Below, in pieces: positions 1 to 64,000 of a stretch of DNA of 64,000 nucleotides (positions are counted from its first letter, which is position 1; each line of letters begins with the position of its first letter). Origin of the DNA: Romanomermis culicivorax (Eukaryota; Nematoda; Enoplea; Mermithida; Mermithidae); assembly GCA_963922205.1 (NCBI GenBank), contig CAWUHX010000086.1:1-64000 (forward strand), in the 5' to 3' direction. The position numbers and the translations under genes are program-made. The notes beneath the pieces were generated by a model. It was not told the DNA's origin. It saw only the letters and a program-made list of their open reading frames with translations, and made no database searches.

Positions 1-67
1 TGCACTAAAACATACTGCACTGCAATATACTATAATTGAAATAAGGTTATAAATTGATCAGTTTTGC

Positions 68-3000
68 CTACCATTCTAACAATTTACGCCAATGTCGTCG
101 GCCCTCCGTGTTGATTTGATCTTTGTTTACAATGAAACACTTTCCTGCTTCCAACGATGGAAACATAGTAGCGTTGCCAACAACAATAAGCAAGCATCGC
201 GCACGGCTTATTGCGACATTTAAACGTTTAAAGTTTTCCAAGAATCCGATGGTCAGATATTGATTTGATCGCACGATGTCGTAGATGACAATGTCGGATT
301 CTTGACCCTGTTAAAAACCCTAAAGTAATGTATAGTGAGTTAAGTAGTAATCATAATTTACCACCTGAAACCCGTCTACTGTTCCAATTCGAATTTTGCG
401 TAGATCTTCAACGAATAATTCGCTACGTGAGTAGCTGTGATTCTGCAAATATGTGCCATTTAAAATGGCTTTGCATGCTTCCTCTACTTTTGCTCGTAGT
501 TGTTTAACCTGTGCGCTGTACGACGTTATAATAACTATGTTGTCGCAGCGCATTTTGTATTGTCCAATTAAGGAAGCCGCTAGATTGACACATGCAATTG
601 CTTCGCCTATATTTTGCAGAGATCTCGAATTATCGTCGGCGCATTCTTCTTTCGCTATATGAATCCAAGCTACGGGATATCCAGTCATCATTGTCGGAAA
701 TGATTTCGGAAGTTGCAGCATGCGTTGTTCTATAAGCACAAATGTTGAAACGATAAAATTTACTAGTACTCAAATCATTTTAAACATTGTCCCTATACTG
801 AGTCATATTGTTACCTTTGGTGGTACAATTTTGTACCCGATTTTCGTACGTCAAACTACTGACTATGCTTCCAATTGTCGGGTGCATTCGATATTGTTGG
901 TTCAATAATTTGTACGGCATGTTCATGTTGTGTAACCGCTCAAACAGGGTATGACTGAATCCTTTTCGTTCCGCTTCTTTGGAAGTCACACACGGCCCTA
1001 ATTGGCAAGGATCGCCTAAAAGGGTTACCTGAAAGAGCGAAAATGAACGAAAACATAGTACTTGGAAGGGAAATATCTAACAGTTCATTACCCTTCCACT
1101 TATGTGAAGTCTTGTAACCGGAATCAAGGTGGTTGGTTCAGTATCCTGGGCTGCTTCGTCGATCAATACCAGTTTGAAAAAGCATGCTTTTAGGCGGGCA
1201 TCGGCTGCTCCATTGCAAGTCGTAAAGATTATACGATATTTGCACCTGAGTAGCTGTTTTTCCTATTTGAATAGGCACGCATCTGCTTTTTTGTCTTCGT
1301 CTTTCGTGAGTGGTGTCTTTCGTGAGTGGTCACCATACTTCATTTCGATGCATTGCCTCCAGTTTGTTTTGCTGAAGTTGAAAAGATAGAAACAAGTACA
1401 ATGTTAAACAGACGGAAACAAATTATGTATTATAAAGTTTAGATATCTTTACCAAAATGCCAAATTTTCCGGCTGCATTGCTACGGCTCGCATTGTGTGG
1501 GGTCGAATATCATCGTCCGGCTGGTAGTACTTAGCTCGGCTGATAAGGCGCACGATGTTATTTTGAACGCGTTCTTTTTTATTGCCTGCATTTTCAACAC
1601 TTTTCAAAAGTGCTCGTATGATATTGTCTACGGCAGTGTTTGAAGGCGCCGTTATCAATATTTTTTGACCCTGATCAAGGGCTAATGCTCGTCTAATAAT
1701 ACAAGTAGCTGTGGATGTTTTTCCCGTTCCAGGCGGGCCCTGTACAAACAAGTTAAGCGTAAGAGTTGAAAGATATAAATATCTTTAAAAATAAAATAAC
1801 CTGTATTATCGAAATAAAATTCGATTCTGAAAGGCGAACGGCCTCTTGTTGAGACATGTTCAGACGGCAAGAGTCAAACAGGTCGTTGCGATTTGCGCCT
1901 ATATCGCGATATCGACAAGTAGCTGTGGGATCACGATGTTTTCCACGAATCAATAGATCACGAATGGGTTCGCTAATCTGTGGTGCTGTTTCATTGAGAG
2001 GTCGGAGCGGCATTCCGGAGGCTTCATCAATATACTTAGTGCCCATCTCTTTTTCTTTCAACTTTAACCGCCACATTGCGGTGTTGGAGTCCACCATGCT
2101 CAAGTGCTTTATGGTGTTGAGGCAGTTTAGTGTTCTAAATAAACGATGATGCTCAACGACAAAAAATTTGAAGGTCTACGAACCCAAAAAATAAATATGA
2201 ATGCTTTATACACATATACCTTTGCATCGCCGTATCATCTCCTTTCCAAAGGATGTTGCACATTTTGCGGCCCGGTTGGCGACTTGATTCGACAAATTTT
2301 CCTAGGGCATTGGCGGCATCTTGGTCCCATTCCAGGTCTTCTGCATCGTCTTGATCTTCGGCATCAGTATCGAATGGTGCATGTTTCGATGCCATCCACT
2401 TTTGCAACTTGTTTATGCGAAACTTGAGGATGTCGACGACTAAATTGGCGCTTCTATCTAAAAACAATTGCAAGTAATAAATTTTATTAAATTTTATTCT
2501 GCTCGATTACTCACTATCGGGTACATTGAGTAGCGTTGCATCGCAATACGCATCAGTTTCGTACCACCTGCCATCACCTCCAAGCTCCAAAATCGTCAAT
2601 TGAATCTTTTGATTCGGACGAACGACTAAAGATATATGTTGGATTTGAATTGCAATGAGGTCAAAATGACATATCAACTCACAATTGGGTAGCAGCCCGC
2701 TGAAGTCCAATTTTCCTGTGGCGTATGAAGGCGGATCTAGCAAGTACTCGATTGACTGAAAGTGTTTGCTGAACGCCAACAACATTTTATCATTATCGTC
2801 GGCTTGTTGATTTATCCAGTGTAAAAAAGTATTGTAATATTCATTCGGCGAATGATACCTAAAAGCAGTTGTAAATAATCAACAATAAAACAGGGTTTTT
2901 TTGGGGGAATTTTGCGGAAAATACAATGTGTAACCATACCTGCACTTGGGGGGGGGCTGGGGGGGACCCCTCCCCCAACTCGGCCAACCCTATACCCAAA

Positions 3001-3590
3001 ATCATTTCCCCCCCCCCAACCCCCCCCCCCCCAGTTGGGAAAAAATTAAAAAAATTTGTCAAAAAGTGTATGTTTTTTGGCCTTTTTTGGGGAAAATTTC
3101 GACTTTTTCCTACCCCCCCCCCAACTGGTCGGAGGTCTCCCAAAATTTCGGATTTACCCCCCCCCCCCCTGACTGGTCGTAGGTCCTACAGGTATGCGTG
3201 GAACTGTAGACCGACAAGATCACGAACGGAAAAAAATAACGAAGGACTTACGCAGCTTTCTGACATGGTTTTTCAAATTCGTCTGATTCGTCGACTGTCT
3301 GCTCCACAAAAGCGCTGAATCCAGTTTCGTAATCAAAACTGCATTTCACATTATTGTGGTCGTACGACACAGTATTCGGCGCAATATGTTTTATTGGTTC
3401 TTGAGGTTCATGGAATTCTTCGTAGTGTACTTCTACGGCGTCTAATTCATCGAACTCCTCCTCAACTTCGGCGTTGATCGGAGGCTAACAAATAATTATA
3501 CAACTTAGAATTATCACAAATGTGTGATTTTGAAAGACAAGTTACCTCAAACGGCGCAGGCTCGTCGATATGTGAGTGCGAATAGGACAT
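68..3590 (-). CDS. SF1 (UPF1-like) DNA/RNA helicase of a large transposon, 10 exons, one in-frame UAG
   Basis: Superfamily 1 helicase with NTP-driven unwinding motifs, closest in style to UPF1/SMUBP2-type AAA_11/AAA_12 helicases. Minus-strand exons by GT-AG and phase: 3590-3546, 3484-3252, 2858-2515, 2457-2220, 2134-1801, 1739-1453, 1371-1092, 1028-815, 729-365, 307-68. They sum to 860 codons including the final stop. Visible motifs: Walker A GPPGTGKT at residues 399-406, motif II DEAA at 565-568, GDPCQLGP at about 592, QYRMHP at about 632, TVDGFQGQESD spanning the last splice, and NVAISRARC near 808-818. The N-terminal about 390 residues are acidic and not recognised. One in-frame TAG (codon 530, bases 1265-1263) lies between motifs Ia and II. 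A 93-nt in-frame segment, 1338-1246, begins GTATGG and ends CTACTCAG, and could be an intron that removes it. Intron 2 holds a MITE. The gene is divergent from the transposase at 6699, and both carry the ACAGCTACTY word, so it is probably an accessory gene of the same element. Confidence 0.85.
2935..3196. mobile_element. Poly-C/poly-G MITE with CATACCTG ends, inside helicase intron 2
   Basis: A 262-bp segment starts CATACCTG and ends CAGGTATG, with long G and C homopolymers inside. Flanking octamers TGTGTAAC and CGTGGAAC match at 6 of 8 positions, which fits an eroded 8-bp target duplication. It lies wholly inside the intron 3251-2859 of the helicase gene. Relatives occur at 18410-18651, 19887-20084 and, less complete, near 17768 and 21341. 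Confidence 0.7.
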
Positions 3591-3845
3591 ATTAGTTGTC
3601 GTGAAGAAACAGGAAACACGACCGCTTGTTCAACAATAAATAAATAAAATGAGGCCTCACGTTTATCGTTGTAAACGTGAGTAGCTGTACAAAAAGTTGC
3701 TTCGCCAACAATCAACGAAAGAAATAATAAATCGTACGTAAAGGTTGGTTGTTGTAAAACGAGTAGCTGTGTAACACGTTTTCACAACGTTGTCTAAAAA
3801 AATTACGTAAATCGCCAATATCCCCCCCGTCATAATTAATGGTTA
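3591..3845 (-). promoter_or_regulatory. Leader/upstream region of the helicase with two ACAGCTACTC copies
   Basis: This stretch lies just upstream of the helicase ATG at 3590. It contains two exact copies of the word, in helicase sense, at 3688-3679 and 3770-3761. A short inverted repeat, CGTTTACAACGATAAACG, sits beside the first. No TATA box is convincing. A role as 5' UTR or as protein-binding site is inference. Confidence 0.35.
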
Positions 3846-4010
3846 CCTATTGTTCTGAAGGTTGCGATAAGCTTTGACACTTGCTCTCGGCTTCCCGTTT
3901 TGCACCAGCGAAGCGATGATGATTTGGTGGCGGGGGGCGGCGTTGAATTGAAACGGAGTTTTTGAAAAAAGTTTTGCGAATTGCGAGTGATGGATTTACA
4001 GTAAACTATT
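3846..4010 (-). other. Possible unassigned exon, minus strand
   Basis: An open stretch of about 50 codons on the minus strand ends ...RNLQNN before a GTAACC donor at 3845. It has coding-like composition (LVQNGKPRASVKAYRNL). I found no start codon or good acceptor for it, so it may be an exon of the Arg-rich gene or chance. Low confidence. Confidence 0.2.
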
Positions 4011-5063
4011 CATCTTATTCTTTTATTTTCAGGATTCGGATATAACTTGTTTGTCATAACACAAAATGCATATTATAGTTTTATGCACTTTCGCGTTACC
4101 ATGAACCAACAATGAAAAGTTTTAGTCACATACAATGAATGTCGGTAAAATATTTCAAATACGAGCAGTATTTTACGACTCAACTCCTCCATTTGCCACT
4201 ATTGCAAATTTAATTGCAACAGTGCCCAGCCGTGGGGACGTGGACCCTGAGGTTACGCACAGCCATGTGCAAAACTTAAAAAACTTAAAAAAACCGTGCA
4301 AAAGATCAAACAAATATATAAAGAAAATTGTACACAACCATGACTAGAAAACATAGATGGATAGAGACAGAATTAGGAAATTAAAGAATTTTTTTGTGTG
4401 TTTTTATTTTTAGAATTTTTTTTTATTTTTATTTTTTTATTTTTTAGGTTTTAAATGTTTTTTATGAATGTGCGTAATATAAACCTAACAAAATTAAAAA
4501 AAGCAATAAACAAAACATTAACAAATTGGGAAAAAAGTAAAACTAAATTTGACAAAAAATACCATAAAACCAAACATAAACATAAAGAAATAAAATAAAT
4601 GTTAACAAAACTTAAATTTGAAATTAACGTGCACAATTTAAAACTATGTTAACATTACATATATACAAAGCGTGGTTTCTTCCAAAACAAGTCTTAATCT
4701 TGTATCTATAAATTGTTTCAATTTTCAGTTTCAAAACATTCAATTTTCTATGTTTCGTTTCAAATTATAAAATTATTCAGTTATGTTTCGGGTTAAATTT
4801 GTACAACAGCAGTAAGCTTTTGAGCATAGCAACCTAAGTAGCGTTTGGAAAAAACCACATCGAATACATTGTGACTAGAAATAAACAATGAACACATGCA
4901 CACATCACAATAAAATGGAAAACTCACAGTACTTACAGAACACAATAATAAACATTACTCTTCATTAATATTAAAAATTTAGACTAGTATTGAAGGAGGA
5001 CCTACGCGGGCAAGGAACCCAACCATTGGAATTCCACCAACGTACTCTGTTGTATAAACTTAC
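4011..5063. other. AT-rich stretch without a supported gene
   Basis: A T-rich/A-rich low-complexity tract (4380-4640) and short uninteresting frames. It is probably the downstream intron or 3' region of the Arg-rich minus-strand gene. I see no conserved motif and no ACAGCTACTY copy. Confidence 0.4.
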
Positions 5064-5793
5064 CCCAATTCGCCAGCATACTCGGCGTGCTCCTCGAAGT
5101 TGGCCAATGTTTATGTCCGCATCGACATCCATGTTTTCGAATATAGGTGGCGGATCTTCTACTTCGGCAAAGCCTTGGCCAATTCCATTCATAATTACAT
5201 CGTTGAATTGATCAACATTAACGTGATTAAGTTCGTTGATCTGTAGATTATCTGGATTTTCTTCGCGGCATGGAGGGTTTGCACCACGTCTCATGTTCCG
5301 ACGCCTAACCCCAATTTGTCTATTGTTGCGTCGCCGACGTTGTTGTCCTCGTCGCGCTGCACATTCATTGGAAAAAAAATTATGGACAATTATTAACTTT
5401 CAATGTATCTCCTTTATACAGCATAATTATCTTTCTGTTTACATAATGATCTTCCTTTTTTATATTTTTCAAATGATTATGGTTACAATGTGGAATCTAT
5501 TTACCTCTTCGGGGTGCTCTTATTAGAATCAATGGCAAATCATCATCGTCAATTTCTGGAATCGGATTAGCCATATCAACGACAGGGTCTTCATTGCCGT
5601 TGAGTAGCTGTGCTTCTTGCGGGGGTTCGCGTTGGGGAAATTCCGGAATTGGATTAGCTATATCAACGACATGATCTTGATTGCCGTTGAGTAGCTGTCT
5701 GGCCCGTCTACGCAAACGACGTGGATGACGCCGGGCATTGTCCACTCTTCTTCGATGTCTCCCAATGCTGATTGATACGTGTATGCGAGGCAT
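5064..5793 (-). CDS. Arg-rich protein with duplicated QLLNGN..ANPIPE unit, two exons, 3' end not resolved
   Basis: Two minus-strand exons join in phase: 5793-5505 (ATG, 289 nt) and 5356-5064 (293 nt), through a GTAAAT donor and a TGCAG acceptor. A good GTAAGT donor follows at 5063. The product is very basic at first (RHRRRVDNARRHPRRLRRR), then has two copies of a unit QLLNGNxDxVVDxANPIPE encoded by an 87-bp DNA duplication. It continues with an arginine-rich linker and an acidic tail containing DVDADINIGQ. Each unit begins with an exact ACAGCTACTC, read here as Gln-Leu-Leu. I recognise no family. The basic part could bind nucleic acid. It sits between the two divergent transposon genes in helicase orientation. 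The downstream exons were not found. Confidence 0.55.
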
Positions 5794-5882
5794 TTCGAGT
5801 GAAAAAAGGTTTGTAGAGTAATTCTTCTTTCAAGCAAGAATGATACGCTATTCTATTAAGGTGCATCTTAGGGGCAAAGTCC

Positions 5883-6035
5883 ATGTTTGTGCATAAAGGT
5901 AAACATTCGTTTCCTACTGTAATGTTTACTGGTCACTCATTCCATGTGGACAAAGGACAGGAAGCAAAAATTGATTATGTGTTGCGCAATGAAGAATGTT
6001 ACGAATCTCGGGTTGGATTGATGGGTCATGTATAA
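5883..6035 (+). CDS. 50-codon mini-ORF resembling a FLYWCH zinc-finger remnant
   Basis: ATG to TAA, 50 codons. The pattern (HKGKHSF, a GHSF centre, then EECYESRVGLMGH) resembles the FLYWCH zinc finger found in MULE-type transposases and some animal DNA-binding proteins, but the usual W-x-C is missing. It lies upstream of the transposase gene on the same strand. It may be a degenerate exon, a small stand-alone protein, or chance. Confidence 0.35.
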   Translation: MFVHKGKHSFPTVMFTGHSFHVDKGQEAKIDYVLRNEECYESRVGLMGHV

Positions 6036-6698
6036 AATTGTACATAGGAAAACAATTTTGCAAGCTTGTGTTGTACCAGGAGAAAAATCTGGGCCAGAAA
6101 ACCCTAAGATGATCAAATGTCGTTATATTGTTTATGTGAAATAAATATTGTGACTGTTAGATACAATTGTGTTCATGTTTGTACATATATTGCATTTCAA
6201 ATTGCAGGTAGCTGTTTACTGTAACATTGATATTGCGCCCCATTTCTTCATCGCGCAGCGCAAGCATTGCAACGCATTTTTGCCCGACCCGAGTCTTGCG
6301 TTTCAAAGAAACAACGAATGACGCCTAAAAGTAAGATTGACAACTAATATTACTTTTTGTGTTAGCCTAATGTATTAAGTAATTTTAGTTAATGCTTATG
6401 GTATTATTGATTGTTATTTATTTTTCGTATTTTTTGCTTTAGCAAACGACGAATGAAATTGTATTTTTTCGCAATTACGTAATTGGATCCACAGCTACTC
6501 ACCGTCTACGATAGAAATTAAAAATTCTACGATTTACCGCTTTTACCTCGGCTACTCACACGTCACCAACCAAATTATTCTCTGTCGATATAGACCACGA
6601 CGTAGCAATTAGAATTTATAGTAAATTCGTTGTCTGTCAGCTACTCACAAAGTCAACAATAATTGACATTCACAAAGTCGCTCACAGCTACTCAAGTA
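6036..6698 (+). promoter_or_regulatory. Upstream region of transposase gene with clustered ACAGCTACTC-type words
   Basis: Within the last 210 bp before the transposase ATG there are exact copies at 6491-6500 and 6684-6693, and one-off variants at 6550 and 6637, all in transposase sense. A variant in the opposite sense (GGTAGCTGT) is at about 6218. The cluster mirrors the two copies upstream of the helicase ATG. A role as binding site for the transposase or for transcription control is inference. Confidence 0.4.
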
Positions 6699-9600
6699 AT
6701 GTATTCGGACGACAACCAATACGACTCCGACGACGATTTCAAGCTAACTCCTAGTCTACCGTCGCAAGTTGATCAACCTAAAGATGATCTGCCCAAGATC
6801 GAATCAAATGCAAATGCAACATCTGCCGAAACGGAAGATACGCCAGTTAATTCAGGATGTGCCATTCCCGTTATGACCAACAGACAATGCAGATTAGAAT
6901 ATAAGGACTTGGATAAGTTAATCGGTAAGCTAATTGTTTATTTTGGTGAAACTTACATCCAAAATTAATTACAAGTTGTTTGTATTGTATGTTTTCCAAC
7001 TGTAACTAATATTTAAGGTTCGGCTAACGCAGAACGATTAATCAACAAACCGTCACCATGTCCAAAAGGAGGAGACGTTTACTTGTTTCCTTACTCCAGC
7101 AAAGAAGATAGTAATTTACAGGTTACATTATTTATGTTAACCTTATATAATATTTGTACTTCCTCATAGAAACCTTTCTCTGCGATTGTTTTAATTGGGT
7201 AAACGATGGAGTTCGAAAACTTCCGAGGTCTAATCCAAAGTATTCAGCTACTCACTACGCTGTCGCCTGCGATCGAAATTCCGAAGCAAAGAAGAAATTT
7301 AAAAGAATGGAATATCGGCAGATAAAAACACCAGTGGACGAAAAACTACACGTCGGAGTAGTCCACTACGTTGGCGATGAAAAATATGGCGTCAAGCGAA
7401 AGCATTATAATTCGAACAGTGACAGAGTCTTTATTCGAAATGCTCCAGTAATCAAGAAACTCGTAGAAGTGGAACTTAAACGAGATCCGAACCTTACCGC
7501 TTCTCAATTGTACGAAAAAATTAGAATAGACAATCCTGCTCCACCGGGACTGGAAGCTATCGTACATGGCAGAGATCGAAAACAAGTAAATATAATTAAA
7601 TAAATATCTCAACTAGTACAATTTTTACAACAGTCATAGTTTTAAAGTATAAATGTGTTACAAACTAAAATTACTCTTTTAGATGTCCAACTTCAAATAC
7701 GTTATTCAAAATAAATTTCGGCCGACAAAGGACGCCATATACAATTTAAACACGTTCATTCGCGAGAATGAACGCCAATTTATAATGAGCATAGAACAAA
7801 CGCCTCAAGACTTTTTGGTTTCCTGTATGTTGCCGGACACGCCCGAAATAATCAACGAATTAATAACAGAATATCCAAACGAGCCATTTGTCGTTCTTTA
7901 CGACACGACGTTTGAATTGGGCGAGTTTTATGCGTCAGTATTAATTTATCGCCAAAAAAGCCTTATCGGCCAACCGGTTTTCCCACTCGCCGTACTTATA
8001 CACGAGAAAAAATTCAGAGAAAACCATTGCCGCTTCATAAAAAAAATTTTTCGACAGCTACCCATTCGTATAACGAATGGGAACGTCAAAACCGTTATAA
8101 TTACCGATCGCGAATTTGATTTCCGAAATTTGACGCCAAACACGACTCACGTTTACTGTTGGCGACATTTACTCGACAACGTTACTCGTAAAATTACCGA
8201 TTTGTTTCCCAAAAATAACGACATGCGTGTTGACATATTGAGCAATATGTATTCGATTCTAAAATCGGACTCCGAGAAACTAGCAGCATTAAAAGCTGAA
8301 GAACTTAGCGAAAAATGGCCCGAAAAATTCAAACAATATTACTTTTCGTCCATTGCCCCAGCTGTTCGAACAAGCGGAAAATGGGTGTTGGAACCGATCG
8401 GATTGTACTCCAGCTTCTCAGGTATGTTAATTTTGATATTATTTCAAATATTAACAAACGTAATGTTTTCATACGTCAAAAGCCTATAGTTTTAATTTAC
8501 TAAAGCAAATAATATAGTTTTCATTAATTAATTTAAATACGTATTTTAGGCATAACGACCAACGCTAGCGAAAGTTTCAACAGAGTCCTGAAGAGCTGGA
8601 ATTCTTGGCGAGAAATGCCCATCGACGTGGCCGTTCTCGCTTTCCACACCTTGTTTAATTATTACAACGTCGATTATGACCGCGCCAAATATGGACTTGG
8701 GGATTTCAAGCTAAACGCCCACATTCCATTGAGGCCTGCCAACGAAATGCCGAAACGAGATATCATCGAACCGGGAAAGGTTTTACAATATTGTCGATTT
8801 GGCCAAGTATACGTACAACCGCAGAAGGAAGAGCCAAAATTAGATCACCGCGGAGATGCCGATTCAAATTTCCGAATCGGTCAATTTTTGGTCGAAAATG
8901 GAAAGGTGGTCCACGACACCCTTTCAAGAGTAATAATTCATAATGTAGTTTATGTTTTTTTAAATTAATTTGCAAATTTTTTTTAGTGCTTCAACGTAAC
9001 CGAAAACGGCCAGGTGTATCTAGTTCGATTCAACCCCACCAGCTGCGGTTGCGGCGACAAGGCATGCGCCCACTTGATTGCCGCTCGTTTGTCGTGCAAT
9101 TTACCAGTTACCGTGAAGGCAACCAGAAACATCACAACTTTGCGACGTGCGGACAAACGAAAAATAAGTAAATCAAAGTTGGGACGCAAACGACCTCGCA
9201 AGGACGACTTTACGAACGTAAAGCCGAAAATTACGGATGTTGAATTTGACGACGAGGATGACGACGTCGAAATCACGAAGCCCGCAAACACACAAGTAGA
9301 TACAGCTACTTGTTATAAGAACGTAGAAATCAGGCAGCCTGCTAACAAACAAGTAGAAACAGCTACTTGTGTTGACGACGTCAAAATTCAGAAGCCTGCG
9401 ACAAAAGATTTGCATTTCGACACTCAAGTAGATACAGCTACTTGTGCCTACGATTCGCAAACTGATGCCGTTGAAAAAAATAACAGCGATTTTACGAATT
9501 GCCGCGGGCATTCAGAGGAAACAACAAATTGTGCCTACGATGCCGGTCGATTAAATGCGAAACATCTTGAGTAAGTGGTTAAAATATACTTGTTATCATT

Positions 9601-12600
9601 GTGGTTAAAAATCTAATTTACATATTATTCAATTCAGACGCATAGAAGAAGAATGCGAATCATTATTCGATAAGATCGGTAATGCGTCTCCGCCCAATTT
9701 CAACTCCCAGGCGACAGTTTTGGTGGAATCACAATCGCAAACCACCGAAGCTCTAAATACAAAAAGGTAAACATGTAACAAATACGATCTGCACTTACAT
9801 CTTTCAATAAACTTACATATTCAGACCTATTTTAATCACATTACCATTTTCTATTTAAGAGAGACTACAATTATAATTGATTCGCAAATTCCAACCTGCG
9901 ATGAAATTGAAGACACGGATTTAATACCGGAAATGCGACAAAAACCACCAGTAATATTTAATTTATTTTAGAATTATTTTTTAGTTGAACTAATTTAATT
10001 TTTGCATTCAGATGGACTTATCAACGCTAATTACTAACAACCTCTCGAATTTAGAACCCGAAGAGGATGAGGAAATAATAGACCGCCTTAGCGATGTCGA
10101 CGACGATGCTTTATTGAACGTATCATTAAAATCGAAAGATGCGAAGCCGACATTCTGCGAATGTCAAGTCGATAAAACTGTCAATCGCATGCTTGAATGC
10201 GATGCCCAAGTTGCCGAAAATTGCCGAATGTGGTACCATCCCGACTGCGAAAATATTTCCGAAGTTTATTTTTCGCTTAAAAATAATCGAAGAAAACCCG
10301 AAAACAAATTTTATTGGGAATGCGCGCACTGCTTCGTTATTCATTACTTCCGAAATTCGCCGACTGTTCAAAAATATCAACTTCAGAATACTTGTACAAT
10401 CGATCCTGGCCTTACAACTTTCTATATTAAGGCAAAGTTTTGTCCAAAATTCTTGCGACAGGTAATTTAAATGCTATATTACATAACATTCATGAATTAA
10501 TTTCATACTTTACAGCTACCCATCGAATTGTCAATGTTAAAAAAATCCATGACATTGGCACTTAAACATCAATTCGGGGAAGCTGCATTGGAGTGGGTGA
10601 ATTACATACGCTACCAAAAGAATGCGGTACAAGAGAAAAATATAACCAAAGACGGCTCGGGCACAAAGATCGATTTATACGGTGCCGCCGACGAGTTCTT
10701 CTTGAGCCATATCAGCACCTTGTACACTCTACAACGCCGCAGCGAGTGTTCCGTAGCCAAATGCCCTATGCGGATTAACACCCAAGAAATAACCGGCTAT
10801 GCACTGTAAGTCTTTTGTTGATTAATCTCTTTAGGTTTTGAGATACTTGTTAAAAGTTCTTTCTTTTTAAAAAGTGTTTGCATACCCAATTCGAAGTGGA
10901 AATATTGTTTTCCTACGTTTCTGAGTACGGCGGACATTTCTATGACGATTTTAAAAAAATTTAAAAATTTTTGAAAAATTTTAAAAAATTTTAAAAAATT
11001 TAAAAAAATTTTAAAATTTTAAAATTTTGATTTTAACGTGTTCCCCTGACTCTGTTTAGTATGTCGAACAAGTTGGCAAACTATTTTCGACATTTTTAAG
11101 TCTGAAATTCAAGTGATCCGTGAGAAAATAATCCGGGTTTTAGACATGCACGTCTAAAACCCGGATCACTCGGCCACGGATCACTCAATTATTGAAGTGA
11201 AAAATTGTGTTCCGGGTTGGGGAAACATGTTTTCCTACGTTTCTGAGTACGGCGGACATTTCTATGACAATTTTAAAAAATTTTAAAATTTTTTAAAAAA
11301 TTTTAAAAAATTTAAAAAAATTTTAAAATTTTAAAATTTTGATTTTAATGTGTTCCCCTGACCCTGTTTAGTATGTCGAACAAGTTGGCAAACTATTTTC
11401 GACATTTTTAAGTCTGAAATTCAGGTGATCCGTGAGAAAATAATCCGGGTTTTAGACATGCACGTCTAAAACCCGGATCACTCGGCCACGGATCACTCAA
11501 TTTTTGAAGTGAAAAATTGTGTTCTGGGTTGGGGAAACATGTTTTCCTACGTTTCTGAGTACGGCGGACATTTCTATGACAATTTTAAAAAATTTTAAAA
11601 TTTTTTAAAAAATTTTAAAAAATTTAAAAAAATTTTAAAATTTTAAAATTTTGATTTTAACGTGTTCCCCTGACCCTGTTTAGTATGTCGAACAAGTTGG
11701 CAAACTTTTTTCGACATTTTTAAGTCTGAAATTCAGGTGATCCGTGAGAAAATAATCCGGGTTTTAGACATGCACGTCTAAAACCCGGATCACTCGGCCA
11801 CGGATCACTCAATTATTGAAGTGAAAAATTGTGTTCCGGGTTGGGGAAACATGTTTTCCTACGTTTCTGAGTACGGCGGACATTTCTATGACGATTTTAA
11901 AAAATTTTAAAATTTTTTAAAAAATTTTGAAAAATTTAAAAAAATTTTAAAAATTTAAAATTTTGATTTTAACGTGTTCCCCTGACCCTGTTTAGTATGT
12001 CGAACAAGTTGGCAAACTATTTCCGACATTTTTGAGTCTGAAATTTAGGTGATCCGTACCAAGCCGTTACGGATCACTCTGTTTTAAAGTGAAAAGTTGC
12101 GTTTGAGGTTTGCGAAAATTGTTTTTCCCAATTGGACTTTACCGTTTATGTTATAGTACCATTAAAGATAAAACGATCGAGAATTTGGCGAATAAACATC
12201 TTCGCAAAAATAAGCAAATTTGTGGACAAAGACATGAGAACGGGTCGACAAAATGTCCGGGTATACGAACTTTTTTTGCGCCTACCTTTACGATGCAACA
12301 GCTACTCATGTTGCCCCCAATTTATTTGTGCAACGCACCATTCAATGACGTTTTTGCATTGCCGACGGAGTTGACGTTTAATCGACGACGGTAAAAACAA
12401 ACTGGAGTTGTGTTTTGTTTTTTTAAATTTGACATTTTTCAGATATCATCTGTTGTCGGTTATTGTTTATAACTCCAACCACTTCGCATGCATCGTCCTT
12501 CGACCGGGAACTTCATCAAAGGAATATTTCCTTTGCGACGATTTGCAGGAAAAAATGGTACGAGTAGAAGAAGGTAGTGGAAACGGGCATGTTTTACAAT

Positions 12601-12626
12601 ATGCCTTGTATTTTCTAGATTGTTAA
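6699..12626 (+). CDS. MULE-type transposase fused to SWIM, PHD finger and USP-like protease (12 exons, 1271 aa, intact)
   Basis: Exons by canonical splice sites: 6699-6924, 7018-7110, 7170-7585, 7683-8421, 8550-8929, 8987-9570, 9638-9766, 9860-9950, 10012-10461, 10516-10805, 12157-12390, 12443-12626. All phases agree and the sum is 1272 codons. Domains in order: an acidic start; an N-terminal domain of MULE transposases (CDCFNWVNDG, then VVHYVGDE); a DDE core with VLYDTT (D319), IITDRE (D387), CWRHL (C404/H407) and NASESFN (E499); SWIM finger CGCGDKACAH (638-647); a KRK-rich NLS-like patch; three QV(D/E)TATC repeats; PHD finger C4HC3 (about 935-993); and a USP-like domain. The USP-like domain has Cys-box QNTCTIDPGL (C1014), two C-C pairs as in a USP zinc ribbon (1114/1119, 1155/1166), NSNHFAC (H1224) and FLCDD (D1243/1244). 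Mobilises DNA by cut-and-paste (family knowledge). The protease role is inferred. Confidence 0.9.
10865..12120. repeat. About four 312-bp tandem repeats with nested palindromes, filling intron 11 of the transposase gene
   Basis: The word TCCTACGTTTCTGAG recurs at 10911, 11233, 11545 and 11857 (spacings 322, 312, 312). Each of the first three units ends in a nested palindrome. In copy 1 the outer arms are GTGATCCGTG (11113-11122) and CACGGATCAC (11175-11184). The inner arms are ATCCGGGTTTTAGAC (11131-11145) and its complement (11152-11166), with a 6-nt loop. The fourth unit is diverged and lacks the inner stem. The array lies entirely between the donor at 10806 and the acceptor ending 12156. 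Confidence 0.9.
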
Positions 12627-13080
12627 ATATTGTTGTTGTTTTTAATGTTGTTTTGTTAATTTTTCTCTCTTTTTTTGTGTCTTATTTACCGGTTTTACCT
12701 CGTGCAATTTTTAAAATTTTATCTCACTTGTTATTGTTCGTTTAAGTTTTATCGCTTTATAAATTTTATCTCGTTTGTTACTGACTGTTCAAATTATATC
12801 GTTATTGTTCATTTTAATTTTATCGCTTTATAAATTTTATCTCGTCATACTGTAAATAATTGTTAAATTGTTATTGTATTTGTGATTGTTTGTATAGTAT
12901 TTCCGTATACATTTTTCCGTTTTTTTATTTATTTTTTCGTTTTTCTTTTTTTTAGTTTTTTTTTGTTTTTTTAAGTACCTGTTTTTATTTTTTTTATGGC
13001 TTTTTTCCTACTTTTTTTGGTTTATCCTTTTTTTGTTTATTGGTTATTCTTTTTTTTTGTTGTTTTCTTTTGTTCTGTTA
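12627..13080. other. T-rich 3' flank of the transposase gene
   Basis: Low-complexity T-rich plus strand with repeated phrases such as TTTTATCTCGTTTGTTA and TTTATCGCTTTATAAATTTTATCTCG. It probably contains the 3' UTR. No gene is visible. Confidence 0.5.
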
Positions 13081-13082
13081 CT

Positions 13083-13640
13083 GTACATAGTTGTTTGCTT
13101 AAATGTAAATAAAATTTGGTACATAATTGGTACATAACAGGAATCCTGTGATATTGACTGAAAAATAGATGATCCGTAATGCATTAATTCTCTTCCAACC
13201 CGTAGTTTTTATGTTTCATACAAAAACACCGATATATAAAAAATTTCGAATTAATTTGGTATGAGTGGTCTAACGACAGATTAATAGAATTAAACTGTTG
13301 CTAGAGCACCCCTTTTATTTTTTGCCATTTGGGTTTTTTTGTCTTTTTTGGTTTTTAGGCTATTCTTACTGTACATAGTTGTTTGTTTAAATGTAAATAA
13401 AATGTAGTAATTGAATCATAACAGGAATCCTGTGATTGATTGAAAAATAGATGATCCATCTCTATTCGAACTCGTTTTATGAGGTTTCTGACTACATTCA
13501 TTATTTCTCTTCCAAACCGTAGTTTTTATGTTTCAAACAAAAACACCGATATATAAAAAAGTTCGATTTAGTTTTGTATGCGTGGTTTAACAGCAGATTA
13601 ATAGAATTAAACTGTTGTTAGAGCACTCTTTTATATTTTT
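13083..13640. repeat. Two direct copies of a 240-260 bp unit
   Basis: Copy 1 (about 13083-13318) and copy 2 (about 13370-13635) share ACTGTACATAGTTGTTTG, GGAATCCTGTGAT, AAAATAGATGATCC, AACACCGATATATAAAAAA and AGATTAATAGAATTAAACTG in the same order. Copy 2 has an extra stretch of about 45 bp after GATGATCC. No coding potential. Confidence 0.8.
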
Positions 13641-13729
13641 TACATTTTTAATATGTTTGAATTATTGGAAAAATATTTTCCATTTGAATTACCATTTTAT
13701 TAAAAAAAAAACAAAAATAGAACAGGCTA

Positions 13730-14800
13730 AACATTATATCAATGATTTAACAACTGTTCTATCGTACCTGCCAAATAGCAGTTAAGTATATATTTTCAAC
13801 TTTCCTTATAAAACATAAAAGTGACGGGTTGCAAATGTATTCCAGCATTGACAACAGAATGTATCGATCTGGTGACTGCACTTGCTTACTTTTGATGTGG
13901 TTTTAGACACACGTTAAAAATTCGCGCCAACCCGTCAATTTGATGTTCCTACAGTTTCCTAATGTTTATATACATATGCCAATATTGGCTCATTAGGATT
14001 TGATTAACCAAAAGGACAAAAAATCGATGACTTAACAACTATTCTATCAAAGTTTATTTCGTGGACTATGGATAATCGATGACTTAACGACTGTTCTATC
14101 AAAATTTATTTCGTCGACTACGGAACCTTGAGGTTATTCAATCCTTTTGCAGTTGAAGTTGAATATTTACATGGCGCGAGATCAAAATGTACTGATCTGG
14201 TGACTCCACTTGCCTACTTTTGATGTGGTTTTAGACACACGTTAAAAATTCGCACCAACCCGTCAATTTGATGTTCCTACAGTTTCCTCATGTTTATATA
14301 CATATGCCAATATTGGCTCTTAGGATTTGATTAACCAAAAAGGACTAAATCGATGACTTAACGACTGTTCTATCGATGTTTACTTGTTCTACTATTAAAG
14401 TTTTACTTGATAGATTATGGAATTATGGAACCTTGAGGTTATTCAATCCTTTTGCAGTTTAAGTTGCACATCCTCAAAACCCATTCATGAATGCTCATAA
14501 AAAATATTTACATGGCGCCAGATCAAAATGTACTGATCTGGTGACTCCACTTGCATACTTTTGATGTGGTTTTAGACACACGTTAAAAATTCGCATCAAC
14601 CCGTCAATTTGATGTTTCTACAGTTTCATCAAATTTATATATGTGTGCCAATATGGGCTCATTAGGATTTGAACAAACCAGAAAGGCAAAAACTTAATTG
14701 ATGAATTAACAACTGTTCTATCGAAATTTATTTTATCGATTTCGGCAATACCGAACCTTGAGGTTGTTCAATCCTTTTGCATTTTAAGTTAAACATAGAC
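13730..14800. repeat. Three to four direct copies of a roughly 350-bp unit
   Basis: Shared phrases recur in order: GATGACTTAACAACTGTTCTATC, then CCTTGAGGTTATTCAATCC, GATCTGGTGACTCCACTTGC, GTGGTTTTAGACACACG, CCCGTCAATTTGATG and GCCAATATTGGCTC. The GTGGTTTTAGACACACG word lies near 13899, 14225 and 14568. Units end near ATTAACCAAAA. No coding potential. Confidence 0.8.
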
Positions 14801-15289
14801 ATATAGAAAGTATATACACGGATCCAGATCCGTAAACTTTTTTTTTCAAACCTAGGTGCAGTTTAACATAATACAAATTCAAATACATTTTCTCCTAAAT
14901 TTTTTATACACAAATATATGTAAAGTCATGGAACCAATAACTAACCTGTTACTTTCCTTAATGCCCAGAAAACTATGCCGACTCTTGATTGCATAATAAA
15001 GCACAATAAATGGCTAACGAATAAAAATACTTTACGTATTCACATATAACGATACAGATCCGTACACAAAATTTAAATAAACCACTCCACGGATCCTGAT
15101 TCGTAAAAAAATTTTCTGCCTAAACATATAAGGCTGGGTAAACATATATGGCTGGGAAAACATGGCTGGGTAAACATTTGGAATAAGTGATTAATGTTTG
15201 CTCAACTAGCATTATACACGGATCCAGATAAGTACACAAAATTGCAATAAAAAGAATACTAATACAATTTATTCTATGTAAAACCGGTT
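14801..15289. other. Non-coding stretch with scattered GATCC words
   Basis: No open frame of note. ACGGATCC/GATCCGTA words recur (14819, 15053, 15097, 15215), linking it to the neighbouring repeat families. AAACATATATGGCTGGG is locally repeated near 15130-15170. Confidence 0.4.
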
Positions 15290-15935
15290 ATACAGAATAA
15301 ATACACATGCATTTATTCTCTGTCATCCCGTCGACGTGATGTTTCAATGCTTTTCTCTTCTTTATATACACCTGCAAATGTGACTTCGTTATGTAATTGA
15401 ACAACCGAATAATAATCCCGTAGGGATCCAATTTTAATCGGACTACAAAACAGGAAATGGCTTAACTACTGTTCTATCAGATGCTGAGTGGAGTCGGAAA
15501 TTCACTTCACTGTTGTTCAATAGTTTTACAAAATTTTCTTTTTCAAAATATTTTTAATATTTATCCAAACCTGATCAAAAATAGTGATCCAGGTCCGTAC
15601 ACATAATTGCAATAAAAAAAATCCTAATACACATGCATTTATTATAAAAAACCCTACTAAACCAATAAAAACACTACTAATACACATGCATTTATTCTGT
15701 GTTATCCCGTAGACGTGATGTTTCAATGCTTTTCTCTTCTTTATATACATTTGCAAAATTGACTTAGTTATGTAATTGAACCAACCGAATAATGATCCCG
15801 TAGGGATCTGAATCCCGTAGGGATCCGTGCAGAATGTGCCGTCATTACGGAACAACATAACCACTGAATGGTTTAACAACTGCTCTATCAGATGTTGCAT
15901 TTTGAAGAATCGTCAAATTTAGAACAACATCACTA
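15290..15935. repeat. Two direct copies of a roughly 210-bp unit
   Basis: Both copies (about 15296-15480 and 15672-15895) carry ACACATGCATTTATTCT, GACGTGATGTTTCAATGC, CTCTTCTTTATATACA, TATGTAATTGAAC and CCCGTAGGGATC. CCCGTAGGGAT is itself repeated inside copy 2. No credible gene on either strand. Confidence 0.75.
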
Positions 15936-16029
15936 AACGGTTGTTCAATCGTTTTTTATTTTATTCAAAAAATGTTTTTTATTTTATTCGAATTCAAAAT
16001 ACAAAAAATTTACATTCGTCAAACATCGA

Positions 16030-16640
16030 AAATCTTTAACCCTAGGTGGAAATTTGAAAAAAATTTTGATGAAATATTGATCCACATCAAAATCTGTTTA
16101 TGTGATGGATAGAAATCTGATTAAGTGATGTTAATTTACTCTTAACGACGGTAAAATACGAAAAATTTTACTCTAAGTGAAAATTTGAAGAAAAAAAATT
16201 TTGATCCGGATCAAAAATCGTGATCCGGATCAAATTATGATGATGTGACGTTAATTTACTCATCACGACGTTAAAATACGAAAAATTTTACTCTAGGTGA
16301 AAATTTGAAAAAAAAAATTTTGATCCGGATCAAAATCGTGATCCGGATCAAAATATGATGATGTGACGTTAATTTACTCATCACGACGTTAAAATACGAA
16401 AAATTTTACTCTAGGTGAAAATTTGAAAAAAAAAATTGATCCGGATCAAAAATATTGATCTGGATCAAATTCTGATTATGTGACGTGAATATACTCATCA
16501 CGACGAAAAAATTCGAAAAATTTTGATCTAGATCAAAAAATTTTGATCTGGATCAAAAATTTTGATCCGGATCAAAATATCGTGATCCGGATCAAAAATT
16601 CGGGTTCCCGATCAAAAATTAGTACATACAAACCCGATCC
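16030..16640. repeat. Tandem repeats of about 115-120 bp rich in TTGATCCGGATCAA palindromes
   Basis: Four to five imperfect units share TTAATTTACTCATCACGACG, AAAATACGAAAAATTTTACTC, GGTGAAAATTTGAA and the self-complementary TTGATCCGGATCAA. The last part collapses into back-to-back GATCCGGATCAAAA words. Confidence 0.8.
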
Positions 16641-16870
16641 GTGGGGGGTGATCCGTGATGAAAATCCGGGTTTTAGACGAATTTTCCACGGATCCGGATC
16701 ACCGGACTGATCCGCCGTGATCCGTGATAATCCGGGTTTTAGACACCTAAAAACATGGTTTGGCGAGCCAAACCCCCGATCCGCCGATCCGCCGATCCGT
16801 GGTGATCCGGGTTTTAGACACCCGATCCGGATCCGGATCCGTGACCATGATCCGGGTTTTAGTACTACCC
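16641..16870. repeat. GATCCG / CCGGGTTTTAGAC repeat cluster
   Basis: The word ATCCGGGTTTTAGACR occurs here three to four times (near 16664, 16729, 16806, 16848), with CGGATCCGGATC palindromes. It is the same word that forms the inner hairpin stem of the tandem repeats in the transposase intron 5 kb upstream, so the two arrays are related. It may mark the right end of the element. Confidence 0.7.
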
Positions 16871-17487
16871 CTAAAAAAGTGGTGAATTTGCCAGGTATGA
16901 GGAGAATTAAGGGCAAAAAATGGTTTACTTCGAATCAACTTCGAGTCTTCCGTCGATCAGGAGACGAATTCTAAGACAAATTTCATTGTAAGAGTCGATC
17001 TCGGCTCAAATTATGAAATCAATTTGTCATACCCTTCTTTTTTCTCGTTGCACATCGAGAATAGATTTCCTAGCATCATTAGAAAAAGTACAACAGGTTA
17101 GTAAGCGGAAATGAGCTCGATTGATGAGAAGACGCGATTTAAACTTCTCATGTAATAAATGTTGCAGCCAATCAGAGCCAGCTTTCAATTTTTGCAGTAA
17201 TACTCAGATATCAAATCGAAGAATGATGCTTTATTTCTTGAACAATTATCCATATTTGATTATTTCCAGAACGACAAGTCTGCACAAACTCCCGTTCAAT
17301 AAGTTCCAATAAAGTAAACGTTTACTGTATTTCCGAGCGAGAAGATCCGGCGCCGTGCGAAAAAAATCGTATTCGGATTTTTCAACGCGCGCGTTCCTTG
17401 TTCGCGCTCTGTCTCGCCACTATCGCTGGCTGTCGCCATTCCTGTTCCATTCGCTGCGGTGTGGTTTTAGGTTTTTACGTAAAAATT
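16871..17487. other. Intergenic stretch, nothing recognised
   Basis: Mixed-composition DNA with a more GC-rich part from 17340 to 17460. I see no gene, repeat or RNA that I can support. It may contain a promoter for the short frame that starts at 17488. Confidence 0.3.
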
Positions 17488-17619
17488 ATGGCTAGAGGAA
17501 AAAGCACTGTTCGTATTAAAGACAAAAATGGAGACGAAGCGGATAGAGGTTGGGTAAGGAAGAACAGAAACAAAGTTTTTTCTCATGAGGATTGGGCAGT
17601 GGTTTCTTTGTACACATAA
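17488..17619 (+). CDS. Short hypothetical frame (43 aa) starting MARGKSTVRIKD
   Basis: ATG to TAA with coding-like residues (KDKNGDEADRGWVRKNRNK) just downstream of GC-rich DNA. It might be the first exon of a gene or a relic. No family is recognised and no splice partner was found. Confidence 0.2.
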   Translation: MARGKSTVRIKDKNGDEADRGWVRKNRNKVFSHEDWAVVSLYT

Positions 17620-17739
17620 ATTTGTGTCAATTGGCGCAAGAGATCAAAAAATTTATCGGAAAAAAACATACTGAAAACTGCGAAAAGTTTGATAAAAATA
17701 TAATTGAAGCTATATTTACTGCACTGCACTGATAACGTA

Positions 17740-17990
17740 CCTGTAATCGGGAGTGGTTGGGGGTGACCATACCTGTAAGAGGTCCAATCAGTTGGGGAGG
17801 GGGTAAACCCGCAATTTTGGGGGAGGGGTCGAAAAAAGTCGAAATTTTTCCCAAAAAAGGCTCTTTTTTGTCAATTTTTTCTAGTCTGGGGCACTGTTTT
17901 TTTCCCCGGGCCTTTTCCCCAAATGGGGAAAGGGGTCAAAACTTTTTTCTCCATTTTCCCGAAGTCGTTTTTTTCGCTTAAAAATGCTCA
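17740..17990. mobile_element. Degenerate CATACCTG-type C/G-rich element
   Basis: CATACCTGTAAGAGGTCC begins at 17768, the same end sequence seen in reverse at the right end of the 18410-18651 element. It is followed by G-rich runs and a FILE-like phrase repeated at 19500 (CCCCAAATGGGGAAAG). A second partial end, ACGTACCTGTAATCGGG, lies at about 17734. The right end is not clear. Confidence 0.5.
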
Positions 17991-18227
17991 CAGACGCTTT
18001 ATTTAGGTGTTTTTGAGTCTTTTCAAGCCTTCTGGTGTTTTCAGACCCGTTAATTCATTAAAATTGAGGAAAAATTGAAATTTTCGAGTTTCAATTCTAA
18101 TTTACAAGCATTGGAACAAACTTTCAAGCAAACTATCCAAAAGCATAATGATTTTGAATTACATGAGAAATCAATGGTCAAGTCCTCTATGACGACAAGT
18201 GAGAACCCAAAAGGAATGTTAATCTTC

Positions 18228-18244
18228 CCGGCGCGAAGCGCCGG
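18228..18244. repeat. CCGGCGC-GAA-GCGCCGG hairpin repeat, copy 1
   Basis: A perfect 7-bp inverted repeat with a GAA loop. Shorter or identical copies lie at 19434-19446 and 26787-26803, each followed by GGAAAA and a similar stretch. It marks a small dispersed repeat family. Confidence 0.6.
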
Positions 18245-18409
18245 AAAAATTTTTTGGGTATTGATATTCTGTGACGCTGGAAAATCAATTTTCCAAACAT
18301 TTATTTCAAGAATTAGATTTGAATTTTGTGTTCAAAAGTCGTAATTTCTAGAATTTTACTTGAAAAATTTTAAAACCAGTATTTGTAAACTCTCATACTT
18401 GGTCGAAAA

Positions 18410-18651
18410 CATACCTGTACTTGGGGGGGGGGGTTGGGGGGGACCCCCCCCCAACTCGGCCAACCCTGTACCCAAAATCATTTCCTCGCCGACCCCCCCC
18501 CCCCCTAGTTGGGAAAAAATTAAAAAAATTTGCCAAAAAGTGTATGTTTTTTGGCCTTTTTTGGGAAAAATTTCGACTTTTTCCTACCCCCCCCCCCCAA
18601 AATTTCGGATTTACCCCCCCCCCCCAACTGGTCGGAGGTCTTACAGGTATG
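18410..18651. mobile_element. Poly-C/poly-G MITE with CATACCTGTA ends and 8-bp target duplication
   Basis: A 242-bp element begins CATACCTGTACTTGGG and ends GGTCTTACAGGTATG. Perfect octamers GTCGAAAA flank it at 18402-18409 and 18652-18659. The interior has runs of 9-12 C or G. It is closely similar to 2935-3196. An 8-bp duplication is typical of hAT-like transposases. No coding capacity. Confidence 0.85.
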
Positions 18652-18782
18652 GTCGAAAATATATGAGTAAGCAGAGTGTAAATTTCCGAAAGATATTTCT
18701 ATGAAGCGTTTGAATTGATTTTACGTTAGAAAAGAAATAATTGCATCAAAAAGCTTAGAGACTTAGAATAGAATAGAATAGT

Positions 18783-19205
18783 TTATTCGTCATTAGAAAA
18801 AATACATCCACAAAAGAATAAAGAAAAAATGTTATCACGACTATTAAAAAAATCTTTTTCAAGTAATCGTGTACGAAATTTTGTCTTATATAATTTATAT
18901 GGATTGTTAATACGATAATTAAATTTACTGTATACGAAAAAATTATTTGAGTCCAAAATGCTGTTACAGATTATAGAATAAACATAGCATAAATCAGTTA
19001 TAGTTCTCCTAAATTCAAGAGAATGCAGACTAGCGGACTCCAATCTTTCTTGATAATTCCTAGAGTTAAAAACATATAATCGTTTTGTGAACCACCTCTA
19101 AACTTTCTCTACCCTTTGTATTTCACCCATTAGAGAAGGATTCCAAATAGGACTACCATACTCAAGGATTGGGCGAACATAAGTTTTAAATGCCCTGATT
19201 TTCAA
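18783..19205 (-). pseudogene. 3' fragment of a non-LTR (LINE, Jockey/CR1-like) reverse transcriptase
   Basis: The minus strand reads through the typical end of a LINE reverse transcriptase: TYVRPILEYGSPIWNPSLMG, then EIQRVEKV, one in-frame TAG, RWFTKRL, RNYQERLESASLHSLEFRR and a poorly conserved tail. Just downstream (plus-strand 18765-18780) is a short GAATA array, usual at LINE 3' ends. It is 5'-truncated, as is normal for such elements. Confidence 0.8.
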
Positions 19206-19433
19206 TTCATTTATATTTGAGTTGAAACATTTAAAATGATCTTTCTCCAAAAGAAAAAATGCGAATCTTCATTAAATATCATGATAAAATATTGAAGATT
19301 ACCAATAAAAACATGAGATAATACGTTCAAGATGATGAAAACTATTATAGATTATATGATAAATGAAGGTAGACTTGCTAAAAGCCGCGCCTGAGCTAAG
19401 TAATGCATAATAATGATTATTAAAGTTATAATT

Positions 19434-19446
19434 GGCGCGAAGCGCC
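19434..19446. repeat. GGCGCGAAGCGCC hairpin repeat, copy 2
   Basis: Same GAA-loop hairpin as at 18228, followed by GGAAAATTTTGAGATTATGACCT, which resembles the sequence after copy 3. Confidence 0.5.
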
Positions 19447-19485
19447 GGAAAATTTTGAGATTATGACCTTCTAAAATGCACCTAA

Positions 19486-20140
19486 ATGCATCTTTTCTGT
19501 ATCCGATCCCCAAAATTTTCTTCCCCAAATGGGGAAAGAGCCCAGAATTTTTTTCCCTTTCCCGATTTTTTTTTCCCGAAAAAGCACGATTTGGGAAAAA
19601 ACAGTGGTCTGGGGGGGTTGGGTATATGGTTGGCCAAGTTGGGGGGTCCCCCCAACGCCTTCCCCATGGGGGCCCCCACCCTTAAATTTGTTGAACTCTA
19701 TACCCAAATGTTGGGACCTCCACCCCCAACTTGGTCAACCCTATACCCAACCCCCCAACCTTCCCCCATACTAGAAAAAATTAGGAAAAAAGTGGCTTTT
19801 TGGGAAGATTTTCGAAATTTTTTCGACTCTTTTGGGGTCTTTTCGACCCCCTCCCCCAAATTTTGGAAATTTCGGGACCCCCACCCCATACCTGTAAGAG
19901 GTCCGACCAGTTGGGTGGGGGGTAAACCCGAAATTTTTTTTAAGAGGGGGTCGGAAAAGGCCGAAAATTTTCCCAAAAAAGGCACTTTTTTGCCTTGCCA
20001 ATTTTTTCATGTTTGTGGGTGGGTTGGGTACCAGGTTGGCCAAGTTGGGGGTCCCCCCAACCCCGCCCCCCAATTACAGGTATGTCCCACCCCAAACTTT
20101 TCGGTTTCCCCCTCAACTGGCCGAACCTCACAGGTATGTA
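19486..20140. mobile_element. Nest of C/G-rich CATACCTG-family elements
   Basis: An inner element, 19887-20084, has CATACCTGTAAGAGG at its left end and ATTACAGGTATG at its right. Flanking octamers CCCCACCC and TCCCACCC match at 7 of 8 positions. It lies inside further C/G-rich sequence that ends CTCACAGGTATG at about 20138, probably the right end of an older host copy. The long frames on both strands come from the lack of stops in C/G runs. Confidence 0.6.
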
Positions 20141-20279
20141 ACGTAGGACGTGAAAATCTTGCCCACCCTATTTTTCATCTGTTCACGTCAGTCGGGCGAG
20201 AAAAATTTGAAAAGAAATGGAATGCGTCGATAATTTAAACATCCTATAGAATTGTTGTGGAAATTTATAATTTCCTTCC

Positions 20280-20705
20280 TACAGGGTTTTTTTACCTACA
20301 AGTCACAAGCCAAGTGGCTTGTTGACCTAAAATTTTACAAGCCATTCCAAATTTTTTACAAGCCAATTTTATAGTATTTTAATTTTCAAGCCAATTTTAT
20401 AATATTTCTAATGAATGCAATTCGGCATTTGATCTTTTTGACGGTATGACCGCCAAAAAAATCGGAAAGCTTTTTTGTGACATTCGTACTAGATATTAAA
20501 ATTGAGCAAACATATGAAAGTATTTTCTGAAACATAAGTCGTATATCAAAATTCAACTATTGAATAAAAATGATTGAAAAAATCACTATTTTTACAGTGG
20601 TAAAAAAGCAAAAAACGACAAGCCATTTTGGCTTGTTGGACTAAAATTCTGCAAGCCATTTCGTCAGTTCAACAAGCCATGGTTTGTAAAATGCTAAAAA
20701 ACTAT
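20280..20705. repeat. ACAAGCCA-rich repeat segment
   Basis: The words CAAGCCA/TGGCTTG recur at least eight times. CAAGCCAAGTGGCTTGTTG near 20309 and AAGCCATTTTGGCTTGTTGG near 20620 are local inverted repeats. It could be a small inverted-repeat transposon of about 400 bp, but no clean ends were found. Confidence 0.4.
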
Positions 20706-20716
20706 GCGTTCCTACA

Positions 20717-21206
20717 CAGGGGCGTAGCCAGGATTTTTCTAAGGAGGGGGCGGAAATTTTTTAAAAATCAAAAATGGTAAAAAGTGTAATGTAATTTTTC
20801 TCTTTTTCCATCAGTCCACTTCTTACGCCACAAAGTAACTTCAGCCATTGTAGTGTCGTCGTCGTCCAAAAATTCTTCATACATCTTCAGAGTTGGTTTC
20901 AGATTGTTCATATCGCAGTCAGCTGTAAACATTGATTGAAAGTGGCATATTCATGAGATGTTTCAGTTCTAAAAGTTCTTACCAATGTTTTGTGGTAGAA
21001 GACTGGAAAGCGCAAATACAGATTTTTGATGTGGGCTGAATTTGGTTATCAACTGTTGTTTCATATTTGTCAAAAATGGAAGGAATATCATTTCTTTGTA
21101 GTACTTTCGGGCGTCTATTTGTTCCGTAAATCGACGTTGGCGTGCAGGCAACCTGGTCCAAGAAGGGGGCGGCCGCCCCCCCCCGCCCCCTCTCGCTACG
21201 CCCCTG
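20717..21206 (-). mobile_element. Non-autonomous hAT element carrying a transposase fragment
   Basis: A 490-bp element has ends CAGGGGCGTAGC... and ...GCTACGCCCCTG and a perfect 8-bp target duplication, TTCCTACA (20709-20716 and 21207-21214). The minus strand retains a piece of a hAT (ZMYM1-like) transposase: ARKYYKEMIFLPFLTNM, then ITKFSPHQKS and LLPQNI. A spliced continuation from 20922 reads NNLKPTLKMYEEFL and EVTLWRKKW. The exon ends at 20983 and the intron is 20982-20923. It is an internal-deletion derivative of an autonomous hAT. Confidence 0.88.
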
Positions 21207-21340
21207 TTCCTACATATATCTTTCTACAAAGGATGTCAAGATCGAATTGGGGTATGACTATAATTGCTTACTTCTGAAGAAAACAAAGTCAAAAATTGCG
21301 TAAATCTTTGGTCGAACACTTGTGCCAACAGTGTATATTG

Positions 21341-21566
21341 TATACCTGTGAGAAGCATGATCAGTTAGGGGAGGGATCCTGGAATTCCTGAAAATTTCGG
21401 GAGTCTCCAAAAATCCCCAAAAAGGTTGAAAATTTCAAAAATTTTCCTAAAAATGCTAAAAAAACTACTTTTTCCAAAGTTTTTTGAGTATGAGGGGCGG
21501 GGAGTCCCGACATTTCGATATGGGGTTCGACCAAGTTTGGTGGTCTCCCAACCAATCACAGCTATG
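21341..21566. mobile_element. Degenerate CATACCTG-family element
   Basis: It starts TATACCTGTGAGAAGCATGATCAG and ends CAATCACAGCTATG. Both are decayed forms of the CATACCTGTAAGAGGTCC end. No target duplication is visible. It lies just upstream of REV1. Confidence 0.45.
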
Positions 21567-21778
21567 CAACAATTCCAATTTATAAAGTTGTCCTGCCAAA
21601 GTGCAAAGTGAAACCGAATGCCCGCTCTTATGCGTTTTAATACCGAAAATGGTGAAACTTTTTCGGCGCTTTTATCCAGATTTCAACTGATATTTAAAAT
21701 TGGAGAAACACGCTGTGAAAATCAACGATTGTTTCGTGAAAAGTGCTACAGACGCTTATTTTGACAGCAAGCTAAAAT

Positions 21779-24700
21779 ATGTCTTCGCGATCGATTATAT
21801 TTCTGAAAAACCCATATTTTGAGGGTACGTATTATGGTGGTTAATTTCGTGGACTTGAAAGTTGAAAGGAAGGTCATCGTGCAGTCTATATGATTAGACT
21901 ATTTGAGGTTGAGGATTCTCCTTGTTTCACGAATGCTTCTGTTGTGTGCTGTTTTCCTTACAAACACAAGGTTTTGTCATGAAGGATTGTTATTTGTACG
22001 TAATTCCGGGTTTTATCAGTTTCACAATTAAGGGGTCATACATGGATTCGAAACGTCAGAAGTTGTTGGATCAGTTCAACGAGAATGCGGAACCACTTCG
22101 AAATACGTCCTCTCAAATATTTCGTGGCGTTGTTATTTACGTCAACGGATATACTAGTAAGAATGATAGAAATTCATAATGTGCGATTCGAAACTTAAAA
22201 CTTATAACCGCATGATAGGGTTTCAAGCCAAATCTTCTGCAGTTTTAGAAATCTGACAGATTTTTTTATAAGTAGACACAGCCTTCAAAAGTAAGTACGC
22301 ACAGTCTTCAAAAAAGTTCTTCCTCCATTTACTTTGCTGTTCAATAAATTTATTGAGATCCATCGGCCGATATATTACGACAGCATATGGCGAAATACGG
22401 TGGTCAGTACAGTACTTATTTGACCAAGGATGTTACGCACGTTGTGGCAACGAATTTATGCTGGACGAAAATAGACAAACTCAACGACAAATCGCCAAAA
22501 ATCGTTCATCCACAATGGATTACTGCTTGGTAGACAATATACGCCTTTATAATCTGCAAATATATTTCTTCCTTGCTTGTCATTTCTGTGCTTTACATAA
22601 TTTTGATTCTTCCTGCCCAATAAGTTTTCTACGTTTTTTTGAAGCCCGGAATTTTGACTATTTTGTTTGATCGAAGATTCAACGCTGTATCTTTGAAAAT
22701 AGGTTTTCTGAATAAATTATTATGTTGATTCTTTCAGCATCAAAGAAAGCAAATTATTACCTGACGATGATTACCTTTTATATCGGAAGAAACAGAATAA
22801 TACGCACTCTATTCTAAAATTCGTTAATCAAACGAAAAAAGCTGTGGAAGAGGATTCTGCGAAGAAAAATCTCGAGATCGAATCTAAGACAGTGAAAACT
22901 GCGAAAGATCCCAATTTTATCGACGAGTTTTATGCGAGATCCCGATTACATATGATTTCGACCTGGTGCCAGGAAATGAAACAATTAGTGAAGAAGTGGA
23001 AATCTGACGCCGTTGCCACATTTAAAGGAAGAGAACTGATTTTAGAACATGAACAATGCGTACCAACGACGAGTTCAAAGCCTCCGAGTAAATTTAGAAT
23101 TTTAATTTTAAGTGTCCAGCGAAAGTCGATAAATTAGATCTGGCCACCGCAAAAGACTCCTCTTTTCCCTATATGTACTTGCAATATTATCTGAAATGCT
23201 ACGAAATTTGATAACCCCGACGAGTTCAAGCTTTTGCAGAGAAATTTTTTCTATGGATGTTTGATAAAGGAAGTTTGGTTGACTCCTGTTGCATATTTTA
23301 TGATTTTTCACTCTTCTCTCTTTTTAGAAACCGCTAGAAAAATATGTCTGGCCAGATTATGTTTTTTATTATTTTGAAAACGTTCCTTTACAGTGTCAGA
23401 AGCACATAAGCTGTCTACGAATTTGTTGAGGAGGCTATTCAACAGTTATTCAAAAAATGACCTACCAAACAATTGATTTTTTGTGTTTTTTAACCTTAAG
23501 GCCTTCTTTCCTGTTTTTTATAATTCAAAATAATCAGTTCCGTTCATCAATTTGAGCCCGGATTGATTCATCAAATTGCGTCATGCATTTGGACATGGAT
23601 TGCTTTTTTGTGTCAGTCGGCTTATTAAAACATCCAGAATTGAAAGGACATCCGATTGCTATAACTCATTCGAAAGGTAAAGGTCCGTCGGTTAGCAGGA
23701 ATGAGAGCGATAAGTTTCATTCTTTCGCCGAAATCGCAAGTTGCAGTTACGAAGCCAGGCATAAGGGAGTCAAAAATGGAATGTTTCTGGGCGATGCCTT
23801 GAAATTATGCCCTGAATTGAAGACTTTATCCTACGATTTTGAAGATTACAAGCGGGTTTCGAAGCTTTTTTATGAAACAGTGGCCAGGTATAGTGCTTTG
23901 GGATTACAAAATTAATTGCCTAATGTAATTATGCGTATTTGGATAATTTTTCCCGACAAAAATTCTAATTCTACTTATAACCATCAGAACTTTTCTGAAA
24001 CTTTCGCTATTAATGTAATTCGATTTATGTATACGTACTAATTTTAGGTGCAATATTACAATATGCCAATGACACTTTTCCTCGAAGATTTTAATACAAC
24101 TCTTATTTTTGTTTCTATCAGCTTTACGTTGGATATCGAAGCAGTAAGCTGTGATGAAATGTTCGTAAACATGAAAGACATAATTTTGGAGACGAATTCC
24201 GATCCATTAATAATCGCTGCAACAATTAGGCGCACTATTTTCGAGGCTACAGGATGCACATCGTCTGCTGGCCTAGGTTACTATATTTCTTACATTTAGC
24301 TTGTCGAAACAAAAATCTATATAAACAGAAAATGGGTGAAAATTATCAGAAAATTCCCCTTCGAAACATGATTTCGTTTTCCGAATCTTTTTTTGCCCCG
24401 ATTTTATTTGTTTTTCTCAATTTATTAGAATATAGCATTATTTCTTATTTATCCTATCAGGGCGCAACAAGCTGATTGCTCGATTGGCTACTAGAAAAGC
24501 CAAACCGAACGGGCAATATATCGTTCGAGACGTAGAAATCGACGGATTTTTGGGCTCAACGAGTGTTCACGATCTTCCAGGTAAATCTTCACACTTTGAA
24601 ACAAATTGTATCATGCGAAATCATCGTTCGGATTTCAACGTAGATAATATGCGTATAGGGATTGTGGGAGTAAAACCTCCTTCCTGAGATAATGCACAGC

Positions 24701-27700
24701 CCCCTGACCCCCAAAAAATCGTTGGACAAACACCCCCTAAGCTTTTTTTGATGACTGTTTTTGATTATGTTTATTTATGTTATGTATGATAAACATGCTC
24801 GTTTACTATGGAGCTTTTTCGTTTTTGGCTCACTTACTCCTATCTCTCCTCGATGAAAAGTCCGAAGACACCCCTGGAAAATTATTGTCGTGTATGTCTG
24901 GAGTAGAGGTTCAATTTTTCGGCGTTATGTCGTCATAATTTTGATCAGATTTATCACATTCATTATCTGAACCTTTTAGCGAAAAAGCTAAATAGTAACT
25001 CGCTAAGTCAGCTTATTAGTATCCATGGTGGAATCGCTGTTAGTGCCGACTGCCGTGTACTCCATTGTCTCAACATGCTTTTTATTTTGTGGTTTTTCCT
25101 ACTATTTTTTCTTCCTAGAAAGTATTTGTCGGACGGCCTTGTTTTTGTGTAATTTAATCTACGTTTCCGATTTCAAATTTTAACATATTTTTCATTTGCT
25201 TTTTGCCGTTTCCGGCGTTATTCTTTGTATTCTTTTTATTTGTTAGAGTTTTATAATCTGTTTTGTTTGTTTATTTCCTCGTTGATTCGTACTTCGTTGC
25301 CACCATTATTGCCTAATTACTACCTCGAATTTCATTTTAATTGTTTCATTTGGTCCTTCGCAACCATACTTTAAGCTTGAATTTCTTTTGATGCCAAATC
25401 ACTTGATTTATTATGACAGAATTATAAATATCAAGATATATTATTCATCGTACAATAACAAAGAATTCTAAAACGATTTTACTTTGCCGGACTGAATCTT
25501 TCCCTAGTTCCATGGACCGGAGCATTATCACCTCTAATTAGTGTTAAATTTCAGACACTTCAGATTCCACCCAAGTTTCATGACCTATTCCAGATGAAAA
25601 AGTTTCAAACGGCATTTAAGGAGTCGGCCACAGTCTTGCCGAAAAAATGGGTCAACTGAACGTCGAAAATTGCATGGAACTGAGACGTTTATCTATGTCG
25701 ACTCTAAAAAATGAATTCGGCGCGAAAATTGGTGAAAGGTTGTACAATTTTGCTCGCGGCGTGGACAATCGAACATTACCTGAGGCGTCCAATGTCGATA
25801 GTGCTTTAGAAAACGCAGATAGAAAGTCCGTTTCTTGCGACGTCAATTACGGAATACGATTTTCGCAAGTAAGTAGTTCGGTGGGCAAAAGAGATTAACT
25901 TAAAATAGGATTGGCAAGTTATTAACAAACTTAAAATTGGTAAGTTTAGTGTGATAAAGCGGCCTCTCAAGTTTCTTTAAAAATCACTTGAATCTTAAAG
26001 TCATAATAAAAAATTAAATTCTTTTATATACATTCCTTGGACATTGTTTCTTGAGAAACGAATCGGATTTAACAATGGTATACCATCTAATCTTTATCAC
26101 TCATCGAGAACATGCAACGCAGATTAATGATTGAGATGAGAAGATATACAAAGCTTAATTTTTAGATTGAAGAAATCGAAAACTTCTTGAAACAATTAGC
26201 TGGCGAAGTATCAAAGCGCTTGCAGACTTCTTCTTCAAAAGGCAAAACGATCACCTTAAAATGTTTGGTAAGTAAAAAGCTTGAATAAACCTACTTTCAT
26301 GTGGTTTTATAGTCGTTTATAAATTTTCAATCGACAGTTATTCAAAATTATTTTTTCTCAATTAATTGATTCATACGTTGAAATTTGTTGACTAATATCG
26401 TTAATTTTTCCTATATTAAGAAACCGTGAGTTTCATATTTACATGCATACCTGTGCATTGCGGGGTATAGTAGGGGTATTACCCCTACCAGGCCTGGCGG
26501 ATCCCCATAAACTACACATGGATTTTGGGCAGATTAGGGACCGGATTTTTAGTCAGAAAATGATGGTATCAAATAAGTGAAGGTGAGTAAGAAAAAAATC
26601 ATCCTAGTCGGAAAATTCCATTTTACACTATATTTTCATAGAAAGTGTCGAGTTTCATTCACTTTAATATGAGATGAGACATAAAAATTCATGGAAATAG
26701 TCATGGATAACTGATAAATGAAACTGCGCTTCTTTTTGGTCATTTTTCAGTTTGATAGTACTAAATATTATAGTTTATTGGCGTTGCCGGCGCGAAGCGC
26801 CGGAAAAATGTCAGATTTTGACTTTCTAGATCGCACGCGAAATGCACCTTTACATTTTAAAAATGCACACAGTGCGGAAAAACCTGCTCAAGCACAGTAT
26901 TTGTATTTGATTTGCCACAGTTAGACAAATGAAGTTAACTTTAGTAATTGTGACTGTAAAATTTTTTGTTTTGGCCTGCTAAAAACCGGAAAGTGCACCT
27001 TTTCATCGATTCTCTCAGTAAAAGAAACACCGAAAACTTTCACAGCCTCTCGATCAAAAATTTTAGTTCTATGCAGAAAATGCTCAGATTTTTTTTTGTA
27101 CGGCCAAAAGAACAGTGCACTGCGCATGTAAAACATGGTTTAGCCTATTATTTCAATCAGGAAGTAAAATTTCATCTGTATAGCCAATAACTTGCGATGC
27201 ACCCTGTTTTCTACGGACAAGCCTAATCAAAGTTCACATTTACAGTGCTACCAGAAATGGTCTTGATAGTGATACAGTTGAAAGTTTTCTATTCGTCAAG
27301 CATAATTTGGGTACTGTTGGTTTGGAAATTTTGAAAAAATCAATGCAAACCCAAGTGAATACAGTTCTCATTTTGACCTATCTCATTCTTGAACAGCATC
27401 AGATTCGTATCCACTAAATTTGTTTCATCGAAGCCGGATCTAAAAAATTGCAGTGATCTGATCCGGATCCAGATACCCGGCCCATCCCTAGAGGTTTTTG
27501 AACCATGTTTGAGTTGCTCAGTTCTTTTAGGCTAGAAGCTGTCCTACTCGCACTTTTTTAACAGAAGCCCAGTTACTACTAAAAGATTTTAGCCGTTAAA
27601 CTTTCTCTGTCTGCTTTTTTCGTAGAAAAAAGAGCTGATATATGCTTACTACCCGGACAAAATCCCATTTTACCTTCCCCCTTCTCCTGACTGACCATGA

Positions 27701-29061
27701 CCCGGTATGTTTATTGGCTTAGCTTTCAGGTTAGAGCTAAAGATGCGCCGATCGAAACGAAAAAATTCATGGGTTGCGGAATCGTAGACAGCTTCACGCG
27801 TTCGTGTTCGTTGCTCGACTACACGGACGATCAGTGTGTTATTTTTCGGGAGTGTATGAAATTGTTCCGCAGCTTGGATCAAATTTGCATATCTGATCTA
27901 CGAGGAGTAACCGTTGCATATTTGAAGCTTCTTTCTTAAAATTTCGACGTTTTCCCGTTTTTCAGATTGGCATATCTATGCATAAACTTAGCTTTAAATC
28001 TTCGAATGTTACGTGTGCGAGAACTTCAGAAGAATCGCTGTTGAAATTTTTGAAGAAAGATGTTGGTTCAGAAAAAGTGATCGATGAGGATCATATTGAA
28101 GTGAGATGATGATTACTAATTCTATGATGTAAATGGATGAACTTGGAATTAAATACCAACAATTTGAATATGTTTGAATATTTTTTTGATGCGAAATATG
28201 TTTTTCGAAATGTTTCATTTAGATCGTACTTGAAAAGTCCACGAAACCAACGACAATCAAACGCAAACTTGAAGTAGATAAAGTGAGATATTTTACGCAC
28301 TCTTTCTCAAACTCTGAATTATGATTAGTTGCGTGACTTCACAGTTTCTATCAGTCGTTAGATGGTTCTACAATCAAATTTAATGTGTTTAAAATATTAG
28401 TGATTGTTGTTGTGTTTAATTTTTGTAGATAAATTGTAAAAAAAGCAATGTCAGTGAAAACTCGTCGACGATCGAAGATGAACCCTCTTTCTTAGGTCTA
28501 ATATCTCTCGAAGAGATAAAACCGGCAATGTCTCAGTGGGTCGTACAGTGCGACGGTATGTTTTCCCCGCTCATGCTTTGCGAAAGTAGACTGTGGTTTT
28601 GAGACGTTTGTGATTTTTATAGAGTAATTTACTGTTGTCAAATTCCGTTCTACCGCGAACTTTTCTCAAAATTGATGATGTGTTTCAGAATCCTACAGGC
28701 ATTTTTATATTAAGACGAGTTTATTGATTATGTATTCATTTTCGCATATATATTAATTATTTTAGTTTTATTTTTCTAGTTCCCAGCGCAGAAGACTCTA
28801 ATCTTTGTGTGGACTTTTTGATACAATTGGTACAAAAGCACCGTTTGACATTTTGTTACGAATTATTGAAATTTATATTCATGTAATCGATCTCTTCTTT
28901 CACATATGTTTTCCAAAACCGACGCATTCGTTTTCAGGCAAATTAGTTTAAAACAATCACACAACCGATGGAAGGATTTCTATCGCGCTTCGACCGAGAT
29001 TGTGCAGGATTTAGTGAAAGATAAATATTCCTATCCGCTCAAGTTACCGTCTTTCGATTGA
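21779..29061 (+). CDS. REV1: REV1, Y-family translesion DNA polymerase (deoxycytidyl transferase), 15 exons, about 796 aa
   Basis: Inserts dCMP opposite abasic sites and scaffolds translesion synthesis (family knowledge). Exons: 21779-21828 (tentative), 22020-22156, 22358-22529, 22738-23087, 23557-23887, 24122-24276, 24461-24580, 25621-25868, 26166-26267, 27730-27906, 27966-28100, 28223-28282, 28429-28555, 28780-28882, 28938-29061. All phases agree. Motifs: BRCT with IFRGVVIYVNGYT and HVVATNL; the pre-catalytic NFIDEFYARSRLHMIST; catalytic MHLDMDCFFVSVG (D249/D251) and EAVSCDE (D358/E359); the helix-hairpin-helix LPGVGHSLAEKM; little-finger DVNYGIRFSQ and ISDLRG; and a C-terminal domain ending VQDLVKDKYSYPLKL. 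It is shorter than human REV1 (1251 aa), mainly in linkers. The first exon rests only on phase and an ATG. All catalytic acids are present and no stop interrupts it. Confidence 0.93.
24700..25560 (+). other. Long REV1 intron, no other feature seen
   Basis: Part of the intron between the exons ending 24580 and starting 25621. T-rich, with no repeats or frames I can support. Confidence 0.5.
26268..27729 (+). other. REV1 intron with a CCGGCGC-GAA-GCGCCGG hairpin repeat
   Basis: This 1.46-kb intron contains hairpin copy 3 at 26787-26803 and a decayed CATACCTGTGCATTGC phrase near 26445. Short frames at 26718 and 26966 have no recognisable content. Confidence 0.5.
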
Positions 29062-29200
29062 ATGTGATATTTGCCTGAATAAAAAATATGTATATTCTCT
29101 GCATATATTGATTTGATAATCTTTGATTTGTGGCAGACTTGAAGAAAAAAATGGTTATGGATAGTGTAAAAAAGGTATACCCATGCAGACTTTGAACTTG

Positions 29201-29748
29201 TGTTGTAGTGTGTTTTCCGCCGATTTTTCATCATTTTGTCAAAACACGCATGAAGCCCGCAGGTAGCAAGTGGAGTGAGCAACGCGGACCATCAACAGTC
29301 GTCTTACTGTAGCGCACGTTGATACGCATGCACTGGCTCTCTGATGGTGCATTATTATTGTTATATGTTTTTTTTGTATTGAACGTGTGCCCCACTGGCC
29401 ACTTTATATTTACTCGCCACCTCCCCGCATGCAATTCTTTATTGGTTTTTCTTCCCAGTGCCTGGGAGTGATTCGTCTGTATTTTTCTCGCCCGTAATGC
29501 TTGTAAGTAAGTGTTTTTCTATCACGTAAGATAAAACTAGAAAAATCTCTCGGTTTTTACGTAATTAGGGAGACAATTAAGGAAACATCTTTTCCTTAAT
29601 TGGTGGGATATTTGTGTCGGGTTCAAGTACAAGTAATTAAGTTAATCAGGTAAACGTTTGCGTGGGAAACACGTACATTAAGGATGAACCCTGGGATCCC
29701 AATCCTGCCTGTGACTCATCAATCGCCGACCCATCTACGAATATAACA
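29201..29748 (+). repeat. Solo LTR of a TGTTG...AACA family, copy A
   Basis: A 548-bp segment begins TGTTGTAGTGTG and ends ATATAACA. Perfect 4-bp target duplications CTTG flank it at 29197-29200 and 29749-29752. It is 140 bp downstream of the REV1 stop. Related copies are at 30549-30983 and, inverted, at 38842-39411. The core words GCGCACGTTGATACGCATGC and GGTAAACGTTTGCGTGGG recur in them. Polymerase II promoter activity is possible but not visible. Confidence 0.85.
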
Positions 29749-30548
29749 CTTGAGTACCAAGAGGTCCCACCTTGGGGGGGGGGGCTTCTCCGAGTCATGT
29801 GTCCTCATCTTCTGTCCGATATTTATCCCACTGTATGTTCCTATAAAGTTGCAAAGCTAGAAAAATCAGGATTGTGTACGCGAAGTTTAACAATAGATTT
29901 TTCATTCAGAAAATTGTGTTGAAAGTTGGTTGCACACAAATTTCTAATCCTGTGTGACTTGTTATTTAATAGAGAATTGAGGAAAGTCTTTGCTTTCAAA
30001 TTTCATAATTCCAAATCATTGTAAGAAAAATGGACAGTTGTGTCTTTTTGGTGACCTTCACTTCTGGGAGGAGTCCATTTGCATAAGAATACCCACTTGG
30101 TCAGGGTTAAAAATTTGATGTGCCGGAATCCATAAAATTCAGATAAGTGTAACTATACTTGGTCAGCAATTTTTAGGACACGATTTTTGAGAGATTCGGC
30201 CTTCTGTTCCATTGAACATGATAAAGTTGAACATTTACGATATATATTTTGGGCAGTTTTAAACGCTGATTATTGGTAGCAAAAATTTAGCCTGCTTCCC
30301 AGCGGGCTAAATGTATTTAGACCAAAATTTTTCATTGAAATGGTTGCTTTTTCGAAATTTGGGTGTTGAATATCAAAAAGCATTGAGACAGGAAGAAGTT
30401 TTTCAAGATATATGGAATCCCTTAGCTTTGTCTGATACCAAACTCGTGCAGAGATTTGGTTTTAATTGCCAAGATGTATTCAAGGTATGTTGAGGTATTA
30501 CTGAATTGATTCGTAGAGATATTGAAAGTCTGACCCAGAGAAATCGAG

Positions 30549-30983
30549 TGTTGAAATGTGTTTCCACCAATTTTAGGATTTTGTAACAGTTTGTCGATTT
30601 CGTGAAGACGTGCGCAGGTACGAATTGGATAGGGTGAAGTGGACCAATTGGGAGCGTCTTACTGTAGCCCAGATTCGGTATGCATTTTCCTGTATTAACT
30701 CCGCCTACCACGCAATATTTTATATTGGTTATGTAAGTTGTATTGTGTTAGGTAAACTTTATAGGAGAAACTTCTCCTCTCTTGCTTTTAAGCATTGGTA
30801 ATTCAAAGTAGGAAACTGAAGGTTTTCTAATTTGGATTATTTTATTGTGGGGTTTAAGTACTTTAAGAGTTTAGTTCTTTGGGTAAGCGTGGGTGTTGGA
30901 AACACATGCATTACAGTCGATCCCTGGACAACTCCTGCCCTCCCCTCAATTTCTACACCCTGACACATTTTACAAATACAACA
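30549..30983 (+). repeat. Solo LTR, TGTTG...CAACA family, copy B (shortened)
   Basis: A 435-bp segment begins TGTTGAAATGTGTTTCC and ends AAATACAACA. Flanks CGAG and TGAG differ by one base. The right arm of the inverted repeat lacks this segment (GAAATTGAACGATTCC at the matching place), giving the empty site. It shares GGTAAGCGTGGGTGTTGG and related words with copies A and C. Confidence 0.75.
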
Positions 30984-31462
30984 TGAGCTATTCCTGCAAT
31001 TTTGCAAGCTTGCATTGCTTTACGGTACTATTTCTGAGACTTTTCAAATGATAATCAGTGACAAAAATAATTAGTCAACCAAAAGCATATCAAATTATTC
31101 ATAAAGTTACTACTGCAATTTTAAACCATCTGCCACAGTATATCATTTTTTAAACTGGAGATGAAATTCAAAAAGTGAAAGCTGATTTCACTCAAAAGTT
31201 GGTTTTTCTGGTAGATATTCATGTTCTTCTTTAGAACTTTGAAATAGGAGAAAGAAATTCGTCAGAAATGCTTACTCGACTGTTCTAGTGGCTTATTTTC
31301 AATGACAGAAGTTTAAAATTATTTCGTTACTACAGGTGTACTGATTGTTTTATTGTTTCCATTTTTTCTGAGTGCATTGAAACAATCATTGCTTCCTCAC
31401 CAGCTGTAAATCTCGGTCTAACACTCATTATCCTGATCAAGGACCAGCAAGATATTGGACTA

Positions 31463-31699
31463 TAGTCTGTTTTTCTCGAAATGCTTCTAAATTATAGAAT
31501 TGGAAAGCAAGTACTATTTTAGATTTTTACAATTTTCAGCTAAACCATTCATCACGTGAGATTGAAAATTTGTGAGCTTATTCAATCACCTTTCAACAAT
31601 TTTTATAGTAAAAAATCTTACTGTGAAAGTCTTGTAAATGCGATTTTGATTGCATAATTGATCTTCTTTCAATTTAGAAGCATTTTATAAAAAACAAAC
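31463..31699. mobile_element. TAGTCTG-ended MITE in the left hairpin arm
   Basis: About 237 bp, starting (TA)TAGTCTGTTTTTCTCGAAATGC and ending GCATTTTATAAAAAACAAAC(TA). The matching place in the right arm (near 33220-33240, reverse complement GACTATGTCTG) has no insert, so the duplication is TA or TAT. Relatives occur in the OATP introns and near 60.3-60.9 kb. Confidence 0.75.
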
Positions 31700-32269
31700 T
31701 ATGTGTCCATTATTAGTTTTTGTGTTTTTTTGCACATGGTGGATGCTGTTTTTAAATTAATTTATTCAAACTTGGAAGTGAGGCATGGTGACTCTTATGC
31801 CCCTTGTTCAATGATCAACATAATATTTTGGAGTATTTTTTACTTCTATACTCCGTTTATAAATGTGAAAGGCATAAGCATACCTTACTTTTTCTCTTCC
31901 TTGATTGAAAGTGGAATTTTTTACAAATAGCAACATTATTGTGAACATTTATTAATCAGTGATGCCGCCTCAAAGACTATCCTATCACATATAAAAGTTT
32001 TTGGTGATATAATGACGATAAAATATTTGGTTGAGTCATTTGGAATCATTAGTATTTTCTCTACAGCATATTTAAACATTATTTAAATTAATGGTTTGGG
32101 AAACCTATTTTCTGGGCATTTGAGTTTTCTGTTCCAAAATGCGGCAAACTGGACATCGACCTATATGTCTCCCTGAGACCAACCCAAAAACATCTTTATA
32201 AAAATTTATTTATAGAGTTAGGGCTACTAATATTTGATTCTATTAGTAATATCACAGTTTCTACAAGTC

Positions 32270-32710
32270 TTTTTATAATGGGCTAATGTCTATAGACCGG
32301 TCTACATTTAGACAGCCAAAAAAATCTTTTACGAACTTTGGCTCAGTCTAAATATAGTCCGGTCTGTAGACTTTAGCTCGGTCTATGGACTTTAGAGTTT
32401 AGCCTCCTTTATGAATATGGCCCCAGTACCCCAGAGTTTGGAATTTTTTAATTTTTGGTATTTTTCATGTATTCATGTTTCGAAATATCACAGTTCAGAA
32501 AAAACGTGACTCCCAAATGTTCATTACATCAGAGGATAATGCCCTATATTCAGGGGCCATATTCATAAAGGATGCTAAAGTCTAAAGTCTATATACCGAG
32601 CTGAAGTCTATAGACCAGTCTACATTTAGACCAGGCTAAAGTCTGTATTCATAAAAGATGTTTTGGGCTGTCTAAATGTAGATCAGTCTAGAATCGAATA
32701 TTAGTAGCCA
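32270..32710. repeat. TAGACCGGTCTACATTTAGAC repeat family at the hairpin centre
   Basis: Both inner ends of the inverted repeat carry a block with TAGACCGGTCTACATTTAGAC, AAAGTCTATAGAC and a terminal GGGGCCATATTCATAAA. A third, shorter block is at 44550-44690, ending TTTTATGAATACGGCCCC. The central loop is 32425-32552. The terminal GGGGCC(A/G)TATTCATAAA looks like a MITE end. Confidence 0.65.
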
Positions 32711-33606
32711 TAACTATAAATAATTGAGGTAGAACTTTTTGGAAGATGTTTTTGAGTCAGTATCAGGGAAATCTACAGATCGATGCCTAGTTTGTCGCAT
32801 TCTGGAGTAAAAAACGCAAATGCCCAGAAAAAAGGTTTCACATACCGGAAATTTAAATGCAAAATGTTCAAAAATGCTATAAGAGAAAATACTAATATTT
32901 ACTGATTGCTCAATCAAATATTTTATTGTCATTATATCTTCCAAAAAGTTTTATATGTGATAGGATTGTCGTTGGTCTCCTCACTGATGAATGTTCACAA
33001 TATTGTCGCTATTTGTAGAAATTCCACTTTCAATCAATGGAGAGGAAAAATAAGATAAGTTTATATGCTTTTCATATCTATAAACGAAGCATAGAAGTAA
33101 AAAATACTCCAAAATATTGCGTCGATCATTGAACAAAAAGCATTCCTCAGCCACAAGTTTGAAGAAATTGAGTCAAAACAGTTTCGACCATGTGCAAAAA
33201 CACAAAAATTAACAGACATAGTCATAATCTCGTTGGTGCCTGATCAACACAATGAGCGTCAGAACAATATTTACAGCTGATGAGGAAGCAATGATCGTCG
33301 CAATGTGCTCGACTATATCTAGAGCAAAGAAATAAACTATATCTAGAGCAAAGAAACTCAGCTACTAGAACAGCAGAGTAAGCATGTCTGATGAATTCCT
33401 TCCTTCCATATTCTAAAGTTCTGGTGCAAGCTTTTGAGTGGAATCAGATTCTACTTTTTGAATTTGATCTAAATTTGAAAAACTGATATACTGTGGCAAA
33501 TGGCATAAAATCGCAGCAGTAAATTTATGAATAGTCAAACATGCTGTTGGTTGACTAATACTATCTGTCACCGATTACCATTTGAATTGTCCAACAAGAA
33601 TAGTAC
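32553..33606 (-). repeat. Right arm of the large inverted repeat (proximal part)
   Basis: Reverse complement of the left arm from GGGGCCATATTCATAAAGG outward to TTGACTAATACTATC and GAATAGTAC. It is cut at 33606 by the 5' LTR of the retroelement and resumes at 44274. Confidence 0.85.
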
Positions 33607-34479
33607 TGTAACGTACCTGCTAAAGCAGTACTGTAAATATGTAGCATACTGTATGTGATAGACATTTATTAGATATTATTTCATTTTCACATTTTATCAT
33701 CTCAAGGGTGTCTGGGATTCACACCCAAACATTCGTACAAAATTACGTGAAGTACTTTATTTTGATCCGTTCACACCCCGGTAGCCCAATTAAGATGCCC
33801 TAATTGATTTGCACAAACGGCAGCTGTTCCCCTAGAACCTACACTAAACTAACATTCCACAGCTACCGTTATCCCCCGTAAAAATCGTAAACAACACCTG
33901 CACACGGTAAAATACGTAGAAGCCCCGCCAGACAGTAGTCTTAAGTGTAACTGTAGCGGCGGCCCCACAAAACATGTGTATACAGAGAAACGGATACAGG
34001 AAGCATGCACAGAAGCACAAAGGTTGGGCAAGCCCACCCTAGAAAGCAAGCAAAGCACAGAAAGCATACAGTACCAGGAGAACATTAGAAAGGCGTAACT
34101 AAGAAAAGCATAAAAAGCGTAGCAGGAAGCGATGATTGGCGGAAGAAGATCGACAGAAGCTCGACCTCCCGCGACGCCCAGGGTGTGGCCAAAACGTCAT
34201 ATAAAAGAAGAAGCAAAGCGTGATTTTAGTAGTTATTATTTTGTGAATTTTGATCCGCGGCCGTTCAGTTTTATTGGCAAGCAACCGTCTTTGAAAGCAA
34301 TTAAACCGTATCGTCTATTTTATTTGCAAGCAGCCGCACCGTCCCGTTTTGTATTATCGATGTTCAAGCGACCGTCGATCATCCGTTGTATTAGTGTAAC
34401 CGTACGCCCGCGCCCCTTTGTCCCCGCTGTAACGCTGTTGGTTGAAAGTAAAGTACCTCACACAAATCTGGTGGTTACA
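33607..34479 (+). repeat. 5' LTR of the Gypsy-like retroelement
   Basis: An 873-bp LTR, TGTAACGTACCTG...GTGGTTACA, about 97-98% identical by eye to the 3' LTR. It is followed at once by TATTTTGGTGACCGTACC. The TGGTGACCG part is a candidate primer-binding site, though I do not assign a tRNA. Confidence 0.92.
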
Positions 34480-35611
34480 TATTTTGGTGACCGTACCGTA
34501 CCGTTAACCACTGGAACTCCCTGCCCCCAATTAGGTGTACTCTTATCCGGGCATTTAGAAGCATTAGATAATACAGTAGTAATCATTTCCTACAGTAAGA
34601 CAGTATTCGTAGAAAGCAAACTGGAAATCCCCTCCAACGAAACATTAAGCGACACATTTAAACGAATACAGCGTGAAGCAAAAATTGAAGCATTTAAGCA
34701 GAAATCCCAGCGTAAACCAAGAATGACCCACCAAATGCAAGATCATTTAGGAGAAATCATTAGAGAACAGATAAACGATTTATTTTCAGAAAAGCCCGGC
34801 CAGACAGTAGTCTCAAGTGCAATGGTAGCGACGGTCCCACAAAACATGTGTATACAGAGAAACAGATACAGGAAGCATGCACAGAAGCACAGAGGTGTGG
34901 CTAAGCCCACTGTAGGAAGCAAGCAAGACACGGAAAGCATGCCGTACCAGAAAAGCATTAAAGGGCGTGACTAAATTAGCAAGAATAGTAAAGCAGGAAG
35001 CGGGGATTGGCCGAAGAAGATGGACAGAAGCAATACCTCCCGCGACGCCCAGGGAGTGCCCAAAAACATCGTATTTAAAGAGAAGCAAAGCGTGATTTTG
35101 TGATTATTCATGATTCCCAATTCTCGTTTTTCCGTGATCTTTCGTCTTATTTGCAAGCGCCATTTTTACGAAAGCAGTTAAACCCAGGCCGTTAATTATT
35201 TGCAAGCTGAGACTGTGTTGTTCCCATTTGTTGTTGTCGACATCTCAAAGCAGCTGTCGATTATTATCCGTATCGCCCCTGTATTACCCGTTCCCCCCTT
35301 CCGTTGTATGCTGTTTCGACCGTCCTTTCAGGATAGAGTAAAGTGCTTCTCAAAACTGGTTGTTACTTATTTTGGTGACTGTACCGTACCATTAACCACT
35401 GGAACTCCCTGCCCCAATTAGGTGTATTCTTATCCCTGGCATCCCGAAGCAGTAGATAATACAGTAGTAATTATTTCCTACAGTAAGACAAATATTCGTA
35501 GAAAGCAAACTTTAAATCCCCTCCAACAAAACATTAAGCGATACATTTGTACGAATACAGCATGAAGCAAAAATTGAAGCATTTAAGCAGAAATCACAGC
35601 CTAAACCAAGA
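34480..35611 (+). repeat. Leader with an internal, diverged partial LTR duplication
   Basis: 34480-34796 holds the leader and a first gag start (ATG 34723). At 34797 the sequence jumps to an LTR-like stretch (CCAGACAGTAGTCTCAAGTG onward) matching the LTR from about 33928, but more diverged than LTR1 is from LTR2. It runs to about 35365 and is followed by a second leader (GGTGACTGTACCGTACC) and second gag start (ATG 35612). Confidence 0.75.
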
Positions 35612-37321
35612 ATGACCCACCAAACACAAGATCATTTAGGAGAAATTGTTAGAAAACAGATAAACGATTTATTTTCAGAACATTTTCTTACTCTACCCAC
35701 ACAATTGAATCAGAATACAGTAAACCCTACCCTAATTGACAATCTAAGAACAGCAAACATTCGTAATAACATGGCAAATAATTTTTACACAAAACCTACA
35801 GTATTCAGGGGCGGCGTGACCCAACATTTTGGTGAATGGAATAAACGATTAGAACAATTCATGGCACTCCAAGGCATGAAAGACACAGAGGTACAGTTAA
35901 AGTTGGCATGTTTAGAGATTCATTTAGGAGGAGCCACGTTAGCAAAATTCAAAAGTTTAGCCAATTCCAAAAACCCTCCCAACACATACGTGCAGTATAA
36001 AATCGCATTATAGGCCTTTTTCCTGAACATTCGAGATAATGAGCTACATCAACAATTTTTATGCGAGAGAAAACAAAAATGATCAGAAACAGTAACTGAA
36101 TTCTTGTTTGATTTAGAACACCTCGCAACCCTCGCCTACCCTAACTTTAACACAGACGCATGAGAAATGATCATAAAACCCCTTTTTGTAGAAGGCATGC
36201 AAAACGAAATCAGGGAAGCAATTAAGTATAGACAGTTTGGGACCCTAAAAGAAATGTCAGATGAAGCAGCTTACATTGAACAGCAAATCCTTAGAAATGA
36301 GCTAAAATCTAACACCCTTCCCTTTATACCCCCAAAACCCGAACCCATCTTTTCCCTAACCAAAAATACAGACCAACAGGACCTTTTGCATCAGTTAGAA
36401 CAACAAGTAAAAGATTTACAGTTGCAGATCAAACAAAAACCTCAACCCCCACAACAGAGTAGCTACAATAATTTCAGCAACAATACTTTCAGCAGGAATA
36501 ATGCTTACAGGAACAATACCACCCCTAGGCAGCCCACATGCTTTCAGTGTGGACAAATTGGACACGTAGCTCGTAATTGTAAATCAGTAGGCACCCGAAA
36601 ATCATGTGAAATCTGTTTCCGTAATAATCACAGTACACGTGATTGTAAAAGCCGATGCATCCACTGCTCCCAAACAGGACATAGATCTGATAACTGCCTT
36701 TCCAAACCCTACTCAAATTTTCAATGTTTTATATGCAAGCAGAGAGGTCATACAAGCAGGTATTGTCCAAATCAGCAAAGTCGTAATATTCAAAATTGCA
36801 TTGAGTACAGGCAACCCCAACCCCTCATGGACATTGATGATCCCACATTTTACTCAAAATTACCCGCCATAACTAACGGCCCTCAGACTACTTTAGGAAC
36901 TATCATGCCCAACACCCACCGCCGTAGTGACGAATACGTCCTCGACCTGGACGTACCGGACTGGTGCGCCATGTCACCACCCCCCACGCCTGAAGCCGCA
37001 AAAATCGCAAAATACCCGCCCACCATCCCCGTAGGCTACAAGATCCCCCGCAAGCAAGACACCACGCCACCCACCGCCCCCGAAACCCCATCGAAAGCAG
37101 ACCGCAACTTGTTATCCCTTCTCCATGGCCTGACCCCCCAACCCTACCAATTTCGCCCCCGCCAAACACTTCTACCGACCCCCACAAGTAAGCAAACCCA
37201 AACTCCATCCCATGACTCAAATTCCCAACTTTTACAGAATGTTCAGATTTCAAACCGGCCACCCCCCCCAGCTCAAAATCCCAAAATGACAACACTCGCC
37301 ACGCCAAATCGAGCAGAGTGA
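35612..37321 (+). pseudogene. gag: gag: capsid plus nucleocapsid with four CCHC zinc knuckles; three in-frame stops
   Basis: One reading frame from ATG 35612 to TGA 37319-37321 (570 codons), interrupted at 36011-36013 (TAG), 36080-36082 (TGA) and 36161-36163 (TGA). The N-terminal part has a retrotransposon Gag pattern (GEWNKRLEQFMALQGM). The nucleocapsid has four CCHC boxes: CFQCGQIGHVARNC, CEICFRNNHSTRDC, CIHCSQTGHRSDNC and CFICKQRGHTSRYC. The usual number in Gypsy elements is one or two. A proline-rich tail (PPTPEAAK, APETPSK, RPPPPAQ) follows. It would package element RNA (family knowledge). As it stands it cannot give a full-length product. Confidence 0.85.
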
Positions 37322-37367
37322 AAAAACACAGTGCCCCGCCACCTCCACTAAAACATTCTATTGGCCA

Positions 37368-39790
37368 ATGTTTTGTATTTTTCTTTGTATAATAATCCCC
37401 ACATCGTGTAGTGCCCAATTTCAGATGTGTGGAACTTCATTGAGCGGTCACTCAGTCAGCATACCAAAACTCGTATCATGCATGCCCCCTTGCACAGTAG
37501 ACAAACCCGTACAGACGTTCGGAAAAATCTATATCCCCTCCACTAAGCCCCACATTACAGATGCATACAAATGCAGTGTTCGCAAAGGGAAAATTTGTAC
37601 TAATACAGGATTTTTTGGATCAAAAGGTATTGTCTTCGACCAAACCAAAATGCAAAATCTAACCCGGCATGTTTGTAAGGCAATCGTTATGGACAAAGAA
37701 CACAACGGTCAAAAATTGTACGAAACCCAACCAGGATTTTGGTCAACAAACAACTCCCTAAGCGTAGAATACACATGGTGTTGTACAGACCACTGTACCT
37801 CGGTCACTAACGTCATCGTAGAAATAGGACAAATAGCATCTTGGAATGGAAAATCTATGACAGGTACATTAGGTGACCTGGGGTCATGCGAACCGACATC
37901 AGGTCATTGTGTCACAGCTGATGGATCCATTATCTGGAATGAAACAGCATTTGAAAACTTATGCCCCTTCGAATACAAAAACACACATCCCATAAAACTC
38001 ACGCAAACCCACATGATAATAGAAGAGCTACAAGGTGCATTCTCGGTTAAAAACACACTCTTTTCGAACCCCAATTGCCCAGAAATCCAAGACAGCATTC
38101 TAACCGAACAAGGCATTATTGTACAATTAGACAAAAGTACCCCACATCGTAACGCATTTTTAACCCCAAAAACCAATGAAACTCATACTACACTATACGA
38201 TTTTGATGATTTTGAACCGATCAACGCGAAACTAAATTATCTAGCAGACAAAATCTAGGAATTCGAAATTCAAAATTTCAAAAACATATGGAATGAATAA
38301 TGCAGACAGACACAGCATCACCTTGATCTCGTATGGCAAATTTTGCGCCTTGATGCAACCCTTGGAGCAGGTGCATTCCTACAGCGAACCGACATCATAG
38401 CAGAATTCACAGGAGAAGCCCTAACAGTCTGGCCCTGCAAGCAGGTAAACGCATCTAAAATCTTTTACAACCATAAAATCAACCAAACATGCTACAACCT
38501 TTTGCCCATTCTCGTAGGAACCGAGCTCATGTTTTCAAATCCAGGAGGCAACGATTTGACCCCTTTTTCACAAACGGTTGACTGCCATCACATGCATGTA
38601 GCCCTTTACAAACAGAATAATACATGGGTCAGTGAAACAGGATCCCCGCATGTCACAAATTTACCCTTAGAAATCGTCTGGAACCAAAATTTCTCCCTTT
38701 TCCATTTTAATACACCCGCCATTTTTCATGATCAACTTGCAACTATTTCAACCAACTTACTCTTTCTGAAACAATACATTTATAAAACTCACACACTTGA
38801 AAATGTTGTTGAAAAACTCGTCAATTATACAGCCCAAATGTTGTTGTATGTTGGGTTCCAGGGTGGTGATGATGCGGCGTGAGCAGGATTGGGATTCCGA
38901 GGTTGCGTCCTTAATGTACGTGCTTCCCACACCCACGTTTACCTGATAATCTAATTACTGGTACTTAAACCCCAACACTATTAGTCCCAACAATTAAAGA
39001 AAATCTAATTGATTTAATTGTCTCCCTTACTGCGCAATATCGAAAGGGGAGAGTTTTTCTACCTTTAATATTACGTAATAACACACAAAAACTTACGTGA
39101 ACAAGGCGAAGACAGGCGAGAAAAATAACACACAAAATCTACTCCCACGCACGGGCGAGAGAAAACGAAAAGGCGTGGTGGGAGGCAGCAAGTAATGACT
39201 AGTGGTGGCCAACAGGGCGCACAACTAGTAAGAAAACATATAAAAAATTATAATGCTAATAATAAATCGAGAGAGACCAGCGCACGCGTACCAACGTGCG
39301 CTACAGTAAGATGGCTGCTGGTGGTCCGCGTTGCTCTCTCCACTTGCCACCTGCGGGCCTCTAGCGCGCTTTGACAAAACGATAAAATTCAGCGGAAAAC
39401 ACACTACAACAATGTCTCTCAATTCTGATACAGTTTACAACATGATCTCAGGCACTGGCCAAGCACTCGGAAATACACTCTCTGGCACCGGTCAAGGCAT
39501 AGAACATGTAATAACCAGTACCACCCAAAGTCTCACAGACGGATTAAACAATCTACTCAAAGGACCCCTGCAAATCATTATCAATCTAGCCGTTATTACT
39601 GTAGTTATTGCAGGCGTCTTTTATTCTTTTCTCGTTCTCCCAAAATATTTCCCCTCTCCAAAGCATCATGCCACAAATGAACATGCGTATGAAATACCAT
39701 CAAACAACAGACATTTACATGAGACCATCCCCCCATCATTCGGCCATGCCCTCTTAGAATCAGCTAATCGTCGTGGGGCACAAATGCAGC
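37368..39790 (+). pseudogene. env: env-like viral glycoprotein gene, split by a solo LTR and two stops
   Basis: The frame opens at ATG 37368 with a hydrophobic signal peptide ending near SCSA. It then has a cysteine-rich ectodomain (paired CC, CPFEY, many N-x-T/S sites such as NLT, NCS-like and NYT), a second conserved block (GAGAFLQRTDI, VWPCKQV), and after the insertion a GTG-repeat stem, one membrane helix (IIINLAVITVVIAGVFYSFL) and a short tail. Stops lie at 38256-38258 and 38298-38300. A solo LTR occupies 38842-39411, and the two halves are in the same frame on either side of it. The style is like class III-type glycoproteins of chuvirus/mononegavirus relatives captured by invertebrate retroelements, but I cannot confirm this without a search. 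It lies between gag and protease. Confidence 0.65.
38842..39411 (-). repeat. Solo LTR, TGTTG...AACA family, copy C, inserted in env
   Basis: 570 bp in inverted orientation relative to copies A and B. On the minus strand it starts TGTTGTAGTGTGTTTTCC and shares GGTAAACGTGGGTGTGGG and CCAATCCTGC with copy A. A perfect 4-bp target duplication, ATGT, lies at 38838-38841 and 39412-39415. It interrupts the env-like frame without shifting it outside the insert. Confidence 0.85.
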
Positions 39791-42700
39791 AGAAATATGT
39801 CCTTGTCGATATTGATACCCCCCGAACCCCTGCAATTGAACTCATTATTCAAATTCACCAATCTGTGGCAAACAAGCCACCCCAAGAAGTACCTGAGAAA
39901 CATACCCCTCATATTCCAGTCACACTTAACGGCAAATTAATCACAAAAGGCATGATTGATACTGGCGCAGTCTACTCACTCATTGATTCATGGATCGCTC
40001 AACTTTTACAGTTAGACATGAAACCCCCGCTAGTCCAAGCAAAAGCACCAAATAATCTCCCAATTCACTTTGTAGGGACCACTTTTGTCACAGTGACAGC
40101 CCAAACAATCCAGGAAACAATAATGGTTCATGTCCAGAAAGATTGCACAGCAGACATCCTTTTAGGCAAAAACTTTCTCAGCTGATTTTCGGAATATACT
40201 ATCAACAATCAGAAATCCCAGGTCAAATTTGGCAATGTTATACTACCTTGTGATGGCCTAGAATATAGCCCCCTTTCGACCCATGGTGGAACTTATTTAG
40301 ACGAGAAATTAGAATTACCACCCCGTACAGTAACCGAATTTACTGTCCCCTTGCCCAAATCGTACTTACAGGTCAAGCAGCTTGAATTCACCCCGAAACC
40401 CAAACAGAATCCTAAAGTCCATTTTGCAGCCTGTATCTCTGAAAACCAAAACAGTCGCATACGCATATCCGTCCTAAACACACAAGAAACAGCCCAAACT
40501 CTTTACCCTGGAACATGCATTGGTACAGTCTCATGTTACATCCCCAAACAAGATGCTTCCACTAAATTAACCTCCTCAACGCAAAACCAGCCCAACCATT
40601 TTGATACATTCACATGGTTAAAAGAAAATGTTAATTTAACCTCCAGTGACCTGACAGACGCAGAAAAAACGCAACTCCTACGCGCCCTATCGAAGTATCC
40701 TACATTATATGCTAAATTCAAAATGGACGTAGGTAGAACCACCCTCGTTTCACATACAATCGACACCAATGGCTCCCAACCCGTACGTAGACAACTTTAT
40801 CGGACTTCCCCAAAAGAAAAGCAAATCATACAAGCAGAAGTTGAGCAACTCGCAGCAGCAGGTGTCATAAGCCAGAGCAATTCTCCATGGTGTACCAACA
40901 CAGTTTTAGTCCCCAAAAAAGATGGAGGCCATCGTTTATGCATTGATTTTAGAGGCCTCAATAAAGTAACCAAAAAAGATACCTACCCCTTGCCCCGCAT
41001 AGACGAAATTCTAGACACCCTACGTGGAATGAAATATTTTACGTCCCTTGACCAATCCAATGCATATTATTCCATTTCCGTAACACAAGCAGACAGAGAA
41101 AAACTGGCCTTTAATTGCTCAGCCAGCCAGTATCAATTCAACTACCTCCCCTTCGGCCTCACCAATGCCCCAGCCACATTCCAAAGGTTAATGGATGTTA
41201 CTCTTTCAGGACTCCAATGGAACACATGCCTTGTATATCTCAACGATGTTTTGGTATTCGCAGACTCCCATGCCCAAATGCTGGAACGTTTAGACACTAT
41301 TCTTGCCCGATTCTCACAAGCAGGCCTTAAACTAAACATACAAAAATGCAAATTCTGCTAGCCCCAAGTCCAATACTTAGGCCACGTCATTTCTCAACAA
41401 GGCATTTCACCAGATCCCCATAAGGCACAGGCCATCTATGACATACCCACACCCAAAAGCTCAAAAGAAGTTAAGTCATTCCTTGGCCTACCCTCGTATT
41501 ATCGCAGATTCATCCCAAATTGCTCCCAAGTTTCCAGCCCACTCACATCGCTACTCAAAAAGAATTCCAAATTTTCCTGGGGCCCCGAACAGCAAAACGC
41601 ATTCACCAAGCTAAAAGAATTACTAATTCATGCCCCAATACTGCAGCATCCCGATTTCACAAAACCGTTTATTCTGCAAACTGACGCCTCAAAACTCGGA
41701 ATCGGCGCCATTCTCAGTCAGCTAGATAGTAAAGGTCAGGATCGCCCCATTGCTTTTGGGAGCCGCACATTGAAACCCGCAGAACGCAACTACCCGATAA
41801 CTGAGTTGGAAACCCTTGCAGTAGTAGAGTTTGTCAAGTATTTCCGCCCCTATCTTTTCCAGCAACATGTTATTGTACACACTGACCATACAGCAGTCCA
41901 GGCAGTTTTATAGAAGGAAAACCCGTCCCCTCGCATTGCCCGTTGGGGATTAGCCCTCTCTGGTATTCAGCTAGACATTCGACCTAAGAAAGGCACTGCT
42001 AATCGCAACGCAGATGCTGTTTCTGGATTCCCCTCACAGACAGCAAAGCAATCCTTTGATATTGAGCAATTAGAAACCCGCCCTGAAATATCCACCATCA
42101 ATTCGGTTCTTGAAGCTGAAGCAACTGAACAAGAAGAGCAACAGAAAATTTTTGCCGAACTCCAACGTACTGATCCAACTGTCAAAAGTATTTTAGCAAA
42201 AATCGCCCAAAAACACCCCCTTACTCAGATCAAATTCGCAGTGCATCAAAATATCCTCTTTCGTATAGTCGACAAACAGGCAAAACTATACATTCCCAAG
42301 TCGCAAGTCCAGCATCTCATCGCCTCACATCATGACAGCAAATTCACAGGTCATTTTGCGGCACGGAAAACTTTACACTTGCTCAGACAAAAATTTTTCT
42401 GGCCCCAAATGAGTCGTGATATCAAATGTTACTGCAGAACTTGCCACCCATGCCAGACACCGAAAGCCCTCAGGCACAAAGTGCATGCAAATCTTGTACC
42501 AATTCAGCCGACTGGCCCATTTGATCGAGTCGGTGTTGATTGCATGGGACCGTTACCCCTCACTGAAGAGGGCAACTGATTCATTGTCGTTTTCATTGAT
42601 TATTTCACCAAATATGTAGAGGCATTCCCGACCCTTGACATCACTGCAGCCACCATTGCCAAGCTATTCGTAACCAAAATTGTTTGCCATTATGGGTCCC

Positions 42701-43368
42701 CAAAAATCATCCATTGTGATCATGGCTCCGATTTTGTATCCGATCTCTTTTCACGGATCACCAGTTTATGCAATACTCAGAAAATCCATACCACCCCATA
42801 TCATCGCATTGCCAATGGGGAAGTGGAGCGTTGCAACCAGACCTTAGCCACCCGTATCTGCATGTACATCAATTCAAATCACACTGATTGGGATAATTAT
42901 CTGCCCTATGCCCTTTTTTCCATCAACATTCATAAAAATGATAGCACTTCGTATCCCCCATTTGAATTACTCCACGGTAGGCAAGCTAATCTGCCGTCAG
43001 ACGCAGCCTTAAATTTTTTCCCCACGTCCTACATGGTTGATCTAGACGATTACGCCCTTCGTGTAAAATCGCATTTTACAGAAGCACTCTCAACCGTGCA
43101 GAAAAGTTTACAAAAAGCCCAGGACCACTATACCCGTCAGTATAACAAGCATGCTCAGAACATACATTACAAGGCAGGTGATCTTATTCTCTACAAAAAT
43201 CATTCGTGTAAACAAGGGCTGACTCCCAAATTCCTCCCTCGCCAAAACGGACCCTATACAGTTACAAATTTCATGTACCCCAACGTTACACTTACACACC
43301 CCCATAAGAATATTACATTTTTGGTACATGTCAACGAGACAACCCCTTTCTACCCTCAGAAGCCTTGA
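39791..43368 (+). pseudogene. pol: Protease, reverse transcriptase, RNase H and integrase (pol), with four in-frame stops
   Basis: One frame throughout. Aspartic protease with DTGA near 39958. RT at about 40750-41340 with CIDFRGLNKVT, LPFGLTNAPATFQRLMD and YLND at 41236-41247, where the family has YLDD, so a catalytic Asp is replaced by Asn. RNase H has TDASKLGIGAIL, ELETLAVV and HTDH. Integrase has an HHCC zinc finger (CRTCHPC), acidic motifs in VDCMGP, HCDHGSDF and NGEVERCN, and a C-terminal NGPYTVTNF module typical of Gypsy. Stops at 40183 (TGA), 41359 (TAG), 41911 (TAG) and 42577 (TGA). It ends at a TGA at 43366-43368, 31 bp before the 3' LTR. Dead as a copy. Confidence 0.9.
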
Positions 43369-43399
43369 ACGAGGACGTTCAACTCCCGAAAGAGGGAAA

Positions 43400-44273
43400 T
43401 GTAACGTACCTGCTAAAGCAGTACTGTAAATATGTAGCATACTGTATGTGATAGACATTTATTAGATATTATTTCATTTTCACATTTTATCGTCTCAAGG
43501 GTGTCTGGGATTCACACCCAAACATTCCTACAAAATTACGTGAAGTACTTTATTTTGATCCGTTCACACCCCGGTAGCCCAATTAAGATGCCCTTATTGA
43601 TTTGCACAAACGGCAGCTGTTCCCCTAGAACCTACACTAAATTATACATTCCACAGCGACCGTAATCCCCCGTAAAAATCGTAAACAACACCTGCACACG
43701 GTAAAATACGTAGAAGCCCCACCAGACAGTAGTCTCAAGTGTAACGGTAGCGGCGGCCCCACAAAACATGTGTATACAGAGAAACGGATACAGGAAGCAT
43801 GCACAGAAGCACAAAGGTTGGGCAAGCCCACCGTAGAAAGCAAGCAAAGCACAGAAAGCATACAGTACCAGGAGAGCATTAGAAAGGCGTAACTAAGAAA
43901 AGCATAAAAAGCGTAGCAGGAAGCGACGATTGGCGGAAGAAGATGGACAGAAGCTCGACCTCCCGCGACGCCCATGGAGTGGCCAAAACGTCGTATAAAA
44001 GAAGAAGCAAAGCGTGATTTTAGTAGTTATTATTTTGTGAATTTTGATCCGCGGCCGTTCGTTTTTATTGGCAAGCAACCGTCTTCGAAAGCAATTAAAC
44101 CGTATCGTCTATTTTATTTGCAAGCAGCTGCGCCGTCCCATTTTGTATTATCGACGTTCAAGCGACCGTCGATCATCCGTTGTATTAGTGTAACTGTACG
44201 CCCGCGCCCCTTTGTCCCCGCCGTAACGCCGTTGGTTGAAAGTAAAGTACCTCACACAAATCTGGTCGTTACA
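43400..44273 (+). repeat. 3' LTR of the Gypsy-like retroelement
   Basis: An 874-bp LTR, TGTAACGTACCTG...GTCGTTACA, preceded by the purine tract GAAAGAGGGAAA. It differs from the 5' LTR at roughly twenty positions by eye. Confidence 0.92.
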
Positions 44274-44551
44274 GTACCGTACAGCAATGCAAACTGGCGA
44301 AATCGCCGGAATCGTTCAATTTCTCTTAGTCGGACTTTCAATATCTCCACAAACGAATTCAGTAATGTTCAATATATCTTGATCAAAACGAAACTTCGAC
44401 ATTTTTGGTTTGAAAACTAAGGAATCTCGTATATTTCGAAAAACTCTTTCTCGCTTCAACACTCTTTGATATTTAACACCCAAATTTTAAAAAAGGCAGC
44501 CAATTCAATGAAAATTTTCGGTTTAAATACATTTAGAGCGCTTGGGTAGCA
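44274..44551 (-). repeat. Right arm of the large inverted repeat (distal part)
   Basis: It continues the right arm after the retroelement: GTACCGTACAGCAATGCAAAC matches the complement of TTGCATTGCTTTACGGTAC at about 31011-31031. The outer end, TTTAGAGCGCTTGGGTAGCAG, matches the left arm start. Confidence 0.85.
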
Positions 44552-44707
44552 GTCTGAATTATTGGTCTAAAAGTCGACCGATTTGCACCGACTTTTAGAC
44601 TTTAGACTTTTTATGAATACCGTTTTTCCCTGACTTTTTTCTATATAGACCGGTCTATAAACTTTAGCGTTTTTATGAATACGGCCCCAGGTATGAAAAA
44701 AAACTTT

Positions 44708-44979
44708 CAGTCACAACAAACACTCGATTTCTAAAATTTAATGAAAATTTTCGACGGTTAGGCATTCAAGAAGAAATTTTAATCACAGTGTATGAAGTGC
44801 AAACTCTTACAGCTCCCAAAACGGTGCGCGATGATGGTGATGCTTCTGTAGGAATGTATGAACTAAAAAAATATATTAAATTCCGCTGCATAGGTGAAGG
44901 TGCTCGGGAGGCTCTTGAACAGTATCCTTTTTTTGACCCTCATTTTCGACAGTTTAAACGTTATTGTATAGCGTAAAAT
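44708..44979 (+). other. Possible terminal exon of an unknown gene
   Basis: After a good acceptor (AAACTTTCAG) there is an open stretch to TAA at 44974-44976. Its coding-like content includes RFLKFNENFRRLG, ILITVYEVQTLTAPKT and EQYPFFDPHFRQFKRY. No family recognised and no upstream exon found. The hairpin and retroelement lie directly upstream, so an interrupted gene is possible. Confidence 0.3.
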
Positions 44980-46499
44980 GTTCGATTGTGAAACAATTAG
45001 TACATCAGACTATAGTCTGTTGATTATTTTATAAGTCTATCTTTCCTGCGGATTTTCCTCCATCATCTTCTCGATCATTGCTGGAAGTCAACAAGAATCT
45101 GCTAGGGGTTTGTTTATTACGTCCAAAATCGGATGTTGTATTTTTTGCATAATTTCCGTTATAAAAGTGGGAAGCAAGATTCTACTATTTCAGCTACTAT
45201 AAGTCACATAGATCCGAAAATTTGTTAGTTACTCAACTTTTTTACAGACTTCAGCATGTTTTTGTAAAAGTTTTCTGTTAATTCCGACGACAGTACTAAT
45301 TTCCATCATTTTTCAACTTGGAAGGAAAAACTAAATTACAATTCTAACCTTCGAGATTTCCCAATTGCGAAATGTTCGTTTCTCTTATACTAAAATTTCA
45401 CCTGATAATAGGAAAGTAAGTTTTATATAAGAACGACGAGAAAAATCGATAAATCATGCTATTGAAAAATCTGATTTCTAGAATAATCGTGACATTTTTA
45501 TTTATAACACGTGCATCTAATACTAAACTAACAGCTGCATTATACATTCGATATACAATATGTGCACGAAGATTCAACAGAACCTTATACACTAAATATA
45601 ACGACTGATATTCATTCATAATTCGCACGAAGTTCAATTTACCATTGAAATGAACAATTATTCAGGAGGGAAAATGTTAATATGAAAATGAACTATGTAG
45701 TGCCCCGATAGTTTTTAGAACTAAACCGATCAAGATTGAAAGCAATGTAAACATGATATATTTTGATAATTTTGGCTTCTCAATCTTCGGTAAAGAATTT
45801 GAGCACTTTCACATAAGTAAAACATTTCGTTTTCCGTGAAAATTTTCGACAATCCAAACCTTGCTCATGTTACTACGACTTTCATTTGAGAAATGCACTA
45901 TGGTTTATTTATTTCAAAATGAACCTCCGAATGTAAAATAATCGGTCCTTGAACAAAAAAACCTGCATTATGCGCCCAAATCATTTTCTCGTTTTACCCT
46001 AACTGACAGTCAACTAGAAAAAAATATGTCTGTACGAAAGTTGTCTATTATTTGCGTGAACTTCTGCGCGCAGAGGCTCACTTAGAAAAAATAAACCATA
46101 TTTGAAGGTTAATTTCAAGTATCAGAAACGATCAACGGTCAGTGTAACTTTTGTGACCCGTAAATTCGAGGGTATTGGTAGTCTGGACTACTACAGCACC
46201 ATGGTAAGTAAAGTCGTATCCACGTTTCCATTGAACTTCATCTTCCCATTACTTCATCCAAAATAGAGTCAGAACATTTAAATGATTGCATTTTTAAAAC
46301 TCAAGAAGATCTATCGATTGATGTCATTTTCTGCTTCTTGTAAAGAATTTCTCAAAATTAAATTTTTGGTTCGTCAAAAAAACACGCCGTTTATAACTGT
46401 TTATGTGAGCTATAGCTTTCCTGATATTGTGCCTACAGCTCAAACTTGTGTGGCGAACTCTCAAAAGAAATCATGAATCAGATCATGGTCTAAAATTCG
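44980..46499. other. Intergenic DNA
   Basis: AT-rich. A partial TATAGTCTGTTGAT MITE end lies near 45009. Short frames at 45398-45637 (minus) and 46282-46476 (plus) have no recognisable content. Confidence 0.3.
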
Positions 46500-49400
46500 T
46501 CAGTTGTCGTCGAAAGACCTCCTCTGTTCGACCTTTTTGGACGTTTCGGTCGTCGGTTGGGCTTTCATTTCCAATTCGTACAAAGAACCGAATTGTTCAA
46601 TAGCGTGCAATATCGACGACCGTCGCCGGTCGTCTTGTGGCGACGTCGCGCTGTTCGAACGTTTATGCCGCCGGGGTTCGACGATCAACGGCATGCCCAA
46701 CGACGGCGGCTTGAACGTTTTTTCGCCGCCGGCTCGTTTGTCTTGGGTCGGCGATGGTGACGCTTTTTTAACGTCTTTTTCCTCTACCTCTTCCATCAAC
46801 TTCATGTCTTTGGCGTAGTACCAGTTCCAAATGTCGAAAAGCAAACCGCTGGCTCTCAAAATGGCTTGGAAAACGTGCATCCTGGAATCGGATGTTTTTC
46901 AACGACTGCTTATCAACAGTGGATGAAAACATGGGAACATTTCAAAAACCTGAGCAGTATCCCTTGACGTGCATTCCAAATGACAATCAAAGATACAGCT
47001 CATATATAGGGAAGCTGAGTAAACACTGAGCAGAGTGCTCGTCAGGATGTACTATAGGCCATAAAAATATTTCAATAGCAGTATGAGATTGAGTGAATCG
47101 AACAATAATATGCGTAGATAATCTATGGAATGTTTGACATTGATATCAATCCAATCAAGGCCAAGAAATCAAATTGAATGCACAGTTGACGTCAGTAAGA
47201 CGATGGTAAAATCTTGAAAATGAATTACCCTATGTAGAACGTGCTTTTTTATATTTTCTGCAGGAAATGGATTTGCTGACATCGATACATCTGCAATGCT
47301 CATTTCGTGGTGTGATTTTACTTCACTATCTGTCAGGACACTTACCGCACTCGTATAAGTGTTGAGTCATACAGAAGACACGCTCCTCTCGCCCCGCACG
47401 TTGATTCCCATAGTTTGCATGTTGTATCAATGATTGATCCGAAAACGATCGGACTTGGGAAGGTGCCTCGAAAAAAAATAGAACAGTCGTCAAAACTATA
47501 TAGTGTCAGTGCAACAACTTACTAAACAAGCTGACCATGAAACCGAGGAACCCAAGCGCGATCGATCTAACATCCTTTGATACAGATCTGAGTAAAGGTC
47601 TCGTTAAAGAAAGATCAAGTCAAATGCTACGGTACACTTGATACCTGAAAAGAATCAATATTCCCGGTATGACTTGACTTCCTGACACGATGCCCGAAGC
47701 GATGGATATGATTATGTAGTAGATAAACACACCACTGCAGTCATCCTGGCAAAATTCTTTGGAAACGTGACCGTTGTCGGGAACACAAGTACAGTCTTCC
47801 ATGCGCTGAAAACATAGGCACTTTTTATCCAAATGATCTCCGGATTAAAAAATATGTTCATACAAATAATAAAAAATAGGCGACAGCCCTTTTCCTTAAA
47901 TTGACTGTAACAGTCAAGAACTTAGAAAAAAATTTATCTGGCGATGCATGGTGATCACCTACCACGAATTTATTTGCATTTTTTTAACTCTGCAGCTCAT
48001 TTGAAAGTGAATGAAGCATAATAATAAGCCTGTCAACAAATTTCACAATTTTATTTATACGACAAGGTATGAGCATGGTGTCTTAAGATGTTAGACGGTC
48101 TACACCTGAATTTTTATTTCAAAGGAAATTGTGCAAGATTCTAACAAAGACAATAACTATTTGGGAAAATTTTCTACGCAAAAAAAAATTGTTCTATGAT
48201 AATTAGACAAGTCATTTCTAAATTCTATCTAATACGCGAGTGCTATTCCGCGGCACTATATGTTAATTTTTTCATGAGTCTATTAACTTACAAATGAGGT
48301 ACCATTATTTCCAGGACCTAAAGATATCCGCCTGCAACCCGCATGACACGGCGAAAAATAGGCATTGCCGTATTGATCGCAGACTGGGAATAGGCTTTGA
48401 TTGTCGGAGCAACGGCAATCGCTGTTGCACGGCGAACCGAAACTGAAGTTTGTTGATCTAAAACGGTAGCATTAAACTTTACGTTCTGTGAATTTTTGAT
48501 GCCTGTGGACAACAACGCGCAAAATTCTGGGACATTGAATTTTTTGTCGTGTCTACGAGGTGAGCATATTACAGTCTGTTTTTCTTGAAATGCTTGTAAA
48601 TGTTCAAAATGGAAAGCAAGACTTCATACCTTACCATTTTTTGCTGTACCATATGTCGTATAGGACTGAAAACTTGTAAGCCTACTCAACTGACCCTCAT
48701 TATTTTTGAGTAAAAATCTAACTGTTAAGTTTGTATAAACGACTTTGTGCTCATTTTTTCATTTTTCAGTTCACAGGCATTTTATAAAAAATAGGCTCTA
48801 GAATATTCAATATTATGAATCTAACTACTGTATTTTGATCATTCAACACTTTTTTCGAACTATTTCTCATCAAATGTTATGATTAAACGGTCAGACAAGT
48901 CAGTGCTCATTTCGAGAACATCAGATTACGTGCTTACATGCCGAACGTTGACCATCATCCGCAATTGTGAGTATGTGAGTAATCATGACATGTAGAGCCA
49001 AAGTTTACGATAATGAGAAAAGTAATCATTACCAAAACCAAGCAACTTTTAACCAGTTAGTGAAACTTCAATAAATTTTGCCAAATTGATAATAAAAAAT
49101 ACTCTATGAAATACCCCTTGGATGAAGATTTTTTGCATCACTGCTCTGTCTGCAAAAATTTTCTGATCTGGCTAAATCTATTCTAAAAAGCAAAATTTGA
49201 GTCATTTTTAAACGAGATAACTTAAAACAGTGCTTGGCTACCATTTTTTAGGGTAGTTATATGTCAGGATGAACGAGTTTTGTAACAGTTCGCTATCTTG
49301 ACCATATTGACTGGTTTCTCAGTTGTCTTATGCGCTCACCATGTGTCATCAAGGACAAACAACAGTTTAGCATGTCTGAGATATTTGGCAAACAATGTTT

Positions 49401-52400
49401 ATCGATTTAGACGCTATACAGCGGAATGTAGAAATTGATGTGAAAGAAAAATTATAGCCTATTTCTTACACTGCGTGTAAATAATTACAGTAGAAGGCCA
49501 GTATTGTGTCATATTTTCACGATTTGCTACTTGAACCATATGCCACATATGATTAAAAATTTGTGACAGTACTCAACTAATCTTCAAGAATTTTTTGAGT
49601 AAAAAATTCTATCGCAAACGTGTCCTGTAAACGATATCGACACAGCTTCAATTTTTTTCATTTTTCAATCTACAGTCATTTTACATAAAACATACAATAG
49701 TTCTATTTTCATGACTATTCATTGTCGCACATTCCTTCGCGGACATTAGCTTAGTTTCGGCTGAGTTTTCAGAACATAAAACACAGAATTCCGTTCCTGA
49801 TTGGTGATGGATAGAACTCGTCAAACCTGATAACAAGATCCTAGATATTAGCCCAGAAAAGTTTTTCCTCACTCGAAGTCATAGTACGAATAGTCGCAGG
49901 TTTTACACAACAAAATGACAATCGAAGATCTGAGACACGGAATGATGCCTCAAAAAAGCGAGGAAATGCAAAGACAGCTGTTGAACAGGTTCAATAAATA
50001 TTCATAGGTTTGCTTACATTCCGTCCCTGTTAATTTGATTGTTCACAGAATCGCAGCTCAACAAAATCACCGAGAACGACAAAAGTGCGGAAATCAACGA
50101 CGCCACTCCCACGTACGCGGCCGCCCTGCGCCCTTCCATTTTGAAAACCCTCATGGCGACGCTGCCGAAAAGCACGCCGAAGGCGAACCCAATTATGCCC
50201 ATCATGGCTAAAAACGGTATGCTTATGTGGGTATACTGAGGACGAAATTAATTCTTACCCATATAGAAGTTGGTTTTGTATTGCGGAACACCGTAATGAT
50301 GTTGCAGGTATTTAGGTTGGAAGACGAAAAATCCCTTAAAAGCGAAGGCGTCGAAGAGCCGACCCAACAGGCAACCGACATAGACCGGAGACTTGAGACA
50401 TTTGCAAAGCGCCGAACCGAATTCTGAAAAAATATACATGGCTCATCGAAAACATAAGCCCTAAAAAGTTTCAAGCGGACAAAATTTGGAGTTCGACCCG
50501 AACCTGTCTGGGTTACTATAGGAAGTATTCCGATTCTGACTAATGTAAATCCATCACATTTTTACACGTCTTACGCGCCAATTCCGTTTCCACAGCTTTA
50601 GCCGTTGACCCGGCTTTGTTGTCCACACTGCAACACGGTCCTACGTTGTCGTCCGAAACTGGCACGGATTCCTCGTCCGTTTTTTCCAACAGTTTGACGC
50701 CGGTTTCTTGGCCGGCCTCGTCTTCACCTTCCTGTTTTCTTTTGAATTTGTAGTCGATTCGAGGAAAACAGAACAAAATGAGCGACGGTACGAAAAGGCA
50801 GCCGCTGACGATCAAAAAACCGAGCCACCACGCGCCTATCCAACTTGGGTCTGAGGGCGAAGCGCCCCTTGGTGCTAAAAATGGGTCGGAAGGTCAAAAA
50901 ATTGAAATTGCATCCCATGAGGGAGCAGAATGGTTTGCAAAAAATATACAACGATGTAAACGATATTATTATCCGCTTTCAGCTGATTTCTAATACATTG
51001 ACGCTGTAATATTATGACAAGAACAAGCACAGTATCGTCGAGCGCTAAAACCAATGGTTCAACAAGAAGGAGTAACGATTTGTCGCCATAAAAATGTGAA
51101 ACATTATATCTAAGAGCTGAATCTAAAATTCTCTCTGCACCTTCTTACGAGGAAAGGTCTTGAGATGTAAACTCCAAATATTTGTATCTCATAGTGCATC
51201 CGACACACTAATCACTTTTACTCAAGGACAATATTTACACTAAAACCTTCTCGAATGTGGTCCACAGTTGCAAGTTGGCCTACACCCGATTCAGCAAAGG
51301 CGAATGTGACAATTTTTAGCAAAGGCAAACGCCGACGTTCATTTGGAAGAAATAGACTATATAATACCCTGTGAATTTTGATCGTTGCAGATCAAAAATG
51401 GTGCAAGATCAGATTGCCTCCCTGAGAGTAACTTTTCTCATGTCAGCGACTGTATAGCACATTTATTTCAATTTCAGTGTAAACTAGAAATACGGGCAAA
51501 CGTGGTCGGTGTAAAATTACTCAGGTTGCTTTGAGATATCCAATGCATTGCAACACGTAGGATAAACTTTGAGACACTCCCCCGTTAGAAAAACTAGGTA
51601 AAATATACGAGATTATGTCAGTGACAGACAGTGGAATAATTTGAACACAGCGGTTGATCACATTATCAGCTCTACTGCCAGGTCAAGCAAACTATTATAT
51701 ATAGAATAGTAACTGTGATTCAGAATACATATTGTACAGGTACTTCATACATCAGCATATGATGCGATCTGGTGTGCGTTTGACATACACAGAACGCTAC
51801 AGCTGTTATGCATATCCTGCACTACACAGTGTGATGTGGATGTGGCATGGTACTGGTGCACTGCATAGATGTCATATCGGAATACACACAGTATAAATGT
51901 CATGTGAGACTAAACAAAGCCCATGCGGGGTTTTTTGTCTTACGTATATAAAGATTCCTTTAAGATCACACTCTACAGCATGATCCGACCTGGAGTAGAT
52001 GCCCTGTACGTACAGATCATACTAGATGGACTATAACACTTTACATGTCATAGGCAAGATTGTACACCGTAAAGATCTTGTTCATGTCCTATATCCTTAG
52101 TAGATCAAATCAGATTATACTGTACGGTATGATTTTATCTGATGCATATGCGCTCTACAGACATGGGATTGATTAGTTCTTGTGTAGAACTTTACAATCT
52201 ACAGATTTTATTTTGAACATTACAGATCTCGTGTATATCCCGAGCTAGATTAGATCAATTCATACGACAGTCTTCGCAGGCAACAATCTAGAATTCCACT
52301 CATGAATGTTAAGCTATAAGCTGCGAGGACTATAACTGGTTTAGGTCATAAGCTTTGACAGCACATTTGAGGCAACAAAAATCAATTTTCAGCACAATTA

Positions 52401-55400
52401 AGGATAAGGATGTAAGAAAAATGCTAGACTAATCATTTGTTCGAAGAGTCTTATTTACTGCGAAACTTGCATACATGTGCGAAATTTCCTAGCACTAGCG
52501 GAAAGTTATTCGCCGGCACATTAAATATGGACGTTTCAGTCACGTTGCTTTAACTTTTTGAATGATCGATCGACCTTTGCTTTTATGGCTAAGTATAAGC
52601 AAATTATCGTCATAGCTTACTTTATGCGATTCGAAATTAAATATACACAAATAGGAGAATGAACCACTGTGAAATAATTCACGAGGGAACATTTCATAGT
52701 GTAAATTTTGAAACTGCGCATGTTATAGTGGATTCGATACTCCACGGCAAATAGGGTGATGTTACACTAACCATTTTTCCCCGTGGACCTTCTTTACAGT
52801 AAAATTTGCATGAAGGTGGTAAACAATGGAAATCTTACATGTACCCTATCTCAGCAACTAATGAAACATAATGGCAAATCATGCGTTCGATAGATCATTT
52901 TGCAAAGCGCAATAAGGCTCGTGTGGCTTTATTGACTTATAATAGTTTTTGAAATACGCAGTTCTGAATTTCGCTGATATTTGAAAGATTATAACCCCCA
53001 TAGCACTGCAAGGTCTGTCTTTCGTCACATGAAGCATTTTTTTGATATTAGCTGGTTCTATCAAATGCGACTAGTTACATATTCGTATCTTTTGTGGTTC
53101 CTTAGATTATGTATAGACCAATTTTTTATTGTTTTACCCATTTATGCAAACTTCTGTAAAAAGAAACACTTGGAAACGTTCACTCGTCAGATGAATTTAA
53201 ACAAAATTATCTATATAAAACTGTAGAATTTTGTAATTCATGCCGCATTCTTTACTTTTCTCCCTATTCAACTGATTCAACTTACGTGATAAAGTAATGT
53301 AAAGTTTGTTTGACCAGCCGCCGATCATAAATCCTAATACCGGTCCCATGATTCTGATGAAAAATACGCCGGCTGAAATATAAAAATCCTTCAAAATCCA
53401 AACACCGTTAATAAAATTAGATAAAGAACACTTCCTATCTGAAGCGCAAAATCAAACAAATGAAAGATCAATAGAGCACATGACTTTCAAAACTCAGAAA
53501 GCTGATAAAAAGTTGATTATCAAAACCACAGAAAAAGAAAGAAATGTCAAAAGGCCAACTTTACAGAAAAGTTGAAAGATTGAAAAATGGATATGAATAT
53601 TCGATTGTTGAAATAAAGTGCATAGCAACCGCAATAATCATACACAAAATATGGCTGCACAAAAATAAATAATAAAAAAATACAATATACATAAATTAAA
53701 CAAAGCAGAAAATAAATCGGAAAAATTACTCAGAAAATTATCATTAAAGACAGAAAAGTAAAAAGATTAAAACTATAGGAATTTATCAGCTTTTTCAATA
53801 GTTGGATTTGGAGGCCAATGATTTATATTGCTTAGAACTGATCTGATCAAATGATTTTTGATTGTGTTAAAAAACTTGTATAATAATTATAAGAATAAAT
53901 ACCCTATTTTCAGAAGATTACCTTTCGAAAAGAGTATAAAAATAGGATAAATATTCACAGAAGCTTTATTTTGAAATTTGACACTATCTTTCAATATTTT
54001 GTTTTTAATAAATGTGATCATATTTTTTATATTTCATGTTAAAGATTTTTGATACTGAGAACCATCTTGATAAGAAAAGTATGTAGAAATTTTCACTAAA
54101 TTGTCAATAAGCGGAAACAATAAGTTTTCAAATAAAACTATTGAAAACCGTGAATAACGGTTTGAATGATGGAGGATATGAAACGTGAAAAATGACGTGA
54201 AAAATATAATATTATATTATGCAAGAAAAAAACGAAAAATCAAAAGCAAGAACTGCAGTTTCGAATGAGATCAACCTCTCAGTTTTCATAAAGACGTTTT
54301 ACCAAAAAAGAAAGGCGTATCTTTTTTGGATACGTTGTCGTCGATCAAAGGCATGCCCAACGTCCAGGGCGTACTGTGGCCCACGCCGATCAAAGCGACG
54401 GCCACGAAAACGATGATGTAACCCAAAAGGTGAGTCCCGGACGCCGCCGATTTGTCCATGCACATTTCTTCTTTGATGGCGTCTCGAACTTTACGTACAT
54501 TTTCGTCGCAAACGATGAACGGCAATTTGGCCAAATTTTTCAGATCACTGGCTTCGACATCCGATAAATTTACCGCTGTTTGATTGAAACTTGGAAAAAA
54601 AAAATCTTCCAAAAGGCAGGAATAGTTCGTGATCGTGGTGGTACAAGGACATAATCTAAATCTATAATTTGCGTATTGATGCTAATCCAGATCAAAGCAG
54701 AAATGGAACATTATACCTGAGAAATAAGATTCATCCAAATATTACAAAATTTCATATTCGGAGTTTCAACATTTCTCTAGCATAGATTCATGATTTATTT
54801 CAAAAATTTCAGATTTTGTACTCGTTTTGACCTAATATTCGACGTTCTAGAAATCATAAGCGCTGTTTTTGTAATTCAAGACAACAAGAAGAAAGTTAAG
54901 AAACATTAAAAGAAAAAATAAATTAGATAACAGGATTTCTATTCCTGAACTACATATTCAGTCAATTGATTCGGGAAATTTGCGAGGTTAATTGAATTTG
55001 ACCCAGCAGGATCTACAGGAAAATTGGGAATAAAGAGAAAGTGTTGATAACAAAAGAATCCAATCAGTTTCATCTTTTAAAAATCATTGATTAAAAATGT
55101 TTGAAGCATTTATGTAATCGCAAATTTGATTCCATCTGACGGAGATGATCAAATTCCAACGATCATTATTTAAGTTGGTCCGGAACCTATTTTAAAACCA
55201 AACGCTCAATAAAATCCAAACTCAGGAAGGACCGGAAGTCGACTGACTCGATTTTTTCATGCCAAATTCAGATCACAGGCGAAGTCAGATCTCAATACTT
55301 AACGTAGATTTTGATTAAAACCATAATGTAGCGGCAATTGATATTTGTAGTCTCAACTTCTTTTGAAGGCTCACGATCTCCCCCAAAGCCTTGCCAGAGA

Positions 55401-57289
55401 AAGCGAATCCAGATGGCCATCCCTGCACTTACTACATTCTTGATGTTGAGTCTGCATTTCTGTGCATTTTCGGTGCATTTTACGTTTTTATACAATGCTC
55501 AGTGTTCAGTTCCCCATCAGATCATACTGAACGGTGTGATCTGAGCCGATATGCTGCAAGATAGGGCATGTACAAGACCTGTGCAATGTATTTGTATGTA
55601 AAGTGTATAGCACTTAGAATATGATCTGTAAATACAGGGTGTATGCCAGACCAAATCATGCAGTACAGCGTATACATAAAATCTGCACCGTAACACAAAG
55701 ATTTGTACTGCAATTCCACATAAATTTGTACAGTGTAAGGTCTTGCATGAAATCTATACAGTGCATGTGCAGCAGATCACACCACACTGTACAAGTGTGA
55801 TCTAGTCTGGTGCAGGGTATACATAAGATCGCTCTATATATTTATAGTCTGTTCTTTATAAAATGCTTCCAAATGGAAAAGTGACACAAATCAGTACTGT
55901 CGTCAAAATCGTTTACACGGAGCTCTTATTCTAAAATTTTTCACTCAAAAATGTATGATATATTGTTTATCAGAAAATCGTGAAAATCTAAATACTACTT
56001 GCTTTCCACTTTCATTATTTAGAAGCATTTCAAGAAAAACAGACTGTAGATGCAATGCAGAACATATCATGCGAGACATGGCCAAAAAGATCATATAACA
56101 ATTCGGTTCTGTTTCTCTGCCATTTGTTTAACTATACTACACTATACACCAAATGATCGATGTGGCGATCTCAGGTAAGTAAGTTTAATGCAGAAAAACT
56201 GGTGAGTCTATAACTGTAATCAGTGAAATAATTTTTTCGCCAGTGGGCGGCGAACAGAACAGCTGAAAATTTCCTTCAATAACCTGGTTAAGGGTGAAAA
56301 TTTCTCGTGTCTCAGGCATCGACACAGTTCTGTCCAAATTGACAATGGATAAGCATATGATGTTTTTTCAATGATTTTAGATTTTTTTTCATTCTCATGA
56401 AGAAATATAGCGTTTTTCTGCAGTATAAGTTCTCCACCGAATGAAAATTGCGATCAAAGTGAACCTATTTTTTGGGTTTTCACTGCATCTATCATTTTAA
56501 ATTAAATGGGCCATAGCCACACATGACTATGCGTTTCTCAGACGGTGTTTACATTATAGAAATGCATAAAATGCATCGCAGATGGACGCTTTTTACTTAT
56601 AATGTGACTAAGTTAGGTTTTTTGACTAAACTAAAAGTGCGCAAGTGACTGCGAAGAAACCGGGCATGGATGGTTTGTAGAATTTTTTAACATAAATAAC
56701 TAGAATTATGAGCTGTGATTTGATCCAGACTAACCAATTTTGTCTTTGATAATTTTACGGAAAACTTTTCTATACTTCAAAAACAAAGATCTCTGTATAG
56801 TTCTTACATTCTGGCTGATCCAGTTCCAGATCGGAATCTTATTCGAAGGTATCAAGATGCAAAATCAACAAACGAAAATTCTCCATACTTCATTTGTATA
56901 ATATCATCCTGATTTTGGCCGTCCATATTCAAAATTTTGGGCGTCAAAGCGTTACGGACGAATTCGAAATCGAACGTCCTATCTTTGGCCGGAAAAATCA
57001 AACCGGGCAACGATCCGATGGCGCAAGCCAACGATATGCACAAACACCCGCCGCCTATCCATTTGGCTCGGTTACCTTTGCTGCCGAAATAGGCCAAAAA
57101 TACGACGGTCAAAACGTAGCCGATGTCGCTGGCGGCTATCAGGGTACCCGATTGGCGGCTGGGTATGTGAAATTGACGCTCGACGCTAGTGACTGCAGTG
57201 ATCAAGTAAGTGAAAGTTATGGTTTCCAGGAAGTAACAGGCGCAAAAGACGGCCAAAAAAGTCCACAGGTTGGCGAACCGTTTGAGCAT
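46500..57289 (-). CDS. Organic anion transporter (OATP/SLCO family), 12 exons
   Basis: Membrane carrier for amphipathic organic anions with 12 predicted spans (family knowledge). Minus-strand exons: 57289-56889, 56837-56808, 54661-54303, 53372-53286, 50850-50575, 50423-50259, about 50221-50018, 48457-48292, 47805-47645, 47587-47523, 47466-47346, 46881-46500. Recognisable parts: the first spans with [16 protein letters not shown] and [63 protein letters not shown]; the extracellular Kazal-like domain ([35 protein letters not shown]); [30 protein letters not shown]; and [26 protein letters not shown]. The 126-residue last exon gives a long polar cytosolic tail. All junctions agree in phase except 50259/50221, which is off by one base with canonical sites. 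About 800 aa. Confidence 0.9.
48571..48797. mobile_element. TAGTCTG-ended MITE in an OATP intron
   Basis: Starts TTACAGTCTGTTTTTCTTGAAATGCTTG near 48569 and ends GGCATTTTATAAAAAATAGGCTCTAG near 48799. It is a diverged copy of the element bounded at 31463-31699. Confidence 0.6.
51700..52330. repeat. Degenerate satellite-like DNA in an OATP intron
   Basis: Repeated short words GATC(T/C)G, CTGTAC/GTACAG, GATCATAC and AGATC at irregular spacing of about 30-70 bp. Similar words dominate 55490-55850. No clean period could be set by eye. Confidence 0.35.
55490..55850. repeat. Degenerate satellite-like DNA, second block, in an OATP intron
   Basis: ATCATACTGAACGGTGTGATCTG, GTACAGTGTAAGG, AGATCACACCACACTGTAC and related words, akin to 51700-52330. 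The minus-strand frame at 55719-55522 has no recognisable content. Confidence 0.35.
55846..56046. mobile_element. TAGTCTG-ended MITE in an OATP intron
   Basis: Starts (TA)TAGTCTGTTCTTTATAAAATGC and ends GAAGCATTTCAAGAAAAACAGACTG(TA). Inverted ends are about 25 bp long. Confidence 0.75.
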
Positions 57290-59431
57290 CTTGGTCACGT
57301 GACTAGTTGATCTCAAACTTTTGTCCAAAGTACTGGAGGATTTTTCTACTTTGATACGAATAAGTACAAAAATAGAATGAGTAGAAAATTTAGTTATTTT
57401 TATAGCACACACATTATCAATACGGTAATACGTTATATATTTATATAATACTATATGTAGGCTCCTAATGATCACTGATAAAATTATTTATCTGTGAGGT
57501 CACACTGGCAATGGCGACCATTGGAATATACGCATTGCGAAGCAAATATCGGAAAATTTTGATTTGTTATCACCATAAGTCAACACATTTGGAATGGGAA
57601 GGTTTTTTTTCGTCGGAAAGTATAAAAAATGGGCAGCAGCAAAAATACTATAATAGTCTGTTTTTCTTGCAATGCTTGTGAATAGTAAAAATTGAAAAGC
57701 AAGTACTATTCCATATTTTAATAATTTCCTACTGAACCAACGTAGGATTGGAAATCAAAGCGTGCCTATTGACTTAACTATTACCATTTTTCAAGAAAAA
57801 TTTTACCGTAAAAGTTCTGTGTAAACGGACTTGAGAGCGGTATTTGCTTTTGTCATTTTTCAATTCACAAGCATAAAAAGCAGACTGTATGTCATACATG
57901 TGTGGAGTCTCACAGAACTGTGACATGGAAGAAAGAATATTTCGAGCAGTGAACTTTAAACCTCCAGATCATGATCAGAAACCGTACAAATTTTTTAGAT
58001 GAAAAGTTCCGAGTTCCATCCACTTGGCACTTTCGTATGTCAAGCTAGTGTCCGAAACAAAAGAAGTTTTGGTGTGTTTGTTGAACAGTACAAGTTGAGA
58101 AAACATGCCTTTGGTACAGCGAATTGTCAGACCATAAATTCGTGACAGATATTAAATCTTATAGTTAAATTATTTACAGCGTCATACAAGGTGCATACAT
58201 TTAACCACTGTTATATATTGTGAAATTTTGCATCACCTTCGCTGTCCGCATTTAAAGAATAAAATGAAATAATTTGGCAAAATTCATTTTTCCTGATTCT
58301 ACATTTTTTCGAAATTACGGTCGTGTTATCGAAAAAGCTGTCTAAATAAATATTGGTTAGTCGTTTTCAATATGTATTCCTATAGATAGGTAATGTAAAA
58401 TGGGCGACTTTTATGATTCACTGTATGTTAGCAGACTTTGGGACTGCACAGCGTGAAAGTTGTCAAGAAAATACAGATTCCGGTGACCATGGTCGAAATA
58501 GCTCAGGAAACATGCACTTGTCGGGTAAATAATCGCTTTTTTCATTTCCCTTCGTTTACTATTATCACATCCCAGTCTAGATTTTTCAAATTGTTCACTG
58601 AACACAAGTGTTCATGAGCGTATCGATGATCAGTCCACAATGACTGAAAATCATTCTTTTCTAGTTCAGCGTTAATGCAATTCAAGTTCAGTTTTGGAAA
58701 TACCATGCTGCCCTATAATTAAGTAAAAGTTGTTAAAATCCTGGAACATCCAAAAATATGGGTAAAGTTATCTACAATGATTACTTTACTTATTATACTC
58801 TAGATACTTCCCACCTCAATTCATATTTCGATTTTCACCTTCCGACAATCTTCATGTTTATGATCACCCCGGGTAGCACTTGAGTAAACATACTGAATGT
58901 ACATTTTCGAATGCAGGTTTCAATAAAGAAATAATTTCTCGTACTCATGGAATTATTGGTAAAATGTGTACAAAATTAGCATTTTCCGTTCTAATTATTT
59001 ATTTTATGCAAATTACGTTTGTTTCGTCCCATATGTACATGGTAAACCTATCGCATTTTATTACGGGGAAGTGAAAGTGATCATCTGTAATCAGTCGGTC
59101 ATTTTAAAGATTCCGAAATGACTTCAGGGGCAGCTCATATTCTATTCTGCATGGCATTAATTCTTCACCGACTCACTCAGTTAAATCCAAACAAACATTG
59201 TTCAAAATGCAGACCGTGAAGCAACATCAGCCTAGCAAATATATTTATCATTTATCAATTCAATAGAAAATTTATTTTCTTAACTGGCGAGATTTCCCAA
59301 TTATTCAGCAAGTCAGAGAATATTTTTTGACCCAGCAAGTATACATTTTTTCAGAAATCTTGCTGACTTTATAACTACTCTTTTCTTACCTGGCTATTGC
59401 AATATTTCAAAAAAATTTTTTTCTGTTTCAG
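57290..59431. other. Stretch between OATP and the next gene, with one MITE
   Basis: Contains a TAGTCTG-ended MITE at about 57653-57887 (ATAGTCTGTTTTTCTTGCAATGC to AAGCATAAAAAGCAGACTG). The OATP promoter and 5' UTR must lie at its left edge. A frame at 58880-59074 carries a membrane-helix-like run but nothing I recognise. It may hold upstream exons of the next gene. Confidence 0.4.
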
Positions 59432-62317
59432 TATGATGCCGTCAGTAATAAAAAATATCGCCAACTGATGAACGTTGAAGTTAGTAAAATGCGCTGATTT
59501 TATTCGTTTTAAAAAAACGTGCATCAATTTCTTTAGGCCGAATTTCAAAAATTAGAACACGATTTGAAACTTTATTTCGGTCATCATTGGTCGAAATTTG
59601 AAAATTTTATGACTGACCGTATGAGGGAACACCTGAAATCGCAGACCGAGTGCGATACGATGCCCGCCAGAGCTGCAGAAGTGAGGGAATCACAAAATGA
59701 TATGTCCAGATAAGTGTCCAATAGGGTAGTTGGCATGGTCGATCATTATACAAAATCACGAGTAAAGTTTGTCCCCTATTCATTATGGTATACAAGTTAT
59801 AAATTAAACCTTAATATTATTCTTATCTGGTATCGGACAAGGTCCGAATTGATTTTAATTACTAATTTAGGGTTAGACTGACCAGCTAAAGTCTGTCGGT
59901 AATACTGTAGGATATGTATGACTTAAAATTTACTCATTTTACATGGAACTGTATGCAGCATGGTAAATAACAAGATCAAGAGTGATCAGGACATCACAGT
60001 GCGCATTGTCAACAGTAGCTAATATGGCATCTTATACTTATAATCATTTGTTGGGGGGTTTGGGTGGTTTGGGCGCTTTAATCCTTAGCAGATCTAGATT
60101 GACACAACAGATTCTTGCTGACCCCGGCAGATTCGGTACCCAGCACTGATTGAACAGATGATGGAGAAAAATGAGCAAAGTCGTTATAAGAATAAGAATG
60201 ATGCTTTAGTTTAACGATTTTTCTAAAGGCAGCATACTGTTTCCAAAGACGTAAAATTGAAACTTGCTGACCAAAAAAATAGTTTCAAATAATGTTTCCA
60301 AATAGAAAAGTAACATAAAGTTCTTAATGTAAAATTTTTCACTCGAAAAATTGCTAAAGGTTAGTTCAGTAAGCTCACAAATTTTCAGTTCTGTATGATA
60401 TTTTGTTTATCAGAAAATCGCAAAAATCTGAAATACTACTTGCTTTCCACTTTCATTATTTGGAAGCATTTCAAGAAAAACAGACTATAGGTTGAGGAAT
60501 ATGATGTTAGAAACACTTCTTTTCCTTATCAAGAAAGATCAAACTTTTTATCCCACCCCTATCCTGGCTGAAAATTGAATAAAATAGAATATTGGTACGA
60601 TGAATTGAGATGATCTTATAAACTGTTGTCACCACGGGGTATGATTTTTCGGAATAAAAATAATCATTTATAGTCTGTTTTTCTTGAAATGCTTCTAAAT
60701 AATGAAAGTGTAAAGCAAGTAGTATTTCAGATTTTTACGATTTTCTGATGAACGAAATATCATATAGGACTGGAAATTTGTCCCTATACTGCCCTCACCT
60801 TTAGCAATTTTTCGAGTGAAAAATTTTACGGTAACAGCTCTATGTAAACGATTTTGACGACAGTACTGATTTGTGTCACTTTTCCATTTGGTAGCATTTT
60901 ATAAAAAACAGACTATAAATGACCATGTGATATTCGTTTTGTCGTAAAAATAGTCGGTCCCATCCCTTATTAAAACTTGCAACATGACTTTCCTGGTATT
61001 TTTTTCTAGAAAGCGTAATTTTTACATAGTGACAACTTTCATGTGATGATCGGCGGCAAAAAACACAAAAGTTTTATATAGTTCCTCACTCATGATTGTC
61101 TTTTGCGCCATTGACCTGTGATATGTGATATGACCAATTGTTGTCAACAAATAATCAGGTTCCGCTTCTCAGCAAATTTTCTTGTTTCTGCCGCATTGGG
61201 GTCGAACTTTCACTAATTCATAATTTTAGGATTGAATTCTTGAATTTGAAATTATCTATTCTCAGGGACTCCTTAGCCGATTCTGAAAAATATATAGTGA
61301 AAGTCGAGTATGATACAGATCGAAATTTTTTAAAAATATTTATTGCGTCGAGTGGCAATCATATCAAATTGAAATCAAGAATTTAGATTATCTCGACCGT
61401 TTTCAAACTTTGTCTCCGGAACATGTACTCGTATAAGTTTTTATCACTGACGCTTTCGCATGTGCGGAATACTTGGCACAGAGCTTATGAGTTTTGATTC
61501 TATGGTCCATTTATTTTCAAATGAGCCTCGCAATACAAATTATCCGCAGAAAACGCGTGAACAGGCAATAAACCTGTATGTGCGAAAATCTCTTTTTTAA
61601 ATTTGTTCTTTTGAGTGCTACGTTGAACATTTTTTCCTCTTTTTCGTCCCGAGGCTTATTTTAAAAAAATAGACAACAACGTTTCTTGCACAGGGTTCAA
61701 TCTGTAAGGTGACACAAACTTCCAGTTTCATTTGATGTATGGTTTAGCAGAAATAACAAAAACATCAACCTGCACTTGTTTGCTGCTAATTTAATTATTT
61801 TTTAGCATGAAAAAATATACGGATGCACAAGTTACTGTAACTTTGAAAGCAAGAAGCTTTGCTAAATGACAGTCTGCCCAGCACTGACCAGCATGGTTAA
61901 GTAAACAACGAATTTGCATAAAAATTCAAGCTTTCACAACTTCGTGTGCAGCTTATGTAAAATTCAATTTTTTTCCTTTATTTGACTAAAAACTTCTTTC
62001 ATTCATTTTTGGAACAGGAATTCGCCTCCGGTCGGAATTCGCCGCCGGCGGGCGCTGGTGCCATCGACCAGTGCGTGGGTAAGGGCAGTTTGACCGAATC
62101 GGAGTACCTTCTGCACCAGGCGTTGGACTATTTCAATTTGGCCAGCGCTAAACGTATCGATGAATTTCACAACCGGGCGCACAAAATTTTTTCCAAAACA
62201 CGAACGATATTGGACGATCTGGATTTGTTGCAGTACGGCGAGAAGTTGCCGCAATCGGTGCAAAAACGCCGCGTCATGCGTCGGATGTACGCTAATGAAA
62301 CATTATTGAAGGATTGA
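59432..62317 (+). CDS. 3' exons of an unrecognised plus-strand gene
   Basis: Three exons, all phase 0: 59432-59479 (YDAVSNKKYRQLMNVE), 59537-59680 (EFQKLEHDLKLYFGHHW, then ENFMTDRMREHLKSQ) and 62018-62317, ending TGA. The last exon starts with a Gly/Pro/Ala-rich stretch. It continues as a likely coiled-coil helix with LLHQALDYFNLASAKRIDEF and KIFSKTRTILDDLDLLQY, then a basic end (VQKRRVMRRMYANETLLKD). The base composition of the last exon is markedly more GC-rich than its surroundings, which supports coding. Upstream exons and any exon in the 2.3-kb gap were not found. I do not recognise the family; the helix reminds me faintly of small coiled-coil trafficking subunits, but that is not evidence. 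Confidence 0.6.
60262..60489. mobile_element. TAGTCTG-family MITE, decayed left end
   Basis: The right end GGAAGCATTTCAAGAAAAACAGACTATAG is intact. The left end (AATAGTTTCAAATAATGTTTCC) is decayed. Its interior matches the 55846-56046 copy. Confidence 0.6.
60671..60915. mobile_element. TAGTCTG-ended MITE, well preserved
   Basis: Starts (TA)TAGTCTGTTTTTCTTGAAATGC and ends GTAGCATTTTATAAAAAACAGACTA(TA). Lies in the intron of the unrecognised gene. Confidence 0.8.
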
Positions 62318-64000
62318 AATTTGAATTTTATTCATGCAAATTAGTGTGTTGTGTGGCAATAGTAGAGCTTGATGGGAAGAATGGGACTTTTGAGAACTTT
62401 TCATTTAACTCTTGTGAATTAGCAGAACCACCTAGCCATTATTGTATAAAAAGTGACACGCGAAAGCTGCATGATCTACATAGAAGTGCCACTACAGTAA
62501 CAATGCCTGGTTATTTTCACATAAGACATGTCTGATCAACACTGATATCATGAAGATTATCAGATTGTGCTCTACAATGATTCCATTTTTGAAATGAATT
62601 TGACGACCAAGTTGGTAGACATCAAAAACTTTGACAATAAGTTCAGCTAGAGCCAAATTTTCAGGGACTGCAAAAAATACGAAAAATCAAATGTTCTGCT
62701 ACAACATTCATAACTTGAACGAATTTGGTTCGTCCCTCAATCCGGCATAGAGACCAGTTTCAAAGTCGGTATTGAGCTATGTTTTGATGAATCTTTTTCC
62801 AGTGAATCGATATGATAACCACCGGAAATGATTGTTCATGAAACCTCAAATTTCACTATCAAAATTTAACATATTCATATAGCTACAGCAGGCTTGCTGC
62901 GCTTTATATGCCAATTTACACTTCATTGGTTTGAAATGGAGAATTTTCTGTGTGACGTCAACTTTACAGAAATACTTGATTTTCCGTAATTTAGCAATTT
63001 TTTTAGTGAAGATTTCTTTTTTCAACCAAAACATGATAAAATCTTGATACAACTCTGCAACAAATGATGAAAGAACGACTAATTTAGTTAACTGAATTGC
63101 CTATGCTAAAGAATACGCAATCCGAGCAAGTAGAATTTCGTCCAAACCATTTAGTCGACTATGGTAGAATAGCAGCTACGGTTTCTGCAGCACATGACTG
63201 AAGTACCACTGTAATAAGACAATTCTGATATATGTTTTTAACCGAAATTTTCAAGTTTGATCTCAAGAATCGAAGCCGTGCATAGATGCAAAGATGCAGT
63301 GAATGCATCTGGGAATCGGGAAGATGGTCACAAGAAAATTTTGATGATTTGTGAATTCTTTTTTTATTCAAATTCCAGACTTTGATTCAAATGTGTCTTA
63401 GACTGGAAAGGAAGAATTCACTAAAACGATGAAACACAAAAAAGTACAAACTGTGAAAATTGTACTCGATTAAGGTCTCTATCAAATTGATACAAAATTG
63501 ACAGTCACATTTCGTATACAAATCGTGCCAAAAGAGAATAAGATAATTTGCGTGGACGCAGTCTTTCCCCGGACCATGACCATGCGTTATTGTTTATCTT
63601 TCGTTGTATCGATTTTTTTCTGCTGGTTGATTTTCTCAATTTTTTCTCTGCCGTGTTTATAAGCTAGCGGATTCATAGATATGACTAAACCACAAACTCC
63701 TCCCACTTAATCTGATTTGTCATATTCATAGACTACAAGACAATATGCTGTTAGATACTTAATGTTTCATTTCTGCATATAATTTATTCAAAATTGCAAC
63801 TTCCCACGTTTCCTGACCAATCATTAACATCGTTTCTCGGCTGCATAAGTTTGGGGCTGTCTGTTGTCTATAAGTGACCTCATTTGCATATTTCCGAGTT
63901 ATTTTTAGTCGACCGATACGTTTTCTACAAAGGAAAACTATTTTTCTCTATTTTGGCATTTTTCTTTCTTCTTATAGGTTGTTTTCTTTGTACGAATTTT
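62318..64000. other. Right flank, no gene recognised
   Basis: AT-rich DNA with only short frames on either strand and no repeat family that I could match to the rest of the window. Confidence 0.4.

Follow-up and report, generated by a model that had tools for sequence, protein, structure and literature searches.

To our knowledge, the case of transposon families with target words of their own is that of the VANC proteins of plants, whose words lie in noncoding DNA. VANC proteins are reported to strip methylation from whole VANDAL elements in Arabidopsis, and VANC21 and VANC6 are tied to different short motifs (YAGTATTAY and AGTTGTCC/AGTTGTAC, respectively), with coevolution of the motifs proposed (PMC5735166, PMC10398659).

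The element studied here lies in a window of 64,000 nt, which is the whole stretch of DNA analysed. Its host, Romanomermis culicivorax, is a mosquito-killing worm. As in the VANC/VANDAL system, the elements are MULE-like, a family-specific short motif occurs in many copies per element and differs between related families, and specificity would be for the own family, with a motif proposed to coevolve with an element-encoded reader. In contrast to VANC motifs, which are described as noncoding, often tandem, and bound as double-stranded DNA, the words here do not form noncoding tandem repeats but are exonic or precede an ATG, in gene sense, and the host is an animal rather than Arabidopsis. The DSR hexanucleotide of fission yeast is likewise a short transcript motif that recruits an RNA-binding protein, Mmi1, but it is described as part of a host system eliminating host transcripts, with no family specificity within a transposon (PMC3352096). 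Packaging signals of RNA viruses are also multiple dispersed sense RNA sites with a self-encoded binder, although there the sites share a single genomic RNA and the binder is coat protein (PMC4751978, PMC7793301); no capsid gene was noticed in the present element. The Muta MULEs of Aedes contain short repeats of 9 to 15 bp, but these are described as subterminal tandem repeats that lie terminally, within or beside the TIRs (PMC5225508), whereas the words here avoid the ends. Rehavkus elements, PHD-finger MULE relatives with a minisatellite, resemble the element in a MULE-like transposase, a candidate PHD-like finger, and a repeat-rich end; the description consulted mentions neither a helicase nor a dispersed word (PMC6446971).

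Results and Discussion

Element and gene content

The word-bearing element is a MULE-like transposon whose helicase and Arg-rich genes run leftward and whose transposase gene runs rightward (Table 1; the exon models are sequence-based predictions). Its left end falls outside the window, and repeats are present at 13 to 17 kb. The helicase gene of the window copy contains one in-frame stop. PF10551 gave a weak match to the transposase core exon (E value of 0.1 and 13.5 bits, against a cutoff of 27.6) and no match to the spliced protein. The homologue P0004, with 29% identity over 88% of a 716-aa query, bears PF10551, PHD, and C48 domains, and from it the transposase C terminus is predicted to be C48-like. 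A PHD-like finger at about 10.16 to 10.33 kb scored below the cutoff, and a SWIM-like CxC..CxH arrangement was recognized by eye at about 9040 to 9080, with no Pfam match to SWIM or FLYWCH in the transposase. The structure prediction of the N-terminal transposase exon (mean pLDDT of 41) was too poor for use, and a scan of viral contigs returned no relative.

Table 1. Genes of the element and sites of the word ACAGCTACTY (exact copies and one-mismatch variants) in the window
Feature	Position	Strand	Context
UPF1-like SF1 helicase gene	68..3590	-	10 modelled exons; AAA_11 and AAA_12 matches
Word ACAGCTACTC	429..438	-	Helicase CDS, HSYS frame; homologous place in L070 holds the word of the other family
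Word ACAGCTACTC	1248..1257	-	Helicase CDS, QLL frame
Word ACAGCTACTT	1703..1712	-	Helicase CDS, directly past Walker A (GKTSTATC)
Word ACAGCTACTT	1917..1926	-	Helicase CDS, TATC frame
Word ACAGCTACTC	3679..3688	-	About 90 nt 5' of helicase ATG, presumed 5' UTR
Word ACAGCTACTC	3761..3770	-	About 170 nt 5' of helicase ATG
Arg-rich protein gene	5065..5793	-	Two modelled exons; 3' end approximate
Word ACAGCTACTC	5602..5611	-	Arg-rich gene CDS (QLLN)
Word ACAGCTACTC	5689..5698	-	Arg-rich gene CDS (QLLN); duplicate of 5602
Variant ACAGCTACCT	6206..6215	-	Upstream of Arg-rich gene; identical in c1, c2a, c2b, and c2c
Word ACAGCTACTC	6491..6500	+	Upstream of transposase ATG; identical in 29/29 rows
Variant TCAGCTACTC	6637..6646	+	Upstream of transposase ATG; identical in 29/29 rows
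Word ACAGCTACTC	6684..6693	+	Adjoins transposase ATG (6699); in family B, this place holds that family's word
MULE-like transposase gene	6699..12625	+	12 modelled exons; 1,271 aa; stop-free
Variant TCAGCTACTC	7244..7253	+	Transposase CDS; kept in 28/29 rows
Variant ACAGCTACCC	8054..8063	+	Transposase CDS (RQLP)
Word ACAGCTACTT	9302..9311	+	Transposase CDS, QVDTATC repeat
Word ACAGCTACTT	9359..9368	+	Transposase CDS, QVETATC repeat; kept in 27/29 rows
Word ACAGCTACTT	9434..9443	+	Transposase CDS, QVDTATC repeat
Variant ACAGCTACCC	10512..10521	+	Spans modelled splice acceptor
Word ACAGCTACTC	12298..12307	+	Transposase CDS (QQLLM), close to C terminus

Number, orientation, and placement of the word

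The initial annotation had reported 14 exact, same-sense copies of ACAGCTACTY by eye, and a program count on both strands returned the same 14 positions and strands: 8 on the minus strand (429 to 5698) and 6 on the plus strand (6491 to 12307), all in gene sense. No exact antisense copy occurs in the element, and the remaining 51 kb of the window contains none on either strand. Well under one had been predicted there by chance. Dinucleotide shuffles of the whole window (n = 100) gave a mean of 0.12 and a maximum of 2. ACAGCTACT ranks first among the 9-mers of the oriented arms under a third-order Markov model, with 14 occurrences against 0.21 expected; together with the shuffles, this expectation rules out simple chance. 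Because 5602/5689 is a short duplication and 9302/9359/9434 a repeated QV(D/E)TATC coding unit, the independent copies number about 11 rather than 14. The one-mismatch variants described earlier at 6637, 7244, and 8054 (plus strand) were recovered along with two more, at 10512 (plus) and 6206 (minus), all in gene sense; further variants of this kind lie at 12973 and 35248 on the minus strand and at 51736 on the plus strand. We found neither an equal density of the word in unrelated genes nor a lack of strand bias, the two observations named at the outset as speaking against it, and the claim of a directional word therefore survives.

The word is confined to the element within the window but not within the genome (359 Mb), where 2,048 matches to ACAGCTACTY compare with 1,572 for the reversed control; for ACAGCTACTCAC, the counts were 445 and 36. 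Places were listed for the first 100 matches per pattern, for this word and for that of the sister family described below. Four of the 15 loci with isolated matches (L003, L009, L026, and L030) bear ACAGCTACTCAC. Since three of these four have a common integrase-like AYNAVPHTATHFSPF stretch, presumably of Ty3/gypsy origin, the word is a coincidence there, and part of the genome-wide ACAGCTACTCAC excess is an unrelated integrase-like repeat with the word once per repeat.

In the copies read, the word recurs only in gene sense, and for all three genes it sits either within coding exons or shortly before the start codon (10 and 4 of the 14 exact words, respectively). The modelled introns, 3.2 kb in total, hold no exact word, which is weak evidence because they are short: by length, about 3.5 of the 14 would be expected in introns, or about 2 without the two longest. 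Many modelled exons also have no word. The variant at 10512 straddles a splice acceptor and is therefore incomplete as a word in mature mRNA; we rejected it as probably not a functional copy. The weakest case is the variant at 8054, since relatives also have its Gln-Leu/Ile-Pro peptide.

In the 20-kb stretches of copies c1, c2a, and c2b, every exact word falls within the gene-bearing core, and the end regions of the element bear other repeats. The word thus lacks the terminal location of subterminal transposase-binding repeats, and a transposase end-binding site, one of the functions offered in the initial annotation, is not favoured. Because all modelled genes diverge from about 6.2 kb, gene sense is indistinguishable from an outward orientation from the centre. 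The word could be a polar DNA signal of the Chi or KOPS type, or an excision binding site, read by the helicase that the element encodes or by its transposase. All exact words do point away from about 6.2 kb, but such a signal should extend into introns and ends, where no exact word was found (modelled introns; c1, c2a, and c2b), and we know of no sequence-specific stops for UPF1-like helicases. We consider this reading very unlikely.

Conservation of the word

Protein-preserving codon shuffles (n = 2,000), the comparison proposed in the initial annotation, did not produce the words (mean of 0.168 and maximum of 2, against 10 in the CDS), ruling out protein repeats as the sole cause. Among the CDS words, all three reading phases are represented. 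The words also resist substitution: copy c1 differs from the window at 0 of 180 word positions versus 934 of 10,676 elsewhere, and copy c2a at 1 of 160 versus 696 of 9,032, with an overall divergence of about 8% in both. The word at 3761 is intact in c1 although its aligned flanks are only 72% identical. Of 100,000 draws of 16 random class-matched 10-mers, 10 gave sets that were fully intact in c1. In a 29-row alignment, changes are seen in 2 of 80 columns within words and in 444 of 3,548 other columns (27 of 5,000 draws as low), a result that is positive only after leaving out three truncated copies, the test over 30 distinct rows being null (fraction of draws as low, 0.61). The word is under purifying selection. 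The earlier proposal that selection acts on DNA or RNA rather than on protein is supported, since three phases are used, shuffles do not recreate the words, and the words are conserved between copies. RNA folding indicated no special accessibility, with a mean unpaired value of 0.43 at 17 words versus 0.47 at 80 background places.

Coding repeats and common descent, along with chance, could still mimic a dispersed word. The clusters at 5602/5689 and 9302/9359/9434 arose by local duplication, the peptide at 8054 recurs in relatives, and copies share sites by descent. However, the simple form of this explanation is already contradicted by the codon shuffles and the use of three phases, and neither the excess conservation between copies nor the finding of relatives that follow the same orientation rule with another word agrees with it. 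We regard it as highly improbable.

A sister family with another word

Relatives of the element that are 46% identical in the transposase exon (family B) do not have the word of the window family (family A) and bear ACAGATACCTC instead. This is the strongest fact of the analysis: each of two related families has a different word, used alike in both. In L069, ACAGCTACTY is absent, the transposase strand has 8 occurrences of the core ATACCTC where 1.19 would be expected, and ACAGATACCTC stands immediately 5' of the transposase ATG, the same place as 6684 in the window. At the homologous helicase site, the window has ACAGCTACTCAC at 429 and L070 has GGATACCTCAC, with a different peptide read. Each family thus has its own word at two homologous places. 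Genome-wide, ACAGATACCTC matched 361 times versus 69 for the control; among the 100 matches listed, 44 map close to 9 of 11 family B exons, every one in gene sense, and 56 are without assignment to an element.

The two words are mutually exclusive between the families in the sequences read, with no ACAGCTACTY in L069, L070, or L071 and no ATACCTC in the cores of three family A copies. L070 bears one CAGCTACT, a part of the family A word. The count in related elements that had been called for thus returned none of the first word and a second one under the same orientation rule; of the ATACCTC cores, 1 of 10 in L069 is antisense, and of the 8 in L070, which is rearranged, 2 are opposed to the transposase and 1 is unplaceable. 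A candidate third family, L072, was rejected as a truncated family A copy. A let-7-like reading of the family B word, based on what we took to be a seed resemblance, was dropped.

A word of its own in each family suggests a family-specific reader. This bears on the possibility that a host factor, such as a splicing or mRNA-stability protein, reads an exonic word for which the element gathered good sites. The words are exonic, sense-only, and near start codons, and genes with many introns could gain from exonic enhancers. However, a host factor would be expected to select one word in both families, and neither the many modelled exons without a word nor its absence from the rest of the window fits, making this explanation unlikely. 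Mutually exclusive words in the sequences read from two related families agree with a VANC-like protein, encoded by the element, that would bind the word on double-stranded DNA, keep its own family free of DNA methylation or other silencing marks, and coevolve with it, as proposed for the distinct VANC21 and VANC6 motifs (PMC5735166, PMC10398659); R. culicivorax is stated to possess the machinery for DNA methylation (PMC4323106). The placement argues otherwise: VANC motifs are noncoding and often tandem, whereas 10 of 14 words here are exonic and none is in the modelled introns or end regions, and a reader of double-stranded DNA offers no reason for strict orientation. We consider a VANC-like mechanism somewhat unlikely, although the likeliest of the alternatives.

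A proposed family tag on the element mRNA

The reading that we prefer, tentatively and at a little below an even chance, is that the word is a multicopy tag, probably on the mRNA of the element, that is read by an element-encoded factor. An element-encoded reader is suggested because the words differ in concert between the families; RNA as the medium, the weaker step, is suggested because placement is sense-only and restricted to gene bodies. Such a factor would read the word on sense mRNAs, so that the protein of each family would pick out the transcripts of that family (to protect them, export them, or use them in cis) and disregard those of its sister. The transposase would be the best candidate reader because it is present in both families, and the Arg-rich protein a less likely one because the 6 kb of L069 that was read contains no such ORF.

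A literature search found no reports of self-recognition by transposons or of sense motifs dispersed within them, and we make no wider claim. What appears to be new is that the coding exons of a MULE-like element from an animal seem to preserve a word, in any frame and in one orientation, and that a sister family does likewise with a word of its own. PiRNAs are reported to be absent outside nematode clade V, and R. culicivorax belongs to clade I (PMC4323106); because of this absence and the methylation machinery, the word bears on transposon survival in this worm. It is possible, but rather doubtful, that animal transposons write a family code word into exons and 5' leaders of each of their mRNAs, in all reading frames, by which a self-encoded protein would recognize transcripts of the same family, with word and reader changing together when families split. 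If true, this would be an RNA-level self/non-self code between sister transposons in one genome.

Word content of the element

An exact count recovered, position for position, the 14 copies of ACAGCTACTY that the initial annotation had counted by eye in the MULE-like transposon at the left end of the window (family A), eight on the minus strand and six on the plus strand, and likewise bore out that antisense copies are absent and that the remaining 51 kb has no copy. In 100 dinucleotide shuffles of the window, the mean was 0.12 words and the maximum 2. ACAGCTACT was the top 9-mer of the oriented arms (1-10,800 and 12,050-12,700), occurring 14 times versus 0.21 expected under a third-order Markov model. 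Controls were the four best 8-mers per strand from four 12-kb blocks spanning 13.5-61.5 kb. The strongest, the repeat-derived GGTTTTAG of block 13.5-25.5 kb, reached a log10 P of -9.7, compared to -17.2 for the element's ACAGCTAC; the next blocks gave -4.0 or weaker.

The MULE match of the transposase in the window was weak and its PHD-like finger fell below the cut-off; its homologue P0004 has MULE, PHD, and C48 domains. The helicase has one in-frame stop in the window, which is absent from the further family-A copies c1, c2b, and c2c.

Genes and other features of the window
Feature	Position	Direction	Observation
UPF1-like helicase		leftward	AAA_11 and AAA_12 matches; 10 exons modelled
Arg-rich protein gene		leftward	modelled
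Transposase		rightward	12 exons modelled; 1,271 aa without stop
G-run-rich repeat	2940-3190, 17740-18660, 19500-20110		GACCAGTTGGGGG..., by eye; one copy in helicase intron, others further right
Inverted repeat	3655-3688		10 bp, CTCACGTTTA / TAAACGTGAG, by eye; starts with last three letters of word 3679; possible hairpin in helicase leader
Tandem repeat	10900-12060		~310 bp, in longest transposase intron; also inverted in left part of c1 and c2c
Repeat-rich region	13100-16900		non-coding, homologous between copies, many GATCCGGATC-like units, no ACAGCTACTY; probably towards right end of element
LTR-retroelement-like block	36167-41361		zinc-knuckle ORF, aspartic protease, reverse transcriptase; an ORF matches Monjiviricetes_fusion glycoprotein
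Exon with OATP transporter match	56852-57475		likely host gene

Placement and conservation of the word

With the exons as modelled, 10 of the 14 exact words lie inside coding exons and four outside coding sequence, 5 to ~210 nt upstream of start codons. None was found across 3,203 bases of modelled intron sequence, a length too small to make the test a strong one; the one-mismatch variant at 10512 spans a splice acceptor. No exact word occurred outside the gene-bearing core in 20-kb stretches of c1, c2a (another family-A copy), and c2b. As claimed initially, the coding words are read in different frames (phases 0, 1, and 2, giving TAT, HSYS, and QLL). When codons were shuffled with the protein kept, 2,000 shuffles yielded a mean of 0.168 and at most 2 sense words, versus 10 observed; antisense words in the coding set numbered zero.

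The window diverges from c1 and from c2a by ~8%. We scored 18 words, made up of 13 exact copies that lie within the first 10.8 kb plus five variants (6206, 6637, 7244, 8054, and 10512). Counting gaps, none of 180 word positions was changed in c1, versus 934/10,676 elsewhere, and one of 160 (16 words) in c2a, versus 696/9,032. Within coding sequence alone, the values were 0/110 versus 319/6,431 for c1 and 1/80 versus 221/5,061 for c2a. Of 100,000 draws of 16 class-matched 10-mers, 10 had every 10-mer unchanged in c1; when the set was cut to 13 independent words, the figure was 36 per 100,000. In c2c, where homology is missing from word 6684 onwards, two of the 11 words that could be scored were altered.

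Across the full transposase-region alignment (32 rows, 30 distinct: the window, 29 loci, c1, and c2a), there was no such effect, with 20/80 variable columns in words versus 865/3,548, because homology breaks down there in loci L050, L052, and L065. With these three removed (29 rows, 27 distinct), 2/80 word columns were variable versus 444/3,548, a value as low as in 27 of 5,000 random draws.

A sister family and genome-wide counts

The transposase core exon had 151 matches genome-wide, with identity down to 37-38%. Locus L069, of sister family B (46% identity), has the same divergent layout as the window element and no ACAGCTACTY. It carries 10 ATACCTC cores, nine in gene sense and one antisense, four of them as ACAGATACCTC, including one immediately 5' of the transposase ATG. 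L070, a rearranged copy (46% identity), has eight cores: three along the transposase, two against it, two along the helicase, and one without placement. At the homologous helicase site, the window reads ACAGCTACTCAC (QNHSYSRS) at 429 and L070 reads GGATACCTCAC (ENGYLTPT). A third branch, L071, is 50% identical to L069 and 39% to the window and has three ACAGATAC, all sense, one a full ACAGATACCTC. The cores of three family-A copies contained no ATACCTC.

We searched 359,112,060 bases in 595 contigs (the window being C86:1-64000); the R. culicivorax v2 assembly is described as 359.1 Mb in 595 scaffolds (PMC10879605). ACAGATACCTC occurred 361 times versus 69 for the reversed pattern. Among the first 100 matches listed, 44 lay within 9 kb of family-B exons (9 of 11 exons, C1-C48), all 44 in gene sense and none antisense when arms were split 1.6 kb upstream of the exon; both exons on C7 had none within 9 kb among the matches listed.

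The corresponding counts for ACAGCTACTCAC were 445 and 36. We entered 22 family-A exons, leaving out three short fragments (two on C5 and one on C28). Among 100 matches listed, 40 distinct places were within 9 kb of 14 of the 22 exons (C1-C31), scored as 41 sense and 2 antisense, the latter because the 9-kb reach caught words of a neighbouring copy at C10:2006295. Eight exons, all on C5 except one on C10, had none within 9 kb among the matches listed; the one read, L072, was truncated. Part of the genome-wide excess is due to an integrase-like repeat carrying one ACAGCTACTCAC, as AYNAVPHTATHFSPF, near base 1500 of L003, L026, and L030, which belong to the 60 listed places beyond the 40. As copies share ancestry, these places are not independent trials.

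Interpretation

We read these tests as upholding the initial proposal that selection acts on the word as DNA or RNA. A family-linked change has been proposed for VANC proteins and their own motifs, in passages of PMC5735166 and PMC10398659, and a comparable reading of the word on DNA may be considered. Unlike VANC motifs, the word is exonic and runs in one direction, and this speaks for RNA; we hold the DNA reading to be the less likely of the two and tentatively lean towards recognition as RNA. With every modelled gene running away from the centre, sense orientation and outward orientation amount to a single variable here and are not separable. No Arg-rich ORF was seen in 6 kb of L069, so the Arg-rich gene does not stand out as a general candidate for the factor that would recognise the word. 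The word is part of the element, its conservation reflects selection on nucleic acid, and each family has a different set, a pattern that would be expected of a binding site whose putative reader changes with the family, as proposed for VANC proteins.
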